The position numbers were made by a program, and so were the translations under genes. A DNA stretch of 64,000 bases, taken from NCBI RefSeq assembly GCF_028993555.1, contig NZ_CP118611.1, positions 1,606,001-1,670,000 on the forward strand, given 5' to 3'. Source of the DNA: Ensifer adhaerens. Its GTDB lineage: Bacteria; Pseudomonadota; Alphaproteobacteria; Rhizobiales; Rhizobiaceae. Positions 1 through 64,000 of the stretch are shown piece by piece (position 1 is the first letter of the stretch; each line of letters begins with the position of its first letter). The notes beneath the pieces are model-generated. The model did not search any database. It was given only the letters and a program-made list of their open reading frames with translations, and had not been told where the DNA came from.

Positions 1-796
1 GGACGTGCTTGCGAACGGCAAGGCCGACGCCAAGCTGCTGTTCGTAACGGATCAGGGGCAAGTGCGCATCGAAGAGGTCGTGCGCTTCATCCCTCTTTCC
101 GGCCGCAAACAATCCCATGAGTTCGGTGAGCATGTCCGGGAAGCCGTAGCCAGTCATGGCACCATCAGCGCCCCGTTCCGGCTCGAAGTCGAGGAACATG
201 CCGCCATTGCCGCAGAGCACCGAAAAATCGCGAAGCTCTCCCGCCTTCTGCATGGCGCGCAACTTCGATATCTTTTCAAGGCCGGGCCAGTCCTCGTGCT
301 TCAGCATCAGGCAGGACGGGTGGTTGGCCATGATCTTCGCAATGACGCCGGGCGTCATGACGACCGTAAGCGTCAGCGGGTAGTCCTGCAGCACCCACGG
401 CACATCTTCGCCGACAGCCTCGACTGCGCCTGCGAAATAGTTGACGATCTGGTCGTCAGTGCGCAGCGCAGGAGGCGGAGCGATCATCACGCCGGCAGCC
501 CCCATGTCCATCGAGACACGCGCCAAAGAGCGCATGCTGGCGAACCCTGGAGCAGAGACGCCGACGATCACTGGAATTTTGGACCGTGAGACCACACGCT
601 TGACGATGGCCCGGCTTTCCTCCGGCTCGAGCTTCGGAGCCTCGCCCATGATCCCGAGGATCGTGACGCCGGTGCAGCCGCTCTCCTCATAAAAATCCGT
701 CAGCTTGTCGATCGAATTGAAGTCGATCGAGCCGTCGTCGAGGAATGGTGTGGTTGCGATGGCGTAGACGCCTTTGGATTGCGTGCTGAATGTCAT
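1..796 (-). CDS. Dihydrodipicolinate synthase (DapA) family lyase, 3' end beyond the window
   Basis: The first 265 codons of a DapA/N-acetylneuraminate lyase family (class I aldolase TIM barrel) protein are visible; family members are usually about 300 residues, so roughly 35 C-terminal residues lie outside. The substrate loop reads GIMGE (residues 48-52) where DapA has GTTGE. Tyr139 in QDYP and the Schiff-base Lys166 in MLKHED are present. The ATG overlaps the TGA of the upstream RraA-like gene as ATGA, so the two are translationally coupled, behind an SDR gene. Sitting with an RraA aldolase and an SDR suggests catabolism of a sugar acid or hydroxy-acid rather than lysine synthesis. The exact substrate cannot be read from the sequence. 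Confidence 0.85.
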   Translation of the reverse strand, partial: MTFSTQSKGVYAIATTPFLDDGSIDFNSIDKLTDFYEESGCTGVTILGIMGEAPKLEPEESRAIVKRVVSRSKIPVIVGVSAPGFASMRSLARVSMDMGAAGVMIAPPPALRTDDQIVNYFAGAVEAVGEDVPWVLQDYPLTLTVVMTPGVIAKIMANHPSCLMLKHEDWPGLEKISKLRAMQKAGELRDFSVLCGNGGMFLDFEPERGADGAMTGYGFPDMLTELMGLFAAGKRDEAHDLFDAHLPLIRYEQQLGVGLAVRKHV

Positions 797-1500
797 TTCT
801 GGCTGTCCCTCCAGGCCTCATACCGGGCCTTCGTTTCTGCATTCATTGGGTAAAGACCGGGAAGCGGCACGCCCCGATCGACTTCGCTCATGATCCAGGC
901 CTCCATGCGCTCCTGCTCGGGCGCTTCCGCCAGCACCTCGTCGAGAAACGCTACCGGGATGAGGACTGCACCGTCGTCATCCACCACGACGATGTCGCCC
1001 GGAAGCACGGCAACGCCACCGCAATTGATTGGCTCCTGCGATCCGACGAAGGTCAGCCCCGCGACGGAGGGCGGTGCGGCTATGCCATTGCACCACACCT
1101 TCATGCCGCTCGCCAGCACGCCCTCGGCGTCACGCATCACGCCGTCGGTGACGAGGCCGGCGACGTTGCGTTTCGCCATCCGGGCGCACAGGATGTCGCC
1201 GAAGATGCCTGCATCGCTGATGCCCATGGCGTCGGCGACGGCGACGCAGCCCTCCGGCATCGCCTCGATCGCCGCCCGGGTGGAGATCGGCGATGCCCAA
1301 CTCGCGGGCGTGGCGAGGTCCTCGCGCGCGGGGATGAAGCGCAGGGTAAATGCCTTGCCGACAACCCGCCCCTGGCCAGGCTTCAACGGCCTGGTGCCAC
1401 GCATCCAGACATTGCGAAGCCCTTTCTTGAGGAGAACCGTCGTGAGCGTCGCCGTGGATACACCCTTCAGGGTTTCAATGACGTGAGGCTCAAGTGTCAT
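793..1500 (-). CDS. RraA-family aldolase / HMG aldolase-like protein
   Basis: A 235-residue protein of the RraA/MenG-like fold, which includes 4-hydroxy-4-methyl-2-oxoglutarate and 4-carboxy-4-hydroxy-2-oxoadipate aldolases and oxaloacetate decarboxylases. The pyruvate and divalent-metal site is recognisable: GD at residues 101-102 and DGVMRD at 119-124, giving Arg123 and metal ligand Asp124. In this subfamily annotation as a 'ribonuclease activity regulator' is usually wrong; an enzymatic retro-aldol or decarboxylase role is more likely. It is the middle gene of an SDR-RraA-DapA operon, 15 nt after the SDR stop and overlapping the DapA-like start. Substrate is unknown. Confidence 0.85.
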   Translation of the reverse strand: MTLEPHVIETLKGVSTATLTTVLLKKGLRNVWMRGTRPLKPGQGRVVGKAFTLRFIPAREDLATPASWASPISTRAAIEAMPEGCVAVADAMGISDAGIFGDILCARMAKRNVAGLVTDGVMRDAEGVLASGMKVWCNGIAAPPSVAGLTFVGSQEPINCGGVAVLPGDIVVVDDDGAVLIPVAFLDEVLAEAPEQERMEAWIMSEVDRGVPLPGLYPMNAETKARYEAWRDSQK

Positions 1501-1515
1501 GAAAGATCTCGCCCA

Positions 1516-2313
1516 TCAGATGCTGTTGATCAGGCCGCCATCGACGCGGATGACGGAGCCGGTGATGTAGGATGCACGGGGACTGGCAAGGAAGGTGACT
1601 GTGTCGCCGTATTCCTTCGGGTCGCCGTAGCGGCCAACGGGAATGGACCCGGTGCTTTCGGCCGTGACATCGGCGACCAGCCGGTTCTCGCGTTTCGCTT
1701 TCTGCTCGTCCAGAAACACGATGCGCCCGGTGGCGATGCGTCCGGGCAGCACGATGTTTGCGGTGATGCCGTCACGCCCGACCTCGCGCGCCAAGGTTTT
1801 GGACCAGCCAACCAGCGCCAGGCGCAGGCTGTTCGATATCCCGAGATTGGCAATCGGCGCGACGACGCCGGAAGACGTGGAGGTGATGATACGCCCCCAC
1901 TTGCGCTCGCGCATGCTCGGAAGCACCGCATCGGTGACCGCGATCACCGAACGAACCATGAGATCGAAGTACTTCGACCAATCATCGGGCGACTGGCCTG
2001 CGGCAGGCGTCGGCGGCGGACCGCCGGTGTTGTTGACCAGGATATCGACCGGACCGAACGCGCTGTTTATGGCCTCAAGCTTCCGACCAACCAGGGACAG
2101 GTCGCTGATATCCCAGAGCAGCGGAATGGCCTTGCCCCCCTCGGCCTTTACTGCATCCGCGGTCGCCTTGGCACTTTCCTCGTGGATGTCGGCGACGACG
2201 ACGGAAACACCTTCGGCCGCAAGCGATCTTGCTATGGCGCCGCCAAGTCCGCCACCGGCGCCGAATACGAGCGCCGTCTTGCTGTTCAACTGAAGATCCA
2301 ACTTTTCCTCCAT
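1516..2313 (-). CDS. Short-chain dehydrogenase/reductase lacking the YxxxK pair
   Basis: A 265-residue classical-length SDR. The Rossmann glycine motif GAGGGLGG (residues 18-25), the NNTG structural motif (94-97), the serine stretch TSTSSG (144-149) and the C-terminal TGSVIRVDGG are all present. At the place of the catalytic Tyr-x-x-x-Lys the sequence reads LGISN (157-161), so Tyr is Leu157 and Lys is Asn161. A divergent SDR subgroup annotated as 3-oxoacyl-ACP reductase-like is known to deviate here, so this may be a lineage trait and not damage. First gene of the operon and divergent from a LysR gene. The ATG has a weak ribosome site; a TTG five codons in follows GGAGG at good spacing and is an alternative start. 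Confidence 0.85.
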   Translation of the reverse strand: MEEKLDLQLNSKTALVFGAGGGLGGAIARSLAAEGVSVVVADIHEESAKATADAVKAEGGKAIPLLWDISDLSLVGRKLEAINSAFGPVDILVNNTGGPPPTPAAGQSPDDWSKYFDLMVRSVIAVTDAVLPSMRERKWGRIITSTSSGVVAPIANLGISNSLRLALVGWSKTLAREVGRDGITANIVLPGRIATGRIVFLDEQKAKRENRLVADVTAESTGSIPVGRYGDPKEYGDTVTFLASPRASYITGSVIRVDGGLINSI

Positions 2314-2393
2314 CGCTTCCGGGTCACTATGGCAAGGCGGAAACGGAAGAAAAACCTTCCTTTTTATCCCTTTAGACGATAGTAAAACTAACG
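2314..2393. promoter_or_regulatory. Divergent promoter region between the SDR operon and its LysR gene
   Basis: Eighty bases separate the two divergent starts. The stretch is AT-rich at 2355-2392 and includes the small inverted repeat TAGT-AAA-ACTA. LysR regulators commonly bind such a shared region to control themselves and the facing operon. No confident -35/-10 pair can be assigned by eye. Confidence 0.4.
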
Positions 2394-3251
2394 ATGGAAA
2401 CGCGTTTTCTCGAAACCTTTCTGACGGTCGTGGAACACGGCTCCCTGGCTGAGGCCTCGCGCCGGCTCGGCGTCACGCCGGCCGCGATAGCGCAGCGCAT
2501 CCAGGCGTTGGAAGACGAGATCGGGCTGCCCCTTCTCGCGCGATCCGGTCGGCGAGTGAAGCCGACCGAGGCCGGGATCGCGATACTGGAGAAGAGCCGA
2601 CGTGTTCTCGCTGACGTCAGGCAGCTTAAAAGTCTGGCGCACGACGATCAGGCATTCGGAGAACTGCGACTTGGCGCGATCTCGACGGCACTGACCGGTC
2701 TGCTTCCGAACGCGCTACGAAAAGTCTTCGACACGACGCCGGGCGTCGACATCTTCCTGCTGCCGGGAACGTCGGCAGAGCTCTATAACAGCGTGCTTGA
2801 GGAAAAGATCGACGCGGCAATCCTCGTCAAACCGCCCTTCCCCATACCCAAGACCTTGCATTGGGAACTGATCCGCTCGGAGCCGTTCGTCCTTCTCGCG
2901 CCGCCCAACCTTACGCACATTCCCCCCGACCGATTGCTTCGCGAGCAACCGTTCATCCGATACGACAGAAGCAATTGGGGTGGCCGGTTGGCAGATGCCT
3001 ATCTTCAATCTCAGCGGATTCTTCCTCGTGAGTGGCTGGAACTCGACTCGCTCGAAGCCATATCGGTCATGGTTGAAGCGGGACTCGGCGTATCGCTCAT
3101 GCCCGACTGGCGCTCGTCCCTCTTCGACAAGCTGCGCGTTGCCCGGCTTCCGCTGCGCAACGCACCGTCCCGCGAGATCGGGTTGCTCAGGCCGCGCAAC
3201 GTCCCGTCAGCCAGATTGATACAAGCCGTTCTCGACGCCCTTCGATCATAG
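2394..3251 (+). CDS. LysR-family transcriptional regulator
   Basis: A 285-residue LTTR. The N-terminal winged helix-turn-helix (about residues 1-60) contains GSLAEASRRLGVTPAAIAQR, and the rest is a periplasmic-binding-like effector domain ending in an SLMPDW segment typical of the family. It is transcribed away from the SDR-RraA-DapA operon, the usual arrangement of an LTTR with its target. No clear ribosome-binding site precedes the ATG. The effector is unknown, presumably an intermediate of that pathway. Confidence 0.9.
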   Translation: METRFLETFLTVVEHGSLAEASRRLGVTPAAIAQRIQALEDEIGLPLLARSGRRVKPTEAGIAILEKSRRVLADVRQLKSLAHDDQAFGELRLGAISTALTGLLPNALRKVFDTTPGVDIFLLPGTSAELYNSVLEEKIDAAILVKPPFPIPKTLHWELIRSEPFVLLAPPNLTHIPPDRLLREQPFIRYDRSNWGGRLADAYLQSQRILPREWLELDSLEAISVMVEAGLGVSLMPDWRSSLFDKLRVARLPLRNAPSREIGLLRPRNVPSARLIQAVLDALRS

Positions 3252-3483
3252 AAACGGAACCCGCTGCGCTGCACTGTCCAGCCTGCAAACGAGGGTGGCA
3301 AACAGCGAGGCTATAAGACTCTCGGTGGCGCCCCCAATCGGCTGCAGTCAACCCAGGCGAACACCCCGGGCGGCGAGGTTTGCAGAAGGAAAGCCATCAT
3401 TCCATCACGAAAAAGATTCTTGTGGCAGTGGAAGCCCAGGGGCCCACAAGCATAGGGCGGCATGAAGCGACAGCCGGGATACG

Positions 3484-3849
3484 GAAATCCTATTCTGGAT
3501 TGCGGTGGTCTTCTCAAACAGCCTCGGCACGGCGTTTGGCGATTTCCTCACCGACAACATGGACCTCAGCTATGTTCAAGGTGCGATCGTCACGGCGGCG
3601 ATCATCGGCGTCGTCGTCGCGCTGCACTACCTGACGAAGATCAGCGACGTGTTGCTCTTCTGGATCGCTTTCGTCTTCACGCGCCCCTTCGGTGCGACCT
3701 TTGGTGATTTTCTGACCAAGCCGATTGAAAAAGGCGGGTTGAACCTTCCGCGTGGCAATGCTTCGCTGGTCACGCTTGGCCTGCTGGTGACGGTGCTGCT
3801 TTTGTCGATGTGGAAACGGCGATCAAGGATGATTGCCCAGCCGGCATGA
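3484..3849 (+). pseudogene. 3' remnant of a DUF347 / COG4705 membrane protein
   Basis: The frame encodes two repeats of the DUF347 type, FWIAVVFSNSLGTAFGDFLT and FWIAFVFTRPFGATFGDFLT, followed by a last membrane segment and WKRRSR. Intact COG4705 proteins carry four such repeats in about 250 residues; only the last two are here. The frame is closed upstream by TGA at 3463-3465. The first possible start (GTG, 3505) falls inside a repeat and has no convincing ribosome site. I find no N-terminal half in any frame of 3252-3483. It is best read as a 5'-truncated gene left by a rearrangement. A short expressed membrane protein cannot be excluded. Confidence 0.7.
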
Positions 3850-3884
3850 ACTGCCAGAAGCCTTTTTAGCGATGCATCGATAGA

Positions 3885-3912
3885 GGCCGGCAAAGTGGAA
3901 GCTTTGCCGGCC
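3885..3912. terminator. Strong hairpin after the DUF347 remnant
   Basis: A perfect 11-bp stem (GGCCGGCAAAG at 3885-3895 pairing with CTTTGCCGGCC at 3902-3912) encloses a 6-base loop. No long T-tract follows on the plus strand, so this is a terminator-like hairpin with uncertain activity. It separates the remnant from the decarboxylase gene. Confidence 0.5.
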
Positions 3913-4112
3913 TTGCTGATTGCAAGGTTGCTAGTGGCCGCACGTCTCCTCCGCCGCGATTGATTTTCAATCACGGTTCCAGTTTCCGATCACCCGGGCC
4001 GGGCCCCGCCGCGAACTGTTCCGCGCAAAGACCACGCATAACGAGGGCCACCGTCACAACATCGTCACGAAACACACGAACAACTCGCTTCGTGTAAATG
4101 GCGGAGGCTCAG

Positions 4113-6470
4113 ATGGATTACTTCAGGCGCTTCACCTTCTTGTTCGCGACACCCGCCTTCGACAGCGAAGATCTGGAGGGGGCCCGATACAATCAAATTG
4201 TCGAGGAGATCGAGCGATCCGGTTTCGAGGTGGTGCGTGCGCGCAATCTCGAAGACGCCGAAATCGCTGTCCAGACGGACGCGGCCATCGGCTGCATGAT
4301 GGTCGACTGGGGCAAGAAGGGGATGGAGGGCAAGACTGCCTCCCTCATCAATCTGATGCGTCGTCGCGGCCTCGAATTCCCGATCATTCTCCTGATCCGG
4401 CGCAAGCGCTTCGAGGACGTGCCTGTCGAAGTGCTCGATTTCATCGACGGTTATGTCTTCCTGTCCGAGGAGACCCCCGCCTTCATCGCGAAGAACCTCA
4501 TCAGCCGCCTCAAGCAATATGCCGAGACGATGAAGACGCCATTCTTCGGCGCGCTGGTGGATTACGCCGAGGAAGGCAATCAACTCTGGACGTGCCCCGG
4601 CCACAATGGCGGCGTGTTCTATAGCCGCAGCCCGGTCGGCCGCGTGTTCATGGAGCATCTGGGCGAAGCGGTGTTCCGCGACGATCTCGACAATTCTGTG
4701 CTCGACCTTGGCGATCTCCTGACCCACGAAGGCCCGGCGCTCGCCGCGCAGAAGGAAGCCGCCAAGATCTTCGGCGCGGAGAAGACCTATTTCGTCCTGA
4801 ACGGCACCTCGACCTCCAACAAGGTCGCTCTCTCCGCCCTCGTCACCGACGGCGATCTGGTGCTGTTTGATCGCAACAACCACAAGGCGGCACATCACGG
4901 TGCCCTGATGATATCCGGCGGCATCCCGGTCTATGTGCCGACGACGCGAAACGCCCATGGCCTGATCGGTCCCATGGATTTTGGCGCCCTCACCGAAGAG
5001 ACGCTGCGGGAGCGCATCCGCACCCACCCGCTGGTCAAAGACCCCGACGCCTGGCGGAAGCCGCGCCCGTTTCGGGTGGCGGTGGTGGAACAATGCACCT
5101 ATGACGGCACGATCCACAATGCCGAGATGATCCTGAAGGCCATCGGGCATCTGTGCGACTACATCCTGTTCGACGAGGCCTGGGCGGGCTTCATGAAGTT
5201 TCATCCGCTCTATGCCGGTCGTTTCGCCATGGGCCTTGCGGAACTCGGACCCGAAGCGCCAGGCATCATCGCCACGCAATCCACCCACAAGCAGCTTGCG
5301 AGCTTTTCGCAGGCTTCGCAGATCCACATGAAGGATCGGCACATCACGGGCCAGAAGCGCCGTGTCGAGCACCGGCGCTTCAATGAGAGTTTCATGCAGC
5401 ACGCTTCGACCTCGCCGTTCTATCCTCTCTTTGCCTCGCTGGACGTCGGCGCACAGATGATGAAGGGCCGTTCTGGCGAAGTTCTATGGGACGATACGAT
5501 CCGCCTCGGCATCGAACTGCGCAAGAAGATACGGGCTGTGCGCCGCGAATTCGAGGAGAAGGAGCGTCGCCCGGAGCGCCGCTGGTTCTTCGAGCCCTTT
5601 GTGCCGGACCGAGTGGCGATTCCGGATGTGGCGAGCCCTGGCGCGGCGCACGACGTGCCATGGGAGAGCATCGCCACCGATCAACTCGCTACCAATCCGG
5701 CCTTCTGGCACCTTGCTCCCGGTGCTCTATGGCACGGCTTTCCCAATATGGCGGCGGGCTTCGCCATGACCGATCCGAACAAACTCACACTGCTGACCCC
5801 AGGCTTCGACAGGGCGACCGGGGAATATGCCGAGCACGGCATTCCGGCGCCGGTCGTCGCCCAATACCTTCGCGAGAACCGGATCGTTGCGGAAAAGAAC
5901 GACCTGAATTCCCTGCTGTTCCTGCTCACGCCCGGCGTCGAGGCAAGCAAGGCGGGCACATTGATCAGCGGCCTTGTCGCCTTCAAGCGGCTTCACGATG
6001 ACAATGCCCCTCTGGAGGAGGCGATCCCGGAATTCTATCGCCGCCGCCCCGGCCGCTACGCCGGTGTCAGGTTGCGCGACCTGTGCGGTGACATGCACCG
6101 CTTCTTCCGCGACGCCAATGTCAGCGCGCTGCAGGCCAAGCAGTTTTCCGAGGCGCACCTGCCGGATATCGCCCTTTCGCCGCACGACGCGGCGCGCTGC
6201 CTCGTGCGCAACGACGTGGACTACTTGCCGATCGACGCCATCGCCGGGCGGATCGCAACGACGCCCTTTGTCGTCTATCCGCCAGGGATCGCCACCATCG
6301 TTCCGGGCGAACGGCTGACCGAGCGGGCGCAGCCGATGATCGATTATCTCCAGATGTTCGAAGCCTGTTTCAACACATTTCCCGGCTTTGACGTCGAGAT
6401 CCAGGGCCTCTACCGTGAAACGGACGCATCAGGCCGCATTAGACTGCATACCTACGTCGTCGCGGAATAG
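4113..6470 (+). CDS. Fold-I PLP ornithine/lysine/arginine decarboxylase
   Basis: A 785-residue decarboxylase with an N-terminal receiver-like wing domain (to about residue 130), a PLP core and a C-terminal domain. It shows NGTSTSNK (230-237), the aspartate of FDEAW (Asp354) that contacts the pyridine nitrogen, and the Schiff-base lysine in STHKQLASFSQASQIH (Lys393). The HASTSPFYPLFASLDV block and the segments LRENRIVAEKNDLNSLLFLL and LPGF/TFPGF-like end resemble SpeC/SpeF ornithine decarboxylases more than AdiA. S. meliloti carries a fold-I decarboxylase of this type besides its fold-III enzyme. Start 4113 was chosen because GGAGG lies at ideal spacing; the ATG at 4098 lacks one. It likely makes putrescine or cadaverine and consumes cytoplasmic protons. 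Substrate preference is not decidable here. Confidence 0.9.
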   Translation: MDYFRRFTFLFATPAFDSEDLEGARYNQIVEEIERSGFEVVRARNLEDAEIAVQTDAAIGCMMVDWGKKGMEGKTASLINLMRRRGLEFPIILLIRRKRFEDVPVEVLDFIDGYVFLSEETPAFIAKNLISRLKQYAETMKTPFFGALVDYAEEGNQLWTCPGHNGGVFYSRSPVGRVFMEHLGEAVFRDDLDNSVLDLGDLLTHEGPALAAQKEAAKIFGAEKTYFVLNGTSTSNKVALSALVTDGDLVLFDRNNHKAAHHGALMISGGIPVYVPTTRNAHGLIGPMDFGALTEETLRERIRTHPLVKDPDAWRKPRPFRVAVVEQCTYDGTIHNAEMILKAIGHLCDYILFDEAWAGFMKFHPLYAGRFAMGLAELGPEAPGIIATQSTHKQLASFSQASQIHMKDRHITGQKRRVEHRRFNESFMQHASTSPFYPLFASLDVGAQMMKGRSGEVLWDDTIRLGIELRKKIRAVRREFEEKERRPERRWFFEPFVPDRVAIPDVASPGAAHDVPWESIATDQLATNPAFWHLAPGALWHGFPNMAAGFAMTDPNKLTLLTPGFDRATGEYAEHGIPAPVVAQYLRENRIVAEKNDLNSLLFLLTPGVEASKAGTLISGLVAFKRLHDDNAPLEEAIPEFYRRRPGRYAGVRLRDLCGDMHRFFRDANVSALQAKQFSEAHLPDIALSPHDAARCLVRNDVDYLPIDAIAGRIATTPFVVYPPGIATIVPGERLTERAQPMIDYLQMFEACFNTFPGFDVEIQGLYRETDASGRIRLHTYVVAE

Positions 6471-6638
6471 GATTTAGAAGTTTCGCATCCGGTCACGGCC
6501 GCTATTGGCCACGTATCGGAGACGCGGTGTCCGCACCGGAAGCGATCAGGTGGATCGACCGTGTGCGGATCGAAAGGCATCAAAACCGAAACGCGCCCGC
6601 CGAATGACGGACGCGGTGCAGCGGGAAATGCCGAAGGG

Positions 6639-7685
6639 TCAGTTGATCCGATCGCCATCAGTGGAAAAGAGGTGGATCTTCTCCGCCTTCGGCGCCAGGT
6701 GAACCAATTGGTCGGGGTGCAGGTCCACGCGCCGATGCAGCACGATCCCCGCCGTCTGGGTACCGACACGCACCGAAAGATGCGTTTCCGCACCCGTTGG
6801 CTCAACGGTCAGGACCGTTGCCGGGATGCCCGTTTCGGCAAGTTCGAGGTCTTCCGGGCGGATGCCATAGGTACGGGCCCCGCCTTTGCTGAGCGAACCC
6901 GGCAGCGGTAGGGAAACTCCGCCCTCGATGAGGAAGCCGCCGTCACCGACGCCGCCCTCAAAGAGATTCATCGCCGGCGAACCGATGAAGGTGGCGACGA
7001 AGGTGTTGTCGGGGCGGTCGTAGAGGTCAAGCGGCCTGCCGATCTGCTCGATGCGGCCGGCACGCATGACGACGATCTTGTCAGCCATCGTCATCGCCTC
7101 GATCTGGTCGTGTGTGACGTAGACGATGGTCGTGCCGAGCCGCTGGTGCAGTTCCTTGATCTCGCTGCGCATGGTCACGCGCAGCTTGGCATCGAGATTG
7201 GAAAGCGGCTCGTCGAACAGGAACACCTTTGGGTGGCGGACAATGGCGCGGCCCATGGCGACGCGCTGGCGCTGGCCGCCGGAGAGTTGCTTCGGCAGCC
7301 GGTCGAGCAGCGGCTCAAGCGCAAGAATGCCTGCAGCCTCCTTCACCAGCCTGTCGATCGTCGCCTTGTCGCGGCCCTGGAGTTTCAGGGCGAAACCCAT
7401 GTTCTCGGCGACCGTCATATGGGGATAGAGCGCGTAGCTCTGAAACACCATGGCGATGTCCCGCTCCTTCGGTGCGACGTCGTTGACGACGCGCCCATCG
7501 ATGCGGATTTCGCCGCCGCTGATGTCTTCGAGCCCTGCCAGCATACGCAGCAGTGTGGACTTGCCGCAGCCGGACGGGCCAACGAGCGTGACGAACTCGC
7601 CATCCTCGATATCCACGGAAACGCCGTGGATGACGGCGGCCGCGCCATACTGCTTCAGAACGCGATCGATCGTTACCGATGCCAT
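6639..7685 (-). CDS. Sugar ABC transporter ATP-binding protein (UgpC/MsmK type)
   Basis: A 348-residue CUT1-type ATPase. It has Walker A GPSGCGKST, signature LSGGQRQRVAMGRAI, Walker B VFLFDEPLSNLD and the switch histidine in VYVTHDQ. The C-terminal about 110 residues form the TOBE/OB regulatory region found in MalK-like ATPases. The ATG at 7685 follows GGGAGG. It is the last gene of the LacI-binding protein-permease-permease-GH32 operon, 13 nt behind the GH32 gene, and energises the two permeases. Confidence 0.93.
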   Translation of the reverse strand: MASVTIDRVLKQYGAAAVIHGVSVDIEDGEFVTLVGPSGCGKSTLLRMLAGLEDISGGEIRIDGRVVNDVAPKERDIAMVFQSYALYPHMTVAENMGFALKLQGRDKATIDRLVKEAAGILALEPLLDRLPKQLSGGQRQRVAMGRAIVRHPKVFLFDEPLSNLDAKLRVTMRSEIKELHQRLGTTIVYVTHDQIEAMTMADKIVVMRAGRIEQIGRPLDLYDRPDNTFVATFIGSPAMNLFEGGVGDGGFLIEGGVSLPLPGSLSKGGARTYGIRPEDLELAETGIPATVLTVEPTGAETHLSVRVGTQTAGIVLHRRVDLHPDQLVHLAPKAEKIHLFSTDGDRIN

Positions 7686-7698
7686 TGTCTTTCCTCCC

Positions 7699-9405
7699 TC
7701 AAAGCTTGAGTTGCCAGATTTTCGCGCTGGCGGCGGCACCCGTCAGCGTCGCCGAGCGAGCGGCGGAAAATCCGGGAATGCGCTTGGTGCCCGTCCAGCG
7801 GCCGTTGTCGGCAAAAACCTCGATGGAACCGGCATCGAGGAAGATGCGCAGTTCGGTCGGTTTGGCCCCGGATGCCAGATACCGCGGTGACGCCTTGCCG
7901 GTACCGGCATCAAAGAGGATCTCAAGCCCGTCATGATCGAGCCTCACGCCGAGCTTGACGTCCGGATGGTCGAAGGTGAGCTCGAACGGGGCGCCGGGCT
8001 CAGGCAATGCGAGCACGATTTCGACTGCACCGCTATCGAACGAAACCGTCTCACCGGCAACAAGTGCCGTCTCATCGAGCAGCCTTTGGCGCAGGTTTTC
8101 GGCTGCAGCAACGGGCGGCGTCAGCACAGCATCACCATCGAGAAGTACACGACGCGGCAGGGTCATGGCCGTCGGGAAGTCGTCCTTCTTGGAAAAATCC
8201 GTCCAGTTGGCAAGCCATGCGATGCCGACCGGCTCGTCTCCGTCGACGAAGCCCTGGAAGGCATAGGCGTCGGAACCGAAATCCAGTTCCTGTTCGAACT
8301 CGGCCTTGAACGTTCGGCCATCGAAGCGGCCTATCGTGACAGAGGTGAGGTTACGCCTGCCGGTGGCCGGGTCGCGGCTCGTGAGCAGGCCGAAGATCAG
8401 TGCCCAGCGGGTCTCCGGATCGTCCGCCTTGCCGCCGACCGGCACCATGCAAGGGCATTCCGCCGCGGTCATGCCGAAACGGTCCTCGCGATGGATGATG
8501 CCGAGGAAAGTCCAGCCTGTGGCACCGCCAGGGTCCGCCGTCTCGTAGAGCAGGACGACACCGCCCGACCTGTCGCGGCTGCCGAGCAGCATCTTCCAGC
8601 GACCGTCCGGCCCCTTGAAGAGATAGGGATCGCGAAAGTCGGTGGTGAGGTTCAGGCCCTCCGGACGGAGTGGTAGAACCACCTCGCACGGGCCGGCGAC
8701 GATGCCGTCACGGCTGACGGCGGAGAGCTGGATCTGTTCTTCCGGCTCCCGGTCGCGAACGTGTTCTGTGTAGAAGACCCGGATCTCGTCTCCATCTGGA
8801 CCGGAAACTGGGATGGCCGAGCCGGAGAAGGCGCCGCCGCGGCCATCGTCCTTTTCCGACAGGTGATCTGCCGGAAAGAGGAACATAGGCAGATGCGTCC
8901 AGCGGATGAAATCCCTCGAGACGGCATGGCCCCAGTGCATGGTGTTCCAACGCAGGCCGTGCGGATAGTGCTGGTAGAAGAGATGGCCGCGGCCGGCAAA
9001 CCGGCCGAAGCCGTTCGGGTCGTTCATCCAACCGAAGGGAGGCCGGAAGTGGTAGCTGCCGGGAACCTCAGGCGGCGCCGTGCGGACGTCGTGATGGAGG
9101 ACGCGGATCCCCTCCTCCAGCACCGTCTGCGGGTGGAACGCATAGGCGACGGAGAGCGCGGTTGTTTCCGCATCATAGGCAAGCACCGTGCGGCCACCCA
9201 TCCCAAGCGTCACTGCGACGAATTCGAACTCCCCGGCGCGGCGCGTGGACGGATCGGCAATCTCGCTGCGGCCCACCGTGACGGACAGTTTCGCCTCGTC
9301 GCCAGTCTCGCGCGCCTTCAGCCAGAGATGCAGCACCGTGCCGGCGGGAAGCTCGGCCTCGATGATTTCAAGCGCGGGGCTCGCGGGTTTTGTTTGGGAA
9401 GTCAT
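7699..9405 (-). CDS. Glycoside hydrolase family 32 (beta-fructosidase / sucrose hydrolase type)
   Basis: A 568-residue GH32 enzyme with an N-terminal extension of about 110 residues before the five-bladed propeller. The three catalytic blocks are visible: WMNDPNG (nucleophile Asp), FRDP (transition-state stabiliser) and the acid-base ECP in AAECPCMVPV. A C-terminal beta-sandwich ends in a typical FADNGRWTGTKR segment. There is no signal peptide, so it acts in the cytoplasm on an imported fructoside such as sucrose, a fructo-oligosaccharide or a related sugar. The ATG at 9405 is preceded by AAAGG; a TTG two codons earlier overlaps the permease stop. It lies inside an ABC importer operon, which links uptake to hydrolysis. 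Confidence 0.9.
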   Translation of the reverse strand: MTSQTKPASPALEIIEAELPAGTVLHLWLKARETGDEAKLSVTVGRSEIADPSTRRAGEFEFVAVTLGMGGRTVLAYDAETTALSVAYAFHPQTVLEEGIRVLHHDVRTAPPEVPGSYHFRPPFGWMNDPNGFGRFAGRGHLFYQHYPHGLRWNTMHWGHAVSRDFIRWTHLPMFLFPADHLSEKDDGRGGAFSGSAIPVSGPDGDEIRVFYTEHVRDREPEEQIQLSAVSRDGIVAGPCEVVLPLRPEGLNLTTDFRDPYLFKGPDGRWKMLLGSRDRSGGVVLLYETADPGGATGWTFLGIIHREDRFGMTAAECPCMVPVGGKADDPETRWALIFGLLTSRDPATGRRNLTSVTIGRFDGRTFKAEFEQELDFGSDAYAFQGFVDGDEPVGIAWLANWTDFSKKDDFPTAMTLPRRVLLDGDAVLTPPVAAAENLRQRLLDETALVAGETVSFDSGAVEIVLALPEPGAPFELTFDHPDVKLGVRLDHDGLEILFDAGTGKASPRYLASGAKPTELRIFLDAGSIEVFADNGRWTGTKRIPGFSAARSATLTGAAASAKIWQLKL

Positions 9406-9407
9406 AG

Positions 9408-10301
9408 TCAACCTTTCACGGCGGAGCCGACGAACGAGCTTACGAACCAGCGCTGGAATGCGAGGTAGAGAATGAGGACGGGGATCATCATCAGGACGGA
9501 TGCGGCCATTGCACGGTCCCAGTAGATGCTGTCCTGTCCGAAGAAGGTGGCGATGGCGACCGAGATCGGCCGCGCATAGTCGGTCTGGGTGACGAGCGTC
9601 GGCCAGAGATACTGGTTCCAGCTTTCGATACCCATGAGGATCGAAACAGTCGCGAGCGCCGGCAGGCTGAGAGGCATGTAAATCGACCGGTAGATGCGAA
9701 ACGCCGACGCCCCGTCCATCTCCGCGGCTTCGTAGAGCTCCTTCGGCAGTTGCGCGAAGAACTGGTAGAAGAGGAAGACATAGAGCGGGCTTGCCACCCA
9801 GGGCAGGATCTGCACGGCAAACGTATCGGTCAGTCCGGCGCGCGACATCATCACGACGAGCGGCATGATAATGCTCTCCTGCGGGATGACGTAGAGCGCG
9901 ACGACGACGGCAAGCAGGATTGCCTTGCCGCGCAGCGACCCCCAGGCGAGCACGAAGCCAGCCATGGAGTTGATGATCAGCCCGGACACGACCGTGACGA
10001 CGAGGATCACCAGCGAATTGAACAGGTATCGGCCATAGGCGAGCTCGCCGGAAAAGTTGGCGATCTCCCGGTAGTTCGAGAGTGTCGGATCACTGACCCA
10101 GAAGGCGCGGAAACTGCCCATATCGGCAAGGATGCGGAAGCGATCATCCTTGAGGCTGGCGATCAGCAGCATGAAGAGCGGCGAGATCATCACAAGGGCG
10201 ATGATGAAGATGCAGACGGTCTGGACGATACGCAGGCCCGTCTTGCTGTTGCACCGGGGGATGGCCAGCGGGGCCGGCTGGCTGAGCACGAGATCAGACA
10301 T
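9408..10301 (-). CDS. Sugar ABC transporter permease (MalG-like)
   Basis: A 297-residue CUT1 permease with six predicted membrane segments. The EAA loop with the G nine residues after the A is recognisable in ELYEAAEMDGASAFRIYRSI. It overlaps the preceding permease gene by 8 nt and ends 2 nt before the GH32 start. Together with that permease it forms the heterodimeric channel of the importer. Confidence 0.92.
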   Translation of the reverse strand: MSDLVLSQPAPLAIPRCNSKTGLRIVQTVCIFIIALVMISPLFMLLIASLKDDRFRILADMGSFRAFWVSDPTLSNYREIANFSGELAYGRYLFNSLVILVVTVVSGLIINSMAGFVLAWGSLRGKAILLAVVVALYVIPQESIIMPLVVMMSRAGLTDTFAVQILPWVASPLYVFLFYQFFAQLPKELYEAAEMDGASAFRIYRSIYMPLSLPALATVSILMGIESWNQYLWPTLVTQTDYARPISVAIATFFGQDSIYWDRAMAASVLMMIPVLILYLAFQRWFVSSFVGSAVKG

Positions 10302-11226
10302 CGAAGCGCCTCAGGAGTTTGCGCTGGAGCAGCGCGATCAGAAGGACGATGACGAAGAGAATGACGGAGACGGCCGACGCGTAGCCGAGCTTCTGTTCCT
10401 CGAAGCCAGCGCGAACCATGTAGTGCACCACGGTCTCCGTGCTTTCCTTCGGTCCGCCCTGGGTGAGGATCGCAACCTGCGTATAGAGCTTGAAGGCCTG
10501 GATCGTGGTGATGACCAGCACGAAAACGTGGGTCGGACGCAAGCCCGGCATGGTGACGTGCCAGAATCGACGCAGCGCACTCGCGCCATCGATGCGGGCC
10601 GCATCGTAAAGCTCTTCCGGAATGCCCTGCAGGCCGGCAAGGTAGATGATCATCTGGAAGCCATAGGCCTGCCAGGCCGACAGCAGCACGATCGAGAACA
10701 TCGCCCAATTGGGGTCGCCGAGCCAGTCGATCGGCTGGATCATGCCACCGGACAGGAAACCGACGATCTGGTTGAGCGGACCGCTCGGATACTGAAACAG
10801 CGTGCCCCAGATCACGCAGACCACGACCATCGATGTGATCGCCGGCAGGAAGAACATGCCGCGCAGAAGGTTCTGCATCGGCAGCTTCTGGTGCAGCAGC
10901 AGTGCCGTCAGGAAGGCAAGGCCGCACTGAACCGGCAGCACCCAGGCGGTGAAGCGGGTGACATTCCAGAGCGACGTCCAGAACAGCGGATCGGTGAACA
11001 CCCGCTGGAAATTCAGCAGGCCGACGAAACGCACCGGCGTTGGGCGCGGCACGAGCGGCTGGTTGGTCATCGCCGTCCAGAAGGACAGAAGAAACGGCGT
11101 GATCAGGAAGATGGCGAGCAGCAGCACGGCCGGTGCGATCATCGCAACCTCCTGCCAGAACCGCTGCCGGTCGCGCCGCCTGGCGGGGCGCGGCAGCGCG
11201 ACCGCGGACGTCTGTTGCAAGGTCAT
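10294..11226 (-). CDS. Sugar ABC transporter permease (MalF-like)
   Basis: A 310-residue CUT1 permease with six predicted membrane segments and the EAA-type loop in ELYDAARIDGASALRRFWHV. The start at 11226 is preferred because GGAGGAG precedes it at good spacing. An ATG seven codons earlier (11247) sits directly against GGGGG and is less likely. It partners with the downstream MalG-like permease. Confidence 0.9.
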   Translation of the reverse strand: MTLQQTSAVALPRPARRRDRQRFWQEVAMIAPAVLLLAIFLITPFLLSFWTAMTNQPLVPRPTPVRFVGLLNFQRVFTDPLFWTSLWNVTRFTAWVLPVQCGLAFLTALLLHQKLPMQNLLRGMFFLPAITSMVVVCVIWGTLFQYPSGPLNQIVGFLSGGMIQPIDWLGDPNWAMFSIVLLSAWQAYGFQMIIYLAGLQGIPEELYDAARIDGASALRRFWHVTMPGLRPTHVFVLVITTIQAFKLYTQVAILTQGGPKESTETVVHYMVRAGFEEQKLGYASAVSVILFVIVLLIALLQRKLLRRFDV

Positions 11227-11259
11227 GGTCTCCTCCTCATTGCTCATCCCCCTGATATG

Positions 11260-11291
11260 GCGCAGGGCCGGCCGGCGGGACGGCCCTGCGC
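11260..11291 (-). terminator. Hairpin between the binding-protein gene and the permeases
   Basis: A perfect 11-bp GC-rich stem (11260-11270 with 11281-11291, loop of 10) lies between the binding-protein stop and the first permease. No T-tract follows, so it is more likely a 3'-stabilising or partial attenuation hairpin that lets the binding protein be made in excess than a full terminator. Confidence 0.5.
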
Positions 11292-11298
11292 TTATCCC

Positions 11299-12603
11299 TT
11301 ATTGCTGCTCGTCGAAGGGCGGATAACCGGCGTTGTCCTCGATGTCCTGGTCGATCTTCTTCGCCGCAGCCGTCAGCGCCTCCTGCGCATCACCGCCGTT
11401 GAAGATCTTGTCGACCGCCTGCATGAAGGCGGAGGTGATCGTCGGATAGGCCGGGTGCGGCGGACGGGCGACGGCGGTCTTCGAAGCCTGCTCGAAGGCG
11501 ACGGCAAGTGGCCCGCCTTCGGCATAGAGCGGGGATTCTGCGGCAAAGCTCTTCAGACCCGGATAGGCCGACTGGGTCTTGGCATAGTCGCGGTAGTCCT
11601 TGTCCTTCAGAAGGAAACTCAGGAACTTGCCGGCGGCTTCAGGGTTTTCAGAGCTCGCGGAGATGCCCCAGATCCACGTGCCGTTCGGGCTGACGCCCTT
11701 GTCGCCGATCTTCGGCAGCGGCATGACGACGATATTGTCCTTCATGGCAGCGGCAGCTTCGGCGTAGAACCAGTGGCCTCCCATGGCGAGCGCTGCCGGT
11801 TGTCCTTCGGCATAGAACTGGTTGGTGCCGGACGAGGTCGGAACGACCCAGCCGTTCTTCACCCAGGTCTGCATCATCGTCAGCGCCTTGACGCAGGCTT
11901 CGCTGTCAAGCGTGCCGCTCGCCTTCCAGGCCTTGCGATCGATCAGGTCGCAACCGGCGCTTTCAAGCAGCGGGCCGTAAGCATAGGTGATCCACTCGGT
12001 CTTGATGCCGTAGCCGCGGAACGTGTCGATCGGCCACTTCACGCCCTCGAGCTTGGAGAGCTTTTCGAGATAGCCCTCGAATTCCTCGCGCGTCCAGGCA
12101 TCGTCGACGGATTTCGGAATGCGTGCGCCGATGGCCTCGAGGTACTTCTTGTTGCCGTAGAGCACGACCGAGGAGTCGGTCAGGCCGATCGCATAGAGAT
12201 CCTTGTCAATCGGATAGGTTCCCTGGGCGATGTTGGAGCCGGTCATGTCGTCGAGGACATCCGCATCGACGAGCGGCTTGATCGGCTGCAGGTAGCCCGA
12301 CCAGACGTAGTTGGCCAGAAACGGCGCATCGAGTTCCATGACGTCCGGCAATTGCTTGGCCATGACGGCCGCGCTGAACTTCTCATTGTAGGCGTCGTGC
12401 GGCGCGTAGATCATTTCGACGTCGATGTCCGGATTGGCTTCCTCGAAGCGCTTGGCGACATCGCCATAGGCCTTCACCCAGCCCGGATCGCCCTGGTGCA
12501 TGACATGGATGACGGACTTTGCTTCGACAAAACCAGCTGTGCACAAGAGCGCCGAGGAAGCGAAAAGTGCACAAAGTAAACGATTACCCAATTGCGTCGT
12601 CAT
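11299..12603 (-). CDS. Sugar ABC transporter substrate-binding protein
   Basis: A 434-residue family-1 solute-binding protein (MalE/UgpB type). It has a Sec signal peptide with basic start, hydrophobic core and cleavage near VEA-KS, then the mature start IHVMHQGDPGW. Start ATG 12603 follows AGGAGG. It is the second gene of the operon, 40 nt after lacI. With GH32 in the same operon the ligand is probably sucrose, a fructo-oligosaccharide or a related fructoside; this is inference from context. The region just inside the start codon resembles the lacI operator over 15 of 20 bases. Confidence 0.9.
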   Translation of the reverse strand: MTTQLGNRLLCALFASSALLCTAGFVEAKSVIHVMHQGDPGWVKAYGDVAKRFEEANPDIDVEMIYAPHDAYNEKFSAAVMAKQLPDVMELDAPFLANYVWSGYLQPIKPLVDADVLDDMTGSNIAQGTYPIDKDLYAIGLTDSSVVLYGNKKYLEAIGARIPKSVDDAWTREEFEGYLEKLSKLEGVKWPIDTFRGYGIKTEWITYAYGPLLESAGCDLIDRKAWKASGTLDSEACVKALTMMQTWVKNGWVVPTSSGTNQFYAEGQPAALAMGGHWFYAEAAAAMKDNIVVMPLPKIGDKGVSPNGTWIWGISASSENPEAAGKFLSFLLKDKDYRDYAKTQSAYPGLKSFAAESPLYAEGGPLAVAFEQASKTAVARPPHPAYPTITSAFMQAVDKIFNGGDAQEALTAAAKKIDQDIEDNAGYPPFDEQQ

Positions 12604-12643
12604 TGTTGTTCTCCTCCTGTTGAATGCGATCGTAACGCTGAAT

Positions 12644-13642
12644 TTAGACGGATGCCCGTTCGACCAGATGGAAGGGCAACTGCCGCAAATGCGGCGGCTC
12701 GGGTTGCCCGGCGAGCAGGATCTCCATGGCAAGGCGGCCCATGGCACGGTGCGGCAGGGCCATCGTCGTCAACGGCGGATCCAGCCGAGAGGCAAGCTCG
12801 ACCTGATTGTCGAAACTTGCCACCGCAATGTCGTCCGGGATGCGAAGGCCAGCGCGAGCAAGGGCCGCATAGACTTCCATCGCCACACGGTCGTTGCCGC
12901 ACAGGATGGCGTCGGGACGCCGCCCGGTGCTGAGCAGTGCCTCCACGTGCGACGCGACAAGGCTTGGCGCGCGGTCACTGTAAACGCTGCGGCGCACGGC
13001 CGGAAACACGCCGCTCGGCTCGAGGCCCGCCTCCTCCAGCGCCGCGCGAAATCCCTTTTCGCGCAGGGAACCCGCCAGAATGCCCGGCAAATTGATGAAG
13101 GCGATGCGACGCTTTCCGGCGGCAAGCAGGTAGCGCACGATCTCGCGCGCGCCACCCTCTTCGTCCGGGACCAGTGACGTGACACGGCCAGAGGCCTCGC
13201 GACAGTTGATCATTACGCCGACCGAACCGGCCAGCGTTGCCGGCAGATCAACGTCCTTGTGGTACATGGCAGCATAGGCGACGGCGCGCGGCCGAAACTG
13301 CTGCACCTCATCGATCACCGAGCCGATCGACTGTCCGCTGCTGTGGTTGACGGCGAAGACGGCCATGCCGGCGCTGCGTGCAGCGCCGTCAAGTCCGCGC
13401 ACGATTTCGGTGGCAAAGGGCGAGGTAATTAGGCCATCGGAAACGACGCCGACCAGTGGCAGCCATCCTTGGCGTACGCCGCGGGCGGCAAGATTGGTCA
13501 CATAACCAAGTTCCTCGGCGATCGCCTTGACCTTCTGGCGCGTATCGTCCGACATGCGGGCGGAGCCGCCATGCAACGCTCCGGATACCGTCTTCACCGA
13601 GACGCCCGCGCGCTCCGCAATGTCAGAAAGCGAGACTGCCAT
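12644..13642 (-). CDS. LacI-family transcriptional regulator of the GH32/ABC operon
   Basis: A 332-residue LacI/GalR regulator. The helix-turn-helix and hinge helix are at residues 1-60 (SLSDIAERAGVSVKTVSGAL), followed by a periplasmic-binding-like ligand domain. It is the first gene of the same operon it most likely controls. A near-perfect 20-bp palindrome lies 18 nt upstream of the ATG over the promoter, giving autoregulation. A GTG at 13651, in frame and closer to AAGGAG, is a plausible alternative start. The inducer is presumably the imported sugar or its hydrolysis product. Confidence 0.92.
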   Translation of the reverse strand: MAVSLSDIAERAGVSVKTVSGALHGGSARMSDDTRQKVKAIAEELGYVTNLAARGVRQGWLPLVGVVSDGLITSPFATEIVRGLDGAARSAGMAVFAVNHSSGQSIGSVIDEVQQFRPRAVAYAAMYHKDVDLPATLAGSVGVMINCREASGRVTSLVPDEEGGAREIVRYLLAAGKRRIAFINLPGILAGSLREKGFRAALEEAGLEPSGVFPAVRRSVYSDRAPSLVASHVEALLSTGRRPDAILCGNDRVAMEVYAALARAGLRIPDDIAVASFDNQVELASRLDPPLTTMALPHRAMGRLAMEILLAGQPEPPHLRQLPFHLVERASV

Positions 13643-13659
13643 AATGTTCACCGATCTCC

Positions 13660-13679
13660 TTGGGTGATCGATTACCCAA
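13660..13679. promoter_or_regulatory. LacI-family operator palindrome
   Basis: The 20-bp sequence TTGGGTGATCGATTACCCAA has 9 of 10 symmetric pairs matching and a central CG, the hallmark of LacI-family operators. It lies just downstream of and partly over the -10 element of the lacI promoter, where a bound repressor would block initiation. Confidence 0.8.
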
Positions 13680-13705
13680 TAACTCAGCGCCAATGTTGTT
13701 GTCAA
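13677..13705 (-). promoter_or_regulatory. Sigma-70-type promoter of the lacI/ABC/GH32 operon
   Basis: On the minus strand TTGACA (13705-13700) is followed after 17 bases by TTATTG (13682-13677). The -35 is a perfect consensus and the spacing is optimal. The -10 overlaps the operator palindrome by three bases. Confidence 0.7.
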
Positions 13706-14011
13706 GCAGCACCACGCCCACAGGCCGTTCCCATGGGTAGCCCACTTGAGCAGATTTTCGTCCATTGTTGCCGTACTCCATGCAGATCCTGGCGCCAGGC
13801 CTTTCGCGCGGTTGGCCCGCGCCATCGAGTCACCATAGCGCGCGTCGGGAACCGATCAACGTTTTCGATGGCGCTTCCAGCTCGGCGCGAGGGATCGTCT
13901 CGCGCCGCGCAACACCCCTCCTTTAGTGGCAACCAGGGGCGCCGGAGCGGCCGGCCAGTTCGCCGGACAGCCGCATCCCACTTCGCACCCGCGCATCCGA
14001 AGAAAGCTGGG
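13706..14011. other. Intergenic stretch with one hairpin
   Basis: No gene is supported here. The notable structure is an 8-bp perfect stem with a 9-base loop at 13883-13907 (CGGCGCGA with TCGCGCCG), downstream of the FAD/GcvT gene on the minus strand. It may act as its terminator, although no T-tract follows. The rest shows nothing recognisable. Confidence 0.5.
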
Positions 14012-16462
14012 CTACGCCTTGACGCGCAGGGCGCGCGGGTCATAGGCCGAAGACAATCGCACCGTCGCGACATGGCGAACGCCGGCCAGATCGACCTCGA
14101 AGCGGCCGGTCTCCAGGAAGGCCTTGTCCACCCCTGGCCGGTTCTCCACGAGACCGAGCGCCACCGAGCGACCAAGCGTGTGGCCGTAGGCTGCGGAGCG
14201 CACTTCACCGACTGGCTCGCCATCGCGCAGGATCAGTTCACCGCCCCAGAGCATCGGCAGGGGGTCATCAAGGGTGAGCTGCACGATGCGGCGCGACGGC
14301 GTGCCGCTGGCCTTTGCGGAGACGAGCGCGTCGCGGCCGACAAAGCCGCCGGGCTTTTCGAGAGCGACCGCAAAGGCAAGGCCGGCCTCGTAGGGGGTGA
14401 TATCAGGCGTCAACTCGCGGCTCCAGGCACGGTAGCCCTTCTCCAGCCGCAGCGCTTCGAGCGCATAGTAGCCGCAGTCCGTCAGCCCGAAATCACGGCC
14501 GGCCTCGTGCAGCGCCTCGTAGACGCCAACAGCGAATTCGGTCGGCACAATCAGCTCCCAGCCGAGCTCGCCGACATAGGTCATGCGGTTGGCATAGGCC
14601 GTGGCATAACCGATATCGATTTCCCGGATCGTCGCGAAGGGGAAGCCTTCATTCGAGAGATCCGCCGAAGTCAGACGCGAGAGGATGTCACGCGACTGCG
14701 GCCCCATCAGCGCCAGGACCGAATAAGCCGACGTGACGTCGGTGAGCGTCACATGGGCGTCGGCGGCAATGGTCTTGCGGATCCAGTCCGCGTCATGCAC
14801 GGCCTGCGCCGAACCGGTAATCAACAGGAAGCGGTCGGTCGCAAGGCGCATGACCGTCAGGTCGCTTTCGTAGCCGCCACGCTTGTTCAGGACGCCGGTG
14901 TAGACGGAACGGCCGATCTCGACGTCGATGTCGGCGGCGCAGATGCGATTGAGCTCTGCTGCGGCATCCCTCCCCTGGACGAGCAGTTTGGCAAACGAGG
15001 TCTGGTCGAAGATGCCGGCAGCCTCGCGCGTCGCCTTCATCTCGCGCTTGACCGCTTCGTGCCAGTTCTGCCGGTCGAAGGAATATTCGGTCACCGGCTT
15101 CTCGCCTTGTGTGGCAAACCAGTTGGCACGCTCCCAACCCATCTTGGAGCCGAAGCACGCGCCCCTGGCGGCAAGCCGATCGTAGAGCGGCGAGCGCCGG
15201 AAGGGCCGCGCCGTGTCCAGTTCCCGGTTCGGCCACGGCATCGCATAGTGCAGACCCAGTGTCTCCTTGACGCGGTCGTGCAGCCAGCGCGGGTTGTTGT
15301 TGAAGCCGGCGAAGCGGCGGATATCGACCGGCCAGAGATCCATGGTCGGTGCACGGTTGACGATCCACTCGGCAAGCGCCCGCCCTGCCCCGCCGGCGCT
15401 CGCAATCCCCATGGAATTGAAGCCGGCGCCGACGAAGAAATTCTTCAGCTCCGGCGCCTCGCCGAGGATGAAGTTGTTGTCGGGGGTGAAACTCTCCGGG
15501 CCGTTGTAGAACTTCTTGACTTCCGAGGTCGCGAGCTGCGGCACGCGCTTCAGCGCATTGTGCATCAGGATTTCGAACTGGTCCCAATCGTCGGGCAACA
15601 GCGCAAACTCGAAATCATCGGGAATGCCGGCCATGCCCCAGGGCTTGGCCTCCGGTTCGAAGCCGCCCATGACGAGGCCGCCGACCTCTTCCTTGAAGTA
15701 GATGTAGCCGTCGGGATCGCGCATGACCGGCAGGTCCGGATGCACGCCCTCGATCCGGCCGGTGACGATATACATGTGTTCGGCCGAGTGCAGCGGCACC
15801 GTGACGCCGCACATCTGGCCGACCTTGCGCGCCCATTGTCCCGCACAGTTGACGACGATCTCGGCGGCGATCGCCCCGCGGTCGGTTTCCACCCCGGTGA
15901 CGACGCCGTCTTTCGTCGCAATCCCGGTGACCCGGACGCGCTCGATGACCCGGGCGCCGCGGTTGCGCGCACCTTTGGCAAGCGATTGCGTCAGGTCGGT
16001 CGGATTGGCCTTGCCGTCACCCGGTAGCCAGACGGCGCCGACGAGATCGTCGATGGCCATGACCGGCCAGAGGTCCTGCGCTTCCCTCGGCGAGATCACC
16101 TCGATGTCGACCCCTTGTGCGCGGGCGGACGCCGCCGTCCGCTTCAACACGGTCATGCGGTCCTCGGTGCGCGCAACCGAGAGCGAGCCGCAATTCTTCC
16201 AGCCGGTCGCAAGGCCTGTCTCGGACTCCAGCTCGCTATAGAGCTTGGTCGAGTACTTGATCAGGCTGGTCATGTTGGCATGGCTGCGCAACTGGCCGAC
16301 GAGCCCGGCCGCGTGCCAGGTGGTGCCGCCGCTGAGCTGCCCTTGCTCCAGAAGGACGACGTCGGTCCATCCGAGCCTGGTCAGATAATAGGCGACCGAA
16401 CACCCGATGATACCGCCACCGACGATGACGACCTGTGCCTGCGTTGGAAATTCCTGCGCCAT
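14012..16462 (-). CDS. FAD-dependent oxidoreductase fused to GcvT (dimethylglycine/sarcosine dehydrogenase type)
   Basis: An 816-residue protein with an N-terminal DAO-type FAD domain (VVIVGGGIIGCSVAYYL near residue 10) and a C-terminal GcvT aminomethyltransferase half (from about residue 420). TTWHAAGLVGQLR contains the histidine that covalently binds FAD in dimethylglycine and sarcosine dehydrogenases. The two halves together oxidise an N-methylamine and pass the one-carbon unit to tetrahydrofolate. The start at 16462 follows GGGAGG. It is flanked by a DeoR-type gene (same strand, 84 nt upstream) and a GlxA/AraC-type gene, the class that often controls choline-glycine betaine-dimethylglycine catabolism. 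The exact N-methyl substrate is not determined. Confidence 0.9.
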   Translation of the reverse strand: MAQEFPTQAQVVIVGGGIIGCSVAYYLTRLGWTDVVLLEQGQLSGGTTWHAAGLVGQLRSHANMTSLIKYSTKLYSELESETGLATGWKNCGSLSVARTEDRMTVLKRTAASARAQGVDIEVISPREAQDLWPVMAIDDLVGAVWLPGDGKANPTDLTQSLAKGARNRGARVIERVRVTGIATKDGVVTGVETDRGAIAAEIVVNCAGQWARKVGQMCGVTVPLHSAEHMYIVTGRIEGVHPDLPVMRDPDGYIYFKEEVGGLVMGGFEPEAKPWGMAGIPDDFEFALLPDDWDQFEILMHNALKRVPQLATSEVKKFYNGPESFTPDNNFILGEAPELKNFFVGAGFNSMGIASAGGAGRALAEWIVNRAPTMDLWPVDIRRFAGFNNNPRWLHDRVKETLGLHYAMPWPNRELDTARPFRRSPLYDRLAARGACFGSKMGWERANWFATQGEKPVTEYSFDRQNWHEAVKREMKATREAAGIFDQTSFAKLLVQGRDAAAELNRICAADIDVEIGRSVYTGVLNKRGGYESDLTVMRLATDRFLLITGSAQAVHDADWIRKTIAADAHVTLTDVTSAYSVLALMGPQSRDILSRLTSADLSNEGFPFATIREIDIGYATAYANRMTYVGELGWELIVPTEFAVGVYEALHEAGRDFGLTDCGYYALEALRLEKGYRAWSRELTPDITPYEAGLAFAVALEKPGGFVGRDALVSAKASGTPSRRIVQLTLDDPLPMLWGGELILRDGEPVGEVRSAAYGHTLGRSVALGLVENRPGVDKAFLETGRFEVDLAGVRHVATVRLSSAYDPRALRVKA

Positions 16463-16546
16463 GAAACGACCTCCCGAAACCATGGAAGGCCACACGGTAA
16501 CAAAACGCCGACAAAGAACAAGACAAAAAGTTACAAAATATTACAT
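16463..16546 (-). promoter_or_regulatory. AT-rich leader with TGTAA repeats ahead of the FAD/GcvT gene
   Basis: Read on the minus strand, TGTAA occurs at 16545-16541 and TGTAAC at 16535-16530, ten bases apart. A GTTAC follows at 16501-16497. The same ATGTAACT element is found at 17488-17494 upstream of the DeoR and GlxA genes, so it may be a binding site for one of these regulators. Confidence 0.35.
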
Positions 16547-17332
16547 TTATGAATCGGCGACGATCAAAGCCGGACCTTTGCGCTCCAACGCCTCGCGGAT
16601 CGCCTCGGGGGGATTCCGATCGACGATCACCCCGGCCGCTGCCTCGAAGCGCGGAATGCGCAGCGGCGTCAGCCGCCCGAACTTGGAGCTGTCGAGCAAG
16701 AAATAGGCTTTGGCCGCCGTTACCACCATGCGCGAGCGCTGTTCGGCGCCGCTGCGGGTAAAGTCGGTCACCTCGCCGTCCGGCGACAGCCCGCCGCCAC
16801 CGAGAAAGGCGACATCGACACGGAAATGATTGATGGCCTCGAGCGCGTCGATGCCGACGGCCGCCTCCTCGTCCGGATCAATCTCACCGCCGAGCATATG
16901 CACGCGCACCAGAGCCTGACGGCACATCAAGAGCGCAATCGACAGAGAAGTCGTACAAATCGTTAGGTTTTTCCGCCCTGATAACGCATGGGCGACCGCC
17001 AAGGTCGTGGTACCGGAATCCAGGAAGATCACCATGCCGTCGCGCACCAGTTCCGCCGCCGCACGGCCGATCGCCGCTTTCGGCCCGGCGTTTTCCTCGC
17101 GCCGCTCGACAAAGGCCGCCTCGGTCGGCTCGAACAGGGTTGCGCCGCCGTGCACGAGATCGAGCTGGCCGCGATCGGCAAGCAGCTTCAGATCCCGCCT
17201 TATCGTCTGGCGCGAGACGTCGAAGAATTCCGCAAGCTCGGTGATACCCACGGTGCCGTCGGCCGCGAGACGCCTGAGGATTTCGCCGTGACGGCGCGGA
17301 GCGAGGGCTCGGGTGCTTTGAGTGTCGGACAT
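16547..17332 (-). CDS. DeoR/GlpR-family transcriptional regulator
   Basis: A 261-residue DeoR-family regulator. The N-terminal helix-turn-helix has the family pattern RRHGEILRRLAADGTVGITE followed by FDVSRQTIRRDLKLL. The C-terminal sensor domain (about 80-240) contains the conserved FLDSGTTTLAVAHAL phosphate-sugar-binding motif. Start 17332 gives the usual family length; an ATG at 17359 would add nine residues. It lies directly upstream of the FAD/GcvT gene on the same strand and may be cotranscribed with it. DeoR proteins usually repress and respond to a phosphorylated intermediate. Confidence 0.88.
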   Translation of the reverse strand: MSDTQSTRALAPRRHGEILRRLAADGTVGITELAEFFDVSRQTIRRDLKLLADRGQLDLVHGGATLFEPTEAAFVERREENAGPKAAIGRAAAELVRDGMVIFLDSGTTTLAVAHALSGRKNLTICTTSLSIALLMCRQALVRVHMLGGEIDPDEEAAVGIDALEAINHFRVDVAFLGGGGLSPDGEVTDFTRSGAEQRSRMVVTAAKAYFLLDSSKFGRLTPLRIPRFEAAAGVIVDRNPPEAIREALERKGPALIVADS

Positions 17333-17474
17333 GGAACCACTGTGTTCATTTTTGTCCATTTGGCAAGCCGCGCCACAGGCACGCGCCCCTACAAGCCGGA
17401 AGGAACCAGCTTCTGATGCGAAAACACCGGGAATTTTCCTCTCTGGCTGCTGAAACCGCCTTGGCAAGGGCTCG

Positions 17475-17494
17475 TTATGTTGCATAATGTAACT
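17475..17494. promoter_or_regulatory. Palindrome in the DeoR/GlxA divergent promoter region
   Basis: TTATG-TTG-CATAA (17475-17487) is a perfect inverted repeat directly followed by TGTAACT. It lies in the 212-bp gap between the divergent deoR-type and glxA-type genes, 50-70 bases before the GlxA start. It could serve either regulator. Confidence 0.4.
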
Positions 17495-17544
17495 ATTCTT
17501 TCCAACTCGCAACACCCACGACCTCTCGTGATCAGGAAGAAACA

Positions 17545-18582
17545 ATGCAGCAGGCAACCGCACCGGTCCGCCACTTCACCTTCTATCTGCTCGATGGTTT
17601 TGCCCTGCATGGCTTTTCCGCAGCGATCGAAGGGCTGCGCCTGGCCAATGACGTGGCCGGGCGCCCGGTCTATCACTGGCACGTTGTAACGGCAGATGGC
17701 TCACCCGCCGCCTCATCCTGCGGCACACGCCTTGCTGCGGCCGGACCTCTTTCGGATGAGCGCGGCCGGTTCCGCCGCGGTGAACGGCCGGGCTTCGTCG
17801 TCATCTGCGGCAGCCGCACGAAACCACCCGCCGACCGGGCTCTGGAGGCCTGGATTCGGTTATGCGCCCGCAGTCAGGTGCACCTCGCAGGGCTTGCCGG
17901 CGGCGTCTACTGTCTGGCTCGCGCAGGCCTGCTCGACGGACGCCGATGTGCGGTGCACTGGGAACATTTCCCGGATTTCTCCGAGCGCTTCTTCATGTCC
18001 GAGGCGCGGCAGACCGCGTTCGAGATCGATGGCGGCATCTACACCTGCGCCGGCGGCAATGCGCCCTTCGACATGGTCTTGCGCATCATCGAAACAGACC
18101 TCGGCCAGGAGGTGACCAACCGGATCTGCGAGGCGGCGCTCTGCGAACGGCTGCGCGAGACGGGCGAGCGCCAGCGGCTGCCGCTGCAGGCGCGCCTTGG
18201 CATCGACAACCCGTCGCTGATCCGGATCGTCGAGCAAATGGAGGCCAACATCCTCGAACCGATGAAGCTTGGCGACATGTCGCCCGCGACCGGCCTTTCA
18301 AGGCGTCAGATGGAACGCCTGTTTCGCAAGGAAATGGGCCGCACGCCGGCGCGGTACTATCTCGATCTCAGGCTGGAACGCGCCCATCTGCTGCTACTCA
18401 CCTCGTCGCTCCCGGTCATCGAGATCGCGGTCGCCTGCGGCTTTTCCACCGCCTCACATTTTTCCCGCACCTATCGCGAACGCTACGGCCTGACGCCGCA
18501 ACGCACGCGTCTTGCGGAAATGGAACGGCTGCGCGCGGGACGAGACTGCAGGGCAGAGATTGAAGAACGGCACGTAGCGTAA
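17545..18582 (+). CDS. GlxA-type AraC-family regulator with DJ-1/PfpI domain
   Basis: A 345-residue regulator with an amidotransferase-like DJ-1/PfpI domain (about residues 10-180) and a C-terminal AraC double helix-turn-helix (about 220-320). The second HTH ends in the typical FSTASHFSRTYRERYGLTP. The ATG follows AGGAAG. Members of this class (for example GbdR and SouR) activate glycine betaine, dimethylglycine and sarcosine catabolism. This fits the FAD/GcvT gene 1 kb away, but the assignment is inference. Confidence 0.9.
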   Translation: MQQATAPVRHFTFYLLDGFALHGFSAAIEGLRLANDVAGRPVYHWHVVTADGSPAASSCGTRLAAAGPLSDERGRFRRGERPGFVVICGSRTKPPADRALEAWIRLCARSQVHLAGLAGGVYCLARAGLLDGRRCAVHWEHFPDFSERFFMSEARQTAFEIDGGIYTCAGGNAPFDMVLRIIETDLGQEVTNRICEAALCERLRETGERQRLPLQARLGIDNPSLIRIVEQMEANILEPMKLGDMSPATGLSRRQMERLFRKEMGRTPARYYLDLRLERAHLLLLTSSLPVIEIAVACGFSTASHFSRTYRERYGLTPQRTRLAEMERLRAGRDCRAEIEERHVA

Positions 18583-18596
18583 TCGAACAAAGCAAA

Positions 18597-18626
18597 GCGC
18601 CTGCCTTCGCGCAGGAAGGCAGGCGC
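18597..18626. terminator. Bidirectional terminator hairpin
   Basis: A perfect 12-bp stem (GCGCCTGCCTTC with GAAGGCAGGCGC) and 6-base loop sit between the convergent GlxA-type gene and the phosphonate permease gene. The position suits termination from both sides. Confidence 0.7.
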
Positions 18627-18651
18627 ATCGAGTTGTTGGCCGGCAAACGGA

Positions 18652-20673
18652 TTAGCGCCAGGCCTGGGTGCGGGCGAGCGGTCCGCGCGCGATCAGCGCG
18701 TGGACAAGCTTGGCCGCGACATTGGTGTAGAAGATCATCATGCCCATGGCCGCGGCCGGCGCTATGTCGCCGGCATCGTCCATGTTGAGCACCGCGACCG
18801 AGGCAAGCTTGGTATCCGTCGAATAGAGGAATACCACCGCCGAGACCGTCGTCATCGCGTTGACGAAGAGATAGATCGCGATGTTGAGGATCGCCGGCAG
18901 GCAGACCGGCACCGTGACCCGGAAGAACAGCCGGTGGAACGGCTGCTTGAGCGAGGCAGCGACGGATTCGAACTCCGGATCCATCTGCTTCAGCGCCGTC
19001 AGCGCCGTCAGATGCGCGACCGTATAGAAGTGCGTCACAGTCGACACGACCAGGATCGCCATCGTGCCGTAAATCGGGTGCAGTGGATTGGCCGGATTGT
19101 TGAAGAAGAAGATATAGGCAAGCCCGAGCACCATGCCGGGCACGGCCATCGGCATCATCGCCAGGAAATGGAAGACGCCGCGGCCGAGGCGAAAACCGTC
19201 GGCCTTTTCCACCATATAGGCGCCGGCGAAGACGACGACCGAGCCGAACAGTGCCGTCAAAAGCGCGAGCCGGATCGAATTGCTGTAGGCAGCCCAGCCT
19301 CCGCCGTCCATCAGGTCGAAAGCGAAGTTCTTGGACGTCAGTGTCAGGTCATAGGGCCAGAACTTCACCACCGCTGCGATCTGGCACATGGCGATCATGC
19401 CGAGGATGAAGAGGCTGACGAGGCAGGCAAAGGCAAAGCAAAGCCCATCCGCGCGAGCATTGCGTTTCGGCGTATAGGGTACCGCACGCGCCGACAGCAG
19501 CGCCACCTGCCGCTTCTGCATGTGCCGGTCGACGACAAAGGCAAGCACTGCCGGTACCAGCAGGATGACGGAGACGACAGCGCCCATCTCGAAATTCTGC
19601 TGCCCGATCACCTGCTTGTAGATGTCGACGGCCAGCATGCCGTACTGCCCGCCGATCACCTTGGGCAAACCGAAGTCGGTGATGACAAGCGTGAAGACGA
19701 CGAAGGCAGCAGAGACGATACCGAAGCGCGCGCCGGGGACCGTTACAGTCGTGAAGGTGCGCCACTTGCTGGCTTTGAGCGACGCGGCAGCCTCATAGTG
19801 CCGGGCATCGGCAATGGAGAGCGCCGTCAGGATGATCAGAAAGGCGTGCGGCAGGGTGAAGAAGATCGAGCCGATGACGATGCCGATCGGCCCGTAGATC
19901 GAATAGCCGAGGAGCCAATCCCTGAAGATGCCCTGGTTGCCGAAGAGATAGACGAGCGCAATGCCCGGCAGCAGCGACGGCACGAGGATCGGGATCGTCA
20001 GGATGCCGCGGAACAGACCCTTGAGCGGCATGCAGCTGCGCGTCAGGCCATAGGCAAGCGCAAAGGCGATCGAGATCGTGAACACCGTGCTGATTACCGC
20101 CATCAGCACGGAATTGTAGATCGACTGCGCAAGCGCAGGCGTCGAGAAATAGGTGGTGAAGTTCGTGAAACCCAGCGCGCGCGCAGGGCGCAGCACGACG
20201 CGCCGGAACGTGCCGGAATCGTATTCCCGCCACTCCGTCCCCTTTTCGAGCGTGGAGCCGACGAGGAAGGCCGCATCGTCGGTCGTGCCGCGAATGCGGT
20301 AGTGGACCGGACTGCGGAACTTGAAATCCAGGAAGAATTTTGTGGCCGCCAGCCGTCCGTCGGAATTGCTGGAAAGCTCGGCCTCCGTCACTGCCCCGAG
20401 CTCTCGATTGAGATCGGCGGCACGGACGACAGGCCCCCAGTTCGCCCCCGTTTCGTCGCTCACCTGGAATTCGAAAGCCGAAAGCTCGAACCGGTAGGTC
20501 GACAGCGACTTCGACAGCATGACGAAGAGCGGCGCGCCGAGCGCGACCACCAGATAGAGCCCGATGACCGCCATGAAGCCGAGCTTGATGCGGTCGTCCC
20601 GCGAGGCTTGCTGGCGCAAACGCTTGCCGATCAGGGGAAGATGGGGCGCTTCGAGGACCATGTTCATCGTCAC
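18652..20673 (-). CDS. Phosphonate-type ABC permease, two permease domains in one chain
   Basis: A 673-residue fusion of two BPD-transport permease domains, each with its own EAA loop: EAAASLKASKWRTFTTVTVPG in the first half and ESVAASLKQPFHRLFFRVTV in the second. Such single-chain permeases occur in iron-type and 2-aminoethylphosphonate importers. Unusually, about 125 hydrophilic residues (roughly 55-180) lie between the first and second membrane segments and should face the periplasm. The start overlaps the ATPase stop (ATGA). It is the last gene of the binding protein-ATPase-permease operon beside phnY-phnA-phnW, so 2-aminoethylphosphonate or a related phosphonate is the likely substrate. 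Confidence 0.88.
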   Translation of the reverse strand: MTMNMVLEAPHLPLIGKRLRQQASRDDRIKLGFMAVIGLYLVVALGAPLFVMLSKSLSTYRFELSAFEFQVSDETGANWGPVVRAADLNRELGAVTEAELSSNSDGRLAATKFFLDFKFRSPVHYRIRGTTDDAAFLVGSTLEKGTEWREYDSGTFRRVVLRPARALGFTNFTTYFSTPALAQSIYNSVLMAVISTVFTISIAFALAYGLTRSCMPLKGLFRGILTIPILVPSLLPGIALVYLFGNQGIFRDWLLGYSIYGPIGIVIGSIFFTLPHAFLIILTALSIADARHYEAAASLKASKWRTFTTVTVPGARFGIVSAAFVVFTLVITDFGLPKVIGGQYGMLAVDIYKQVIGQQNFEMGAVVSVILLVPAVLAFVVDRHMQKRQVALLSARAVPYTPKRNARADGLCFAFACLVSLFILGMIAMCQIAAVVKFWPYDLTLTSKNFAFDLMDGGGWAAYSNSIRLALLTALFGSVVVFAGAYMVEKADGFRLGRGVFHFLAMMPMAVPGMVLGLAYIFFFNNPANPLHPIYGTMAILVVSTVTHFYTVAHLTALTALKQMDPEFESVAASLKQPFHRLFFRVTVPVCLPAILNIAIYLFVNAMTTVSAVVFLYSTDTKLASVAVLNMDDAGDIAPAAAMGMMIFYTNVAAKLVHALIARGPLARTQAWR

Positions 20674-21845
20674 GCACCCCTCGGATAAAGCAACAGGCGC
20701 TCGCGCGGGATTTCCACCTGAATGGCACCACCCGTTTCGATGCTGAGGCGCCTGACGGCATTGACGGAGAAATCGGCGACGAGCGTCCGCTCGCCGAGGC
20801 GTGGTGCGGTGAGGCGCGTGCGCCAGAACATGCCGAGGAACTCCATCTCGCGCACCTCGGCGTCGATCAGGTTCTGCGGTGTTGTCGGCCGGTCGCTCCC
20901 GTTGGCGGCATGCGCATCGGCGCCGTGCGGGATAATGTCCACCGGGCGGACAACGGCGGTTGCCGCGTGGCCCGTCAAGAAATCCTCCGTCGAGCAGCGG
21001 AAGGCCGAGTGGCCGATCTCGACCTCGCCATCGCCGGCAACCCGTGCCGGGAACTGGTTGGTCTCGCCGATGAAGTCGGCGACGAACAGCGTTTCGGGGT
21101 GGCGGTAGATGTCGGTGGGCGAGCCGACCTGCTCGATGACGCCGTGGTTCATCACGACGATGCGGTCGGCCATGGCGAGCGCCTCTTCCTGGTCGTGGGT
21201 GACCATGATGGTGGTGACGCCGAGCTTTCTTTGCAGCGCCTTGATCTCGTGGCGAAGATGCACGCGGACCTTGGCGTCGAGCGCTGACAGCGGCTCGTCA
21301 AGCAGCAGCAGCCCCGGTGAGATGGCGATGGCGCGGGCAAGCGCGATGCGTTGCTGCTGGCCGCCGGAAAGCTGGGCCGGATACTTCTTGCCATGGGCCG
21401 ACAGGCCGACCGTCTCCAGCAATTCGGCCACACGGGATGCGACCCCCGCCTTCGAGCGGCCGGTATTTTCCAGGCCGAAGGCGATGTTCTGCTCGATCGT
21501 GAGATTGGGGAAGAGCGCATAGGACTGGAAGACGATGCCGTAGTCGCGACTGGAGGCCGGCAGCGTCGAAATGTTGCGGCCGTCCTGCAGGATGGTCCCT
21601 TGCGTCTGCAGGTCGAGACCGGCGATTGCCCGAAGCAACGTCGTCTTGCCGCAGCCGGAGGGCCCAAGGAAACAGACGAACTCGCCCCTGCCGATCGACA
21701 GTGAAATGTCGCGCAGCGCGACGAAATCGCCATAGGTCTTCCAGAGATCCGAGATCTGCAGGTATGGAGCCGGCTCCGCGGCCGCGTCATCGGCGAAGTG
21801 CTGACGGCTGGTGGGCGTCGGTTCGATCGACAGGGCATGCCTCAT
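20670..21845 (-). CDS. Phosphonate-type ABC transporter ATP-binding protein (PhnT-like)
   Basis: A 391-residue ATPase with Walker A GPSGCGKTT, signature [15 protein letters not shown], Walker B LLLLDEPLSALD and the H-switch in MVTHDQ. It has a C-terminal TOBE-like region. The ATG at 21845 follows GGAG; the TTG two codons before it is less likely. It sits between the binding protein and the fused permease and should drive import for the adjacent phosphonate pathway. Confidence 0.9.
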   Translation of the reverse strand: MRHALSIEPTPTSRQHFADDAAAEPAPYLQISDLWKTYGDFVALRDISLSIGRGEFVCFLGPSGCGKTTLLRAIAGLDLQTQGTILQDGRNISTLPASSRDYGIVFQSYALFPNLTIEQNIAFGLENTGRSKAGVASRVAELLETVGLSAHGKKYPAQLSGGQQQRIALARAIAISPGLLLLDEPLSALDAKVRVHLRHEIKALQRKLGVTTIMVTHDQEEALAMADRIVVMNHGVIEQVGSPTDIYRHPETLFVADFIGETNQFPARVAGDGEVEIGHSAFRCSTEDFLTGHAATAVVRPVDIIPHGADAHAANGSDRPTTPQNLIDAEVREMEFLGMFWRTRLTAPRLGERTLVADFSVNAVRRLSIETGGAIQVEIPRERLLLYPRGA

Positions 21846-21890
21846 CTGCAAGCTCCGCTGGCTTGAGGGATTTCTTTAAGAGAATGCGAT

Positions 21891-21918
21891 CGGGCGCAGC
21901 GCGATCGCGCTACGCCCG
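21891..21918 (-). terminator. Hairpin after the phosphonate binding-protein gene
   Basis: CGGGCG (21891-21896) pairs with CGCCCG (21913-21918) around an inner palindrome AGCGCGATCGCGCT, with one mismatch between them. It stands between the binding-protein and ATPase genes and has no T-tract, so it is likely a stabilising or partial termination structure. Confidence 0.45.
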
Positions 21919-21929
21919 GACGATCAGGC

Positions 21930-22952
21930 TCAGCTCTTCGGCTCGGACTTGGCGTCGTAACGCTTCTGCCATTCCTTGAGGATTTCCGCGCGGTTGTTGG
22001 CGGCCCATTCGAAATCGTTGACGATCATCCTGGAAGCAATGTCGTCGGGCAGGTGCTCGACCTGCTTGGCGACACCCGGATAGGCAACGACGGCATAACC
22101 GGCATTGTACATCTCGTTGGCTTCCTTGGTGACCGACCAGTCGACGAGCGTCTTGGCCGCTTCGAGGTTCGCCGTGCCGGCGATGATCGCCGTCGCCTCC
22201 GCCTCCCAGCCAGAGCCTTCCGCGGGGAAGATGATGTCGATCGGCGCGCCCGCACTCTTGGCCTTGGCGCCCGGGAATTCGAAGGACACGCCAATCACCG
22301 CCTCGCCGGCGCCTGCCATCTTGCACGGCTTGGAGCCGGAATGGGTGTAGGCGGAGATGTTCTGGTGGAGCTTGTCCATGAAGTCCCAGGCCTTCTCCTC
22401 ACCCCACATCTGCATCCAGCCCGAGACGTCGAGGAAACCGGTACCCGAGGATGCCGGGTTCGGCATCACCACATGGCCCCTGTATTCGGGCTTCGTCAGG
22501 TCTTTCCAACTCGTCGGCGGCGTGAGGCCGAGCTTTTCACCCTCGACCGTGTTGTAACAAAGGGCTGCGACATAGGCGTCCATGCCGACCCAGCTCGGCG
22601 GCGTGTCCTTGTCGACGAATTTCGGGTCGAGCGCCTCGACGCCCTTGGGCTGGTAAGGCTCCAGCATGCCTTCGGTTTTAAGCAGAAGCAGCGAGGTGGC
22701 GGCGAGCCCCCAGACGACGTCCGCCTGCGGATTGTCCTTTTCGGCAAGCAGCTTGGCGGTCATGACGCCGGTGGAATCGCGCACCCAGTTGATCTTGATA
22801 TCCGGGTGGGCCTTTTCGAACGTCGCCTTGTAGCGGTCGAGGTCGACGGCTTCGACGGCGGTGTAAACGGTGAGCTGCGTTTCAGCGGCAGCGATGGCAG
22901 GAAGCACAGCGGAAACGGCGCCGGCAAGCACAAAGAGCATGCGTCTGTTCAT
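21930..22952 (-). CDS. Phosphonate ABC transporter substrate-binding protein (PhnS-like)
   Basis: A 340-residue extracellular binding protein of the COG1840/PhnS2 type. The signal peptide runs MNRRMLFVLAGAVSAVLPAI with cleavage near AAA-ET. The mature protein starts LTVYTAVEAVDLDRYKATFE. It heads the importer operon, behind a 364-nt gap from phnY. Its neighbours point to 2-aminoethylphosphonate as ligand, but the fold is shared with iron-binding proteins and specificity cannot be read directly. Confidence 0.87.
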   Translation of the reverse strand: MNRRMLFVLAGAVSAVLPAIAAAETQLTVYTAVEAVDLDRYKATFEKAHPDIKINWVRDSTGVMTAKLLAEKDNPQADVVWGLAATSLLLLKTEGMLEPYQPKGVEALDPKFVDKDTPPSWVGMDAYVAALCYNTVEGEKLGLTPPTSWKDLTKPEYRGHVVMPNPASSGTGFLDVSGWMQMWGEEKAWDFMDKLHQNISAYTHSGSKPCKMAGAGEAVIGVSFEFPGAKAKSAGAPIDIIFPAEGSGWEAEATAIIAGTANLEAAKTLVDWSVTKEANEMYNAGYAVVAYPGVAKQVEHLPDDIASRMIVNDFEWAANNRAEILKEWQKRYDAKSEPKS

Positions 22953-23254
22953 GATTGAAGTTCTCCTCTGAGGTCCTGGTAAAACCGGGGAAGCGCGGCG
23001 GGCAATCTTGTCGTTACCCTCTTGTGATCGGCTTCGGGAAGCATTCTGCGCAGCGGTTTCCTGTAAGTAAAATTTATTATTCTTATCGATCAGAAGATTA
23101 AAACTATGGGTGCTCTGCCGCAGAACTGGGCATGACAAGCCGCAATTGATCAAGGCGATGGCAGCTTTCAATACAACTTCGCACGATCTGCTGACTGAAG
23201 AGGCAGATCTAAGATTGCGCTCCGATGACGATGCTGTGAGACGCACCGGACCAT
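22953..23254. other. Upstream region of the phosphonate importer operon
   Basis: About 300 bases without a supported gene. An AT-rich block at 23062-23100 is the likely promoter area. A lone TTGTCAT on the minus strand near 23131-23137 resembles half of a Pho box, but the second half is missing. No copy of the AAATCGTTC motif seen before phnW is found here. Confidence 0.5.
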
Positions 23255-23283
23255 AAAAAAGGGAGCCGCCAAGGGCAGCTCCC
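23255..23283 (-). terminator. Rho-independent terminator of the phnW-phnA-phnY operon
   Basis: On the minus strand GGGAGC-TGCC pairs with GGC-GGCTCCC (one mismatch) at 23283-23261, directly followed by six T residues at 23260-23255. It lies 34 nt after the phnY stop. Confidence 0.85.
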
Positions 23284-23316
23284 AAAGGGGTGAATCAGCG
23301 GGGGAAACGCTTCAGA

Positions 23317-24771
23317 TCACCATGGCAAGGAGAATGTCTTGACGTTGGTAAAGCTCTTCATCGCCTCGATGACGCCTTCCTTGTAGCCGTTGCCCGAATC
23401 CTTGATGCCGCCGAAGGGGCTCATTTCGATGCGGTAGCCCGGCACTTCCCAGATGTTGACGGTGCCGACCTTCAGCCCGGCGATGTACTTCTGCATGCGC
23501 CGGAAATCGTTGGTGCAGACGCCGGAGGAAAGACCGAAGGCCGTCGAGTTGGAAAGCGCGATCAGCGCATCGTCGTCATCGGGTGCCCGTACGATCGGAA
23601 TGATTGGCGCAAAGGTTTCCTCCATCACCAGCTCGCTCGAATGCGCGACGCGGTCGACCACGATCGGCGGCAACAGGGCACCCTTCCGGCCGGGGTTGTA
23701 GAGGATCTCCGCCCCCTCTTCCGCCGCCTTCAACACGCGCTGTTCGAACACTTCCGCCGCGCGGGCATGCACGACAGTTCCAAGTTCGGTCGCCCGGTCC
23801 ATCGGATCGCCGAACTTCAGCTTCTTTGCCCGCTCCAGCACCAGCGGCACGAAGCGATCGGCGACGCTCTCCTGGCAGAGAATGCGTTTGACCGCCGTGC
23901 AGCGCTGGCCAGAATTCTTGGTCGCACCGGCCACGGCGAGATCCGCCGCTCTGGCGAGGTCGTCGTCGGAGAGATCGTTGAGGATGATCAGCGGGTCGTT
24001 GCCGCCAAGCTCCAGCACCTGCCGCTTGTAGTGGGCGTGCGCGGCAATCAGCTTGCCGACTGGAACGCTGCCGGTAAAAGTGATGAGGTCGAAGTTCGGG
24101 TTGTTGATCATCTCCATGCCGATATCGGCGGGCCAGCCGGTGACGACCGAGAGCATTTCGGGCGGCAGGCCGGCTTCATAGAGGATGTCGGCAAAGATCA
24201 GCGCCGTCATCGGCGTCAGTTCGGTCGGCTTCAGGACGACGCAATTGTTGGTCGCGACAGCCGGCGCCACCTTGTGTGCCACCATGTTGAGCGGATGGTT
24301 GAAGGGCGTGATCGCCGAAATGGCGGTCAAGGGTTCACGGGTGGTGAAGATCTTGCGCGCCTTGCCGTGCGGGGTGAGGTCGCAGGAGAAGATCTCGCCA
24401 TCGTCGTGGATGCACATCTGCCCGGAGAGCGTCAGCACGTCGAAGGCGCGACCCACTTCGTAAAGCGAATCCTGCTTGGAGATGCCGAGCTCCAGCGTGA
24501 TCAGATCGGAAATCTCCTCCTTGCGGGCGACGAGCAGGTCCGCGGCCTTGAGCAGGATGCGCTGACGCTCGTAGCGTGTCAGCTTCGGCTGGTAGGCCGC
24601 GGCGATCTCGAAGGCCTTGCGGGCATGCTCGGCGTTGCCCGCAGGTACCGTGCCGATGACGGCATCGTTGAAGGGATAGCGCACCTCGATGCGCCCCTCG
24701 GTATCAACCGCCTTGCCGGCGATCCGCATCGGCTCGTGGCGAATGGCGAACGTCGTTTCCACCTTGGTCAT
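23317..24771 (-). CDS. phnY: Phosphonoacetaldehyde dehydrogenase
   Basis: A 484-residue aldehyde dehydrogenase superfamily enzyme. Catalytic Cys291 is in [11 protein letters not shown], Glu254 in VLELGGNDP and Asn158 in ITPFNHPLN. In the PhnW-PhnY-PhnA route it oxidises phosphonoacetaldehyde to phosphonoacetate with NAD(P)+. It is 10 nt behind phnA in a phnW-phnA-phnY operon, which fixes its role among many ALDH paralogues. The ATG follows GGGAGG and a strong terminator follows the stop. Cytoplasmic, no signal. Confidence 0.93.
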
Positions 24772-24781
24772 CGCGTCCTCC

Positions 24782-26044
24782 CTAGTGTGCAGCCTGTGCC
24801 GCTGCGACGAGCGCGTAGAAGAACGCGTCGAAATTGCGCAGCGTGCCCGCCGTCTGAAGTTCGGGAAGCTTGCGGTTGGCGATGAACGGCACCTCCTGTT
24901 CGGTTAGCCCACCATGCGAGCGCAACGGCTCGTTGAGAGCTGCGAGATCGTGGCGGTGCTCACTGGTGCCGAGCGTCTTGTTTTCGGTCGAGATCAGCAC
25001 GAGGTCGCCGATGCGGTCGTCGGGAAGCTCGAAGCGCACGCAGGCCTCCGGGCGTGTAAGGACGACATCGATACCCTCGATCGCCTTCAGGAGCTCGATG
25101 ATTTCTTCCTTGTCGGCGCCTTCCGGCAGGTATGCCGTGGCAAAGGAGCCGAGCGCGCCATGATGCACGACATAGGGGTCGGTGATCGGCAGGATCACGC
25201 GCGCGGCGTCCTTGCCGAGCCATTGATCGAGCAGGTCCTGGACATAGACGACGTCGGGTGAACCGTCCGCCTTGTGTTTCGGCTTCATGCCGTGGTCGGC
25301 GGTGACGATGATCGCGGCACCGAGCGCATCCAGTTCGGTCAGGTACTTGTCGAACATCTCATAAAAGGAATTCGCCTGCGGCACGCCCGGCGCATATTTG
25401 TGCTGCACATAGTCGGTCGTCGTCAGGTACATGACGTCAGGACGGAACTCCTTCAGGAGCTTGACGCCGGCGGCAAAGACGAACTCGGAGAGATCAGCCG
25501 AATAGACTTCCGGCACCGGCCGGCCGAGCCAGGCCGAGGCATTGTCGAGACCATTTTCCGCCTTCGTCGTCTTGTCAGACTTTTCCGAGGAGAAGCAGAT
25601 CGCCCTGCCCTCGTCGAACTTGAGGCCGTGGCCGAGAAGCGCGCGCAACTTGTCCTTCGCCGTTACCACGGCCACCTTTGCACCGGCATCGTAAAACGCC
25701 TTGAAGATGGTGGGCGCGCGCAGGAAACGCGGGTCGTTCATCATCACTTCGTTGCCGGTCTGCGGCTCATAGAGATAGTTGCCGCAGATGCCGTGGATCG
25801 CCGGCGGCCGGCCGGTGGCAATGGAAAGATTGTTCGGGTTGGTGAAGCTCGGAATAACGCTCAGCGCCGTGCGCTCCGTGCCGGTCTTGCGAATGCGCTC
25901 GAGCGTCGGCATCAGCCCGGCTTTGATGGCCTCGTCGAGATAGGCCGGCTCGCAGCCGTCGAGGCAGATGGCGATGGCCGGAACCTTCGGCCACGGATAG
26001 GTGCGGCGGTTGGCGGTGACGGTGATCTTGGACATCTGGTTCAT
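24782..26044 (-). CDS. phnA: Phosphonoacetate hydrolase
   Basis: A 420-residue alkaline-phosphatase superfamily hydrolase that cleaves the C-P bond of phosphonoacetate to acetate and phosphate. The two-metal site is visible: Asp29 in CLDGCEPAY, nucleophile Thr68 in PSFTNPNN, Asp211 and His215 in TTDYVQHK, and Asp250-His251 in [10 protein letters not shown]. The start follows AAAGGA. It sits between phnW and phnY with 15 and 10 nt gaps. Not to be confused with the unrelated E. coli zinc-ribbon protein also called PhnA. Confidence 0.95.
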
Positions 26045-26059
26045 TGCAATTTCCTTTGT

Positions 26060-27262
26060 TCAGGCGGCGAGACGGCGGCGTTCTTCAAGGGCGACGGCCG
26101 GCGGGGCGGCGCTGTCGACGCCCATTTCATTGAGGGATTCACGAGCGGCTGCGACCACGCGGCGCATGACATGTTCGTCCATGCGACCGATGCAGCCGAC
26201 GCGGAAACTGTCGACCACAGTCAGCTTGCCCGGATAGATGATGAAGCCCTTGTCCTTCATCAGGTCGTAGAAACGATCGAAGGCGAAGGCGGGATGGGCC
26301 GGGCTGAAGAAGGTGACGATGATCGGCGACAGCCACTGGTCGGCGAGCAGCGTCTCGAAGCCGGCCTCACGCATGCCGGCGACCATCACGTCGCGGTTGC
26401 GGGCATACCGCCCGCCGCGCCCGGCGACCCCACCTTCTTCGCGGTGCAGCCGCAGTGCTTCGAGGAAGGCCGCGACCACATGGGTTGGCGGCGTGAAGCG
26501 CCACTGGCCGGTCTTGTTCATGTAGTCCCACTGGGCGTGCACATCGAGGCTCAGCGAATGGCTGCGGCCTTTGGCAGCCTCCAGCTCGTTCTTGCGGGCG
26601 ATGACGAAGCCGAAACCAGGCACCCCCTCGATGCACTTGTTGGCGGAGGAGACGATCGCCTCGTAGCGGAAGTCGTTGACGCCAGCGGGCACGGCGCCGA
26701 AGGCGCTCATGGAATCGACCAGCAGCTTGCGGCCTCGGGAGTAAACAGTGTCGGAGATCTCCTTCAGAGGATTGAGAATGCCGGAACTGGTCTCGCAATG
26801 GACGACAACGACATGGGTGATCGCCGGGTCGGCATCAAGGGCGGCTGCGACTTCCGGACCGCGCGGCGGCATGTAGTCGCCCTTGTCGATCGTCACGTGG
26901 TCACGGCCGAGATAGGCAAGCGTCTGGGCGATGCGCTTGCCATAGGCACCATTCATCAGCACCAGCACCTTGCCGTCCTTCGGAACGAAGCTGCCGAGCA
27001 TGGCCTCGACGGAAAACGAGCCGCTGCCCTGCATCGGCACGCAATCGAACTCGCCCTTGGTATCGCCGGCAATGTCGAGCAACTCGCGGCGAAGCTTCGC
27101 CGTCATCGCCCGGAAGTCTCCATCCCAGGAGCCCCAGTCCCGCAGCATGGCTTCCTTGACCTCGTAGGCCGTTGTCAGCGGGCCGGGCGTAAGCAGATAG
27201 GGCTCGCCCAGCCTCGGCGTTTCCAGGGGCGCGATGGTTTTTTCAGAAGCGGTGTTTGGCAT
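26060..27262 (-). CDS. phnW: 2-aminoethylphosphonate-pyruvate transaminase
   Basis: A 400-residue class V fold-I aminotransferase that converts 2-aminoethylphosphonate and pyruvate to phosphonoacetaldehyde and alanine. The LLTPGPLTT start motif, the PLP aspartate in LLVDSMSAFG and the Schiff-base lysine in SSANKCIEG (Lys209) match PhnW. The ATG at 27262 follows GAGGA. It opens the operon whose next steps are PhnY and PhnA, giving complete breakdown to acetate and phosphate without C-P lyase. Confidence 0.95.
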   Translation of the reverse strand: MPNTASEKTIAPLETPRLGEPYLLTPGPLTTAYEVKEAMLRDWGSWDGDFRAMTAKLRRELLDIAGDTKGEFDCVPMQGSGSFSVEAMLGSFVPKDGKVLVLMNGAYGKRIAQTLAYLGRDHVTIDKGDYMPPRGPEVAAALDADPAITHVVVVHCETSSGILNPLKEISDTVYSRGRKLLVDSMSAFGAVPAGVNDFRYEAIVSSANKCIEGVPGFGFVIARKNELEAAKGRSHSLSLDVHAQWDYMNKTGQWRFTPPTHVVAAFLEALRLHREEGGVAGRGGRYARNRDVMVAGMREAGFETLLADQWLSPIIVTFFSPAHPAFAFDRFYDLMKDKGFIIYPGKLTVVDSFRVGCIGRMDEHVMRRVVAAARESLNEMGVDSAAPPAVALEERRRLAA

Positions 27263-27322
27263 TGTCCGTCCTCGCGGTTGGCGTGTTCGAGAACGACAAT
27301 GGGGCGGAAACATATATCTGTA

Positions 27323-27362
27323 AAATCGTTCTTTTGTATGAATATATCGATTTCATTTATAC
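27323..27362 (-). promoter_or_regulatory. Candidate LysR-responsive region upstream of phnW
   Basis: AAATCGTTC at 27323-27331 is identical to 29077-29085 in the promoter of the nearby LysR gene. Next to it an imperfect 27-bp palindrome (27336-27362, GTAT...ATAC, 9 of 13 pairs) contains a further AAATC on the opposite strand. Placement 60-100 bases before phnW suits an activator site. Confidence 0.45.
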
Positions 27363-27364
27363 AT

Positions 27365-29017
27365 CTAAGCCGCGGGCACGAGACGGCTTTCGAGCAGGTC
27401 ACCGCTCTCGCGCAGGCGCGGATAGGCCATGGTGGTGACCAGAGAATTGACCTCCTTCAGCGCCCGGACGATCTCCAGGTGCATGTCACTCGAGAGGATG
27501 CTCGCCGCCACACCTTGCCGGAGCCGCTCCAAGTGACTCTTGCTGCTCTCCTCGACGAGCCGACGCACATGCTCCTTCTGCCGGACCATCTCGCGGGCAA
27601 TCACCGGATCGGGCGACACGAGGAGATTGGCCGCGAGCCTGACGTTGGAAGACACGGCCGCGTGCAGCAGGGTGAGCTCTCGCCACCCATCGTGTGAGAA
27701 GGCGCCCGCCCCCTCCAGCCGCTCCTCGGCCATTTGCAGCAGGTTTTTCGCGACCACGTCGCCGGCATATTCCAGGTGGATCGCCGCCTCCGTGAGCTCG
27801 ATGCCGCGTCGTGACTGCTCTTCCGTGAGGATGCCGCGGTTGACGGCGGCGATGTACAGCTTGATCTCGCTATGTGCGCGATGGATGTCGCCGTCGATGC
27901 AGCGCAGCGCCTTGACCGCCTGCGGCGTCGGCGAGTGGATGACGGTCATGACCGGTTCCAGCATGCGGGCGATGAGATTGCCCATGTGCAGCACCTCGCG
28001 CGCCGCGGCCGCAAGCGCCTGTGCCGGCTTGTCGATGAGTCCACGGTCGAGTGCGGTGACATGGACCGATCGGTCGCCAGTCCCGGCGGCGTCCGGCATG
28101 AGCAGCCGGACAAGGCGCGCCATCGACCCGCAGGAGACTGTCCCGACGAGTACGAGCGCGGCATTGAAAAGCACATGCAGGTTGACGAGTTTTGCGGCGG
28201 CCGTCCCGCCCGGAATCCAGCCGAAGGGGGCATGAACCGAGAAAAGGCCGAAAACCGCTGCGCCGAACAGCGCGCGATAGAGCAGGTTTCCGAGCGGCAA
28301 GCGTCGGCCCTCCACCGGCAGGCCGCGTGTCAGCCAGAGCGCGATCAACCCACCGCCGACATTCACCCCGAGAACAAGCGGAATGCCGATCTCGACAGGT
28401 ACGATGCCCTTCGCAGCAAATGTCAGGATCAGGAGGATCGCGGCCACGCTCGAATGCAACGCCCAGGTAAAAAGCGCCGCGAGGATCACCACCGTCAGCG
28501 CGTCCTTGCCAACAAAAGCAACGATAGACGGAAGGAGGGGACTTTGCGCTAGCGGCTGCGTTGCATGGCCGATCATCTGCAGCGACAGAAGCAAAAGGCC
28601 GATGCCAAGCACTGCGCGTCCGGCTTCGACCGCCTTGCGGCTCGATGACTTCAGATGCACGAGGCCGCCGGCCGCAATCATAAGAGGCGCCAGCCAATGC
28701 AGGTCGAAAGACAGAATCTTGACGACGAGCGCCGAGCCGAGATCGGCGCCAAGCAGCACCGCGAGGCCGATATCGAGCGCCAATGCACCGCTGACGGCAA
28801 AGCCGGCTGCAAGCATGGCAACGGCCGTCGAACTCTGCAGCGCAATTGCCACGACGCAGCCGCAGGCGGCAGCGCGTGGCCGGCCGCCGGCGCCGCCGAC
28901 GGTGCGCGCGACGATATCGCCCGCGGCCGCTTCGACGCCCATTTTCACCAGACTCACGGCGTAGAGCAGAAGGACAGTGGCGGCGGCAAGTTCGAGGGCG
29001 ACAGCCGGGAGGTTCAT
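27365..29017 (-). CDS. Na/Pi cotransporter-family protein with PhoU-like C-terminus
   Basis: A 550-residue protein with the NptA/YjbB architecture. Two Na/Pi-cotransporter repeats occupy about residues 1-300, each with the QSS signature (ALQSSTAVAMLAAG near residue 65, with ALHSSVAAI in the second). A helical PhoU-like domain covers about 330-540. YjbB of E. coli exports phosphate, and such proteins are generally tied to phosphate balance. Here it lies between phnW and the LysR gene, where PhnA releases phosphate inside the cell, so export of surplus phosphate is a reasonable inference. Start 29017 follows GGAG. Confidence 0.88.
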   Translation of the reverse strand: MNLPAVALELAAATVLLLYAVSLVKMGVEAAAGDIVARTVGGAGGRPRAAACGCVVAIALQSSTAVAMLAAGFAVSGALALDIGLAVLLGADLGSALVVKILSFDLHWLAPLMIAAGGLVHLKSSSRKAVEAGRAVLGIGLLLLSLQMIGHATQPLAQSPLLPSIVAFVGKDALTVVILAALFTWALHSSVAAILLILTFAAKGIVPVEIGIPLVLGVNVGGGLIALWLTRGLPVEGRRLPLGNLLYRALFGAAVFGLFSVHAPFGWIPGGTAAAKLVNLHVLFNAALVLVGTVSCGSMARLVRLLMPDAAGTGDRSVHVTALDRGLIDKPAQALAAAAREVLHMGNLIARMLEPVMTVIHSPTPQAVKALRCIDGDIHRAHSEIKLYIAAVNRGILTEEQSRRGIELTEAAIHLEYAGDVVAKNLLQMAEERLEGAGAFSHDGWRELTLLHAAVSSNVRLAANLLVSPDPVIAREMVRQKEHVRRLVEESSKSHLERLRQGVAASILSSDMHLEIVRALKEVNSLVTTMAYPRLRESGDLLESRLVPAA

Positions 29018-29076
29018 GCGCGCACTCCGCAAAAGGATGGAATCCGAAAACTATCCTTTGCCGCTTTACATAAATC

Positions 29077-29114
29077 AAATCGTTCGTTTTAATAAAACCA
29101 TAGACCAAATCTAT
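29077..29114. promoter_or_regulatory. Candidate LTTR boxes between the Na/Pi and LysR genes
   Basis: AAATCGTTC (29077-29085) recurs before phnW. ATAGA-CCAAA-TCTAT (29100-29114) is a perfect 5-bp inverted repeat that also fits the LysR T-N11-A pattern. The second site lies 20-34 nt before the LysR start and would suit autoregulation. Confidence 0.5.
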
Positions 29115-29133
29115 CGTCGGGGGCGTCGTCCGC

Positions 29134-30006
29134 ATGCGCTATGTCCAGCTTCGCGCCTTTCACAACGTCGCTATCCACGGCGGCTTCTCGCGTGCGGCTG
29201 AGGCGCTGTTCCTCACCCAACCTGCGGTCTCCGACCAGGTGCGAAAACTTGAAGAAGAGTATGACGTCCTGCTCTTCAACCGGAACAAGAAGCAGGTAAC
29301 GCTGACCCAGGCCGGCCAGCAACTTCTGGAAGTCACACGTCGCATGTTCGACGTCGAGCAGCAGGCACTGGATCTGCTGTCGGAATCGCGGGCGCTGAGG
29401 GCCGGGAAGCTTCGCATCGTGGCGGACGCCGCCCACCACCTGCTGCATATCCTTGCCGCCTTCCGGCGCACCTATCCGACCGTGCAGGTCTCGATCGATT
29501 CCGGCAATACCGAGACAGTCATCACCAGCCTGCATGCCTACGAGGCGGACATCGGCGTTCTCGGCGAGATCCCGCAATCGAGCGATTTCGACATCCTGAA
29601 ACTGAACTCCACGCCGATCATCGCTTTCGCCAGCCGCGACTATCCCCTTGCCGCACAGAAGACCGTGACTTTCTCTGATCTCGCCAAGCATCCGCTGGTC
29701 ATGCGCGAACAGGGCTCCAAGACCCGGCAGAAGCTGGAAGCCATGGCCGAACAATGCGGCGTGCCGCTAACGCCTCTCATCGAAGCCGAGGGGCGCGAGG
29801 CCGTGCGCGAGATCGTGGCCGCCGGCGGCGGGGTTGGCTTCGTCTCCTCGGCCGAGTTCGGCCAGGACAATCGCCTCGTACCCATCCGGATCGCCGCGCC
29901 GGAAATGCTGATGGACGAAGCGCTGATCTGCCTGCGCGAACGCAGCAACGGGAAGCTCGTCAGCGCCTTCTTCGAGATCGCACGCAGTCTTGCAAAGGCG
30001 GCGTGA
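29134..30006 (+). CDS. LysR-family regulator, probable control of phosphonate genes
   Basis: A 290-residue LTTR with an N-terminal HTH (about residues 1-62, including SRAAEALFLTQPAVSDQVRK) and a substrate-binding domain. It is transcribed away from the Na/Pi and phnWAY genes and shares sequence motifs with the phnW promoter region. LysR regulators control 2-aminoethylphosphonate degradation in several proteobacteria. The 3' end lies 7 nt from the convergent pta stop, so it is the outer boundary of the phosphonate module. Confidence 0.88.
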   Translation: MRYVQLRAFHNVAIHGGFSRAAEALFLTQPAVSDQVRKLEEEYDVLLFNRNKKQVTLTQAGQQLLEVTRRMFDVEQQALDLLSESRALRAGKLRIVADAAHHLLHILAAFRRTYPTVQVSIDSGNTETVITSLHAYEADIGVLGEIPQSSDFDILKLNSTPIIAFASRDYPLAAQKTVTFSDLAKHPLVMREQGSKTRQKLEAMAEQCGVPLTPLIEAEGREAVREIVAAGGGVGFVSSAEFGQDNRLVPIRIAAPEMLMDEALICLRERSNGKLVSAFFEIARSLAKAA

Positions 30007-30013
30007 ACAGCGC

Positions 30014-31039
30014 TCACCTGGGCTCCGCCGCCCCACCCGACTGCCCGCCAGTAGCCTGAACAACGGTCACGGCGATCATGTGGAAAACATCGTCGACATT
30101 GCAACCGCGCGAGAGATCGTTGGCCGGTTTTGCCAGCCCCTGCAGGATCGGGCCGATGGCCGCGGCGCCGCCGATCCGCTGGGCGATCTTGTAGCCGATA
30201 TTGGCCGCATCAAGGTTCGGGAAGACGAAGACATTTGCCTCGCCGTGCAGCTCCGAATTGGGTGCCTTGGCCGCGCTGACGGCCTCGACGAAGGCGCTGT
30301 CAAACTGCAGTTCGCCGTCAATCGTGAGACCGGGTGCGGCCGCATGCGCAAGCCTTGTTGCCTCCACCACCTTGGAAACCCGTTCGTGTGCGGCACTGCC
30401 GGCGGTCGAAAAGGAGAGCATCGCCACCTTTGCAGGTTTTCCCGCAAGCGCCTCGAAGGATCCCGCCGACGTGACCGCTATATCGGCAAGACCCTGAGCA
30501 TCGGGGTCCACCACCAGTCCGCAATCCGCGAAGACGAAAGCGCCCTTCTTGGCGTGATGCGGTGCGCACAGCATCATCAGGAAGAAACTCGACACCAGGC
30601 CTACACCCGGAGCGCGGCCGATCGTCTGGAGCGCGGCACGCACCGTATCGGCGGTGGTTGCCACCGCGCCTCCGACCGTACCGTCGGCCTTGCCTTCCCG
30701 CACCATCATCGCGGCAAAGACGAGCGGCGATTGCACCGCCTCGGCTGCCGCATTTTCGTCGACACCCTTGTTTCGGCGCAGTTCGTGGTAGGCAGCCGCA
30801 AGTCGGGGGGTGAAAGGAGACAATACCGGATCCTCGATGCGGATCTCGCCCGGATGTCCGCCGGCGACGGCCAGCCTTTCTTCAACGACTGTACGATTTC
30901 CTATGAGCGTAATCTCGGCGATGCCCGCGCGCACGGCACGCAAGGCTCCCTCGACGATGCGCGGGTCTTCCCCCTCGGCGAGAACGATATGGCGCGGCGC
31001 GGCTTTCGCAGCTTCGAGAATACGGTCGAGCGGTTTCAT
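30014..31039 (-). CDS. pta: Phosphate acetyltransferase of the taurine pathway
   Basis: A 341-residue PTA_PTB-family enzyme converting acetyl phosphate and CoA to acetyl-CoA and phosphate. It has the short single-domain form, without the N-terminal DRTGG/P-loop region of enterobacterial Pta. Motifs include VLAEGEDPRIVEGA at the start and NVFVFPNLDAANIGYK near the C-terminus. It is the last gene after xsc and tauZ, with start and tauZ stop overlapping (TGATG). Xsc makes acetyl phosphate, so this enzyme channels taurine carbon to central metabolism. Confidence 0.93.
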   Translation of the reverse strand: MKPLDRILEAAKAAPRHIVLAEGEDPRIVEGALRAVRAGIAEITLIGNRTVVEERLAVAGGHPGEIRIEDPVLSPFTPRLAAAYHELRRNKGVDENAAAEAVQSPLVFAAMMVREGKADGTVGGAVATTADTVRAALQTIGRAPGVGLVSSFFLMMLCAPHHAKKGAFVFADCGLVVDPDAQGLADIAVTSAGSFEALAGKPAKVAMLSFSTAGSAAHERVSKVVEATRLAHAAAPGLTIDGELQFDSAFVEAVSAAKAPNSELHGEANVFVFPNLDAANIGYKIAQRIGGAAAIGPILQGLAKPANDLSRGCNVDDVFHMIAVTVVQATGGQSGGAAEPR

Positions 31040-32076
31040 CAGGCGTGCCCCAGATAGTGAATGCCGACGAGGATGAAGAGGGCAATGAAGACGGTTTCGG
31101 CGACGATGAGCGCGACGGCGTCGCCGCCGACGTCGAGAACGCGGCGAAGCGACGTCCGCATGCCGACGGCGACGATGCCGGCAAGCAGCGCCCAGCGCGA
31201 GGTTTCCATGCCGGCCTTGGCAACCAGTTCGGGCACGAAGCCGAAAGAGTTGAGCGCCGCAAAGATCAGGAAGGCGACGACGAAGCCGGGCAGAAGCGGC
31301 GGGCGCTGGCCGGTCTCGCCCTCGGGCTGAGGAACATGGCGCAGCGACAGCGAGAAGATGAGCACGACCGGCGCCAGCATGGTGACGCGGATCAGCTTGA
31401 CGAGCGTTGCCGTCTCGCCCGCCTCCGGCGAGACGGAAAAACCCGCACCGACGACCTGTGCGACATCATGGATGGTGCCGCCGAAGAAGATGCCGGTCGC
31501 CCGCGCATCGAGCCCCATGGTTTGGGCGATGATCGGATAGGCGATCATCGCGAGGGTGGAAAGGACCGTGACCGAAAGCACCGTGAAGATCAGGTTGCGC
31601 TCGGAAAACTCGTTCTTAGGCAGCACGGCGGCAATTGCCATTGCCGCCGACGCGCCGCAAATGGCGACAGATCCGCTGGTGATGAGTGCCAGCCGCCAGC
31701 CGCGGCCGAGCAGTTTTGCGGCAAGCAGGCCAAATCCGATGGTGGCCGCAATCGCCGAGATGAGCAGCAGGATCGTGCCGGCGCCGAGCCCGATCAGAAG
31801 ATCGACGCTGATGCGCATGCCGAGCAGCGCCACGCCGATGCGCAGCACCTTCTTGGCGCAGAAATCGATGCCGGCGACGCAGCGCCCTTCCTCCGACAGA
31901 AAATGAAAGGCGATGCCGAGCAGGAGCGCCATCAGCATGGCCGGGGCGCCATAGTGGTCGGAGAGGAACTGGGCGGCGACGGCAACGGCCGCAGTGACGG
32001 CGAAGCCCGGCCAGGAGGTCGCAAAGCCGGAGGGCACGCTGCGGAAACGTTCGTGGACAGAGGCGGTGAAGGTCAT
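31039..32076 (-). CDS. tauZ: TauZ, YeiH/UPF0324-family membrane protein
   Basis: A 345-residue, roughly ten-segment membrane protein of the Cons_hypoth698 (YeiH) family. In several alphaproteobacteria this gene, tauZ, lies with xsc, and a sulfite-export role has been proposed from context, not proven. Conserved features include GVALLGMRISVDL and FFGGTIHDVAQVVGAG. Sulfite is released by Xsc one gene upstream, so an exporter is expected here. The ATG at 32076 is preferred because earlier in-frame starts run into the xsc coding region. Confidence 0.82.
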   Translation of the reverse strand: MTFTASVHERFRSVPSGFATSWPGFAVTAAVAVAAQFLSDHYGAPAMLMALLLGIAFHFLSEEGRCVAGIDFCAKKVLRIGVALLGMRISVDLLIGLGAGTILLLISAIAATIGFGLLAAKLLGRGWRLALITSGSVAICGASAAMAIAAVLPKNEFSERNLIFTVLSVTVLSTLAMIAYPIIAQTMGLDARATGIFFGGTIHDVAQVVGAGFSVSPEAGETATLVKLIRVTMLAPVVLIFSLSLRHVPQPEGETGQRPPLLPGFVVAFLIFAALNSFGFVPELVAKAGMETSRWALLAGIVAVGMRTSLRRVLDVGGDAVALIVAETVFIALFILVGIHYLGHA

Positions 32077-32149
32077 GGTGTCAATCCGGTCGCTTGCGGG
32101 AAGCTGCCCGCCCGGGCTCACCGGGCGGGCATCTGGCAATCGGGCAGGC

Positions 32150-33925
32150 CTAGGCCCGTTTTTGCGGGCGCATGTCGGCGCGGTCGATGCCGGCAACCGG
32201 CACCGGCTTTTTCATCGCATCGCGACGGAAAGGCTCACCGAGCTCCTGGTTGAGGATGACTTCGATGAAGGTCGTCACACCGTTCTTCTGATCGGCGATC
32301 GCGTTGGAAAGAGCCTCGGTGAGCGCTGCCGTCGTGTTGACGGCTACACCCTTCAGACCACAGCCTTCCGCCACCTTCGCGTAAGAGAGGTTGGGGTTGA
32401 GCTCGGTGCCGACGAAATTGTTGGCGTACCAGAGCGTCGTGTTGCGCTTTTCAGCACCCCATTGGTAATTGCGGAAGATCACCATGGTGATCGCTGGCCA
32501 GCCCTCGCGGCCGATCGAGCCCATTTCATTCATGGAGATGCCGAAGGCGCCATCGCCGGCAAAACCGACCACCGGCACGTCAGGGCAACCGATCTTGGCG
32601 CCGACGATCGACGGGAAGCCGTAGCCGCAGGGACCGAACATGCCCGGTGCGAGATACTTCCGCCCCGCCTCGAAGGTCGGATAGGCATTGCCGATCGCGC
32701 AGTTGTTGCCGATGTCGGTCGAGATGATCGCTTCCTTCGGCAGGGCCGCCTGGATTGCCCGCCAGGCCTGGCGCGGCGACATGCGGTTCGGCTCGCGCGA
32801 CCTGGCGCTCTCGTTCCATTCCGTGCCCGGATCGTCGTCCTCGTGGTCCATCGAGGAGAGCTGCTGCTGCCAGGCCGAACGGGTCTGGTGGATGGTCGCC
32901 TTGCGCTCCTCGCGGCCGGCATCGCCGGCAGACGGCGAGAGCAGTTCGAGGATCTGGCGGGCAACCTGCTTGGCATCGCCGCAGATGCCGACCGACACCT
33001 TCTTGGTGAGGCCGATCCGGTCGGCGTTGATGTCGACCTGGATGATCGAGGCGTTCTTCGGCCAGTAATCGATGCCGTAACCGGGAAGCGTCGAGAACGG
33101 ATTGAGCCGGGTACCGAGCGCCAGCACGACGTCGGCCTTGGAAATCAGCTCCATCGCCGCCTTCGAGCCGTTGTAACCGAGCGGGCCGACCGAAAGCCGG
33201 TGGCTGCCGGGGAAGGCATCATTGTGCTGGTAGCCGCAGCAGACCGGCGCATCGAGCCGCTCGGCAAGCTTCATGGAATCGGAAATCGCATTGCCGATGA
33301 CGACGCCGGCACCATTGAGGATGACCGGGAATTTCGCCTCCGATAGCAGCTTTGCGGCCTCGGCGATCGCCTGCGGACCGCCGGCCGGGCGCTCGAAGCG
33401 GACGATCGCCGGCAGGTCGACGTCGATCACCTGGGTCCAGTAGTCGCGCGGGATGTTGATCTGCGCCGGCGCGCAGCCGCGCCAGGCCTTTTCGATGACG
33501 CGGTTCAGCACCTCGGGGATGCGCGAGGGATCGCGCACCTCTTCCTGATAGCAGACCATTTCCTCGAACATCGCCATCTGGTCGACTTCCTGGAAGCCGC
33601 CCTGGCCGATCGTCTTGTTGGCGGCCTGCGGCGTCACCATCAGAAGTGGCGTGTGGTTCCAGTAGGCGGTCTTGATCGCGGTGATGAAGCCGGTGACGCC
33701 TGGGCCATTCTGGCCGATCGCGACCGACATCGTGCCCGTCGCACGGCTGAAGCCGTCCGCCATCATGCCGGCATTGGTCTCGTGGGCGCAGTCCCAGAAC
33801 TTGATACCGGCCTTCGGGAACAGGTCCGACACCGGCATCATCGCCGAGCCGATTATGCCGAAAGCATGTTCGAGGCCATGCATCTGCAGAACTTTGACGA
33901 AGGCTTCCTCGGTGGTCATTTTCAT
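32150..33925 (-). CDS. xsc: Sulfoacetaldehyde acetyltransferase
   Basis: A 591-residue thiamine-diphosphate enzyme that turns sulfoacetaldehyde and phosphate into acetyl phosphate and sulfite. The opening TTEEAFVKVLQMHGLEHAFG and HETNAGMMADGFSRATG match Xsc. The ThDP-binding GDG...N segment is near VGFAGDGAFGISMNEMG, with NYQWGAEKRN following. It is 35 nt after tauY, which supplies sulfoacetaldehyde. Xsc belongs to the acetolactate synthase superfamily, but length, motifs and neighbours leave little doubt. Confidence 0.96.
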   Translation of the reverse strand: MKMTTEEAFVKVLQMHGLEHAFGIIGSAMMPVSDLFPKAGIKFWDCAHETNAGMMADGFSRATGTMSVAIGQNGPGVTGFITAIKTAYWNHTPLLMVTPQAANKTIGQGGFQEVDQMAMFEEMVCYQEEVRDPSRIPEVLNRVIEKAWRGCAPAQINIPRDYWTQVIDVDLPAIVRFERPAGGPQAIAEAAKLLSEAKFPVILNGAGVVIGNAISDSMKLAERLDAPVCCGYQHNDAFPGSHRLSVGPLGYNGSKAAMELISKADVVLALGTRLNPFSTLPGYGIDYWPKNASIIQVDINADRIGLTKKVSVGICGDAKQVARQILELLSPSAGDAGREERKATIHQTRSAWQQQLSSMDHEDDDPGTEWNESARSREPNRMSPRQAWRAIQAALPKEAIISTDIGNNCAIGNAYPTFEAGRKYLAPGMFGPCGYGFPSIVGAKIGCPDVPVVGFAGDGAFGISMNEMGSIGREGWPAITMVIFRNYQWGAEKRNTTLWYANNFVGTELNPNLSYAKVAEGCGLKGVAVNTTAALTEALSNAIADQKNGVTTFIEVILNQELGEPFRRDAMKKPVPVAGIDRADMRPQKRA

Positions 33926-33960
33926 GGGGTGGTTCCTTTCCTGGCAGTGATTTCAGTGTG

Positions 33961-35361
33961 TTAGAGGATCTCGTCACGGAGGTAGTACCAGCGGTACATT
34001 CCCCATTGGCCAAGCCTTCGGAACGGCGTCAGCAGCCCGTGGCCCGGAAGGGACGAAGTGAAAATGGGAAGGTCGAGGCCGCCGCCCTTGCCGGCGACCA
34101 TCTGGGCCATGCGACGCCCGGCCTGGGCGGAGTACATCACGCCATTGCCGCCATAGCCCATGGCGTAGAACAGCCTCTGGGTCGGGTCCGGCTGGAAGAT
34201 GCGCGGCATCATGTCGTGGCTGACATCCACCCACCCCCACCAGGAGTAGTCGATGTCGATGCCGCGAAGAGCCGGGAACTTGCGATAGAGACCGGCGAGA
34301 AGCAGTTCGAGGTGTTTCGGATTGCCGGCGTCGCGCCCGGTGATGGCGCTGCGGCTGCCGATCTGCACCCGTCCGTCCGGCAGCATGCGATAGTAATGAC
34401 GCAGCGTGCGCGTGTCGGTGAGCGGGATGCGCGCCTTGAAATTCAGCGCCTTCTGCTCACTATCCGTCAGCGGCCGGGTGACGATCGAGTTCGACAGGAT
34501 CGGCATCAACCTGTGGCGGGTGAGCGCGTTCATGCCGGGTGACGTATAGCCGGCGGTGGCGATGCAGACGGCGCGCGCCTTGACCGTTCCGCCGGGCGTC
34601 GTCAGATAGTGCACGCCACCCTTGGCGGTGCACTCAAGCACCGGGCTCGAGGTGTGCACCTTGGCGCCCAGCCTGCGCGCGAGCCTCAGATAGCCGAAGG
34701 CGAGCTTGGCCGCGTGAATGCCCATGCCGTCGGGCTCATACATCGCGCCGCGCGCTTCCTCGTCACGGACGAAATCGCGATGGATTTCGTCGCGGGAAAC
34801 CATGCGGGCGCGATAACCGAAGGTGTCGTTGAGGACGCGCACCTCGCTTTCGAGCACCGGCAGCATCTTGTCGCGATGGGCGATATAGAGATGGCCGCCG
34901 TCCTGGGGGTCGCAGTTGATCTCCGGCTCGCGGATCAGCGAACGAAAGAGGTCGAAGCCCTCGGAAATCTCGGCGTGCATCTTGCGGGCGACGTCGACGC
35001 CCCAGCGGGCGATCCATTGCGATCGCTTCAGCCGGCCGGCGGAAATCTGCGCCTGGCCGCCGTTGCGGGTGCTGCAGCCCCAGGCAACGCCATTTGCTTC
35101 AAGCACCGTCGCCTTGATGCCGTGCTCGCGCGCCAGATGGATGGCGCAGGAGAGACCGGTGTAACCCGAGCCGATGATGGCGACATCGACATCGATGTCG
35201 CTCGTGACGGGGCCGTCATCCTCCGGTTCCGGGCCGGCAGTGCCGATCCAGTAGGTCGGCGCATAGTCCTTGCCCGTGCCGGGGCTACGGGCATGGTTGG
35301 GGTCGTAGGCCGGATCGAACGGCTCTCTCGCAGGCTTCAGGGGAGTGGCGCGCAGTTGCAT
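33961..35361 (-). CDS. tauY: Taurine dehydrogenase large (FAD) subunit
   Basis: A 466-residue DAO-family FAD protein with the dinucleotide motif VDVAIIGSGYTGLSCAIHLA about 55 residues from the start. A TRNGGQAQISAGR segment follows. TauXY is the cytochrome-linked taurine dehydrogenase described in Paracoccus and relatives; it deaminates taurine to sulfoacetaldehyde. The ATG at 35361 gives the expected length and begins 17 nt after tauX; earlier in-frame codons run into tauX. It replaces the Tpa/Ald route, since no taurine-pyruvate aminotransferase is present in the window. Confidence 0.9.
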   Translation of the reverse strand: MQLRATPLKPAREPFDPAYDPNHARSPGTGKDYAPTYWIGTAGPEPEDDGPVTSDIDVDVAIIGSGYTGLSCAIHLAREHGIKATVLEANGVAWGCSTRNGGQAQISAGRLKRSQWIARWGVDVARKMHAEISEGFDLFRSLIREPEINCDPQDGGHLYIAHRDKMLPVLESEVRVLNDTFGYRARMVSRDEIHRDFVRDEEARGAMYEPDGMGIHAAKLAFGYLRLARRLGAKVHTSSPVLECTAKGGVHYLTTPGGTVKARAVCIATAGYTSPGMNALTRHRLMPILSNSIVTRPLTDSEQKALNFKARIPLTDTRTLRHYYRMLPDGRVQIGSRSAITGRDAGNPKHLELLLAGLYRKFPALRGIDIDYSWWGWVDVSHDMMPRIFQPDPTQRLFYAMGYGGNGVMYSAQAGRRMAQMVAGKGGGLDLPIFTSSLPGHGLLTPFRRLGQWGMYRWYYLRDEIL

Positions 35362-35378
35362 GGCTTTCGCTCCAGCCG

Positions 35379-35765
35379 TCAATAGCGGGGTTGCAGGACC
35401 GGGCGGTTCTTGCGGAACGCCTGCTTGCGCACGATCTTGCCGTCGCGGAAGGTGAAGAGATCGCAGCCCTCTGCCTCGATGCGGCTGCCATCGGCGGCCG
35501 TGCCCGAGAAGGTCCATTCGGATACACCGCGATCACCCTCGACGAAGTGGCTGTGATTGCCCCATTCGGCATCCGGCATCGATGTCCAGACGCCGCTGAA
35601 GGCGTCGGCGATCGCCTCGGTACCTGTGAAGCGGTTGCCGTAGACCTCTGGCCCTCCGACCGCGTTGAACACGCAGTCGTCTGCGAAGAAGTGCATGACC
35701 CCATCGATGTCGTGCCGGTTGAAGGCATCGAACAAGGTTTTGAGATCGGTTGCGGAGAGTGTCAT
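35379..35765 (-). CDS. tauX: Taurine dehydrogenase small subunit (SnoaL/NTF2-like)
   Basis: A 128-residue protein of NTF2/SnoaL-like fold, beginning MTLSATDLKTLFDAFNRHDI and containing DGVMHFFADDCVFNAVGGPE. It precedes tauY by 17 nt between tauC and tauY, the position of TauX in known taurine clusters. The ATG follows AAAGGACAGG. Without tauY next door it would be only a generic SnoaL-like protein. How it assists TauY cannot be inferred from sequence. Confidence 0.85.
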   Translation of the reverse strand: MTLSATDLKTLFDAFNRHDIDGVMHFFADDCVFNAVGGPEVYGNRFTGTEAIADAFSGVWTSMPDAEWGNHSHFVEGDRGVSEWTFSGTAADGSRIEAEGCDLFTFRDGKIVRKQAFRKNRPVLQPRY

Positions 35766-35878
35766 CGTCCTGTCCTTTGGTTTTGGTCGCAGGGCATGGC
35801 TTCGCCGGAGACGGGGAACACCGTCTTTCAGGGCTGCCAGGCCGGGGTACGAATGGAGTGTCGGAGCGGTCGCCTAAG

Positions 35879-36706
35879 CTAGAGGCGGCCCTTCCAGGGG
35901 ATCAGCACCTTTTCGAGGTAGCGGATCAGAAGATCGAAGGCGAAGGCGAAGATGCCGATGATGAAGATCCCCATGATCACCGTATCGCTTTCGAGGTTCT
36001 CAGCCGCGTTCAGAACCATGAAGCCAAGGCCCCGGTTCGCGGCGACCATTTCAGCCGCCACCAGCGTGGTCCAGCCGACGCCGATGCCTATGCGCATGCC
36101 GGTGAAGATCTCGGGCAAGGCTGCCTTCATGATCACCTGGCTGATCACCTGTCCGCGGGTGGCGCCCATCGCATAGGCCGCGTGGATCTGCTCAGTGGAG
36201 ACCGAACGCACCCCTGCCCTTGCGGCAATCGCCATCGGCGCGAAGATCGCCAGGTAGATCAGGAACACTTTCGGGAACTCGCCAATGCCGAGCCAGATGA
36301 TCACCAGCGGCAGATAGGCGAGCGGCGGCAGCGGCCGGTAGAATTCGATGATCGGATCGAACAGGCCCCGCACGACACGATTGACGCCCATGAGGATGCC
36401 GATCGGCACCGCGGTTACCAATGCCAGCAGGAAGGCGCCGAAGACACGGCCGATACTGGCGAGCGTATGCTCGATCAGCGTCGAGTTCGAAACCCCGTCG
36501 GTCAGCGCCAGCACGAACTTGTCCCAGACCGCCAGCGGCGACGGCAGGAAGAGCGGCTTGACCCAGCCGGACTCGGTCACGAGGAACCAGAGGGCGACGA
36601 TCACAATCGTCGTCGAAAGACTGATCAGGCCGCTGCTTCCGTCACCCGGAGCGCCGAAGATCTTGCCGGCCTTTACGGGCTTTGCGCGTGTCACTCTGTC
36701 AAGCAT
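35879..36706 (-). CDS. tauC: Taurine ABC transporter permease
   Basis: A 275-residue permease of the TauC/SsuC type with about six membrane segments. The EAA loop is in HAAYAMGATRGQVISQVIMK. Its ATG at 36706 overlaps the tauB stop by 8 nt. It forms the homodimeric channel for taurine uptake with TauA and TauB. Confidence 0.93.
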   Translation of the reverse strand: MLDRVTRAKPVKAGKIFGAPGDGSSGLISLSTTIVIVALWFLVTESGWVKPLFLPSPLAVWDKFVLALTDGVSNSTLIEHTLASIGRVFGAFLLALVTAVPIGILMGVNRVVRGLFDPIIEFYRPLPPLAYLPLVIIWLGIGEFPKVFLIYLAIFAPMAIAARAGVRSVSTEQIHAAYAMGATRGQVISQVIMKAALPEIFTGMRIGIGVGWTTLVAAEMVAANRGLGFMVLNAAENLESDTVIMGIFIIGIFAFAFDLLIRYLEKVLIPWKGRL

Positions 36707-37511
36707 GGGCCACCTCCGGGTTGCCGGACGCACGTTCGTCGCCATAGATGATGCCGAGCACCTCCTCGCGCATGCGGATGAATTCCGGGCTGGACTTGAT
36801 CGCGCGGGCATTGCCCTCGGCAAGGAAACGCTTGTTGAAATTGAGCTCGTAGGTGTGGGTGATGCGCCCCGGGCGCGGCGACATCACGATTAGCCGCGAG
36901 CCGAGGAACAGCGCTTCCTCGACGCTGTGGGTGATGAAGAAGAACATCTTGTTGGTGAGCTTCCAGACTTTCAGAAGCAGTTCCTGGATCGTCTCGCGCG
37001 TCAGTGCGTCGAGTGCCGCCATCGGCTCGTCCATCAACAGCATGGCCGGGTCGCAGGTGAGCGCCCGCGCAATGCCGACGCGCTGCTGCATGCCGCCCGA
37101 AAGGTGATAGATCATATGACGGTGGAAGTCCTGCAGACCGACCAGAGCAAGGTTCTTGGTGGCAAGCTCCCGCCGGGTCGCCTTGTCGACGCCACGCAGC
37201 TTGAGGCCGAACTCGGTGTTCTCGATGACGTTCAGCCACGGCAACAGCGCGTGCTTCTGGAAGACCACGCCGCGCTCGGCTCCCGGTCCGTTCACCTGGT
37301 GGTTGCCAAGCGTGATGTCGCCCTCCGAGGGGGCCATGAAGCCCGCCATCAGGTTGAGCAAGGTCGTCTTGCCGCAGCCCGAAGCTCCGAGAGCGACAAC
37401 GAAATCGCCGCTGTTGATGGTGAGGTTGACGCCTTTCAAGGCGATGATCGCCTGGTCCGAGTACAGGCCCGGGTAGGTCAGACTGATGTTCCTGACGCTC
37501 AATGTTTCCAT
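36699..37511 (-). CDS. tauB: Taurine ABC transporter ATP-binding protein
   Basis: A 270-residue ATPase with Walker A GASGCGKTT (42-50), Q-loop VVFQKHALLPW, signature LSGGMQQRVGIARAL, Walker B AMLLMDEPMAALD and H-switch FITHSVEEA. The closest families are TauB and SsuB; the tauXY-xsc context favours taurine. A GGGAGG ribosome site precedes the ATG, after a hairpin that follows tauA. Confidence 0.93.
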   Translation of the reverse strand: METLSVRNISLTYPGLYSDQAIIALKGVNLTINSGDFVVALGASGCGKTTLLNLMAGFMAPSEGDITLGNHQVNGPGAERGVVFQKHALLPWLNVIENTEFGLKLRGVDKATRRELATKNLALVGLQDFHRHMIYHLSGGMQQRVGIARALTCDPAMLLMDEPMAALDALTRETIQELLLKVWKLTNKMFFFITHSVEEALFLGSRLIVMSPRPGRITHTYELNFNKRFLAEGNARAIKSSPEFIRMREEVLGIIYGDERASGNPEVAHA

Positions 37512-37552
37512 GAGAAATGCCTCCCTGCACCTCGGTCACGGTCTATGGTGGT

Positions 37553-37580
37553 GCGCCGGCCGCTCCTTGAGGGCCGGCGC
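37553..37580 (-). terminator. Hairpin between tauA and tauB
   Basis: A perfect 9-bp stem (GCGCCGGCC at 37553-37561 with GGCCGGCGC at 37572-37580) and 10-base loop follow the tauA stop. No T-tract, so partial termination or stabilisation of the tauA mRNA is likely, giving excess binding protein. Confidence 0.5.
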
Positions 37581-37595
37581 AATCGACAGCTTAGA

Positions 37596-38612
37596 TTATT
37601 GCGCAGCTGCCTTGGCAAAGTCGGCGTTGACGTAAGGCGCGTAGTCGTCGAGTGACTGGCTGATCTGCTTCTGCTCGACGAGGAACTTGGCGCTTTCGGT
37701 CAGGGCGCGCGTGGCGCCGCCGCCGAGCCAGACCTCCGAGGCCTGTTCATCCGCGTTCGGGAACGAAAGAAGACGCAAGGCTTCCACCGTGCTCGGTCCG
37801 TCGCCCCCGATCAGCTTGACGATGCCTTCTACTTGCGGCGATTCCTCCGTCCATGCCGCCTTGTTGGCGTTGTAGTCGGCATAGGCGTCGGCCAGAACCT
37901 TGGTGAAGGCTTCCATGAGCTTCGGGTTCTCCGCGGCCCAGGCCTTGTCGGCCACCAACCCGTCGAAGGTCGGCACGCTCGCCGCACCGATCACCTCGGA
38001 ATCCGAGATCATCTTGCCGGTCTTCTGGATTTCGGAAAGTGCCGGCGGCCAGACATAAGCGGCATCGATATCGCCGCGTTGCCAGGCGGCAACGATCTGC
38101 GGCGGCTTCAGATTGAGGATTTCCACTTCGCGCGGGTCGACGTTCCAGACCTTGTTCATGCCGACCAAGAGATGAAAGTGCGAGGTCGAGACGAAGGGCA
38201 CGGCAACCTTCTTGCCCTTGAGGTCCGCAGGCGTTTCGATGCCCGACCCGTCGCGCGCAACCAGCGCCTCCGACTGGCCGATATTGTCGAGGATCCAGAA
38301 GAGCTGCAGTTCAACGCCGCGTGTGGCGGCAGCGGCCGTGCCAGTGGAACCGAGAACGGCGATCGGCACGTCGCCGGAGGCGAGCGCCGTGGTGATGTCG
38401 CCCGCCGAGCTGAACTGGCGCCAGTCGATCGAGTAGCCTGCTTCCTTCGCGGCTGCGTCGAAGCGACCGTCGGCGATCGCGGCCACGAACGGGCCGACGA
38501 TCTGCTGATAGCCGACGACGAGCTTCGTCTCCGCGTAAGCCACGCCGGATGCCGCAAGGCTCGCCACAATGCTGGCGGCGGCGGCCAATCGTTTGAAATG
38601 TCCATTTAGCAT
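37596..38612 (-). CDS. tauA: Taurine ABC transporter substrate-binding protein
   Basis: A 338-residue periplasmic binding protein with a Sec signal peptide (about 27 residues, cleavage near AYA-ET). The mature start is KLVVGYQQIVGPF. It heads the tauABC-XY-xsc-tauZ-pta operon and faces tauR. The ATG follows GGAGG. TauA- and SsuA-like proteins look alike; the downstream genes support taurine. Confidence 0.93.
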   Translation of the reverse strand: MLNGHFKRLAAAASIVASLAASGVAYAETKLVVGYQQIVGPFVAAIADGRFDAAAKEAGYSIDWRQFSSAGDITTALASGDVPIAVLGSTGTAAAATRGVELQLFWILDNIGQSEALVARDGSGIETPADLKGKKVAVPFVSTSHFHLLVGMNKVWNVDPREVEILNLKPPQIVAAWQRGDIDAAYVWPPALSEIQKTGKMISDSEVIGAASVPTFDGLVADKAWAAENPKLMEAFTKVLADAYADYNANKAAWTEESPQVEGIVKLIGGDGPSTVEALRLLSFPNADEQASEVWLGGGATRALTESAKFLVEQKQISQSLDDYAPYVNADFAKAAAQ

Positions 38613-38691
38613 TCTTCGTCCTCCTCTTTGTTTGTTCCCTGACCGTTTTTCCGGTCTTGCTCATGACGATAAGGCTGAGTTCCCGCTTGCG

Positions 38692-38723
38692 TTATATCCA
38701 GTTTGGAAGTTGAATAGATCCAG
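38692..38723 (-). promoter_or_regulatory. Two direct repeats, candidate TauR binding sites
   Basis: On the minus strand CTGGATCTAT (38723-38714) and CTGGATATAA (38701-38692) repeat with a 22-bp period, about two helical turns. They resemble the CTGGAC-type direct repeats reported for TauR of Rhodobacter capsulatus. They lie in the tauA-tauR gap, 80-111 bases before tauA and 11-42 before tauR. Confidence 0.65.
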
Positions 38724-38733
38724 ATTGACGTCG

Positions 38734-40263
38734 ATGGAGAGCGGCGGCGTGCGGATCACGGTTTCCGAAACCATCTTCTTCATCGATCGTGAAAGCGGGA
38801 TCGGGCTGCAGGCACAGTTGCGCGAGACGATCGTTTCGGCTGTGCTTGCCGGCCGGGTTCAGCCGCACGCGCATCTGCCTTCGACACGCAAGCTTGCCGA
38901 CTATCTGCAGATCTCGCGCATCACGGTAACCCTCGCCTATCAGGAACTGATCAACCAAGGCTATGTCGAAGCCGTCAACCGCAGTTCCTATCGGATTGCC
39001 GGCAACCCGCCCGGCATGGATGTGGAGGGCAACCGCCCAGCCGTCGGCGCGGATCCGGTGGATTGGAGCCGCAAGATCAAGATGAATTTTGAGGTGGTGC
39101 GCCAGGTTCCGAAGCCCCTGGACTGGCGACGCTATCCGTTTCCCTTCCTCTATGGCCAGATGGACCCGACGCTGTTCGATCTTAACGCCTGGCGCGATTG
39201 CGCCCGCCGAGCCCTTGCGCGGGAAGACTTCGTGCTGATGGCGAGCGACTTCGCCGCTGCCGACGATGTGCGATTGGTCAACTACATCTGTTCGCGCACG
39301 CTGCCACGCCGCGGCATCCAGGCCTCTCCGGACGAAATCCTCGTCACCGTCGGCGCGCAGAATGCGCTCTGGATCGTAACCCGGCTGATCCTCGAAAAGG
39401 GCTCTGCCGCCATCTGCGAAAATCCTTGCCACCCGGACATCAGCGCCTCGCTGCTCCTGAGCGGCGCCGACGTCACCACCGTCGACGTCGATCGCGAAGG
39501 CCTGTCGCCGGATGCCCTGCCGGAGAAAGTCGACGCCGTCTTCGTGACGCCGAGCCACCACTCGCCGACAGGCGCGACCATGCCGGTCGACCGGCGCACC
39601 CAGTTGCTTCAAGCGGCGGAGGAAAGGGATTTCGTCATTGTCGAGGACGATTACGAGTTTGAGATCAGCTACCTCGCCCCGCCCTCGCCGGCGCTGAAGG
39701 CGCTCGATCCCTCGGGACGCGTGCTCTATATCGGCAGCTTCTCGAAATCGCTGTTTCCCGGCCTTCGGCTCGGTTACCTTGTGGCGCCTGCTCCCTTCAT
39801 TCGTGAGGCACGCGCGCTACGCTCGCTGATGCTGCGCCACCCGCCTGGACATCTGCAGCGCACCGCAGCCTATTTCCTGGCGCTCGGTCACTACGATGCC
39901 GTGCTGCATCGCATGCGGACCGAATACCACAAGCGCCACGTAATTATGGCCGATGCGCTGCGTCGCGAAGGCCTGACGGTCGCAGGCTCCTCGGCCTTCG
40001 GTGGCACCTCCTTCTGGATGGAGGGACCGGAGGGGCTCGACGCCGACCGGCTGGTAAGCGAACTGCGGCCAGACGGCGTTCTGGTTGAGTCCGGCTCACC
40101 CTTTTTCCCGAAAAGCGACCAGCCCTGCCGCTATTTCCGGATGGGATACTCGTCCATTCCGAGCACCAGTATCGCCGAAGGCGTCGCCCGCGTTCGCGCC
40201 CGCATCGATGTGCTGTCTTGCCGCAACAACTCCGGAAAACCGCCAAGCAGCGAGCGGGCTTGA
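38734..40263 (+). CDS. tauR: TauR, MocR-type regulator of taurine genes
   Basis: A 509-residue MocR/PdxR-family protein with an N-terminal GntR-type winged helix (about residues 20-90, STRKLADYLQISRITVTLAY) and a fold-I aminotransferase-like domain. The PLP lysine is in IGSFSKSLFPGLRLGYL. TauR of this type needs PLP and taurine to activate taurine genes. It is divergent from tauA with two candidate boxes in between. Start 38734 was chosen because upstream in-frame codons run into the tauA start region. Confidence 0.9.
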   Translation: MESGGVRITVSETIFFIDRESGIGLQAQLRETIVSAVLAGRVQPHAHLPSTRKLADYLQISRITVTLAYQELINQGYVEAVNRSSYRIAGNPPGMDVEGNRPAVGADPVDWSRKIKMNFEVVRQVPKPLDWRRYPFPFLYGQMDPTLFDLNAWRDCARRALAREDFVLMASDFAAADDVRLVNYICSRTLPRRGIQASPDEILVTVGAQNALWIVTRLILEKGSAAICENPCHPDISASLLLSGADVTTVDVDREGLSPDALPEKVDAVFVTPSHHSPTGATMPVDRRTQLLQAAEERDFVIVEDDYEFEISYLAPPSPALKALDPSGRVLYIGSFSKSLFPGLRLGYLVAPAPFIREARALRSLMLRHPPGHLQRTAAYFLALGHYDAVLHRMRTEYHKRHVIMADALRREGLTVAGSSAFGGTSFWMEGPEGLDADRLVSELRPDGVLVESGSPFFPKSDQPCRYFRMGYSSIPSTSIAEGVARVRARIDVLSCRNNSGKPPSSERA

Positions 40264-40354
40264 GCCTGCAGCGCCTCCTCGCTGCCACAGTTGCCACTCG
40301 ACTGTCGCTCTCCGGTCTTTCCGGCCGAGCCCGCCTGGTTCGGCGTTCGCAATG

Positions 40355-41545
40355 CTAGACTGCACGAGCTGCAGCAAGCGCACGCTCCAGGTCAGCCTTG
40401 AGATCGGCGACATCCTCCAACCCAATCTGCAGGCGCAGGACCGGTCCTTCTGTCGGGACGCGTGTCACCTTGCGTTCTCCAAGGTTGACATGAAGCGCAA
40501 GGGAGGCAAACCCGCCCCACGAATATCCCAAACCAAAGATCGTAAGCGCGTCCAAGAACGCCTGGGCTTTCGCCTTGAACCTGTCTTCATGCTCGGCGCG
40601 AAGGACGAACGAGAAGACGCCGCTTGCTCCCTTGAAATCGCGCTTCCAGAGGGTATGGCCGGGAAAACTCGGCAGGCCGGGATGCAGCACGCGTGCGACG
40701 TCGTCGCGGCTTTCGAGCCAGTTGGCGATCTCAAAGGCGCTTGCCTGATGTCGCTGAAGCCGAATTCCGAGTGTCCGCAGTCCGCGCAGGACTTGATAGG
40801 CGTCGTCGGGTGCAGCACAAAGACCAAGCAACCCGTTTACCTCCTTCAAGCGCGGCCAGTGTTCGGCATTCGCCGACACAGTTCCGAACAGGATATCGGC
40901 GTGGCCGGCCGGATATTTGGTGGAGGCCTGGATGGAAACATCGACCCCGAAGTCGAGCGGCCTGAAATAGATGGGCGTCGCCCAGGTGTTATCCATCGTG
41001 ACGATCGCCCCACGCCTGTGTGCCACCGCGACGATAGCGGGAATGTCCTGGATCTCGAACGTGTTGGAGCCCGGTGCTTCCGTGTGAACAAGCCGGGTAT
41101 TGGGCTTGAACAGCGGTTCGATGTCCGCCCCCAGCGATGGGTCGTAGTAGTCCACTTCGATGTTGAGGCGCGCCAGCATGACGTCGCAGAACTGGCGGAC
41201 ATTGCCATAGACGGAATCGACGATCAGCGCATGATCTCCGGGGGCGAGATAGGCAAGCAACGGAACGGTGACGGCGGCAAGCCCGGAGGGTACAAGGATC
41301 GAGCCGGCGGCCCCCTCCAATTCGTTGACCGCGTCACACAGCGCGTCCGTCGTCGGCGTGCCGCGGGTGCCGTAGGTATATTTCTGCCCGTGCGTTTCCA
41401 TCGTATGCGCGTCCGGAAAAAGCACCGTTGACCCGTGCACGACCGGTGGATTTATGAAGCCACGCTGACTGGTCGGATCATACCCCGCCTTGATCAACTG
41501 TGTTTGCGGACCCGGTTTGGCGCTGGCGCTTGCTTTGTCATTCAT
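40355..41545 (-). CDS. Cys/Met-metabolism PLP enzyme (cystathionine beta-lyase type)
   Basis: A 396-residue fold-I PLP enzyme of the Cys_Met_Meta_PP family. The Schiff-base lysine is in QASTKYPAGHADILFG, and TYGTRGTPTTDAL and LEGAAGSILVPSGLAAV are typical of MetC-like beta-lyases. It is the last gene of the minus-strand organosulfur operon, 40 nt after a DsbA-like gene, and ends facing tauR. In this setting it could split a thioether amino acid to thiol, ammonia and pyruvate. A gamma-synthase activity is also possible for the family. Confidence 0.87.
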   Translation of the reverse strand: MNDKASASAKPGPQTQLIKAGYDPTSQRGFINPPVVHGSTVLFPDAHTMETHGQKYTYGTRGTPTTDALCDAVNELEGAAGSILVPSGLAAVTVPLLAYLAPGDHALIVDSVYGNVRQFCDVMLARLNIEVDYYDPSLGADIEPLFKPNTRLVHTEAPGSNTFEIQDIPAIVAVAHRRGAIVTMDNTWATPIYFRPLDFGVDVSIQASTKYPAGHADILFGTVSANAEHWPRLKEVNGLLGLCAAPDDAYQVLRGLRTLGIRLQRHQASAFEIANWLESRDDVARVLHPGLPSFPGHTLWKRDFKGASGVFSFVLRAEHEDRFKAKAQAFLDALTIFGLGYSWGGFASLALHVNLGERKVTRVPTEGPVLRLQIGLEDVADLKADLERALAAARAV

Positions 41546-41585
41546 GATCGCATGCTCTTTGAAGGATTGAGGATCGGTTGCGAAG

Positions 41586-42182
41586 CTATGGTCGATCACC
41601 ACCCAGATGGCGTTCCAGGAAGGACAGGTTGTCCTGTCCCCAATAGAGCTCACCATCATAGCGATAGGTCGGGAAGCCGAACACACCGCTTGCAACGGCG
41701 TGATTGCGATCATCGGCCCACTTTGCCTTGACGTCTTCATCCGCCTCGCGCCGGGCGAGCGCCGCGCCGTCAAGACCCGCGGTCCGCGCAATCGCTTCGC
41801 GCACATCCGGACTGCCGATATCCCTGGCTTCGGCCCAGAAGGCATGCTGCAGCGCGCTTGTGAGGCCGACCCAGTCCTTCCCGTCGAGAAAGGCCGCAAT
41901 TACGATCAGCGATGCGGATGCCGGGTCGGCAAGTCCGCCTCGACCGTCAAGCTGAAGCGACTTTCCGCGCACTCGCGCCCACCGGGTAAGATCGCGCGTC
42001 CCATAGGCGCGGCGGACATCCGGTCGATTTCGGGAGAAAATCCCGCCATTCTCTTCGATGACGGTGGCAAGATAGGGCCTGATCTCCGCACCGTGGCGCG
42101 CGGCGAGCCCGACCAACGTATCGAAACCGATATGAGACCACGGCGAGCCGATGGAGAAAAAGTAGTCGATCGTCCTTGTCAT
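41586..42182 (-). CDS. DsbA-family / 2-hydroxychromene-2-carboxylate isomerase-like protein
   Basis: A 198-residue thioredoxin-fold protein of the kappa-class glutathione S-transferase/HCCA isomerase group. It has IDYFFSIGSPWSHIGFDTL at the start, where SPWS replaces a CxxC motif, and GVFGFPTYRYDGELYWGQD (the cis-proline loop) near the end. No signal peptide, so it is cytoplasmic and probably glutathione- or thiol-dependent. Start 42182 has AGGA at 8 nt; 42203 is the alternative. It sits within the organosulfur operon between a flavin monooxygenase and a PLP lyase, so a thiol-transfer or isomerase step is possible. Confidence 0.8.
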   Translation of the reverse strand: MTRTIDYFFSIGSPWSHIGFDTLVGLAARHGAEIRPYLATVIEENGGIFSRNRPDVRRAYGTRDLTRWARVRGKSLQLDGRGGLADPASASLIVIAAFLDGKDWVGLTSALQHAFWAEARDIGSPDVREAIARTAGLDGAALARREADEDVKAKWADDRNHAVASGVFGFPTYRYDGELYWGQDNLSFLERHLGGDRP

Positions 42183-42234
42183 TCCTGTATTCCTGTCTGC
42201 CATTCGTTCCACACCAGATGTGTCTCTCCTCTTG

Positions 42235-43266
42235 CTAGGCCGCCCTTTGGTCGGCCGGAGACCACCCGAGTTCCGGAGCGATGCGGGTGACGAAGTCATG
42301 AACGATCTGGCGGTAGTCGTCGTCTTCGAACTCGTAGGGAAGTTCGAGCCTGAGTTCGTGGACACGCGGCAGGATCGGGTCTGCAAACAACCGTTCGAGA
42401 ATCTCTTCCGAGGTGCCGACGAGGTCACGGGCATAAAGCGTTCGTCGTTCACCCTGCGGCGTCAGCGTTCGTTCAGTACGCCCGGCAGAATAGTCCAGAT
42501 AGCGCCTGCGCGTTTTCGCATCCGCGCTGTCGAGCGGAACAATCACCCGGCCCAAAGCGACCCTTCTGTCCTCGCCGCCGGCCGCCCGATAGGTCTCGAG
42601 CTGGCGCCGCTGCGCGACGAAGAAATCGTCGGTCCCCTCCCCGGTCGTAACGTTGCCGATCAGGAGATTGAGGCCGCTGCGCCCCGCCCAGCCGGCGGAC
42701 TTCAGCGAGCCGCCGCCGTACCAGATGCGGTCCGTCAATCCTTTTGCATGTGGCTGAAGCCGGGGGCGCTGCGGGCCGAACGGCGTCTTGATGAAGGTGT
42801 CTTCGTCGCCGATCGGCTGGCCGCGCAGATTTTCGACAAAGCGTAGGACACGCGCGTGGGTAAAGTCGAAACTCTCCCAGCCATCGTCGAAGACAAGGCG
42901 GCCGATCAGGTCGGCATGCAGCGGACGTCCGGCGCTGAGACCAATGTTCAGGCGCCCCCGCGAAAGCACATCGACTGTCGAGAGATCCTCGGCGAGCCGG
43001 TAAGGGCTTTCGTAGCCGATCGGTATAACCGCCGTGCCAAGCTCGATGCGGCTGGTCCTCTGGGTCGCAGCCGCGAGAAAGGCAGCGGCCGACGATATGC
43101 CGGGTTCCAGATGTCTCTGGCGCACCCAGGCGCTGGCAAAGCCCAATGCCTCGCCATATTGCAGGAGCGCCAGGGTTTTTTCGAGCCCGTCCAGCGGATC
43201 GTCAGCGGGGTAGTTGCCGGGGCTCAAGAAGCCGATATGGCCGATCGATATCTTGTTCTGCGTCAC
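42235..43266 (-). CDS. Luciferase-like (LLM) flavin-dependent oxidoreductase
   Basis: A 343-residue bacterial-luciferase-fold protein with ISIGHIGFLSPGNY at the start, IELGTAVIPIGYESPYRLAEDL and RGRLNIGLSAGRP in the core. LLM enzymes oxidise with FMNH2 and O2 or use F420. The GTG start at 43266 follows GGGAG; it is 11 nt after a binding-protein gene. One of three LLM genes in this operon, it likely performs one oxidative step on an organosulfur compound. Confidence 0.83.
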   Translation of the reverse strand: MTQNKISIGHIGFLSPGNYPADDPLDGLEKTLALLQYGEALGFASAWVRQRHLEPGISSAAAFLAAATQRTSRIELGTAVIPIGYESPYRLAEDLSTVDVLSRGRLNIGLSAGRPLHADLIGRLVFDDGWESFDFTHARVLRFVENLRGQPIGDEDTFIKTPFGPQRPRLQPHAKGLTDRIWYGGGSLKSAGWAGRSGLNLLIGNVTTGEGTDDFFVAQRRQLETYRAAGGEDRRVALGRVIVPLDSADAKTRRRYLDYSAGRTERTLTPQGERRTLYARDLVGTSEEILERLFADPILPRVHELRLELPYEFEDDDYRQIVHDFVTRIAPELGWSPADQRAA

Positions 43267-43277
43267 GCGAGCGCTCC

Positions 43278-44213
43278 CTAGAATTTCGGCAGACCGGGCG
43301 GATTGGTTTCGGATTTCGGCAGGGCCTCCTCCTGGAGGTGCCAACGTTCCAGTACCTTGCCGTAAGTGCCATCCTCGATCAGGCCATTGGTGGCGATCGT
43401 CAGAGCGTTGGCGAGCCCGCTGCCCTTGCGTGTGGTGATCGCCACGTCCGAACGCTCAGGCCAGCCGGCGCTCAAGGTCCCGACACGTTTGATGTTGTTG
43501 TCGCGGGCGGCGATGAAGACGAGTTGCGCATGCGGCTGAACAATGACGTCTGCCCGCCCGGAGGCGAGTGCCACGAGGCTCGTCGCCTCGTCGTCATAGT
43601 ATTGCAGTTCCAACGGTTTCAATCCCGCGGCGACATTTTCGTCGCTCCATTTGAGCAGGATGCGCTCCTGGTTGGTGCCGGCGCCGACAATGATCCTGAG
43701 ACCCGCGGCATTCTTCGGCTCCTTGATCGAAGTGATACCGCTATCGGATTTGACGAAGAAGCCATGCAACCCCTGGCGATAGGTCGAGAAATCGAACTTC
43801 TCCTTGCGCTGTTCGGTGACACCGACATTCGAGATCACGGCATCGTACTTGCCGGAGGTCAGCCCAAGCGGCCAGTCGATCCAGGCGACGGGAACGAGTT
43901 CGAGCTCGAGGCCAAGGCTGTTGGCGACTGCACCGGCATATTCCGGATCCGCGCCAATCACCGTGCGTGCGTCGGTAGCGTAGGTGGCAAGCGGCGGGCC
44001 GCCAGGGCTGACGGCGACCGTGAACTTGCCTGGCGTAACAAACTTGAAGTCCGCGGGGATGGCCGCGACTGCGGTTTCGTTGCGAACGGCATGGACCCGG
44101 CCAGGCTGTTCGGGGCTGAGATCAAAGCCGGTGTCGGCCTGCGCCGAGCCAACATGGAGAAGAGCTGCCGTGGCGGCGGCGAGAAGAGTGCGAAAGCGGG
44201 GCGTGCCGTTCAT
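43278..44213 (-). CDS. Amino-acid-type ABC transporter substrate-binding protein
   Basis: A 311-residue family-3 solute-binding protein with a signal peptide ending near AQA-DT and an internal GKYDAVISNVGVTEQRKEKF. It is clearly a paralogue of the adjacent upstream binding protein (shared FDLSPE, SGKYDAVISNV, RKEKFDFSTYR, GAGTNQE, NPPGLPK). The pair probably serves the fused permease/ATPase at 45300 with different ligand ranges. Polar or sulfur-containing amino acids are the likely ligands. Confidence 0.88.
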   Translation of the reverse strand: MNGTPRFRTLLAAATAALLHVGSAQADTGFDLSPEQPGRVHAVRNETAVAAIPADFKFVTPGKFTVAVSPGGPPLATYATDARTVIGADPEYAGAVANSLGLELELVPVAWIDWPLGLTSGKYDAVISNVGVTEQRKEKFDFSTYRQGLHGFFVKSDSGITSIKEPKNAAGLRIIVGAGTNQERILLKWSDENVAAGLKPLELQYYDDEATSLVALASGRADVIVQPHAQLVFIAARDNNIKRVGTLSAGWPERSDVAITTRKGSGLANALTIATNGLIEDGTYGKVLERWHLQEEALPKSETNPPGLPKF

Positions 44214-44281
44214 GCTGTGGGTCTCCGAATGAAGTGCAGAAGCTGGACCGGCGGCGCCGCCGCCGATCCACTGAGGTCGAA

Positions 44282-45226
44282 TCAGGAACCGCTCTTCGGC
44301 AGACCGGGCGGGTTCGTCTGCGCGGCATCGACGGCCTCTGCACCGAGGCTCCAGCGCTTCAGCACCTCGCCATATTTGCCGCTCTTGATCAGGTCGCTGA
44401 GCGCGATGGTGACGGCATCGGCGAGGCCACCGCCCTTGCGGGTCGTCACGGCGATCTCGGCCGTCAGCGGCCAGCCGCCGCTGACGATGCCGACGACCTT
44501 CGTGTCGTTCCTGATCGATGCGGCATAGGCTCTGGTGGCGTTCGGATTGAACTCGACATCGGCGCGGCCCGACTGCAAGGCGAGATCGCTGGCCGCGCGA
44601 TCGTCGTAGTACTGCACCTCGATCGGCTTCAGGCCTGCGGCCACATTCTGCCGGTCCCATTCCAGGATGATCTTTTCCTGGTTGGTGCCGGCTCCGGTGA
44701 TCACCTTCAGCCCGGCGACGTCCTTCGGTTCCTTGATCTCGGTGATCTTGCTGTCGGACTTGACGAAGAAGCCGAGTACGTCCTTGCGATAGGTGGAGAA
44801 ATCGAACTTCTCCTTGCGCTCCTCGGTCACGGTGACGTTGCTGATCACGGCGTCGTATTTGCCGGAGCTGACGCCGAGCGGCCAGTCCGCCCAGGCGACG
44901 GGCACGAGCTCGAGTTCGAGACCGAAGCTATCGGCGAGCAGCGAGGCGATATCCGGATCCGCGCCGACCACGGTCTTGGAGTCCGATGCGTAAGTGGCAA
45001 TCGGCGGATCCCAAGGGTTGACGGCAATGGTGAACTTGCCCGGGTTGACGAACTTGAAGTCGGAACCGATCGCATTAACTGCCGCCTCGTTCTTTTCGGC
45101 GCGAATGCGGTTGGAGGTATCGGGGCTGAGGTCGAACTTTTCCTGGGCGCTGGCCGTGGCGATACCGAACGTCGCAGCGGCGACGACGCCAGCGAGCAAC
45201 AACTTTGCAGTGTCAAGCATTCTCAT
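44282..45226 (-). CDS. Amino-acid-type ABC transporter substrate-binding protein, paralogue
   Basis: A 314-residue family-3 binding protein with signal peptide (cleavage near ASA-QE) and the same core motifs as its neighbour. Start 45226 follows AAGGAG. It lies directly after the fused permease/ATPase gene, so it is probably the main partner; the next gene may have arisen by tandem duplication. A GC-rich palindrome (44249-44262) lies between the two. Confidence 0.88.
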   Translation of the reverse strand: MRMLDTAKLLLAGVVAAATFGIATASAQEKFDLSPDTSNRIRAEKNEAAVNAIGSDFKFVNPGKFTIAVNPWDPPIATYASDSKTVVGADPDIASLLADSFGLELELVPVAWADWPLGVSSGKYDAVISNVTVTEERKEKFDFSTYRKDVLGFFVKSDSKITEIKEPKDVAGLKVITGAGTNQEKIILEWDRQNVAAGLKPIEVQYYDDRAASDLALQSGRADVEFNPNATRAYAASIRNDTKVVGIVSGGWPLTAEIAVTTRKGGGLADAVTIALSDLIKSGKYGEVLKRWSLGAEAVDAAQTNPPGLPKSGS

Positions 45227-45299
45227 ATCTTGCTCCTTTTCCATTACTGGTTGAGTAAATTGACAGACCTCGCCTATCGGGAACGTCCGTCAGGTTCTT

Positions 45300-47075
45300 T
45301 CAAAGCACGCGCGCCAGAAATTCGCGGGTGCGCGGGTGCTTTGCATGGGTGAAAATCTCGGCCGGCGGGCCCGCTTCCAGCACCCGGCCCGCCTCCATGA
45401 AGACCACGGTGTCGGCAACCTCGCGGGCAAAGCCGACCTCATGGGTAACGATCACCAGCGTCGTGCCGGTGCGCGCCAGTTCCTTGATCACATCCAGCAC
45501 TTCGCCGACGAGTTCCGGATCAAGTGCGGAGGTCGGCTCGTCGAAGAGCAGCACCTTCGGTCTGAGGGCCAAGGCACGGGCGATCGCGACGCGCTGTTGC
45601 TGCCCGCCCGAAAGCTGGCGCGGATAGGCATTGATCTTGTCGCTCAAGCCGATGCGGGCGAGCAATTCCTGGGCGATGCGTACCGCCTCGTCCCGCCCGA
45701 GGCCGCGCACGTGCAGCGGCGCCTCGATCAGATTTTCGAGCACGGTCAAGTGTGGGAAAAGATTGAAGTTCTGGAACACCATGCCGATATCGGCGCGGCG
45801 CTTCAGGATGTCCTTTTCTTTGAGCTCGTAAAGTGTATCGCCCTTCTGGCTGTAACCGACGAGTTCGTCGTCGATCGAGATGAAGCCATCATCGACGCGT
45901 TCGAGGTGATTGATCGTTCGAAGCAGGGTCGACTTGCCCGAACCGGAAGGACCAAGGATAGCGGTGACGCTGCCCGCCTCAAGGTTCAGCTCGACGCCAT
46001 CCAGAACCTTGAGAGATCCGAAACTCTTGGAGATGCCATGCACATGCACGGCGCCGCCGGAGCGGAAGGCCTGCGCGTCGCGAAAGCCGGTCTTGACCAC
46101 GGCAGCGCTCTGGGGAGCGGCATCCGGCAACGGTCGGCGGAAGCGTGCGATCAATGACTGGAACGGCAAGGGCACGGGATTGCGGACGGCCCCTTTCGAA
46201 AAATAGCGCTCGATGTAGTGCTGGGCGATCGAAAGCCCGGTCATGATCACCAGATACCAGACGGTCGCGACCATCAGCAGCGGGATGACTTCGAGATTGC
46301 GGCGGTAGATGACCTGGACCGTATAGAACAGCTCGGGCAACGCCAGCACATAGACCATCGACGTGCTCTTCGCGAGACCGATGATCTCGTTGAAGCCGGT
46401 GGGCAGGATCGAGCGCATGGCCTGCGGAAGCACGATGCGGAAGGCCTGGCGACGGCGAGGCAGCCCGAGCGCTGCTGCCGCCTCATGCTGTCCTTGGTCG
46501 ACGGCGAGTATGCCGCCGCGCACGATCTCGGCGAAGAAGGCAGCCTGGTTAAGTGTCAGTCCCAGGAAAGCAGCAGCGAAGGGCGTCAGAAGCTGCGTCG
46601 TCGGGTAGTGGAACCACGCGGCCTCGGTAAAGGGCACGCCGATGCTGATCGTCTCGTAGAGATAGCCGAGATTGTTGAGCACCAGCAGAAGCACGATCAG
46701 CGGGATGGAACGAAGCAGCCAGATGTAGCCGAAGGAAAGGCCCGACAGCAGAGGCGACCTCGATACGCGGGCGAGCGCCAGCGCCGTGCCGAGAAGCGAG
46801 CCGGAAACGGTTGCGAGCGCCGTCAGAAGAAGGGTCCGGCCGAGGCCCGCCAGGACCGGCTCGGCGAAAAACCATTCCGCGAAGACCGGCCAGCCCCAGC
46901 GCGGATTGGTCAGCACCGAATAGAGCACACCGGCAATGACGAGGGCTGCAAAAAGCGTCCCGAGCGTACGCCCCGGGTGGCGTGCCGGCACGATGCGGAA
47001 ATGGGCGTAACCGGGATTCGGTTCACTGGTCCGCCTAGTGGCGGGCACGCCGGCGAGATCGGTCAGAACTGCCAT
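45300..47075 (-). CDS. Amino-acid ABC transporter, permease and ATPase fused in one protein
   Basis: A 591-residue fusion. Residues about 30-300 are a HisMQ-type permease ([21 protein letters not shown] loop); about 345-590 are a polar-amino-acid ATPase with [24 protein letters not shown] and [12 protein letters not shown]. The same fusion is known in other proteobacterial amino-acid importers. The start follows AGAGGA. It is central in the operon, before two binding proteins and after the GNAT gene, and so imports the pathway's substrate. Confidence 0.92.
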
Positions 47076-47117
47076 GATGGATTCCTCTCCTGAAATCTGT
47101 TGAGGCGGCCGCTGGTA

Positions 47118-47669
47118 CTAGACGTGGTTCACGGCTTGTGGCTTTGACGGAGGCGTGTCGCCGATAAGCGTGAGTGACACCACGAGATGCGTAATGTCCT
47201 TCTCGAACGGCAGCGTCTTGTAGGCTTCAGGATCAGCCTCAACGTCGAAGAGCGCGGTGTAGCCGTTCGCAAGGTAGAGGCCGACGGCTTCGGGCTGGCG
47301 AAACCCGGTCGTCAGATAGATGCGTGAATAGCCTTGCCGCGCCGCCTGCGCTTCGAGCTCGAGCAGCACCTTTCGCGCCAGGCCCTGGCGGCGCAAATCC
47401 GATCGCGTCCAGATGCGCTTGAACTCGGCGGTGCGATCGTCATAGTGCTTGAAGGCGCCGCCACCGATCGCTTGCCCGTCGCGCATCAACAGCACGAAGT
47501 TGCCGTGCGGCGACGCGAAGGCTTCTGGCGGGTAGCGGTTCATCTCGGCTGCCGCCCCTTCTTCGCTGAAGTAGGTGCCGTAGCGACTATCATATTCGAA
47601 GATGAGTTCATCGATCAGCGGCTTGGCGCGCGGGTCGAGGGGCGTGGTGTAGAGAAACGTGTCGCTCAT
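47118..47669 (-). CDS. GNAT-family N-acetyltransferase
   Basis: A 183-residue GNAT protein. The acetyl-CoA P-loop R-x-x-G-x-A is in SDLRRQGLARKVLLELE, followed by the typical LYLANGYTALFD ending. An ATG at 47681 would add four residues. It overlaps no neighbour and lies 23 nt after the M20 gene. In B. subtilis yxe-type operons the equivalent GNAT N-acetylates an S-substituted cysteine before oxidation; this is a family-context inference. Confidence 0.85.
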   Translation of the reverse strand: MSDTFLYTTPLDPRAKPLIDELIFEYDSRYGTYFSEEGAAAEMNRYPPEAFASPHGNFVLLMRDGQAIGGGAFKHYDDRTAEFKRIWTRSDLRRQGLARKVLLELEAQAARQGYSRIYLTTGFRQPEAVGLYLANGYTALFDVEADPEAYKTLPFEKDITHLVVSLTLIGDTPPSKPQAVNHV

Positions 47670-47691
47670 GTCTTTCGCCATCCCGTGTTCG

Positions 47692-48879
47692 TTATGCGAG
47701 GAAGGTTTCCACCAGCCGAACCCAATAGCGGGCCGCCGGTGCGATGATCGCGTCGTTGAAGTCGTATTGGGCGCTGTGAAGCGGCGCGCTGTCGCCGTTG
47801 CCAACGAAGGCGTAGTTGCCCGCCTTTTCCTCCAGGAAGAACGCGAAGTCTTCGCTGGCCGTCCGCGGCTTGAAGTCGCCGATGATCGTGTCCTGACCAA
47901 GAGCCTGAACCGCGACATTGCGGGCGAAATCCGTTTCGCGCCGATGGTTGACGAGCGCCGGGAACCCGAGCCGGTAGTCGACCTCGGCCTTTGCACCGAA
48001 GCTCTCGGCCTGCGCGCGCGCCAGTGCCTGCACGCGTTCGCCGAGCAGGCGTCGAACCTCGCCGTTGAAGGCGCGTAGAGTGAGCTTCAGCGATACGCTC
48101 TCGGGGATGACGTTCGATGCCTGGCCGCCGTGAATGGAGCCGACCGTGACGACGGCCATATGCTGCGGATCGACATTGCGCGAGACCAGGCTCTGAAGCG
48201 CCGTGATCAGCGATGCCGTCGCCAGCACCGGATCAACCGTCAGATGCGGCTCGGCCCCATGGCCGCCCTTGCCGACCACCGTGATGTTCGCCTGATCGAC
48301 CGACGCCATGGCCGGTCCTTCAACGAAGCCGAAACGGCCGGCCGGCACCCCCGGCCAATTGTGCAGGCCGAAGACCACATCGACGCGGAACCGCTCGAAC
48401 AGGCCCTCCGACAGCATTCTTCGCGCACCAGCGCCGATTTCCTCGGCCGGCTGGAAGATCAGCCGCAGCGTACCGTCAAAACGCCCCTCACCCGCCAGAA
48501 AGCGGGCTGCGGCAAGCAGGATCGCCGTATGCCCGTCATGGCCGCAGGCGTGCATCACGCCCTTGCTGCGGCTGGCATAGGTTAAACCGGTTGCCTCCTC
48601 GATCGGCAGCGCATCCATGTCCGCGCGAAGGCCGATCGACTTCTCGCCACTCCCGCGCCGGAGCGTGGCGACGATACCGGTTCCGGCGATGCCGCGGCTC
48701 ACCTCATATCCCCAGGAGGCGAGCAGATCGCCCACCTGGCTGCTGGTGCGCTTTTCCTGGAAAGCGAGTTCCGGATGCTGGTGCAGGTCGCGGCGGATCG
48801 CGACGATCTCGTCAATGAAAGCGGCTAGGCCCCGTTCGACGGCGGCGGATCTTTGGGTATTGGTGACAATCAGGTTCAT
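47692..48879 (-). CDS. M20-family amidohydrolase/deacetylase
   Basis: A 395-residue M20D aminoacylase/carboxypeptidase-like enzyme. The metal-site signatures are HACGHDGHT (about residue 100) and FQPAEEIGAGA. It likely removes an acyl group from an N-acyl amino acid. Its partner GNAT directly downstream suggests an acetylate-oxidise-deacetylate cycle. ATG 48879 is preferred; a TTG at 48903 overlaps the preceding stop and has better Shine-Dalgarno proximity in the previous gene. Confidence 0.87.
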   Translation of the reverse strand: MNLIVTNTQRSAAVERGLAAFIDEIVAIRRDLHQHPELAFQEKRTSSQVGDLLASWGYEVSRGIAGTGIVATLRRGSGEKSIGLRADMDALPIEEATGLTYASRSKGVMHACGHDGHTAILLAAARFLAGEGRFDGTLRLIFQPAEEIGAGARRMLSEGLFERFRVDVVFGLHNWPGVPAGRFGFVEGPAMASVDQANITVVGKGGHGAEPHLTVDPVLATASLITALQSLVSRNVDPQHMAVVTVGSIHGGQASNVIPESVSLKLTLRAFNGEVRRLLGERVQALARAQAESFGAKAEVDYRLGFPALVNHRRETDFARNVAVQALGQDTIIGDFKPRTASEDFAFFLEEKAGNYAFVGNGDSAPLHSAQYDFNDAIIAPAARYWVRLVETFLA

Positions 48880-48899
48880 AGGATTTGTTCGTCGGCTCC

Positions 48900-50249
48900 T
48901 CAAGCGCCGACGGCCTTCCCCCGCTCAACGGTCGGCGCAGATTGCGCGTAGCGGCTTTCGCGGTAGACGAGCCCCAAATGATCACGGAGCGTCGCCCCCT
49001 CGAGCCTTGGATTGAAATAGCCACGACGTTCCAGGATCGGCAGCACATGTGCGACGAAGTCGGCGAGACCTTCGGCGATCACCGGAAAGCCGAGGATGAA
49101 GCCGTCGGCGGCATCCTGATCGATCCATCTGATGATCTCGTCGGCGATATGCTCTGCCGTGCCGATGAAGGCGGTTCTCGGTGTGGCGACATCGAGCGCG
49201 ATCTCGCGCAGAGTCGCCCCGGTTTCGCGGGCCGCCTTTTTGATGCGGTCCGTGGTTGCCCGGAAGCTGTTCTTGCCGATATCCCCGATATCAGGAAACG
49301 GCTCGTCCAGCGGATAGGCGCTGAAGTCGTGATGGTCGAAGAAGCGACCGAGATAGAGCAACGCCTCCTCGATCGTCACGAGATCGCGGATTGCGCGGTG
49401 CTTCGCCTCGGCCTCCTCGGCCGTTGCTCCGACGATCGGGCCGATGCCCGGGAAGATGCCGATCTCCGCAGCACGGCGCCCCTGCGCCACCGCACTTTGC
49501 TTGACCTGCTTGTAGAAGACCTTCGCGTCTTCGATCGGGCCGCCATTGGTGAACACGGCATCGGCATGTTTGCCCGCAAGCCGGATCCCGGAATCGGAGG
49601 CTCCTGCCTGGAACACCACCGGCTGCCCCTGTCTGGAGCGTTCGATGTTGAGCGGGCCCTCGATCCGGAAGAAACGCCCCTTGTGGTTCAACCGGCGCAG
49701 CTTCGACTTGTCGGCATAGACGCCGGTTGCCCTGTCACGCACGAAGGCGTCGTCGTCCCAACTGTCCCAGAGGCCCTTGATCACGTCGAGATATTCGTCG
49801 GCAATCTCGTAGCGCAGCTCATGTTCCGGGTGCTCGCGGCCGTAGTTGCGGCCGGAGCCTTCAAGCGGCGAGGTCACTGCATTCCAGCCCGCGCGGCCGC
49901 CGCTGATGAGGTCGAGCGAGGCGAATTGCCGGGCGATTGTGAACGGGTCGCTGTAGGAGGTCGAAACCGTGCCGACCAGGCCGATCTTCGAGGTCGAAGC
50001 GGCGAGTGCCGACAGGATGGTCAGTGGCTCGAAGCGGTTGAGGAAATGCGGGATCGACTGCTCGTTGATGTAGAGGCCGTCCGCGACGAAGGCGAAGGCG
50101 ATGCCGGCGGCTTCGGCCTTTCGCGCCGTTTCGACGAAGAAGTCAAAATTGACGCTCGCGTCCGCCGGGCCGCTTGGATGTTTCCAGGCGTTCATATGCC
50201 CGCCCGGCCCTTGCAACATGATGCCGAAATTCACGTTCTTCTTGGTCAT
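48900..50249 (-). CDS. NtaA/SnaA/DszA-family FMNH2-dependent monooxygenase (YxeK-like)
   Basis: A 449-residue LLM-superfamily monooxygenase. The motifs [32 protein letters not shown] and [16 protein letters not shown] are diagnostic for the NtaA/SnaA/DszA group, which uses FMNH2 from a separate reductase to cleave C-S or C-N bonds. The yxe-type homologues act on S-(2-succino)cysteine derivatives. The ATG follows AAGGA. It is 21 nt after another LLM gene and is supplied, presumably, by the FMN reductase at 51722. Confidence 0.9.
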
Positions 50250-50270
50250 GGCAGATCCTTCCCGGAAAAT

Positions 50271-51266
50271 TCAGGCGGCGAGAGAAAGCCGTTCCCGCGC
50301 GATGAGTTCGATCGAGGCGAAGCGCTCGCTGGCGCTGACCGCAGGGGTGTCGATGACGAATTCCTTGACGCCGTAGCGTCGGTGCAGCTCGTCGAATTCC
50401 TGGCGAACCTGCCGCGCCGTGCCGGTGAGCACGCTCGGCGTCTTCTCCTCGACGCGGTAGTCGGCAATCCCGGCCTGACGAGCGAATTCGGCAGCCTGCT
50501 CCTCACTGCCGACATTGACACTCTGGCCGTTTGCAAGCAGCACCTTGAAAATCTTCAGGTCCGCGACGCGTTCGCGTGCCCGCTGTTCGCTTTCGGCCGC
50601 GAACGCCGCGAGAGCAAGAAGCGGTCGGTCGCCCCTGGTTGCGCGGTCATAGGCGTCGAAGGTTTTCTGCAGATTGTCCGGATCGCCGTTGAGGTGGCCG
50701 GCGAAGACAAGCTTCCAGCCCTTTTGGGCAGCCAGCAACGCGCTGTCGACACTCGCGCCCAGCAGAAAGCGCTCCGGCGCGACGGACGGCAGCGGCGTCG
50801 CCAACAGCTCCGAAGCCGCCTCGCCCTCTGCCAGCAAATAGCGGTTGAGCTCGGCCAACTGCTCCGGGAAGCTCGGCCGCAAAGCCGGATCAACTCCGAC
50901 CTGCAACGCTTTGGTGGAGAACGGAAAACCACCGGGTGCCTTGCCGACGCCGAGATCGACCCGGGAAGGCGCGAGACTGGCAAGCAGGTTGAAGGTCTCG
51001 GCGACCTTGTAGGCACTGTAGTGCTGCAGCATGACGCCGCCGGAACCGATGCGGATCTTCGACGTCCTCGCCAGGAGGTAGGCGATCAAGGTTTCCGGCG
51101 CAGAGCTCGCAAGGCCGGCTATGTTATGGTGCTCCGCGACCCAGAAGCGGTGGTAGCCCCATTCCTCCGCCTTCACGGCAAGGTTGGCCGTCGTATGCAG
51201 AGCCTGGGTCGGCGTGCCTCCTGGATCGACGGGACTTTTGTCGAGAAGGCTGAGCAGATAGGACAT
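50271..51266 (-). CDS. Luciferase-like (LLM) flavin-dependent oxidoreductase
   Basis: A 331-residue LLM protein of the YhbW/MsnO8-like group. The core has WGYHRFWVAEHHN, IRIGSGGVMLQHYSAYKVAE and VDLGVGKAPGGFP. It is the first gene of the organosulfur operon; the ATG at 51266 is chosen, with an upstream ATG (51296) lacking a ribosome site and lying in the repeat region. FMN- or F420-dependent use cannot be told by eye. Confidence 0.85.
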   Translation of the reverse strand: MSYLLSLLDKSPVDPGGTPTQALHTTANLAVKAEEWGYHRFWVAEHHNIAGLASSAPETLIAYLLARTSKIRIGSGGVMLQHYSAYKVAETFNLLASLAPSRVDLGVGKAPGGFPFSTKALQVGVDPALRPSFPEQLAELNRYLLAEGEAASELLATPLPSVAPERFLLGASVDSALLAAQKGWKLVFAGHLNGDPDNLQKTFDAYDRATRGDRPLLALAAFAAESEQRARERVADLKIFKVLLANGQSVNVGSEEQAAEFARQAGIADYRVEEKTPSVLTGTARQVRQEFDELHRRYGVKEFVIDTPAVSASERFASIELIARERLSLAA

Positions 51267-51295
51267 GGTTCGCAGTTCCACCACGGTTGACGACA

Positions 51296-51330
51296 TAAAT
51301 ACATTAAATACATAATTTTTATAGATTATA
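51296..51330 (-). promoter_or_regulatory. -10 element and tandem 9-bp repeats ahead of the organosulfur operon
   Basis: On the minus strand TATAAT (51330-51325) is a perfect -10, with only a weak -35 at 17 bp. Just downstream are two exact tandem copies of ATGTATTTA (51313-51305 and 51304-51296). They cover roughly +1 to +25, the place for a repressor. Confidence 0.5.
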
Positions 51331-51721
51331 GGAATGACGTTCTCTTTGGCTGCCCGAAACAAGAAAAGTTGCCGCTTTCATTCACATACCGAGAGGCGTC
51401 TTTCTCCAATCCGGAGACGTCGTTTCGAGGGATGATTCCGGGCCGCGGTCCCTGTGCGAGACCGGTCCTGGATGCAGATGTACGGAGATGCGAGGATATT
51501 GGAGCCGGAGCGTTGCGGTGCACCGCGGGCATGACACCGACCGGCGTCGTTGCAGTTGCACCCCGTGGAGCTAGGCCGCCTGCTGCTTCGATAGAAGGCG
51601 CGGCCTGAGGCGAAACTCGTTCGCCACTACACGTGCTGGTGCGTGGTCACGGCGAGGTGCTGCCTTCCCGAACAAAGAAGGCAGAGCCATGGTCAAGCTA
51701 GGCATTCCGCTCGAGCAAGGC
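51331..51721. other. Intergenic stretch with a terminator-like hairpin
   Basis: No gene is supported. An 8-bp perfect stem with 9-base loop (CTGCCTTC 51660-51667, GAAGGCAG 51677-51684) lies 38 nt after the FMN reductase stop and may terminate it. A 79-codon plus-strand frame at 51369-51608 has no recognisable features. The rest shows nothing clear. Confidence 0.5.
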
Positions 51722-52282
51722 TCAAGCTGCGAAACCGACACTCTTGTCGGCTGCCGGAAGGATGTTGGCGAGGTCAGACAAAAGATCCTCGAAGCGAGCC
51801 GTCAAACGCGAAGGCGCGATCTTGTAATCCTTGAAATCGACGTCCGATGCATAGATTGCCGTTGGAAGCGTCCGTGCGCTAAAAAAACCAAAGAGGGGAC
51901 GGAGCTGATGCTCCACGACCAACGCGTGCCGGTCACCCCCGCCGGTTGCGGTCAGGATCACCGGTTTGCCCCTGAGTTCGTGCGGATCGATCAGATCGAA
52001 CAGGTGCTTGAAGAGACCGGGATAGGATCCTTTGTATGTCGGGGAGCCGACGAGCAGGACATCTGCAGAAACAACGGCTTCGACAACCCGTTTCGCCTGC
52101 TCGTCCAGGTCCTTGCGCCAAAGCGCACGTCCAAGCGACGGCCCGACATCATTCAGATCGTAGAGCCCAGTCTCCACGGCATATCGCGCCCCGATCAGCG
52201 TGGCGATGTGCTCACTGAGGGCGTAGGTTTTCGATGGGCGATTGAAACTGCCAGCAATACCAACGAGCCTGGGGGTAGACAT
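51722..52282 (-). CDS. NADPH-dependent FMN reductase (MsuE/SsuE type)
   Basis: A 186-residue flavodoxin-fold reductase of the NADPH-dependent FMN reductase family, with VGIAGSFNRPSKTYAL at the start and VGSPTYKGSYPGLFKHLFDL. Such reductases provide FMNH2 to sulfonate and organosulfur monooxygenases. It precedes the LLM genes on the same strand but a 455-nt gap and a hairpin suggest a separate transcript. The ATG follows GGAGGG. Confidence 0.9.
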   Translation of the reverse strand: MSTPRLVGIAGSFNRPSKTYALSEHIATLIGARYAVETGLYDLNDVGPSLGRALWRKDLDEQAKRVVEAVVSADVLLVGSPTYKGSYPGLFKHLFDLIDPHELRGKPVILTATGGGDRHALVVEHQLRPLFGFFSARTLPTAIYASDVDFKDYKIAPSRLTARFEDLLSDLANILPAADKSVGFAA

Positions 52283-52315
52283 GGGGTCCCTCCGATTTGC
52301 CCCAATATTTCTCTA

Positions 52316-52332
52316 TTAATTTTGTCAATTAA
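52316..52332. promoter_or_regulatory. Inverted repeat in the FMN reductase promoter region
   Basis: TTAATT-TTGTC-AATTAA is a perfect 6-bp inverted repeat about 35-50 bases before the FMN reductase start. On the minus strand it contains TTGACA, so a repressor here would cover the -35. No good -10 is visible at normal spacing. Confidence 0.4.
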
Positions 52333-52534
52333 AGAAAACACCCACTCTTTCGGGATCGTTTGTTGAAAAGTTTGCCTGCGCCAGATCGGATCGCCGCGCA
52401 GCAGAGATGCGCGCATGTTGCCCGGCTCATCCTCCGGTCGTTCGCGCGAACCCTTGCAAACGAATCAAACTCGCAGAGGCGAGGCGCAGCTACCGCAACC
52501 ACGCCTCTCGAAAGTCTCTGGCGGAGGTTTCCGG

Positions 52535-53182
52535 TCAGGCTTGCTCTATTGTCCGCGCCCAGGCCGCGGCCCGTCGCGCCGAGGCCTCCAGCACCGGTTT
52601 GGGTGCCTTGTACCACTCGTCCTCAGGGATAGCACGTCTGTTGCGGACAAAGGCTATCGCTGCTTCCAGGGACGGAAATTCGTCCGGCAGTGTCAGATGC
52701 AGAAAAAGCGATACCACAGCGACGGAACGCGAGCGCCCGCCGCGGCAATTGACGAGCACGCTGCCGCGCTCACGCCGGGGATAGGATGGTTTCTCCGGCA
52801 GGATCTGTTCGAGTGCTGCCCGCAGGATGTAGTGGGCCGCGAGCATCTGCGTCTCCGGATTTCCATCGCCGTCGATCAGTCCGATCTTGTAGTAGCGGAT
52901 CTCACCGGGGCCATGGATGCTGTTGCGGTGGTCTGCAACAAGCTGCGGCTGGCAGACGAAGTTGAAATCGAGATTGACCGCACAGTTGACGACGGTGGTG
53001 ATGCCGTTTTCGCGCAGAAGGTCGAGATCGCTTGCCCCCTCCTTGCCGGCGATGAAGAGGTCAACGCCATAGGTCGGATGCTTCGCATAGATGAGACTGA
53101 GTTTTGGCAGCTCGCGGCTGGGCGTGCCGCCTGCTGGGGCATCACTGAAACTGTCGAGCATGTTTTCCTCATCTGTTTTCAT
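52535..53182 (-). CDS. Dual-specificity / tyrosine-phosphatase-like protein
   Basis: A 215-residue protein with the cysteine phosphatase loop CRGGRSRS (Cys146, Arg152) and an upstream acidic loop IDGDGN (about 104-108). The usual His before Cys is Asn (VNC). The start overlaps the IMPase-like stop (ATGA), so it is the coupled last gene of the ABC operon. In this setting it could dephosphorylate an imported small molecule instead of a protein; substrate is not known. Confidence 0.82.
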   Translation of the reverse strand: MKTDEENMLDSFSDAPAGGTPSRELPKLSLIYAKHPTYGVDLFIAGKEGASDLDLLRENGITTVVNCAVNLDFNFVCQPQLVADHRNSIHGPGEIRYYKIGLIDGDGNPETQMLAAHYILRAALEQILPEKPSYPRRERGSVLVNCRGGRSRSVAVVSLFLHLTLPDEFPSLEAAIAFVRNRRAIPEDEWYKAPKPVLEASARRAAAWARTIEQA

Positions 53183-54072
53183 GACGCCGATGCCTTGGCG
53201 CTGCGGCCAGCCGAGATTGCCGCGCCGATACGGTTCAAGGTCGGATAGTCGCCGCCGTGGCCGTAGGCGAGATAGCCCGGGCAAAGGTAGTCGATGGTTC
53301 CGTCCGGCACCTTTCCAAGCGTCAGCGGCTCATAGCGTCCGCCGGCGTTCTTCAGGATCAGCGTCGCTGCGGCCACGTCCCACGCATTGACGCCGAAACC
53401 GGCCGCCGCGTCACAGAAGCCGGCCGCCACATGGGCGATGCTGAGCGCGGCGCTGCCCGGTCTGCGCAGGGTCGAGAAGGTCTCGACGAGGTCGCCAAGG
53501 CGCGCAAGCGCGACGTCACGGCCATCGAGGCGAAAATCTCTCGAAACGGGATAACCGGTGATCAGGGTCGCGCGGCTCTCGTCACTGACCGATTTCGAGG
53601 CGATAACCTCTCCATTGAGATAGGAGCGTTCGCTATCGGCGGCAAACAGCAGATTGGCCATCGGATCGTAAACCACCCCCGCCACGACGGCGCCCTGCTC
53701 GACCGCTGCTATCGACACGCACCAGAAGGCGAGACCGCGCGCAAAGTTGGCGGTTCCGTCGATCGGATCGACATACCACTGGATCTCGCCGGCACCGACC
53801 TGGCCGCCCTCCTCGCCGAGCATCGCCGAATTCGGTTCGTGGTCGAAGATGAAGTCGCGGATCAGGGTCTCGGCTTGTCTGTCGTGGATCGTCACGACGT
53901 CATGCAGGTCGCGCTTGTAATCGACCACCATGTCCGAGCGAAAGGCCGCAAGTAGCGGCGCGCCGACCACTCGGGCAGCACCCTCGGCAATTCTCATCAG
54001 ACGGCGCGAGCGGTCGAGCCGTTCCTCGTCAACCGAGACCTTCTGGCTCACGGCCTTGTTGGCGTCGTTCAT
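53179..54072 (-). CDS. Inositol-monophosphatase-family phosphatase
   Basis: A 297-residue IMPase-family enzyme with the metal-binding motifs GEEGG (86-90), DPIDGTANF (102-110) and the C-terminal NAWDVAAATLILKNAGG. It hydrolyses small phosphate esters with Mg2+; the family covers inositol phosphates, histidinol phosphate, PAP and sugar phosphates. It lies in an ABC importer operon, 68 nt after a binding protein, with a second phosphatase next. An imported phosphate ester is the natural substrate, by inference. Confidence 0.9.
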   Translation of the reverse strand: MNDANKAVSQKVSVDEERLDRSRRLMRIAEGAARVVGAPLLAAFRSDMVVDYKRDLHDVVTIHDRQAETLIRDFIFDHEPNSAMLGEEGGQVGAGEIQWYVDPIDGTANFARGLAFWCVSIAAVEQGAVVAGVVYDPMANLLFAADSERSYLNGEVIASKSVSDESRATLITGYPVSRDFRLDGRDVALARLGDLVETFSTLRRPGSAALSIAHVAAGFCDAAAGFGVNAWDVAAATLILKNAGGRYEPLTLGKVPDGTIDYLCPGYLAYGHGGDYPTLNRIGAAISAGRSAKASAS

Positions 54073-54140
54073 GCTCTCTTCCCATTCATGCTAAACAGCC
54101 GGCGCGACCTTTCCTCGTGATGTCGCGCCGGCCGAGGTTG

Positions 54141-55268
54141 CTATTTGCTGTAGTTCACGCGCCAGAAGTCCTGCCATTCCTCGCGTCGGTCGAAATCATC
54201 GAGGCCGGTGGCCGCGTCGTAGGGGAACAGGCGGTCCGCCACTTCCATGATCCCCGACGGCTCGTCGGCCGGCATCTTGATGTCGATATTGGTCGGCAGC
54301 TTGCCGTCCTTCATCTGCGGGGCGATGCCCTCTTCCGTCAGCACGTAATGGATGAAGAGCTTTGCGGCATTCGGGCTTGCCGATTTGGAGGCGACAAGAC
54401 CGAGTTTGGTGTAGGTCCAGCCGACCCACGGCTGAAGCTCGGTGCAGAGCCCGAGTTTGTAGCCCTTGCCTTCGTTGTCGCGGAATTTGGCGGAACTCAA
54501 GAGCCCGAAGAAGGGTTCCTTCTGGCCAGCGGCGCCGACCGCTTCGGCGACCGGATCGTCGCCGTCTGTCACGAGCGGACCGTTTTGTGCGAGAGCCTTG
54601 ATCCAGGCCGCCGCCGCACTTTTCTCCGCGGTTTCGAGATCCTTGCCGAAGTGGACCTTGTACGCCTCTTTCACCGCATTGTCGGCGTGCTTTTCCAGCT
54701 GGTTGAACCAGTCGGTGTAGGTGCTCTTGGTCAGGGGATCGACCAATGCGATCTTGCCCTTCCACTTCGCTTCCGTCAGCTCCCAGATGTTGCCGACCGG
54801 GCATTTGTCATAGGCTTCGGTGTTGTAGGCCCAGACGTTGGCATTGGTCGAAATCGCCAGCGGGTTCTGGAAGGCTTCCGGTATCTTGTCCTTCATGTCG
54901 CCGGGCAGATAGCTTTCGACAAAACCCTGCGGCAGGAGCTGTGCCAGTGCCGCCGGCGCGTCGGTGATCAGCGCGACGTCGCCCTGAACGTTGCCGGCCT
55001 GGGCCTCGCGGATGATCATTTCCAACTGGCTATTGGCCGAGACTTTGACGCCGGTTGCCTTGACACCGTATTTGGCGGTGAAAGCCTCGGCCATCTCGAC
55101 GATCTTGCCGGTGCTGTCATAGACGTTGATCGGCTTTTCCTTTTTTGCGGCCTCGATGAGCGCGTCGAGATCGAACGCGTCCTCGGCGCGCGCCTCGACT
55201 GCGATGGCCGTCGTCAGGGCGGCAAATGCCGCCCCGATCGCCAGAAAGCTGCTCTTGTCTTTTTTCAT
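54141..55268 (-). CDS. ABC transporter substrate-binding protein (COG1840 type)
   Basis: A 375-residue periplasmic binding protein with signal peptide (cleavage near ARA-ED) and the COG1840/AfuA-like core. It is a close paralogue of the next gene upstream (shared AFDL(D/N)ALIEAA(K/R)KE, VYDSTGKIVEMA, NVWAYNTE, KLFIHYV and WQD(F/L)WR). Start 55268 follows GGAGGG. COG1840 proteins bind iron, phosphonates or sugar phosphates; context favours a phosphate ester. Confidence 0.88.
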   Translation of the reverse strand: MKKDKSSFLAIGAAFAALTTAIAVEARAEDAFDLDALIEAAKKEKPINVYDSTGKIVEMAEAFTAKYGVKATGVKVSANSQLEMIIREAQAGNVQGDVALITDAPAALAQLLPQGFVESYLPGDMKDKIPEAFQNPLAISTNANVWAYNTEAYDKCPVGNIWELTEAKWKGKIALVDPLTKSTYTDWFNQLEKHADNAVKEAYKVHFGKDLETAEKSAAAAWIKALAQNGPLVTDGDDPVAEAVGAAGQKEPFFGLLSSAKFRDNEGKGYKLGLCTELQPWVGWTYTKLGLVASKSASPNAAKLFIHYVLTEEGIAPQMKDGKLPTNIDIKMPADEPSGIMEVADRLFPYDAATGLDDFDRREEWQDFWRVNYSK

Positions 55269-55310
55269 GGTCTCCCCTCCCAAGGATACCGTTTCAAAGG
55301 GTGCACGCAG

Positions 55311-56447
55311 TTATTTCTGATAGCTGAGCCGCCAGAGGTCCTGCCAGGTCTCGCGCGCGTCCCAGTCCTCGAGGCTGGTTGCCATCTGGTAGGGCATGAC
55401 CTGGTCGAGCACGGCGCCGATGCCCGACGGCTCGTCGGCCGGCAGCGCGACATCCTTGTTGGTCGACATTTTCCCGTCTTCCGCCTGCGGCGCGATGCCT
55501 TCGGCCGTCATGACGTAGTGGATAAAGAGCTTCGAGGCGTTCGGGCTGTTGGTGCCCTTGGTGATCAACCCGACCCCCGGGTACATCCAGCCGAGCCAAG
55601 GCTTCAGGTCCTTGCAAAGGCCGAGCTTCATGCCCTTTTCGGCATTGTCGCGGAACTTCGCCGAGCTCATCAGCCCCATGAATGGTTGTGACTGCCCCGG
55701 CGCGCCGACCGCATCGGCGGCGGCCGCATCGGCATCGGTGAGCAAGGGAGCATTGGCGGCAAGCGCCTTCACCCAGGTGGCTGTCGCGCTGCCATCGTCG
55801 GTTTCGAGTTCCTTGCCGTAGAGATCCTTGTAGGCGGCGGCCACCTTGTCGTCGCCGTGCTTGGCCATCTGGTTGAACCAGTCGACATAGGACGCCTTGC
55901 CGAGCGGGTCCTGCATCGCGACCTTGCCCTTCCATTCCGGTCCAGTCAGCTGCCAGATGTTGGTGACCGGGCACTTGTCGAAGAGCTCGGTGTTGTAGGC
56001 CCAGACATTGGCGCTGGTGACCACCGTCAGCGGGTTTTGATACTCGGCGGCGATCTTTTCTGCGAGGTCCGGCGGCAGCCAGCTCTCGGCAAAACCCTGC
56101 GGAATGAGCTGGGCCATCGCGGCGGGCGCGTCGCTGATGATCGATACGTCGCCCTGGATGTTGTTGGCGCGGGCCTCGCGAATGATCATCTCGAGCTGGG
56201 CGGTTGCCTTGACCTTGGAGCCCTCGGCGCCGACGCCGTACTTCTCGGCAAAGGCCTTGGCCATCTCGACGATCTTGCCGGTGCTGTCGTAGACCGTGAT
56301 CGGCGGCTCCTTGCGGGCGGCCTCGATCAGCGCGTTCAGGTCGAAGGCGTCCTGCGCCAAAGCCGGCGCGCCGACCGCCACGATGGTCGTCGCCAGCAGT
56401 GCACGCCTGAGCGCGCCTTTTGTCCTGTCTTTCGTCCGAAAATGCAT
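55311..56447 (-). CDS. ABC transporter substrate-binding protein, tandem paralogue
   Basis: A 378-residue binding protein with signal peptide (cleavage near ALA-QD), highly similar in order and motifs to the following gene. The two are separated by 42 nt, consistent with a tandem duplication before divergence. It follows the ATPase gene by 54 nt and starts behind GGGAGG. Two binding proteins per permease suggest two related ligands. Confidence 0.88.
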   Translation of the reverse strand: MHFRTKDRTKGALRRALLATTIVAVGAPALAQDAFDLNALIEAARKEPPITVYDSTGKIVEMAKAFAEKYGVGAEGSKVKATAQLEMIIREARANNIQGDVSIISDAPAAMAQLIPQGFAESWLPPDLAEKIAAEYQNPLTVVTSANVWAYNTELFDKCPVTNIWQLTGPEWKGKVAMQDPLGKASYVDWFNQMAKHGDDKVAAAYKDLYGKELETDDGSATATWVKALAANAPLLTDADAAAADAVGAPGQSQPFMGLMSSAKFRDNAEKGMKLGLCKDLKPWLGWMYPGVGLITKGTNSPNASKLFIHYVMTAEGIAPQAEDGKMSTNKDVALPADEPSGIGAVLDQVMPYQMATSLEDWDARETWQDLWRLSYQK

Positions 56448-56501
56448 CGTCTGTTCCTCCCTCAGATTATGTTTCGGTCTGGTGTTCGGCGCCGAAGCGC
56501 C

Positions 56502-57635
56502 TCAGTTCAGCGTGTTCTTCCGCAAGAGCGTGTCCGCCTCAGAGATGCGCCGGCCGTCCTTGTCGAAGACATGCAGCGCCTCGGGTGGCGCAAAGAATGA
56601 AACCCTGGACCCGGCCTCGACCCGCGGCAGGGCATTCGTTGTCAGGAACAGCGTATCGCTGTCGTTCCTGAGCTCGAGGATCCAGCTGCCGCCGGTCGGC
56701 AAAACGCCGGTCACCGTCATTTCGCCGCTGAAGCTGCCGGCCGGAATATCTCTGCCTTTCATCGCGTAGCCGATCGCTTCCGGCCGGATACCGACGGAAC
56801 CGATGCCGCGCAGGGACGGATAGCGCTCGGCAAGATAGGCCTCGGCGGCGCGCGAAATCTCCGACACTGCCGTTGGGCCGAAGGTCACGATGTTGATTGG
56901 CGGGCTGCCGACGAACTCCGCAACGAAACGGTTTGCCGGCCGATCGTAGATATCGTTGGGCGTGCCCATCTGCTGCAGCGTGCCCTCGTTCATGACGGCG
57001 ATGGTCGTTGCCAGCGTCATCGCTTCCCACTGGTCGTGGGTGACGAAGACGATGGTCGTCTTGAACTCCTTGTGGATGCGCTTGAGTTCGGCGCGCATTT
57101 CGAGACGCAGCCGCGCATCGAGGTTCGACAGCGGCTCGTCGAGCAGGAGCACGCCCGGGTTTACCGCGAGCATGCGGGCAAGCGCCACGCGCTGCTGCTG
57201 GCCGCCCGAAAGCTGCGACGGGTAGCGGTCGCGATACTTGGCGATGTCGAGAGCCTGCATGACCTTTTCGACCCGCTGCTCGCGCTCTTCCTTCGGCAGC
57301 TTGCGCAGGCGCAGGCCGAAGTCGGTGTTGCGCTCGATGGTCAGATGCGGCCAGAGCGCATAGCTCTGGAAGACGAGACCCATTTCGCGCTTTTCCGGCG
57401 GGATGAACACGCCTGCCCTCACCGAGTCGACCACACGCTCGCCGATGCGGATCTCGCCGTCGGAGAGGTTTTCGAGGCCGGCGATCATGCGCAGCGTCGT
57501 GGTCTTGCCGCAGCCGGACGGGCCGAGAAGGCACATGAATTCGCCGTCGCAGATCTCGAGGTCGAGGTTCGACACGGCATTGGCGGAATTGACACCGTAG
57601 TTTTTCTGGGCGCCGCTGAGATTGATTGTGGGCAT
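56502..57635 (-). CDS. ABC transporter ATP-binding protein (FbpC/PotA type)
   Basis: A 377-residue ATPase with [36 protein letters not shown] and FVTHDQWEA, plus a C-terminal TOBE domain. Its start overlaps the permease stop (TGATG). It powers the fused permease at 57635. Confidence 0.92.
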   Translation of the reverse strand: MPTINLSGAQKNYGVNSANAVSNLDLEICDGEFMCLLGPSGCGKTTTLRMIAGLENLSDGEIRIGERVVDSVRAGVFIPPEKREMGLVFQSYALWPHLTIERNTDFGLRLRKLPKEEREQRVEKVMQALDIAKYRDRYPSQLSGGQQQRVALARMLAVNPGVLLLDEPLSNLDARLRLEMRAELKRIHKEFKTTIVFVTHDQWEAMTLATTIAVMNEGTLQQMGTPNDIYDRPANRFVAEFVGSPPINIVTFGPTAVSEISRAAEAYLAERYPSLRGIGSVGIRPEAIGYAMKGRDIPAGSFSGEMTVTGVLPTGGSWILELRNDSDTLFLTTNALPRVEAGSRVSFFAPPEALHVFDKDGRRISEADTLLRKNTLN

Positions 57636-59485
57636 CAGCTTCCGAGTCCTTCTGCGAGATTGGTCTTGGTCAGCTTCTGGGCTGCCAGGGTTCCGAGGTA
57701 CGCGATCGCCGCGATGATGAGCACGACGGCATTGGCGGCTTGCGTGTAGTGGTAGTCGACGAGTCTCAGCGAATAGGTCGTCAGAACATCGGTGCTCGGC
57801 ACGGCGAGGATGACGAAGAGGCTCAGTCCCTTGATGCCGGAGATGAAGGGCAACAGCACACCGGTGACGAGCGAGCCCTTCTGGATCGGGATGACGATCG
57901 AGATCATCCGCCGGAACCAGCCGGCACCGGCGATCTGGGCCGCCTCTTCAGGATCCTTGCCGAGCTGCGTCATGGCCGAAATGCCGGCGCGCGAGGCATA
58001 GGGCATCTGGTCGGCGATCAGCGCCAGGACCAGGATCGTGACCGTGCCATAGAGTGCCGGCATCGGTCCGCGCGGCACGGCAAACAGCGACAGGTAGGCG
58101 GCGGCAAAGGCGATGCCGGGCACCAGATAGGGCAGGAAGGTGACCTGCCGAAGATAGACCGACAGCGCCTTCACCGGTGTGCGGATGACGACATAACCGA
58201 CGAGCAGTCCGAGAATGCCCGAGGTCAGGGATGCGAGACCAACGATCATGAGGGTGTTCTTTGCGGCCGCCCATAAATCCGGGCTCAGGAGCACCCCGGT
58301 CTGCAGCGCCACCGTGTGGAGATCGCGACCGATCCAGTAGTCGAGCGTGAAATTGTCGAGCGTGAACTGGGCTGGCAGCTTCATCACCGTGGACAGCGAC
58401 AGGGTGAGCAGCGGCAGTCCGACGCTCAGCAGGAAGATGAGTGCGGCAAAACCAGTCGCCGGCAGGCGATACTTTCCGAGCCGGCTTTGGCGGTTCATCG
58501 ATCCCTTGGAGCCGACGGTCACGAAGCGGCGGGCCTCGCGGACAAGCCGGGCATCGATCATCAGGGTGATAATGCCGATCAGCATGATCGAGGCTGCGAC
58601 GACGCCGGCAACGCCGGTCTGCCGCGAGGCGATGCTGCGGAAGAGCGAGGTGGAGAGCACCTCGAATTTCACCGGCAGGCCGAGCACATAGGGCACGCCG
58701 AATTCGCCGAGGCACTTGGCGAAGATCAGCACCATCGAGGAAAGCAGTGCCGGGCGCATCAACGGCAGGATGATCTGAAGCGCAACCTGATAGCGCTTCG
58801 CTCCGAGGATTCGAGCCGAGTCTTCAAGCTGGGAATCAAAACGCCTCAGCGCCGAGCCGAACAGCAGGATGACAAAGGGCGTGTAGTGCAACGCCAGGAT
58901 GATGATGATCGGGAAGCGCCCGTAGGCGACCCAGTCCGGCGGCGTCAGCCCCATCGCCTCGAACCAGCCCGGCTGGCCGCCGACCGTCCGGTTCTTGAAG
59001 AGTGTGGTCCAGGCAAGCGCAAAGGTCCAGGCCGGCAGCATGTAGGGCACGATCAGCGCCGTCGCAAACCAGCGTCGCCCGAACATGTCGGTGCGGCTGA
59101 TCAGCCACGCCAGCACCGTGCCGATCAACAGCGACAGGCTGATCGCGCCAAGCGCGACCGACAATGTGTTGACGAGCGGTCGCCAGAACAGATCGACCGA
59201 AACCGGCGACAGGAACGCCCGGTCGAGATAGTAAAGCGTCAGGTCGCCGAAATCTTTGCCGAGCCGTCGCTCGTGCCCGAACTGCACCCGGACAGAATCG
59301 AGCACGATCGAGATGATTGGCACGACGATGAGGTAGGTGAACAAAAGCGCCGTCAGGACACCGATCAGTGTCGTCGGCTCCCTGGAGGCGACCTTCATGC
59401 GATACCGCCAACGCTGCCACGCCGTCGGCGCCAATGCGTCAACCGTCACCACGGATGCCTTGGCTGTTTCTGTCACTAAGGCCAT
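57635..59485 (-). CDS. ABC permease with two permease domains in one chain
   Basis: A 616-residue fusion of two BPD permease domains. EAA loops are in EDSARILGAKRYQVALQIIL and EEAAQIAGAGWFRRMISIVI. It resembles the FbpB-type iron permeases and the phosphonate permease in this window but lacks the long periplasmic insertion of the latter. Start 59485 follows GGGGA. It opens the operon permease-ATPase-two binding proteins-IMPase-phosphatase. Confidence 0.9.
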   Translation of the reverse strand: MALVTETAKASVVTVDALAPTAWQRWRYRMKVASREPTTLIGVLTALLFTYLIVVPIISIVLDSVRVQFGHERRLGKDFGDLTLYYLDRAFLSPVSVDLFWRPLVNTLSVALGAISLSLLIGTVLAWLISRTDMFGRRWFATALIVPYMLPAWTFALAWTTLFKNRTVGGQPGWFEAMGLTPPDWVAYGRFPIIIILALHYTPFVILLFGSALRRFDSQLEDSARILGAKRYQVALQIILPLMRPALLSSMVLIFAKCLGEFGVPYVLGLPVKFEVLSTSLFRSIASRQTGVAGVVAASIMLIGIITLMIDARLVREARRFVTVGSKGSMNRQSRLGKYRLPATGFAALIFLLSVGLPLLTLSLSTVMKLPAQFTLDNFTLDYWIGRDLHTVALQTGVLLSPDLWAAAKNTLMIVGLASLTSGILGLLVGYVVIRTPVKALSVYLRQVTFLPYLVPGIAFAAAYLSLFAVPRGPMPALYGTVTILVLALIADQMPYASRAGISAMTQLGKDPEEAAQIAGAGWFRRMISIVIPIQKGSLVTGVLLPFISGIKGLSLFVILAVPSTDVLTTYSLRLVDYHYTQAANAVVLIIAAIAYLGTLAAQKLTKTNLAEGLGS

Positions 59486-59573
59486 GCTCTTCCCCTTAGA
59501 ACTCGACATGCGCAATCGATCGCGGCGGTTGACGCCGGACGATCTTTGGAAATGCCAAACGGGGAAACAGAAA

Positions 59574-59648
59574 TCAGACGTCACACAGTGACGCCGACAT
59601 AGCCAAGAAGCCGCACACAGACCCGAGACAATCGGGTCTGCAAGGCAT
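59574..59648 (-). CDS. Putative cysteine-rich leader peptide, 24 residues
   Basis: A small frame with an excellent ribosome site (GGGGAGGA, 5 nt spacing) encodes 24 residues with Cys at 3, 7, 12 and 22, ending 88 nt before the ABC permease start. A 9-bp hairpin lies inside it. This layout resembles a regulatory leader peptide, but such a short frame could be chance, and nothing similar is known to me. Confidence 0.35.
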   Translation of the reverse strand: MPCRPDCLGSVCGFLAMSASLCDV

Positions 59649-59690
59649 CCAATCCTCCCCGTTCGCAGGCAGACGCGGAAGGCCTGCCTG
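59618..59690 (-). promoter_or_regulatory. Two hairpins in the leader of the ABC/phosphatase operon
   Basis: CAGACCCGA (59618-59626) pairs perfectly with TCGGGTCTG (59632-59640), loop of 5. CAGGCAG (59666-59672) pairs with CTGCCTG (59684-59690). They flank the ribosome site of the small leader frame, so structure could influence its translation. Confidence 0.45.
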
Positions 59691-59825
59691 ATGTCGGCGC
59701 CAGCTCCTCAACCGGGCCGCCATCGTCACGAACATGGATGGAACAAAAATTCCAATTTTGCGCCTTCCATAGAATGCATGATCCAACGACGAGGCATTCT
59801 TGTCAACTAAAAAATGCACACGTGA

Positions 59826-59901
59826 GCAATGATCTAATCATTTGTTTTCTTTGATATTTTTATGTGATGATTGTATCGCTTTGCGAACACGTGATCATTG
59901 C
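59826..59901. promoter_or_regulatory. Inverted GCAATGATC elements in the divergent promoter region
   Basis: GCAATGATC at 59826-59834 recurs inverted (GATCATTGC) at 59893-59901. The first copy also belongs to the perfect palindrome AATGAT-CTA-ATCATT (59828-59842). They lie in the 598-bp gap between the ABC operon and the LacI-type gene. The rest of the gap (59691-59825, 59902-60083) shows only AT-rich promoter-like sequence. Confidence 0.5.
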
Positions 59902-60083
59902 CTGTCCTATGCGTCGTTTCAGAGGGTCTGCGGGCTCGGCTCTCGCAAGCAGACACGTGCGTTTGAAGCCGGCCTTTGGGGTCGAAGGGCGACGTTCCCC
60001 AGGAGCTCGCCTTCACTTTTTCGTTGGAATGGGGCTGCTTTTGTGGCCCTGATGGAAACCGTCTGATTCTGCAGGGGAAAGGC

Positions 60084-61073
60084 ATGGCAAGAGGCTTCGT
60101 GACGGCTGAAGAGGTCGCAAAACGCGCGGGCGTTTCGCGCTCTGCCGTATCGAGAACCTTTACCCCCGGGGCGAGCGTCTCCCAGTCTGTACGGCGCAAG
60201 GTTCTGAAGGCCGCCCGGGAACTCGGTTACCGGGTCAACCGCCTGGCGCAGGGGCTGAACAACGACCGCTCCAACCTTATCGGGGTCGTCGGCGCCAATC
60301 TCAGTTCGCCCTTCCATGCCAAGCAATTGGATCTTCTGAGCATCGGCCTCTTGCGCCGCGGCTTGCAGTGCCTGCTCCTCAATGCCGCCGATGCGCGCAA
60401 GGACATCGCGCCGCTGATCGAACTCTTGTTCGAGTTCCGGGCACAGGCGATCGTCGTTCTTTCGGGGGAACCGCCGGAATCGATCGTCGACCAGTGTATC
60501 GCCAATGGCGTCAGGCTGATCCTGATCAACCAGAAGCTCGATCGCACCGACACCAGCATGGTGCTGAGCGACGATTCCCGCGGCGCGGATCTTGCGGCGC
60601 TGCGCCTGATCGAGGCGCGATGCAAGAAGGTGGCGGTCGTTTCGAGCGGCAGCCACACGCCCGCTCAGGTGCGCCGCACCACGGCATTCAAGCAGAAGAT
60701 GGCGACGGCCGGTATCGAAGTTGTCGCCTGGTCGGGCGGCACGACGAGTTATGAGAGCGGCTATCAGGCCGGCTGCGAAGTGCTCGTGGACGAAGCGATC
60801 GACGGCGCGTTCTGCGTCACCGATCTCCTGGCGCTCGGCTTTCTCGATGCCGCCCGCACCGAAATGCATCGCCGCATCCCCGCCGATCTGTCCGTCGTCG
60901 GTTTCGATGACATCCCGCAAGCCGGCTGGAAGAGCTATGAACTCACCACGGTCGCACAGTCCTTCACTGCGCTGACAGATCACGTGCTTGCGGCGCTCGA
61001 ATCCGAAGAAATGGAAACGCGGCTTCAGGTGGTTCCGGTCGCCATGGTCGAGCGCAAGACCGCCCGGCGCTAG
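60084..61073 (+). CDS. LacI-family transcriptional regulator, divergent from the ABC/phosphatase operon
   Basis: A 329-residue LacI/GalR regulator with HTH (about residues 5-60, TAEEVAKRAGVSRSAVSRTF) and a ligand-binding domain including SVVGFDDIPQAGW. The ATG at 60084 follows GGGGAAAGG. It faces the ABC operon across a region with inverted repeats. Its 3' end is 10 nt from the convergent Na/Pi gene. LacI regulation suggests a carbohydrate-like or polyol-phosphate ligand. Confidence 0.9.
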   Translation: MARGFVTAEEVAKRAGVSRSAVSRTFTPGASVSQSVRRKVLKAARELGYRVNRLAQGLNNDRSNLIGVVGANLSSPFHAKQLDLLSIGLLRRGLQCLLLNAADARKDIAPLIELLFEFRAQAIVVLSGEPPESIVDQCIANGVRLILINQKLDRTDTSMVLSDDSRGADLAALRLIEARCKKVAVVSSGSHTPAQVRRTTAFKQKMATAGIEVVAWSGGTTSYESGYQAGCEVLVDEAIDGAFCVTDLLALGFLDAARTEMHRRIPADLSVVGFDDIPQAGWKSYELTTVAQSFTALTDHVLAALESEEMETRLQVVPVAMVERKTARR

Positions 61074-61083
61074 GATCGAATTT

Positions 61084-62730
61084 TCAGGAAATCGCCTGTC
61101 GTATACGGCTGTCGATCAGCAATCCGCTCTGATCGAGGATCGGGTGGGCGACCGAGGCGATGTGCGCATTGATGCGCTTCAGATCGCGCAGCATGTCGAG
61201 GTGAAGCGAACTGGTCTCGATGCTTTCGGCGCGTCCGTCCCGCAAACGTTGCAGATGCCGCTCCGCCGATTGCCGTTCAAGTCTACGAACGTCCTCTTTC
61301 GCTTCCACGAGACGCCGCGCCATCTGATTGTCCCGTGTCGCAAAGACCGTCTGCGCCATGCGCAAGTTCTCGATCGTGATCGCAAAGAGCCGCGACAGTT
61401 CCTCATGGCCATCGTGAGAGAAGGTCAGGCCGCGGGCGACCTTCTTTGCAAGCTCGCCAAGAAGCCCTTTGTCGATGATGTCGCCGATATGCTCGAGGTT
61501 GATCGCGTAGTCGATGATATCCTTCGCGCGACGGCGATGTTCGTCGTCAATCTCCGCCTGCCCGACGCGTGAAACATAGACCTTGATCTCGTGCTGAACG
61601 CGATCAACCCGCCCCTCGAGCGTGCTGATTGCCGCAAGCTTGGCGGGATCCGTCTGCTGCAGTGCATTGTTGGCCTCGATCAGCATGCGTTCGATCAGGT
61701 CGCCGACGCCGAGCACCTCGCGGCTGGCCCCGGCCAGTGCCGCGACCGGTGTCGCGAGGTCGCACTGTTCCAGAAACACCGCGCCATCCTCGGCCTTCGG
61801 CGGGTCCGGCACAAGCCGCGCAGTCACTCGGGAAAGCGGACGGGCAAAGGGAGCGGCCAGCAACGCAAGCGCGAGGTTGAAGCCGAGATGCGCATCGACC
61901 GGCAGCTTGTCATGGGACAGGGGCAACCATTCGAGCAGGAAAGCGGAATAGCCCGCCAGCAGCAGCGCCAACAGGCAACCTACGGCCCGCACGATCAGGT
62001 TGCCGAGGGTAACGCGCCGGGCAGCGGGCGCCGCATTTACGGTCGCGAGAACCGGAGGCACGGCTCCTCCGAGATTGGCACCGAGGACGAGAACGATCAG
62101 CAGACCGGTCGACAGGCTGCCGGACGACGCGAGCGAGAGGATCAGCACGACGATTGCAAGGCTGGAGGAGGCAAGGACGGCCAGCGCGGCGGACATGATG
62201 AGCGCGACCGGCCAGGCCCTGTCGAGCAGAGCGAGGAAGGCCGAAAGCGCTGCGGATTGGCGAAGCGGCTCCGTCGCGCCGCCGATCAGATGCAGCGACA
62301 GCAACATCAGGCCGACGCCGACGAGAGCAGCACCCGTGCCCTTGCGCATCTGGGAACCGCCGCGCCCGACGATGACGCCGCAAAGCAGCAGAAGCGGCGA
62401 AAGCCATCCAAGGCCGAGGGCGACGATCCAGGCCGTGACTGCGGTCCCGACATTGGCGCCGAGCAGCACGATTTGGGCCATGCGCGGCAAGATAAGGTCG
62501 CGCTCGACAAAGGAGGCGACCATGAGCGTGTTGGCCGTTGAACTCTGCAGCGCGATGGTCGCGATGAGGCCGGCGAAAAAGGACCGAAAACCGTCGCGTG
62601 TGCCCGCAGCGAGACCGGTTTTCAGGCGAGCGCCGAAGGCGCGTTGCGTGCCGTCGCGCACCTGAGCGAGACCGAACAGCAGCAGGGCCACGGCGCCGAA
62701 GAGGTTGATGCTGACGATCGCCGAATCCAT
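61084..62730 (-). CDS. Na/Pi cotransporter-family protein with PhoU-like C-terminus (second copy)
   Basis: A 548-residue paralogue of the protein at 27365. Na/Pi repeats include IALQSSTANTLMVASFVERD near residue 70 and a second ASSSLAIVVLILSLASS block; the C-terminal helical PhoU-like part starts near residue 335. The start at 62730 follows GGAGGG and is 22 nt after the small RpiR-like gene. Again it sits beside genes that would release phosphate in the cytoplasm (phosphatases). Confidence 0.88.
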   Translation of the reverse strand: MDSAIVSINLFGAVALLLFGLAQVRDGTQRAFGARLKTGLAAGTRDGFRSFFAGLIATIALQSSTANTLMVASFVERDLILPRMAQIVLLGANVGTAVTAWIVALGLGWLSPLLLLCGVIVGRGGSQMRKGTGAALVGVGLMLLSLHLIGGATEPLRQSAALSAFLALLDRAWPVALIMSAALAVLASSSLAIVVLILSLASSGSLSTGLLIVLVLGANLGGAVPPVLATVNAAPAARRVTLGNLIVRAVGCLLALLLAGYSAFLLEWLPLSHDKLPVDAHLGFNLALALLAAPFARPLSRVTARLVPDPPKAEDGAVFLEQCDLATPVAALAGASREVLGVGDLIERMLIEANNALQQTDPAKLAAISTLEGRVDRVQHEIKVYVSRVGQAEIDDEHRRRAKDIIDYAINLEHIGDIIDKGLLGELAKKVARGLTFSHDGHEELSRLFAITIENLRMAQTVFATRDNQMARRLVEAKEDVRRLERQSAERHLQRLRDGRAESIETSSLHLDMLRDLKRINAHIASVAHPILDQSGLLIDSRIRQAIS

Positions 62731-62752
62731 GGCATCCCTCCCCGATACGGTT

Positions 62753-63034
62753 CTATTGCCGGCCGCGCAGCAGCTCCGCCCGGAAGAGCTGTTGAAAGGA
62801 CGCGTAGGTCTCGAAACCGAGATCGCTGACAAGGCGCATCACCGTTGTCGTCGAGACGCCGCTTTGGATTGCCACTTCGCGCGCGCTTGCAAAGGCCGTT
62901 TCGTAGGGGTGGGCAAGGACGAACTTCGCCACCTCCAGTCGCCCGCCCCTCAGTCGGCGCGTTCCGATGCGACAGGACTCCCGCAGCTCGATGAAGGTTG
63001 CCGGCGGAACGGTGACGGAGAACGGTTGAGCCAT
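62753..63034 (-). CDS. HTH-only RpiR-type protein lacking the SIS domain
   Basis: A 93-residue protein matching only the N-terminal HTH domain of RpiR/MurR regulators (AFASAREVAIQSGVSTTTVM, then RLVSDLGFETYASFQQLFR). Full RpiR proteins are about 280 residues with a sugar-phosphate-binding SIS domain, absent here: a stop follows and the Na/Pi ribosome site begins almost at once. It starts 2 nt after the metallophosphoesterase stop, so it is cotranscribed. It could be a constitutive DNA-binding protein or a truncated regulator. Confidence 0.8.
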   Translation of the reverse strand: MAQPFSVTVPPATFIELRESCRIGTRRLRGGRLEVAKFVLAHPYETAFASAREVAIQSGVSTTTVMRLVSDLGFETYASFQQLFRAELLRGRQ

Positions 63035-63036
63035 GA

Positions 63037-64000
63037 TCAGGCAGCCGCCTCTTCGCAGGTCGTGTTTTTGATGTCGATCCGTCGATGGCCGGCCTCGGCG
63101 CGGTCGAGGAAGGCATCGAAGGCGCCGAAGAAGATCGAGAGGAAGCCCGTTGCCGATCCATCCCAGCCTGCTTCCGGCGCACGACCGAAACGCGCTGAGA
63201 GCGCGCGATAGAGCGCTCGCCGCGGCGCAGCAATCCTGTCGAGCGCCAGCACGGCGGCCTGACGCAGACAGTACCAGTCGGTAATCAGTTCGAGCATCTC
63301 CAGGCGCGCCAGTCGGGCGGCATCCTCGGGCCAATGTGCCGAAATTGCTTCGAGCACGCCTTCTATCGCGCCGGCGCCAGCCATGAGTTCGCAAGCCTCA
63401 GCGACCGACAACCCGGATATCCGCTCGACGACATCTTGCGGCCATTCCTTCGGGAAGTAGCGATGCTGCACGAGGGCGCGTTTGTGTGCTCTCAGAAACG
63501 ATCCGTAGTCCGGCACCTCGAAGGCCGGGCCCGGTGCTTCGCCCGTTCGAGCCGTCTCCCGTCCGTAGGCTTCAAAAACGCGCCGGTCGACGGCGGCCGA
63601 CGCCAGTTCCACGGTCTCGATGGATATCTTCGAGACGGAGGGGTCGATCACCTTGAAAGCCGGTGGAAAGGCGACGAGCGAAGGCACGGCCACATTCACG
63701 ATCGAGCGGCCGCTGCGTTCACGACGGGTGACGCCTTCGACATGCAGATGCCCGCTGAAATGGAGGGTTAGCCCGGCATTGGCCAGCGCCGCTGCCACCG
63801 CTTCGCGCGGCGTCCTGCGGGCAATGTTGGTCTCGCCGAAAAGCACACCTTCAGCGCCCGTCGCACCGTCGAAGGGATCGAGCACCGGGTAATGCGAGAA
63901 AGCAAGCAGGGTCTTGCCGAGGCGTTCCGCGCGCGCGGTGACATCCGCGATCCAGTCAATGACGAATGGTTTCAGCCGAAGAAGCGCGTTCCAGCCGGCT
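63037..64000 (-). CDS. Metallophosphoesterase, 5' part beyond the window
   Basis: The C-terminal 320 codons of a calcineurin-like phosphoesterase. FSHYP and HFSGHLHVEG hold the last two metal-binding histidine motifs of the fold (positions in the N-terminal half are cut off by the window edge). About 200 residues of unassigned helical sequence follow. It is the most upstream visible gene of a metallophosphoesterase-RpiR-Na/Pi operon. A cyclic nucleotide or other phosphoester substrate is possible. Confidence 0.85.
   Translation of the reverse strand, partial: AGWNALLRLKPFVIDWIADVTARAERLGKTLLAFSHYPVLDPFDGATGAEGVLFGETNIARRTPREAVAAALANAGLTLHFSGHLHVEGVTRRERSGRSIVNVAVPSLVAFPPAFKVIDPSVSKISIETVELASAAVDRRVFEAYGRETARTGEAPGPAFEVPDYGSFLRAHKRALVQHRYFPKEWPQDVVERISGLSVAEACELMAGAGAIEGVLEAISAHWPEDAARLARLEMLELITDWYCLRQAAVLALDRIAAPRRALYRALSARFGRAPEAGWDGSATGFLSIFFGAFDAFLDRAEAGHRRIDIKNTTCEEAAA

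Follow-up and report, generated by a model that had tools for sequence, protein, structure and literature searches.

A conserved rhizobial gene cluster as a probable counterpart of the CmoO/CmoJ operon for S-alkyl-cysteine salvage

Gene content and conservation of the cluster

The window, the whole 64,000-nucleotide stretch of an Ensifer genome analyzed here, carries 11 genes on the minus strand between positions 40355 and 52282. Ten of them form a tight run with intergenic gaps of 10 to 68 bp, and the FMN reductase gene is set apart, 455 bp upstream of this run. A taurine system adjoins the cluster. Several start codons in the plain open reading frame list lie too far upstream, and likelier starts are assigned in this analysis. 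The features are listed below, where LLM stands for luciferase-like monooxygenase, SBP for binding protein, and CBL for cystathionine beta-lyase.

51722..52282, minus strand: NAD(P)H:FMN reductase, MsuE type, 186 aa (TIGR03566, 244.4 bits, cut-off 212.5)
51297..51347, minus strand: promoter/operator-like element before LLM1, a diverged copy of AAAGAGAA-N5-TTTCTTATAAT ... TCTAcTGATTTTATAGACTA
50271..51266, minus strand: LLM1, MsnO8-family LLM, start ATG at 51266 (TIGR03558, 324.6 bits, cut-off 166.95)
48900..50249, minus strand: LLM2, putative YtnJ/CmoJ-type C-S monooxygenase (TIGR03860, 512.6 bits, cut-off 279.7)
47692..48879, minus strand: M20 amidohydrolase, proposed N-acetyl-cysteine deacetylase (PF01546, TIGR01891)
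47118..47681, minus strand: GNAT N-acetyltransferase, proposed to N-acetylate S-alkyl-cysteine (PF00583, 54.2 bits)
45300..47075, minus strand: fused amino-acid ABC permease/ATPase (PF00528 and PF00005)
44282..45244, minus strand: periplasmic binding protein SBPa, family 3 (PF00497)
43278..44213, minus strand: periplasmic binding protein SBPb, family 3, tandem paralogue of SBPa (PF00497)
42235..43266, minus strand: LLM3, third LLM, GTG start likely (PF00296, 101.8 bits)
41586..42182, minus strand: DsbA-like/HCCA-isomerase/GST-kappa type protein (PF01323, 81.8 bits)
40355..41545, minus strand: second CBL, optional passenger or accessory (NF004626, 709.8 bits, cut-off 649)

The families were assigned by profile with NCBI curated models and Pfam models, each with its own cut-off. 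The matches to the NCBI models for MsuE, MsnO8, NtaA/DmoA (TIGR03860), M20 (TIGR01891), and CBL lie above these cut-offs, as do the Pfam matches to PF00296 in all three LLMs, PF01546 (M20), PF00583 (GNAT), PF00497 in both SBPs, PF01323 (DSBA), and PF00528 together with PF00005 within the one fused transporter protein. All eleven same-strand genes named in a preliminary description of this DNA are thus present, and their families are confirmed.

Relatives were picked by LLM3 similarity (the top 80 among 230 confirmed stretches), and a gene was counted as present when its identity and its coverage both exceeded 50%, with all genes required to lie on one strand. The eight-gene core LLM1-LLM2-M20-GNAT-ABC-SBP-SBP-LLM3 is complete in 76 of the 80, so the block is a conserved unit and no chance collection. 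The preliminary description named scattered, unrelated genes in close relatives as a finding that would refute it, and the comparison did not refute it. At this threshold, one incomplete locus (L046) is without LLM2, two (L063 and L095) are without LLM1, and L110 is without SBPb, having two SBPa-like genes instead. GNAT and M20 are each found in 80/80 loci and LLM1 in 78/80; the less constant members are the DsbA/HCCA-like protein (41/80), the FMN reductase (22/80), which often lies at the opposite cluster end or outside the stretch, and CBL (16/80). The distance matrices of the cluster proteins correlate at 0.68 to 0.93, mostly reflecting species relatedness.

The 8-mer TTTATAGA is found in 54 of 64 non-redundant regions upstream of LLM1, and the element in the window scores 19.5 bits, with the window sequence itself being part of the training set. 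A genome scan yields 5 sites with at most 3 mismatches versus 8 in the reversed-pattern control; with no excess over this control, a genome-wide regulon was rejected, and since the genome holds no second clear site, a sulfur-starvation regulon is unsupported. A riboswitch between positions 30000 and 54000 was likewise rejected, there being no Rfam match at the gathering score, and the promoter/terminator scan gave counts at chance level.

The monooxygenases and their partner proteins

The best match for LLM2 among solved structures is 3sdo (660.8 bits, E 8.1e-198), named a nitrilotriacetate monooxygenase, followed by Bacillus subtilis YtnJ, which is CmoJ (1yw1, 538.6 bits, E 9.6e-161, residues 6-428); the matches include no YxeK entry, so that a ranking of CmoJ over YxeK is not implied. 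Further structure matches are 7e36 (302.8 bits), DszA (268.9 bits), and riboflavin lyase (217.0 bits), and the comparisons with EDTA monooxygenase and DmoA give 207.4 and 202.4 bits. By these structure-entry scores, LLM2 is a putative CmoJ (YtnJ) orthologue.

The MsnO8-type LLM1 accompanies LLM2 in 33 of 36 loci where LLM2 is at least 55% identical, the named ones belonging to Alpha-, Beta-, and Gammaproteobacteria. The loci without LLM1 are L112, L179, and L188, where the L188 stretch ended early and a contig of equal size (L057) does show LLM1. In L181-L185, where the LLM2-type gene is 50-51% identical, the stretch shows no LLM1. L112, a Niallia taxi plasmid, carries an LLM2-type gene (66% identity) and M20 and yields no CmoO because LLM1 is absent there; no further Bacillota record is found among the 20 of 456 entries listed. 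Among the best 120 of 3149 matches in the LLM1 protein search (7996 candidates scored), the organism-named ones are all Alphaproteobacteria. Based on gene neighborhood, and not on a comparison with the CmoO sequence, we propose LLM1 as the CmoO counterpart, performing the S-oxygenation; CmoO we take to be YtmO, an LLM.

The nearest solved structure for the M20 protein is YxeP (1ysj, E 6.2e-76), with no YtnL structure among the matches, placing it nearest to YxeP/ScmP. The M20 enzymes ScmP, YhaA, and YtnL are described to deacetylate N-acetylcysteine (PMC12757645). The acetyltransferase has no close solved relative, its best structure match being at E 6.8e-9; GNAT and M20 deacylase share one operon, as expected for a CmoO/CmoJ system. 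The FMN reductase presumably supplies FMNH2 to the LLM enzymes; the Listeria ytmI operon is reported to include an FMN reductase as well (PMC9239247). The ABC ATPase half is close to the EhuA/TcyN/GlnQ models, none being above its cut-off among the 25 matches listed. The best models for the SBPs are cystine and Lys/Arg/Orn SBPs, both under the cut-off (for SBPa, the cystine SBP model PRK11260 with 77.9 bits against a cut-off of 312). The cluster thus has the amino-acid ABC importer and the pair of binding proteins that a CmoO/CmoJ system would have.

The nearest curated model for LLM3 is TIGR04027 (KPN_01858), and membership was rejected because the score of 91 bits is far under the cut-off of 412.9. 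LLM3 is found at ≥50% identity in 10 of 347 genomes of the order, the own genome counted, and all ten also carry LLM2 (E <= 1e-150), which is present in 11 of the 347. A random neighbor was rejected on this co-occurrence (10 of the 11 LLM2-bearing genomes), related genomes not being independent. Of 6 plasmids read outside the Rhizobiales, 5 carry LLM3 in the vicinity of NtaA-type LLMs, and at E <= 1e-60 it occurs in 155 plasmid records, 124 of these from Rhizobium. Relative to the B. subtilis pathway, LLM3 appears as a surplus, co-inherited flavin enzyme.

The DsbA-like protein has 3fz5, 2imd, and GST kappa as solved relatives. Its residues S21-P22-W23 are invariant in 23/23 aligned sequences and at least 97% conserved in a set of 41, aligning with SPYS of GST kappa (1yzx) and SPFS of 2imd; 3fz5 carries SGYA at this position. 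The serine of the SPxS motif is presumably catalytic in HCCA isomerase and GST kappa. No CXXC occurs in the 23-sequence alignment, on which a CXXC-type DsbA thiol oxidoreductase function was rejected, and the motif serine suggests a protein of the HCCA isomerase/GST kappa type. Among 16 Ensifer genomes the gene is whole in 11, in pieces in 2 (G008 and G013), and absent from 3, so it is dispensable. A gene family with a ChaC (PF04752) representative occurs in 14 of 92 loci, its member in L111 being annotated as gamma-glutamylcyclotransferase. Its presence would link the cluster to glutathione breakdown, the stated source of S-alkyl cysteine; hitch-hiking is possible, as the ChaC loci seen come mostly from one Rhizobium group.

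CBL is a second metC-type copy and optional in the cluster. Another copy, 72% identical, lies on a different contig of the own genome (C1), and all 16 Ensifer genomes have one that is 71-73% identical to that of the window; a role as the cell's only beta-lyase of its type was rejected on this ground. In the CBL tree, where the non-cluster copies come from Ensifer only, one branch (96/92) separates 17 of 18 cluster CBLs and four second copies (L251-L254) from 11 Ensifer copies and one cluster CBL (L154), which shows only that the window CBL did not arise recently by copying of the chromosomal one of Ensifer.

Proposed pathway and alternative readings

We consider the cluster, at a probability of about 70%, to be the form that the CmoO/CmoJ (ytm-type) operon for S-alkyl-cysteine salvage takes in Alphaproteobacteria. 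What is observed is which genes are present, how they are ordered and conserved, and to which families they belong; every reaction is inferred from B. subtilis biochemistry, and the CmoO/CmoJ chemistry is published (PMC10863075). The ABC system with its two binding proteins would import S-substituted cysteines, or related amino acids, which GNAT would N-acetylate. LLM1, with FMNH2 from the MsuE-type reductase, would form the sulfoxide, and LLM2 would cleave its C-S bond, releasing an aldehyde and N-acetylcysteine sulfenic acid. Reduction of the latter might depend on glutathione and on the HCCA-isomerase/GST-kappa-like protein, which would then take over this step in a GSH-dependent manner. 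M20 would then take off the acetyl group to give cysteine, and CBL may process sulfur amino acids further on. Our literature search found no paper on the rhizobial cluster.

The B. subtilis ytm operon shares the acetyltransferase (presumably snaA), the M20 deacetylase, a cystine-type ABC transporter (with tcyJ and tcyK, as we take it, as binding proteins), and two monooxygenases, one of the CmoJ type. It has ribR, whereas the cluster has an MsuE-type reductase; here the permease and ATPase are fused, the gene order differs, and the 21-bp gap between LLM1 and LLM2 leaves no gene in the position of cmoI, which lies between cmoO and cmoJ in B. subtilis. LLM3, the HCCA-isomerase-like protein, and often a beta-lyase are additional, LLM3 and CBL having no named counterpart in B. 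subtilis. The CmoJ clusters of Pantoea (L115) and Acinetobacter (L114) share the MsnO8 LLM, the CmoJ-type LLM, GNAT, ABC, and two SBPs, the Pantoea one also an M20-like gene, but their permease and ATPase are separate, and the stretches read hold no LLM3, DsbA-like, or CBL match. The parallel to the ytm operon drawn by the preliminary description, and its proposal of S-substituted cysteine salvage, agree with the YtnJ/CmoJ match of LLM2, the YxeP match of M20, and the reductase, GNAT, and amino-acid ABC set. Its suggestion that the extra LLM, isomerase-like, and beta-lyase genes point to a different pathway does not follow from these genes by themselves: with two flavoenzymes at work in B. subtilis as well, LLM1 and LLM2 would match the known pair, leaving only LLM3 in excess; the isomerase-like gene may fit the sulfenate step, and the beta-lyase is optional.

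The cluster could instead be a yxe/scm-type operon for succinated cysteine repair, in which LLM2 would act like YxeK/ScmK and hydroxylate N-acetyl-S-(2-succino)cysteine directly, leaving LLM1 and LLM3 to other substrates. The B. subtilis yxe/scm operon for S-(2-succino)cysteine breakdown shares the acetylate-cleave-deacetylate logic with GNAT, M20, and ABC, the M20 protein is nearest to YxeP/ScmP among matches holding no YtnL structure, and the LLM2 comparison was made without a YxeK sequence. We nevertheless regard it as rather unlikely: YtnJ/CmoJ follows 3sdo as second-best solved match of LLM2, two binding proteins are a ytm trait, and a second LLM beside LLM2 is ytm-like, whereas the scm pathway is described with one monooxygenase acting on the thioether and no sulfoxidase partner (PMC12757645).

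General uptake and breakdown of ready-made N-acetyl conjugates (mercapturates) or xenobiotic glutathione conjugates, for detoxification or carbon gain more than cysteine salvage, would account for the GST-kappa-like protein, the ChaC-type family, the family-5 (oligopeptide-type) binding protein that adjoins the L118 cluster, and the ABC systems in L112, L240, and L243, which judging from gene layout alone are not of the amino-acid type. It is unlikely, as GNAT would be superfluous for pre-acetylated substrates yet is found in every one of the 80 loci, and the ABC system encoded within the cluster belongs to the polar amino-acid type. Desulfurization of small sulfides or sulfonates such as DMS or methanesulfonate, in the dmo/msu/sfn manner, agrees with the MsuE-type reductase, the placement of LLM2 within the NtaA/DmoA superfamily, and the neighboring taurine system, but is highly improbable, LLM2 being far less similar to DmoA, dimethylsulfone, and alkanesulfonate monooxygenases than to YtnJ, and GNAT, M20, and the amino-acid ABC having no evident role.

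Implications for rhizobia and other soil Alphaproteobacteria

On a CmoO/CmoJ-type reading, the range of a C-S cleavage pathway solved only recently would take in rhizobia and further soil Alphaproteobacteria, where it is often plasmid-borne. A Rhizobium leguminosarum rosR mutant is reported to outperform its parent on S-methyl-L-cysteine as sulfur source (PMC2996380), a phenotype that may or may not involve the cluster. Common bean seeds are reported to accumulate gamma-glutamyl-S-methylcysteine (PMC3606967), which makes a legume-host link worth testing.

The sulfenate-reduction step would gain a named candidate in the DsbA/HCCA-isomerase-like protein, and a pathway of otherwise known chemistry would gain a third flavin enzyme. 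It is conceivable, though doubtful, that LLM3 founds a new functional class, a luciferase-like enzyme downstream of several kinds of C-S-cleaving monooxygenases and fed by the same FMN reductase. Like bacterial luciferase, it would oxidize the released aldehyde to the acid, or else deal with the reactive products in some other way, and the GST-kappa-like protein would process the sulfenate via glutathione; rhizobia would thereby scavenge legume S-methylcysteine compounds.

Layout and conservation of the cluster

The eleven same-strand genes that the preliminary description placed at 40355 to 52282 are present, all on the minus strand, and lie on a 2.78-Mb contig within a 7.77-Mb genome. The intergenic gaps from LLM1, the first of three luciferase-like monooxygenases (LLMs), to the cystathionine beta-lyase (CBL) are 10 to 68 bp, and 455 bp separate the end of the FMN reductase from the start of LLM1. 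By LLM3, the nearest named relatives among the matches listed are Ensifer strains, the top one being E. adhaerens ST2.

Features in the window
40355 to 52282, minus strand: cluster, in the order FMN reductase, LLM1, LLM2, M20 amidohydrolase, GNAT acetyltransferase, fused ABC permease/ATPase, binding proteins SBPa and SBPb, LLM3, DsbA-like protein, CBL
38569 to 40263: MocR-type regulator, over the PdxR model cut-off, divergent from the tauA-like gene
30014 to 38612: taurine breakdown set, with TauA, Xsc (sulfoacetaldehyde acetyltransferase) and phosphate acetyltransferase over cut-off, and TauB/TauC-like genes, a YeiH-like exporter and an FAD oxidoreductase
18652 to 30006: aminoethylphosphonate set, with PhnU2 permease, phosphonoacetaldehyde dehydrogenase and PhnW over cut-off
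29134 to 30006: phn-type LysR regulator of that set
27365 to 29032: Na/Pi symporter-like gene of that set
52535 to 59584: gene group including a protein with a sub-threshold dual-specificity-phosphatase match and an inositol-monophosphatase-family gene
54141 to 56447: a pair of similar neighboring genes, neither matching an NCBIfam model, beside a PhnU2-like permease and a sugar/phosphonate-type ATPase

By its position, the MocR-type regulator may be a taurine regulator.

Curated NCBI cut-offs are exceeded by the FMN reductase (MsuE), LLM1 (MsnO8), LLM2 (NtaA/DmoA), M20 (amidohydrolase TIGR01891) and the CBL (cystathionine beta-lyase); LLM3 stays below the cut-off of all 24 NCBIfam models listed for it. 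The nearest structure to LLM1 is the luciferase-like monooxygenase 4us5, presumably MsnO8, and the best solved-structure match of M20 is YxeP. LLM2 matches best 3sdo, named nitrilotriacetate monooxygenase (660.8 bits), followed by B. subtilis YtnJ/MoxC (538.6 bits), which we take to be BSU29310, and then by 7e36 (302.8), DszA (268.9), riboflavin lyase (217.0), EDTA monooxygenase (207.4) and DmoA (202.4 bits). BSU29310 is given as cmoJ in a published source (PMC6323116). From the gene neighborhood, we propose LLM1 as the CmoO counterpart. The genome holds 12 luciferase-like family matches, three of them in the cluster, so paralogues could mask mutants.

The eleven-gene block is a real, conserved organosulfur operon. 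The gene-neighborhood search proposed in the preliminary description bears out co-occurrence for eight genes: among the best 80 of 230 confirmed stretches by LLM3 similarity, with one genome per species, the set from LLM1 through M20, GNAT and the transporter genes to LLM3 lies on one strand in 76 loci (>50% identity and coverage), the median gaps being 15 to 88 bp. The DsbA-like protein (41/80), the FMN reductase (22/80) and the CBL (16/80) are accessory. The FMN reductase is upstream of the cluster in the window and in two Microvirga loci (L101 and L104), and downstream of the DsbA-like gene in many Rhizobium loci.

This sample is biased towards LLM3, and a sample of 347 genomes from the order is less so. 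There, LLM2 is found in 11 genomes (E <= 1e-150) and LLM3, at an identity of at least 50%, in 10, all among those 11. The eleventh (G317) has a cluster without LLM3 between SBPb and the DsbA-like gene; two short matches to the LLM3 ends at 16966 to 17154 of its locus L153, of 10 and 8 residues, are not significant alone (E 7.6 and 3.0). The phylum sample yielded LLM2 in 26 of 398 genomes (E <= 1e-130).

Proposed pathway, upstream element and ecology

According to Hazra and Begley (PMC10863075), S-alkyl cysteine is acetylated, converted by CmoO to the sulfoxide and cleaved by CmoJ to an aldehyde and a sulfenic acid, which is then reduced and deacetylated. Zmuda et al. (PMC12757645) demonstrate deacetylation of N-acetylcysteine by ScmP, YhaA and YtnL. 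The corresponding route in the window would comprise import by the ABC transporter and its binding proteins, acetylation by GNAT, oxidation by LLM1, cleavage by LLM2 and deacetylation by M20, with the FMN reductase feeding the LLMs. Reduction of the sulfenic acid could fall to the DsbA-like protein, judging from its family and the need of the pathway.

Relatives share a conserved block within 300 bp before LLM1, where 54 of the 64 sequences that are non-redundant among the 77 contain TTTATAGA, and upstream of it stands the majority sequence AAAGAGAA-N5-TTTCTTATAAT. The anchor used to collect instances is found in 71 of the 77, but it is short, so this count is soft. The window carries a diverged copy of the same motif at 51347 to 51297. 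The genome search returned 5 sites (up to 3 mismatches) versus 8 in the control, and therefore no regulon follows. A second element-like sequence (19.3 bits) is located at 2348 on the plus strand, immediately ahead of the LysR-type regulator gene that lies at 2394.

ChaC proteins act in glutathione breakdown. Of 92 loci, 14 have a member of a gene family with a ChaC representative close to the cluster, R. johnstonii pRL10 being the annotated example. An R. leguminosarum rosR mutant is described as using S-methyl-L-cysteine better than its parent (PMC2996380), and gamma-glutamyl-S-methylcysteine accumulates in common bean seeds (PMC3606967). These three observations are compatible with the salvage reading, without being proof of it. 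S-methyl-L-cysteine is unnamed in the main text of another R. leguminosarum phenotype paper (PMC3597991). The open-access matches listed, with subscription literature mostly outside this scope, included no published work on the rhizobial cluster.

The third monooxygenase and the accessory genes

In 42 loci chosen mostly by LLM2 similarity, LLM2 reaches at least 55% identity in 36, and an MsnO8-type LLM1 lies in the same stretch in 33 of these, on the opposite strand in L170 and L175. The loci without LLM1 are L112, L179 and L188, the last being a stretch too short to judge, though L057, a contig of equal length, has LLM1. LLM1 is also missing from L181 to L185, where LLM2 is at 50 to 51% identity. 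LLM3 at 50% or more is found in 13 of the 36 loci, the copy of L158 sitting on a different contig (L231), and in none of the 17 loci L164 to L180 or the named Pantoea, Acinetobacter and Paraburkholderia stretches. Given this distribution, LLM1, LLM2, GNAT and the ABC transporter look like an older core to which LLM3 was added.

On a Niallia taxi (Bacillaceae) megaplasmid (L112, 7085 to 16929), a gene with 66% identity to LLM2 occurs with an M20 gene, without LLM1; the gene layout alone suggests that a divergent ABC transporter set is there as well.

Outside Rhizobiales, six plasmids with LLM3 relatives were read. The Roseomonas and Haematobacter plasmids keep the gene order of the cluster, M20 being absent from the former. 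In Paracoccus aminophilus, GNAT-LLM3-LLM1 (48, 48 and 50%) is accompanied by several distant LLMs of the NtaA type (32 to 40%). In Tsukamurella, LLM3 (58%) occurs with an amino-acid ABC system, and the opposite strand carries distant LLMs of the NtaA type (36 to 37%) and annotated as MsnO8 (31%). The Burkholderia stagnalis stretch contains LLM3 (58%), NtaA-type LLMs (34% and 46%) and an acyl-CoA-dehydrogenase-like enzyme, with no MsnO8-type LLM nearby, and the Gordonia LLM3 (45%) has no partner in the stretch read. Nearby LLMs are thus of the NtaA type on five of the six plasmids and of the MsnO8 type on four, while the close CmoJ type (71 to 72%) is present on only two.

LLM3 comes next to SBPb in the core. 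Since LLM3 relatives are found beside the more distant NtaA-type LLMs as well, it possibly acts at a step that follows C-S cleavage, the aldehyde being one conceivable substrate; just as possibly, it is a second sulfoxidase with another specificity.

The DsbA-like gene follows LLM3 with a median gap of 77 bp (n = 41) and is retained in G317, which lacks LLM3. Solved relatives place its product in the HCCA-isomerase/GST-kappa type. An alignment of 23 sequences selected from the available ones, five of them at 31 to 38% identity, has S21-P22-W23 invariant in all 23 and no CXXC (residues are counted from 42206, eight residues ahead of the likely start). The gene is whole in only 11 of 16 Ensifer genomes, in pieces in G008 and G013 and absent from G006, G009 and G012, which makes it a dispensable member of the cluster. 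In two stretches without LLM2 (L186, 4364 to 11905; L227, 8293 to 10410), it adjoins a GlcD-like FAD oxidase that scores below the GlcD cut-off, and in L186 an LLM3-like gene (32%), an SsuD-like LLM and an SfnB-like gene are near. The order-sample search gave no LLM2 match in the genome of L227 (G286). The DsbA-like protein is thus not associated exclusively with CmoJ.

A CBL match (E <= 1e-60) is present in each of the 16 Ensifer genomes, and the genome of the window has two CBLs, one in the cluster and one on contig C1 at 72%. In the CBL tree, most cluster CBLs stand apart from the Ensifer chromosomal ones (96/92), and one cluster copy (L154) falls on the other side. A cysteine-synthase-family gene overlaps the LLM3 end in Haematobacter (L242, 11987 to 13009) and in Roseomonas (L241, 1840 to 2796) is placed 1.4 kb upstream of the cluster. 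A PLP enzyme acting on sulfur amino acids is thus recurrent at this place, which a beta-lyase occupies in some other relatives.

LLM3 is the feature most deserving of specialist attention; second comes the GST-kappa-like protein, a candidate catalyst of sulfenate reduction.
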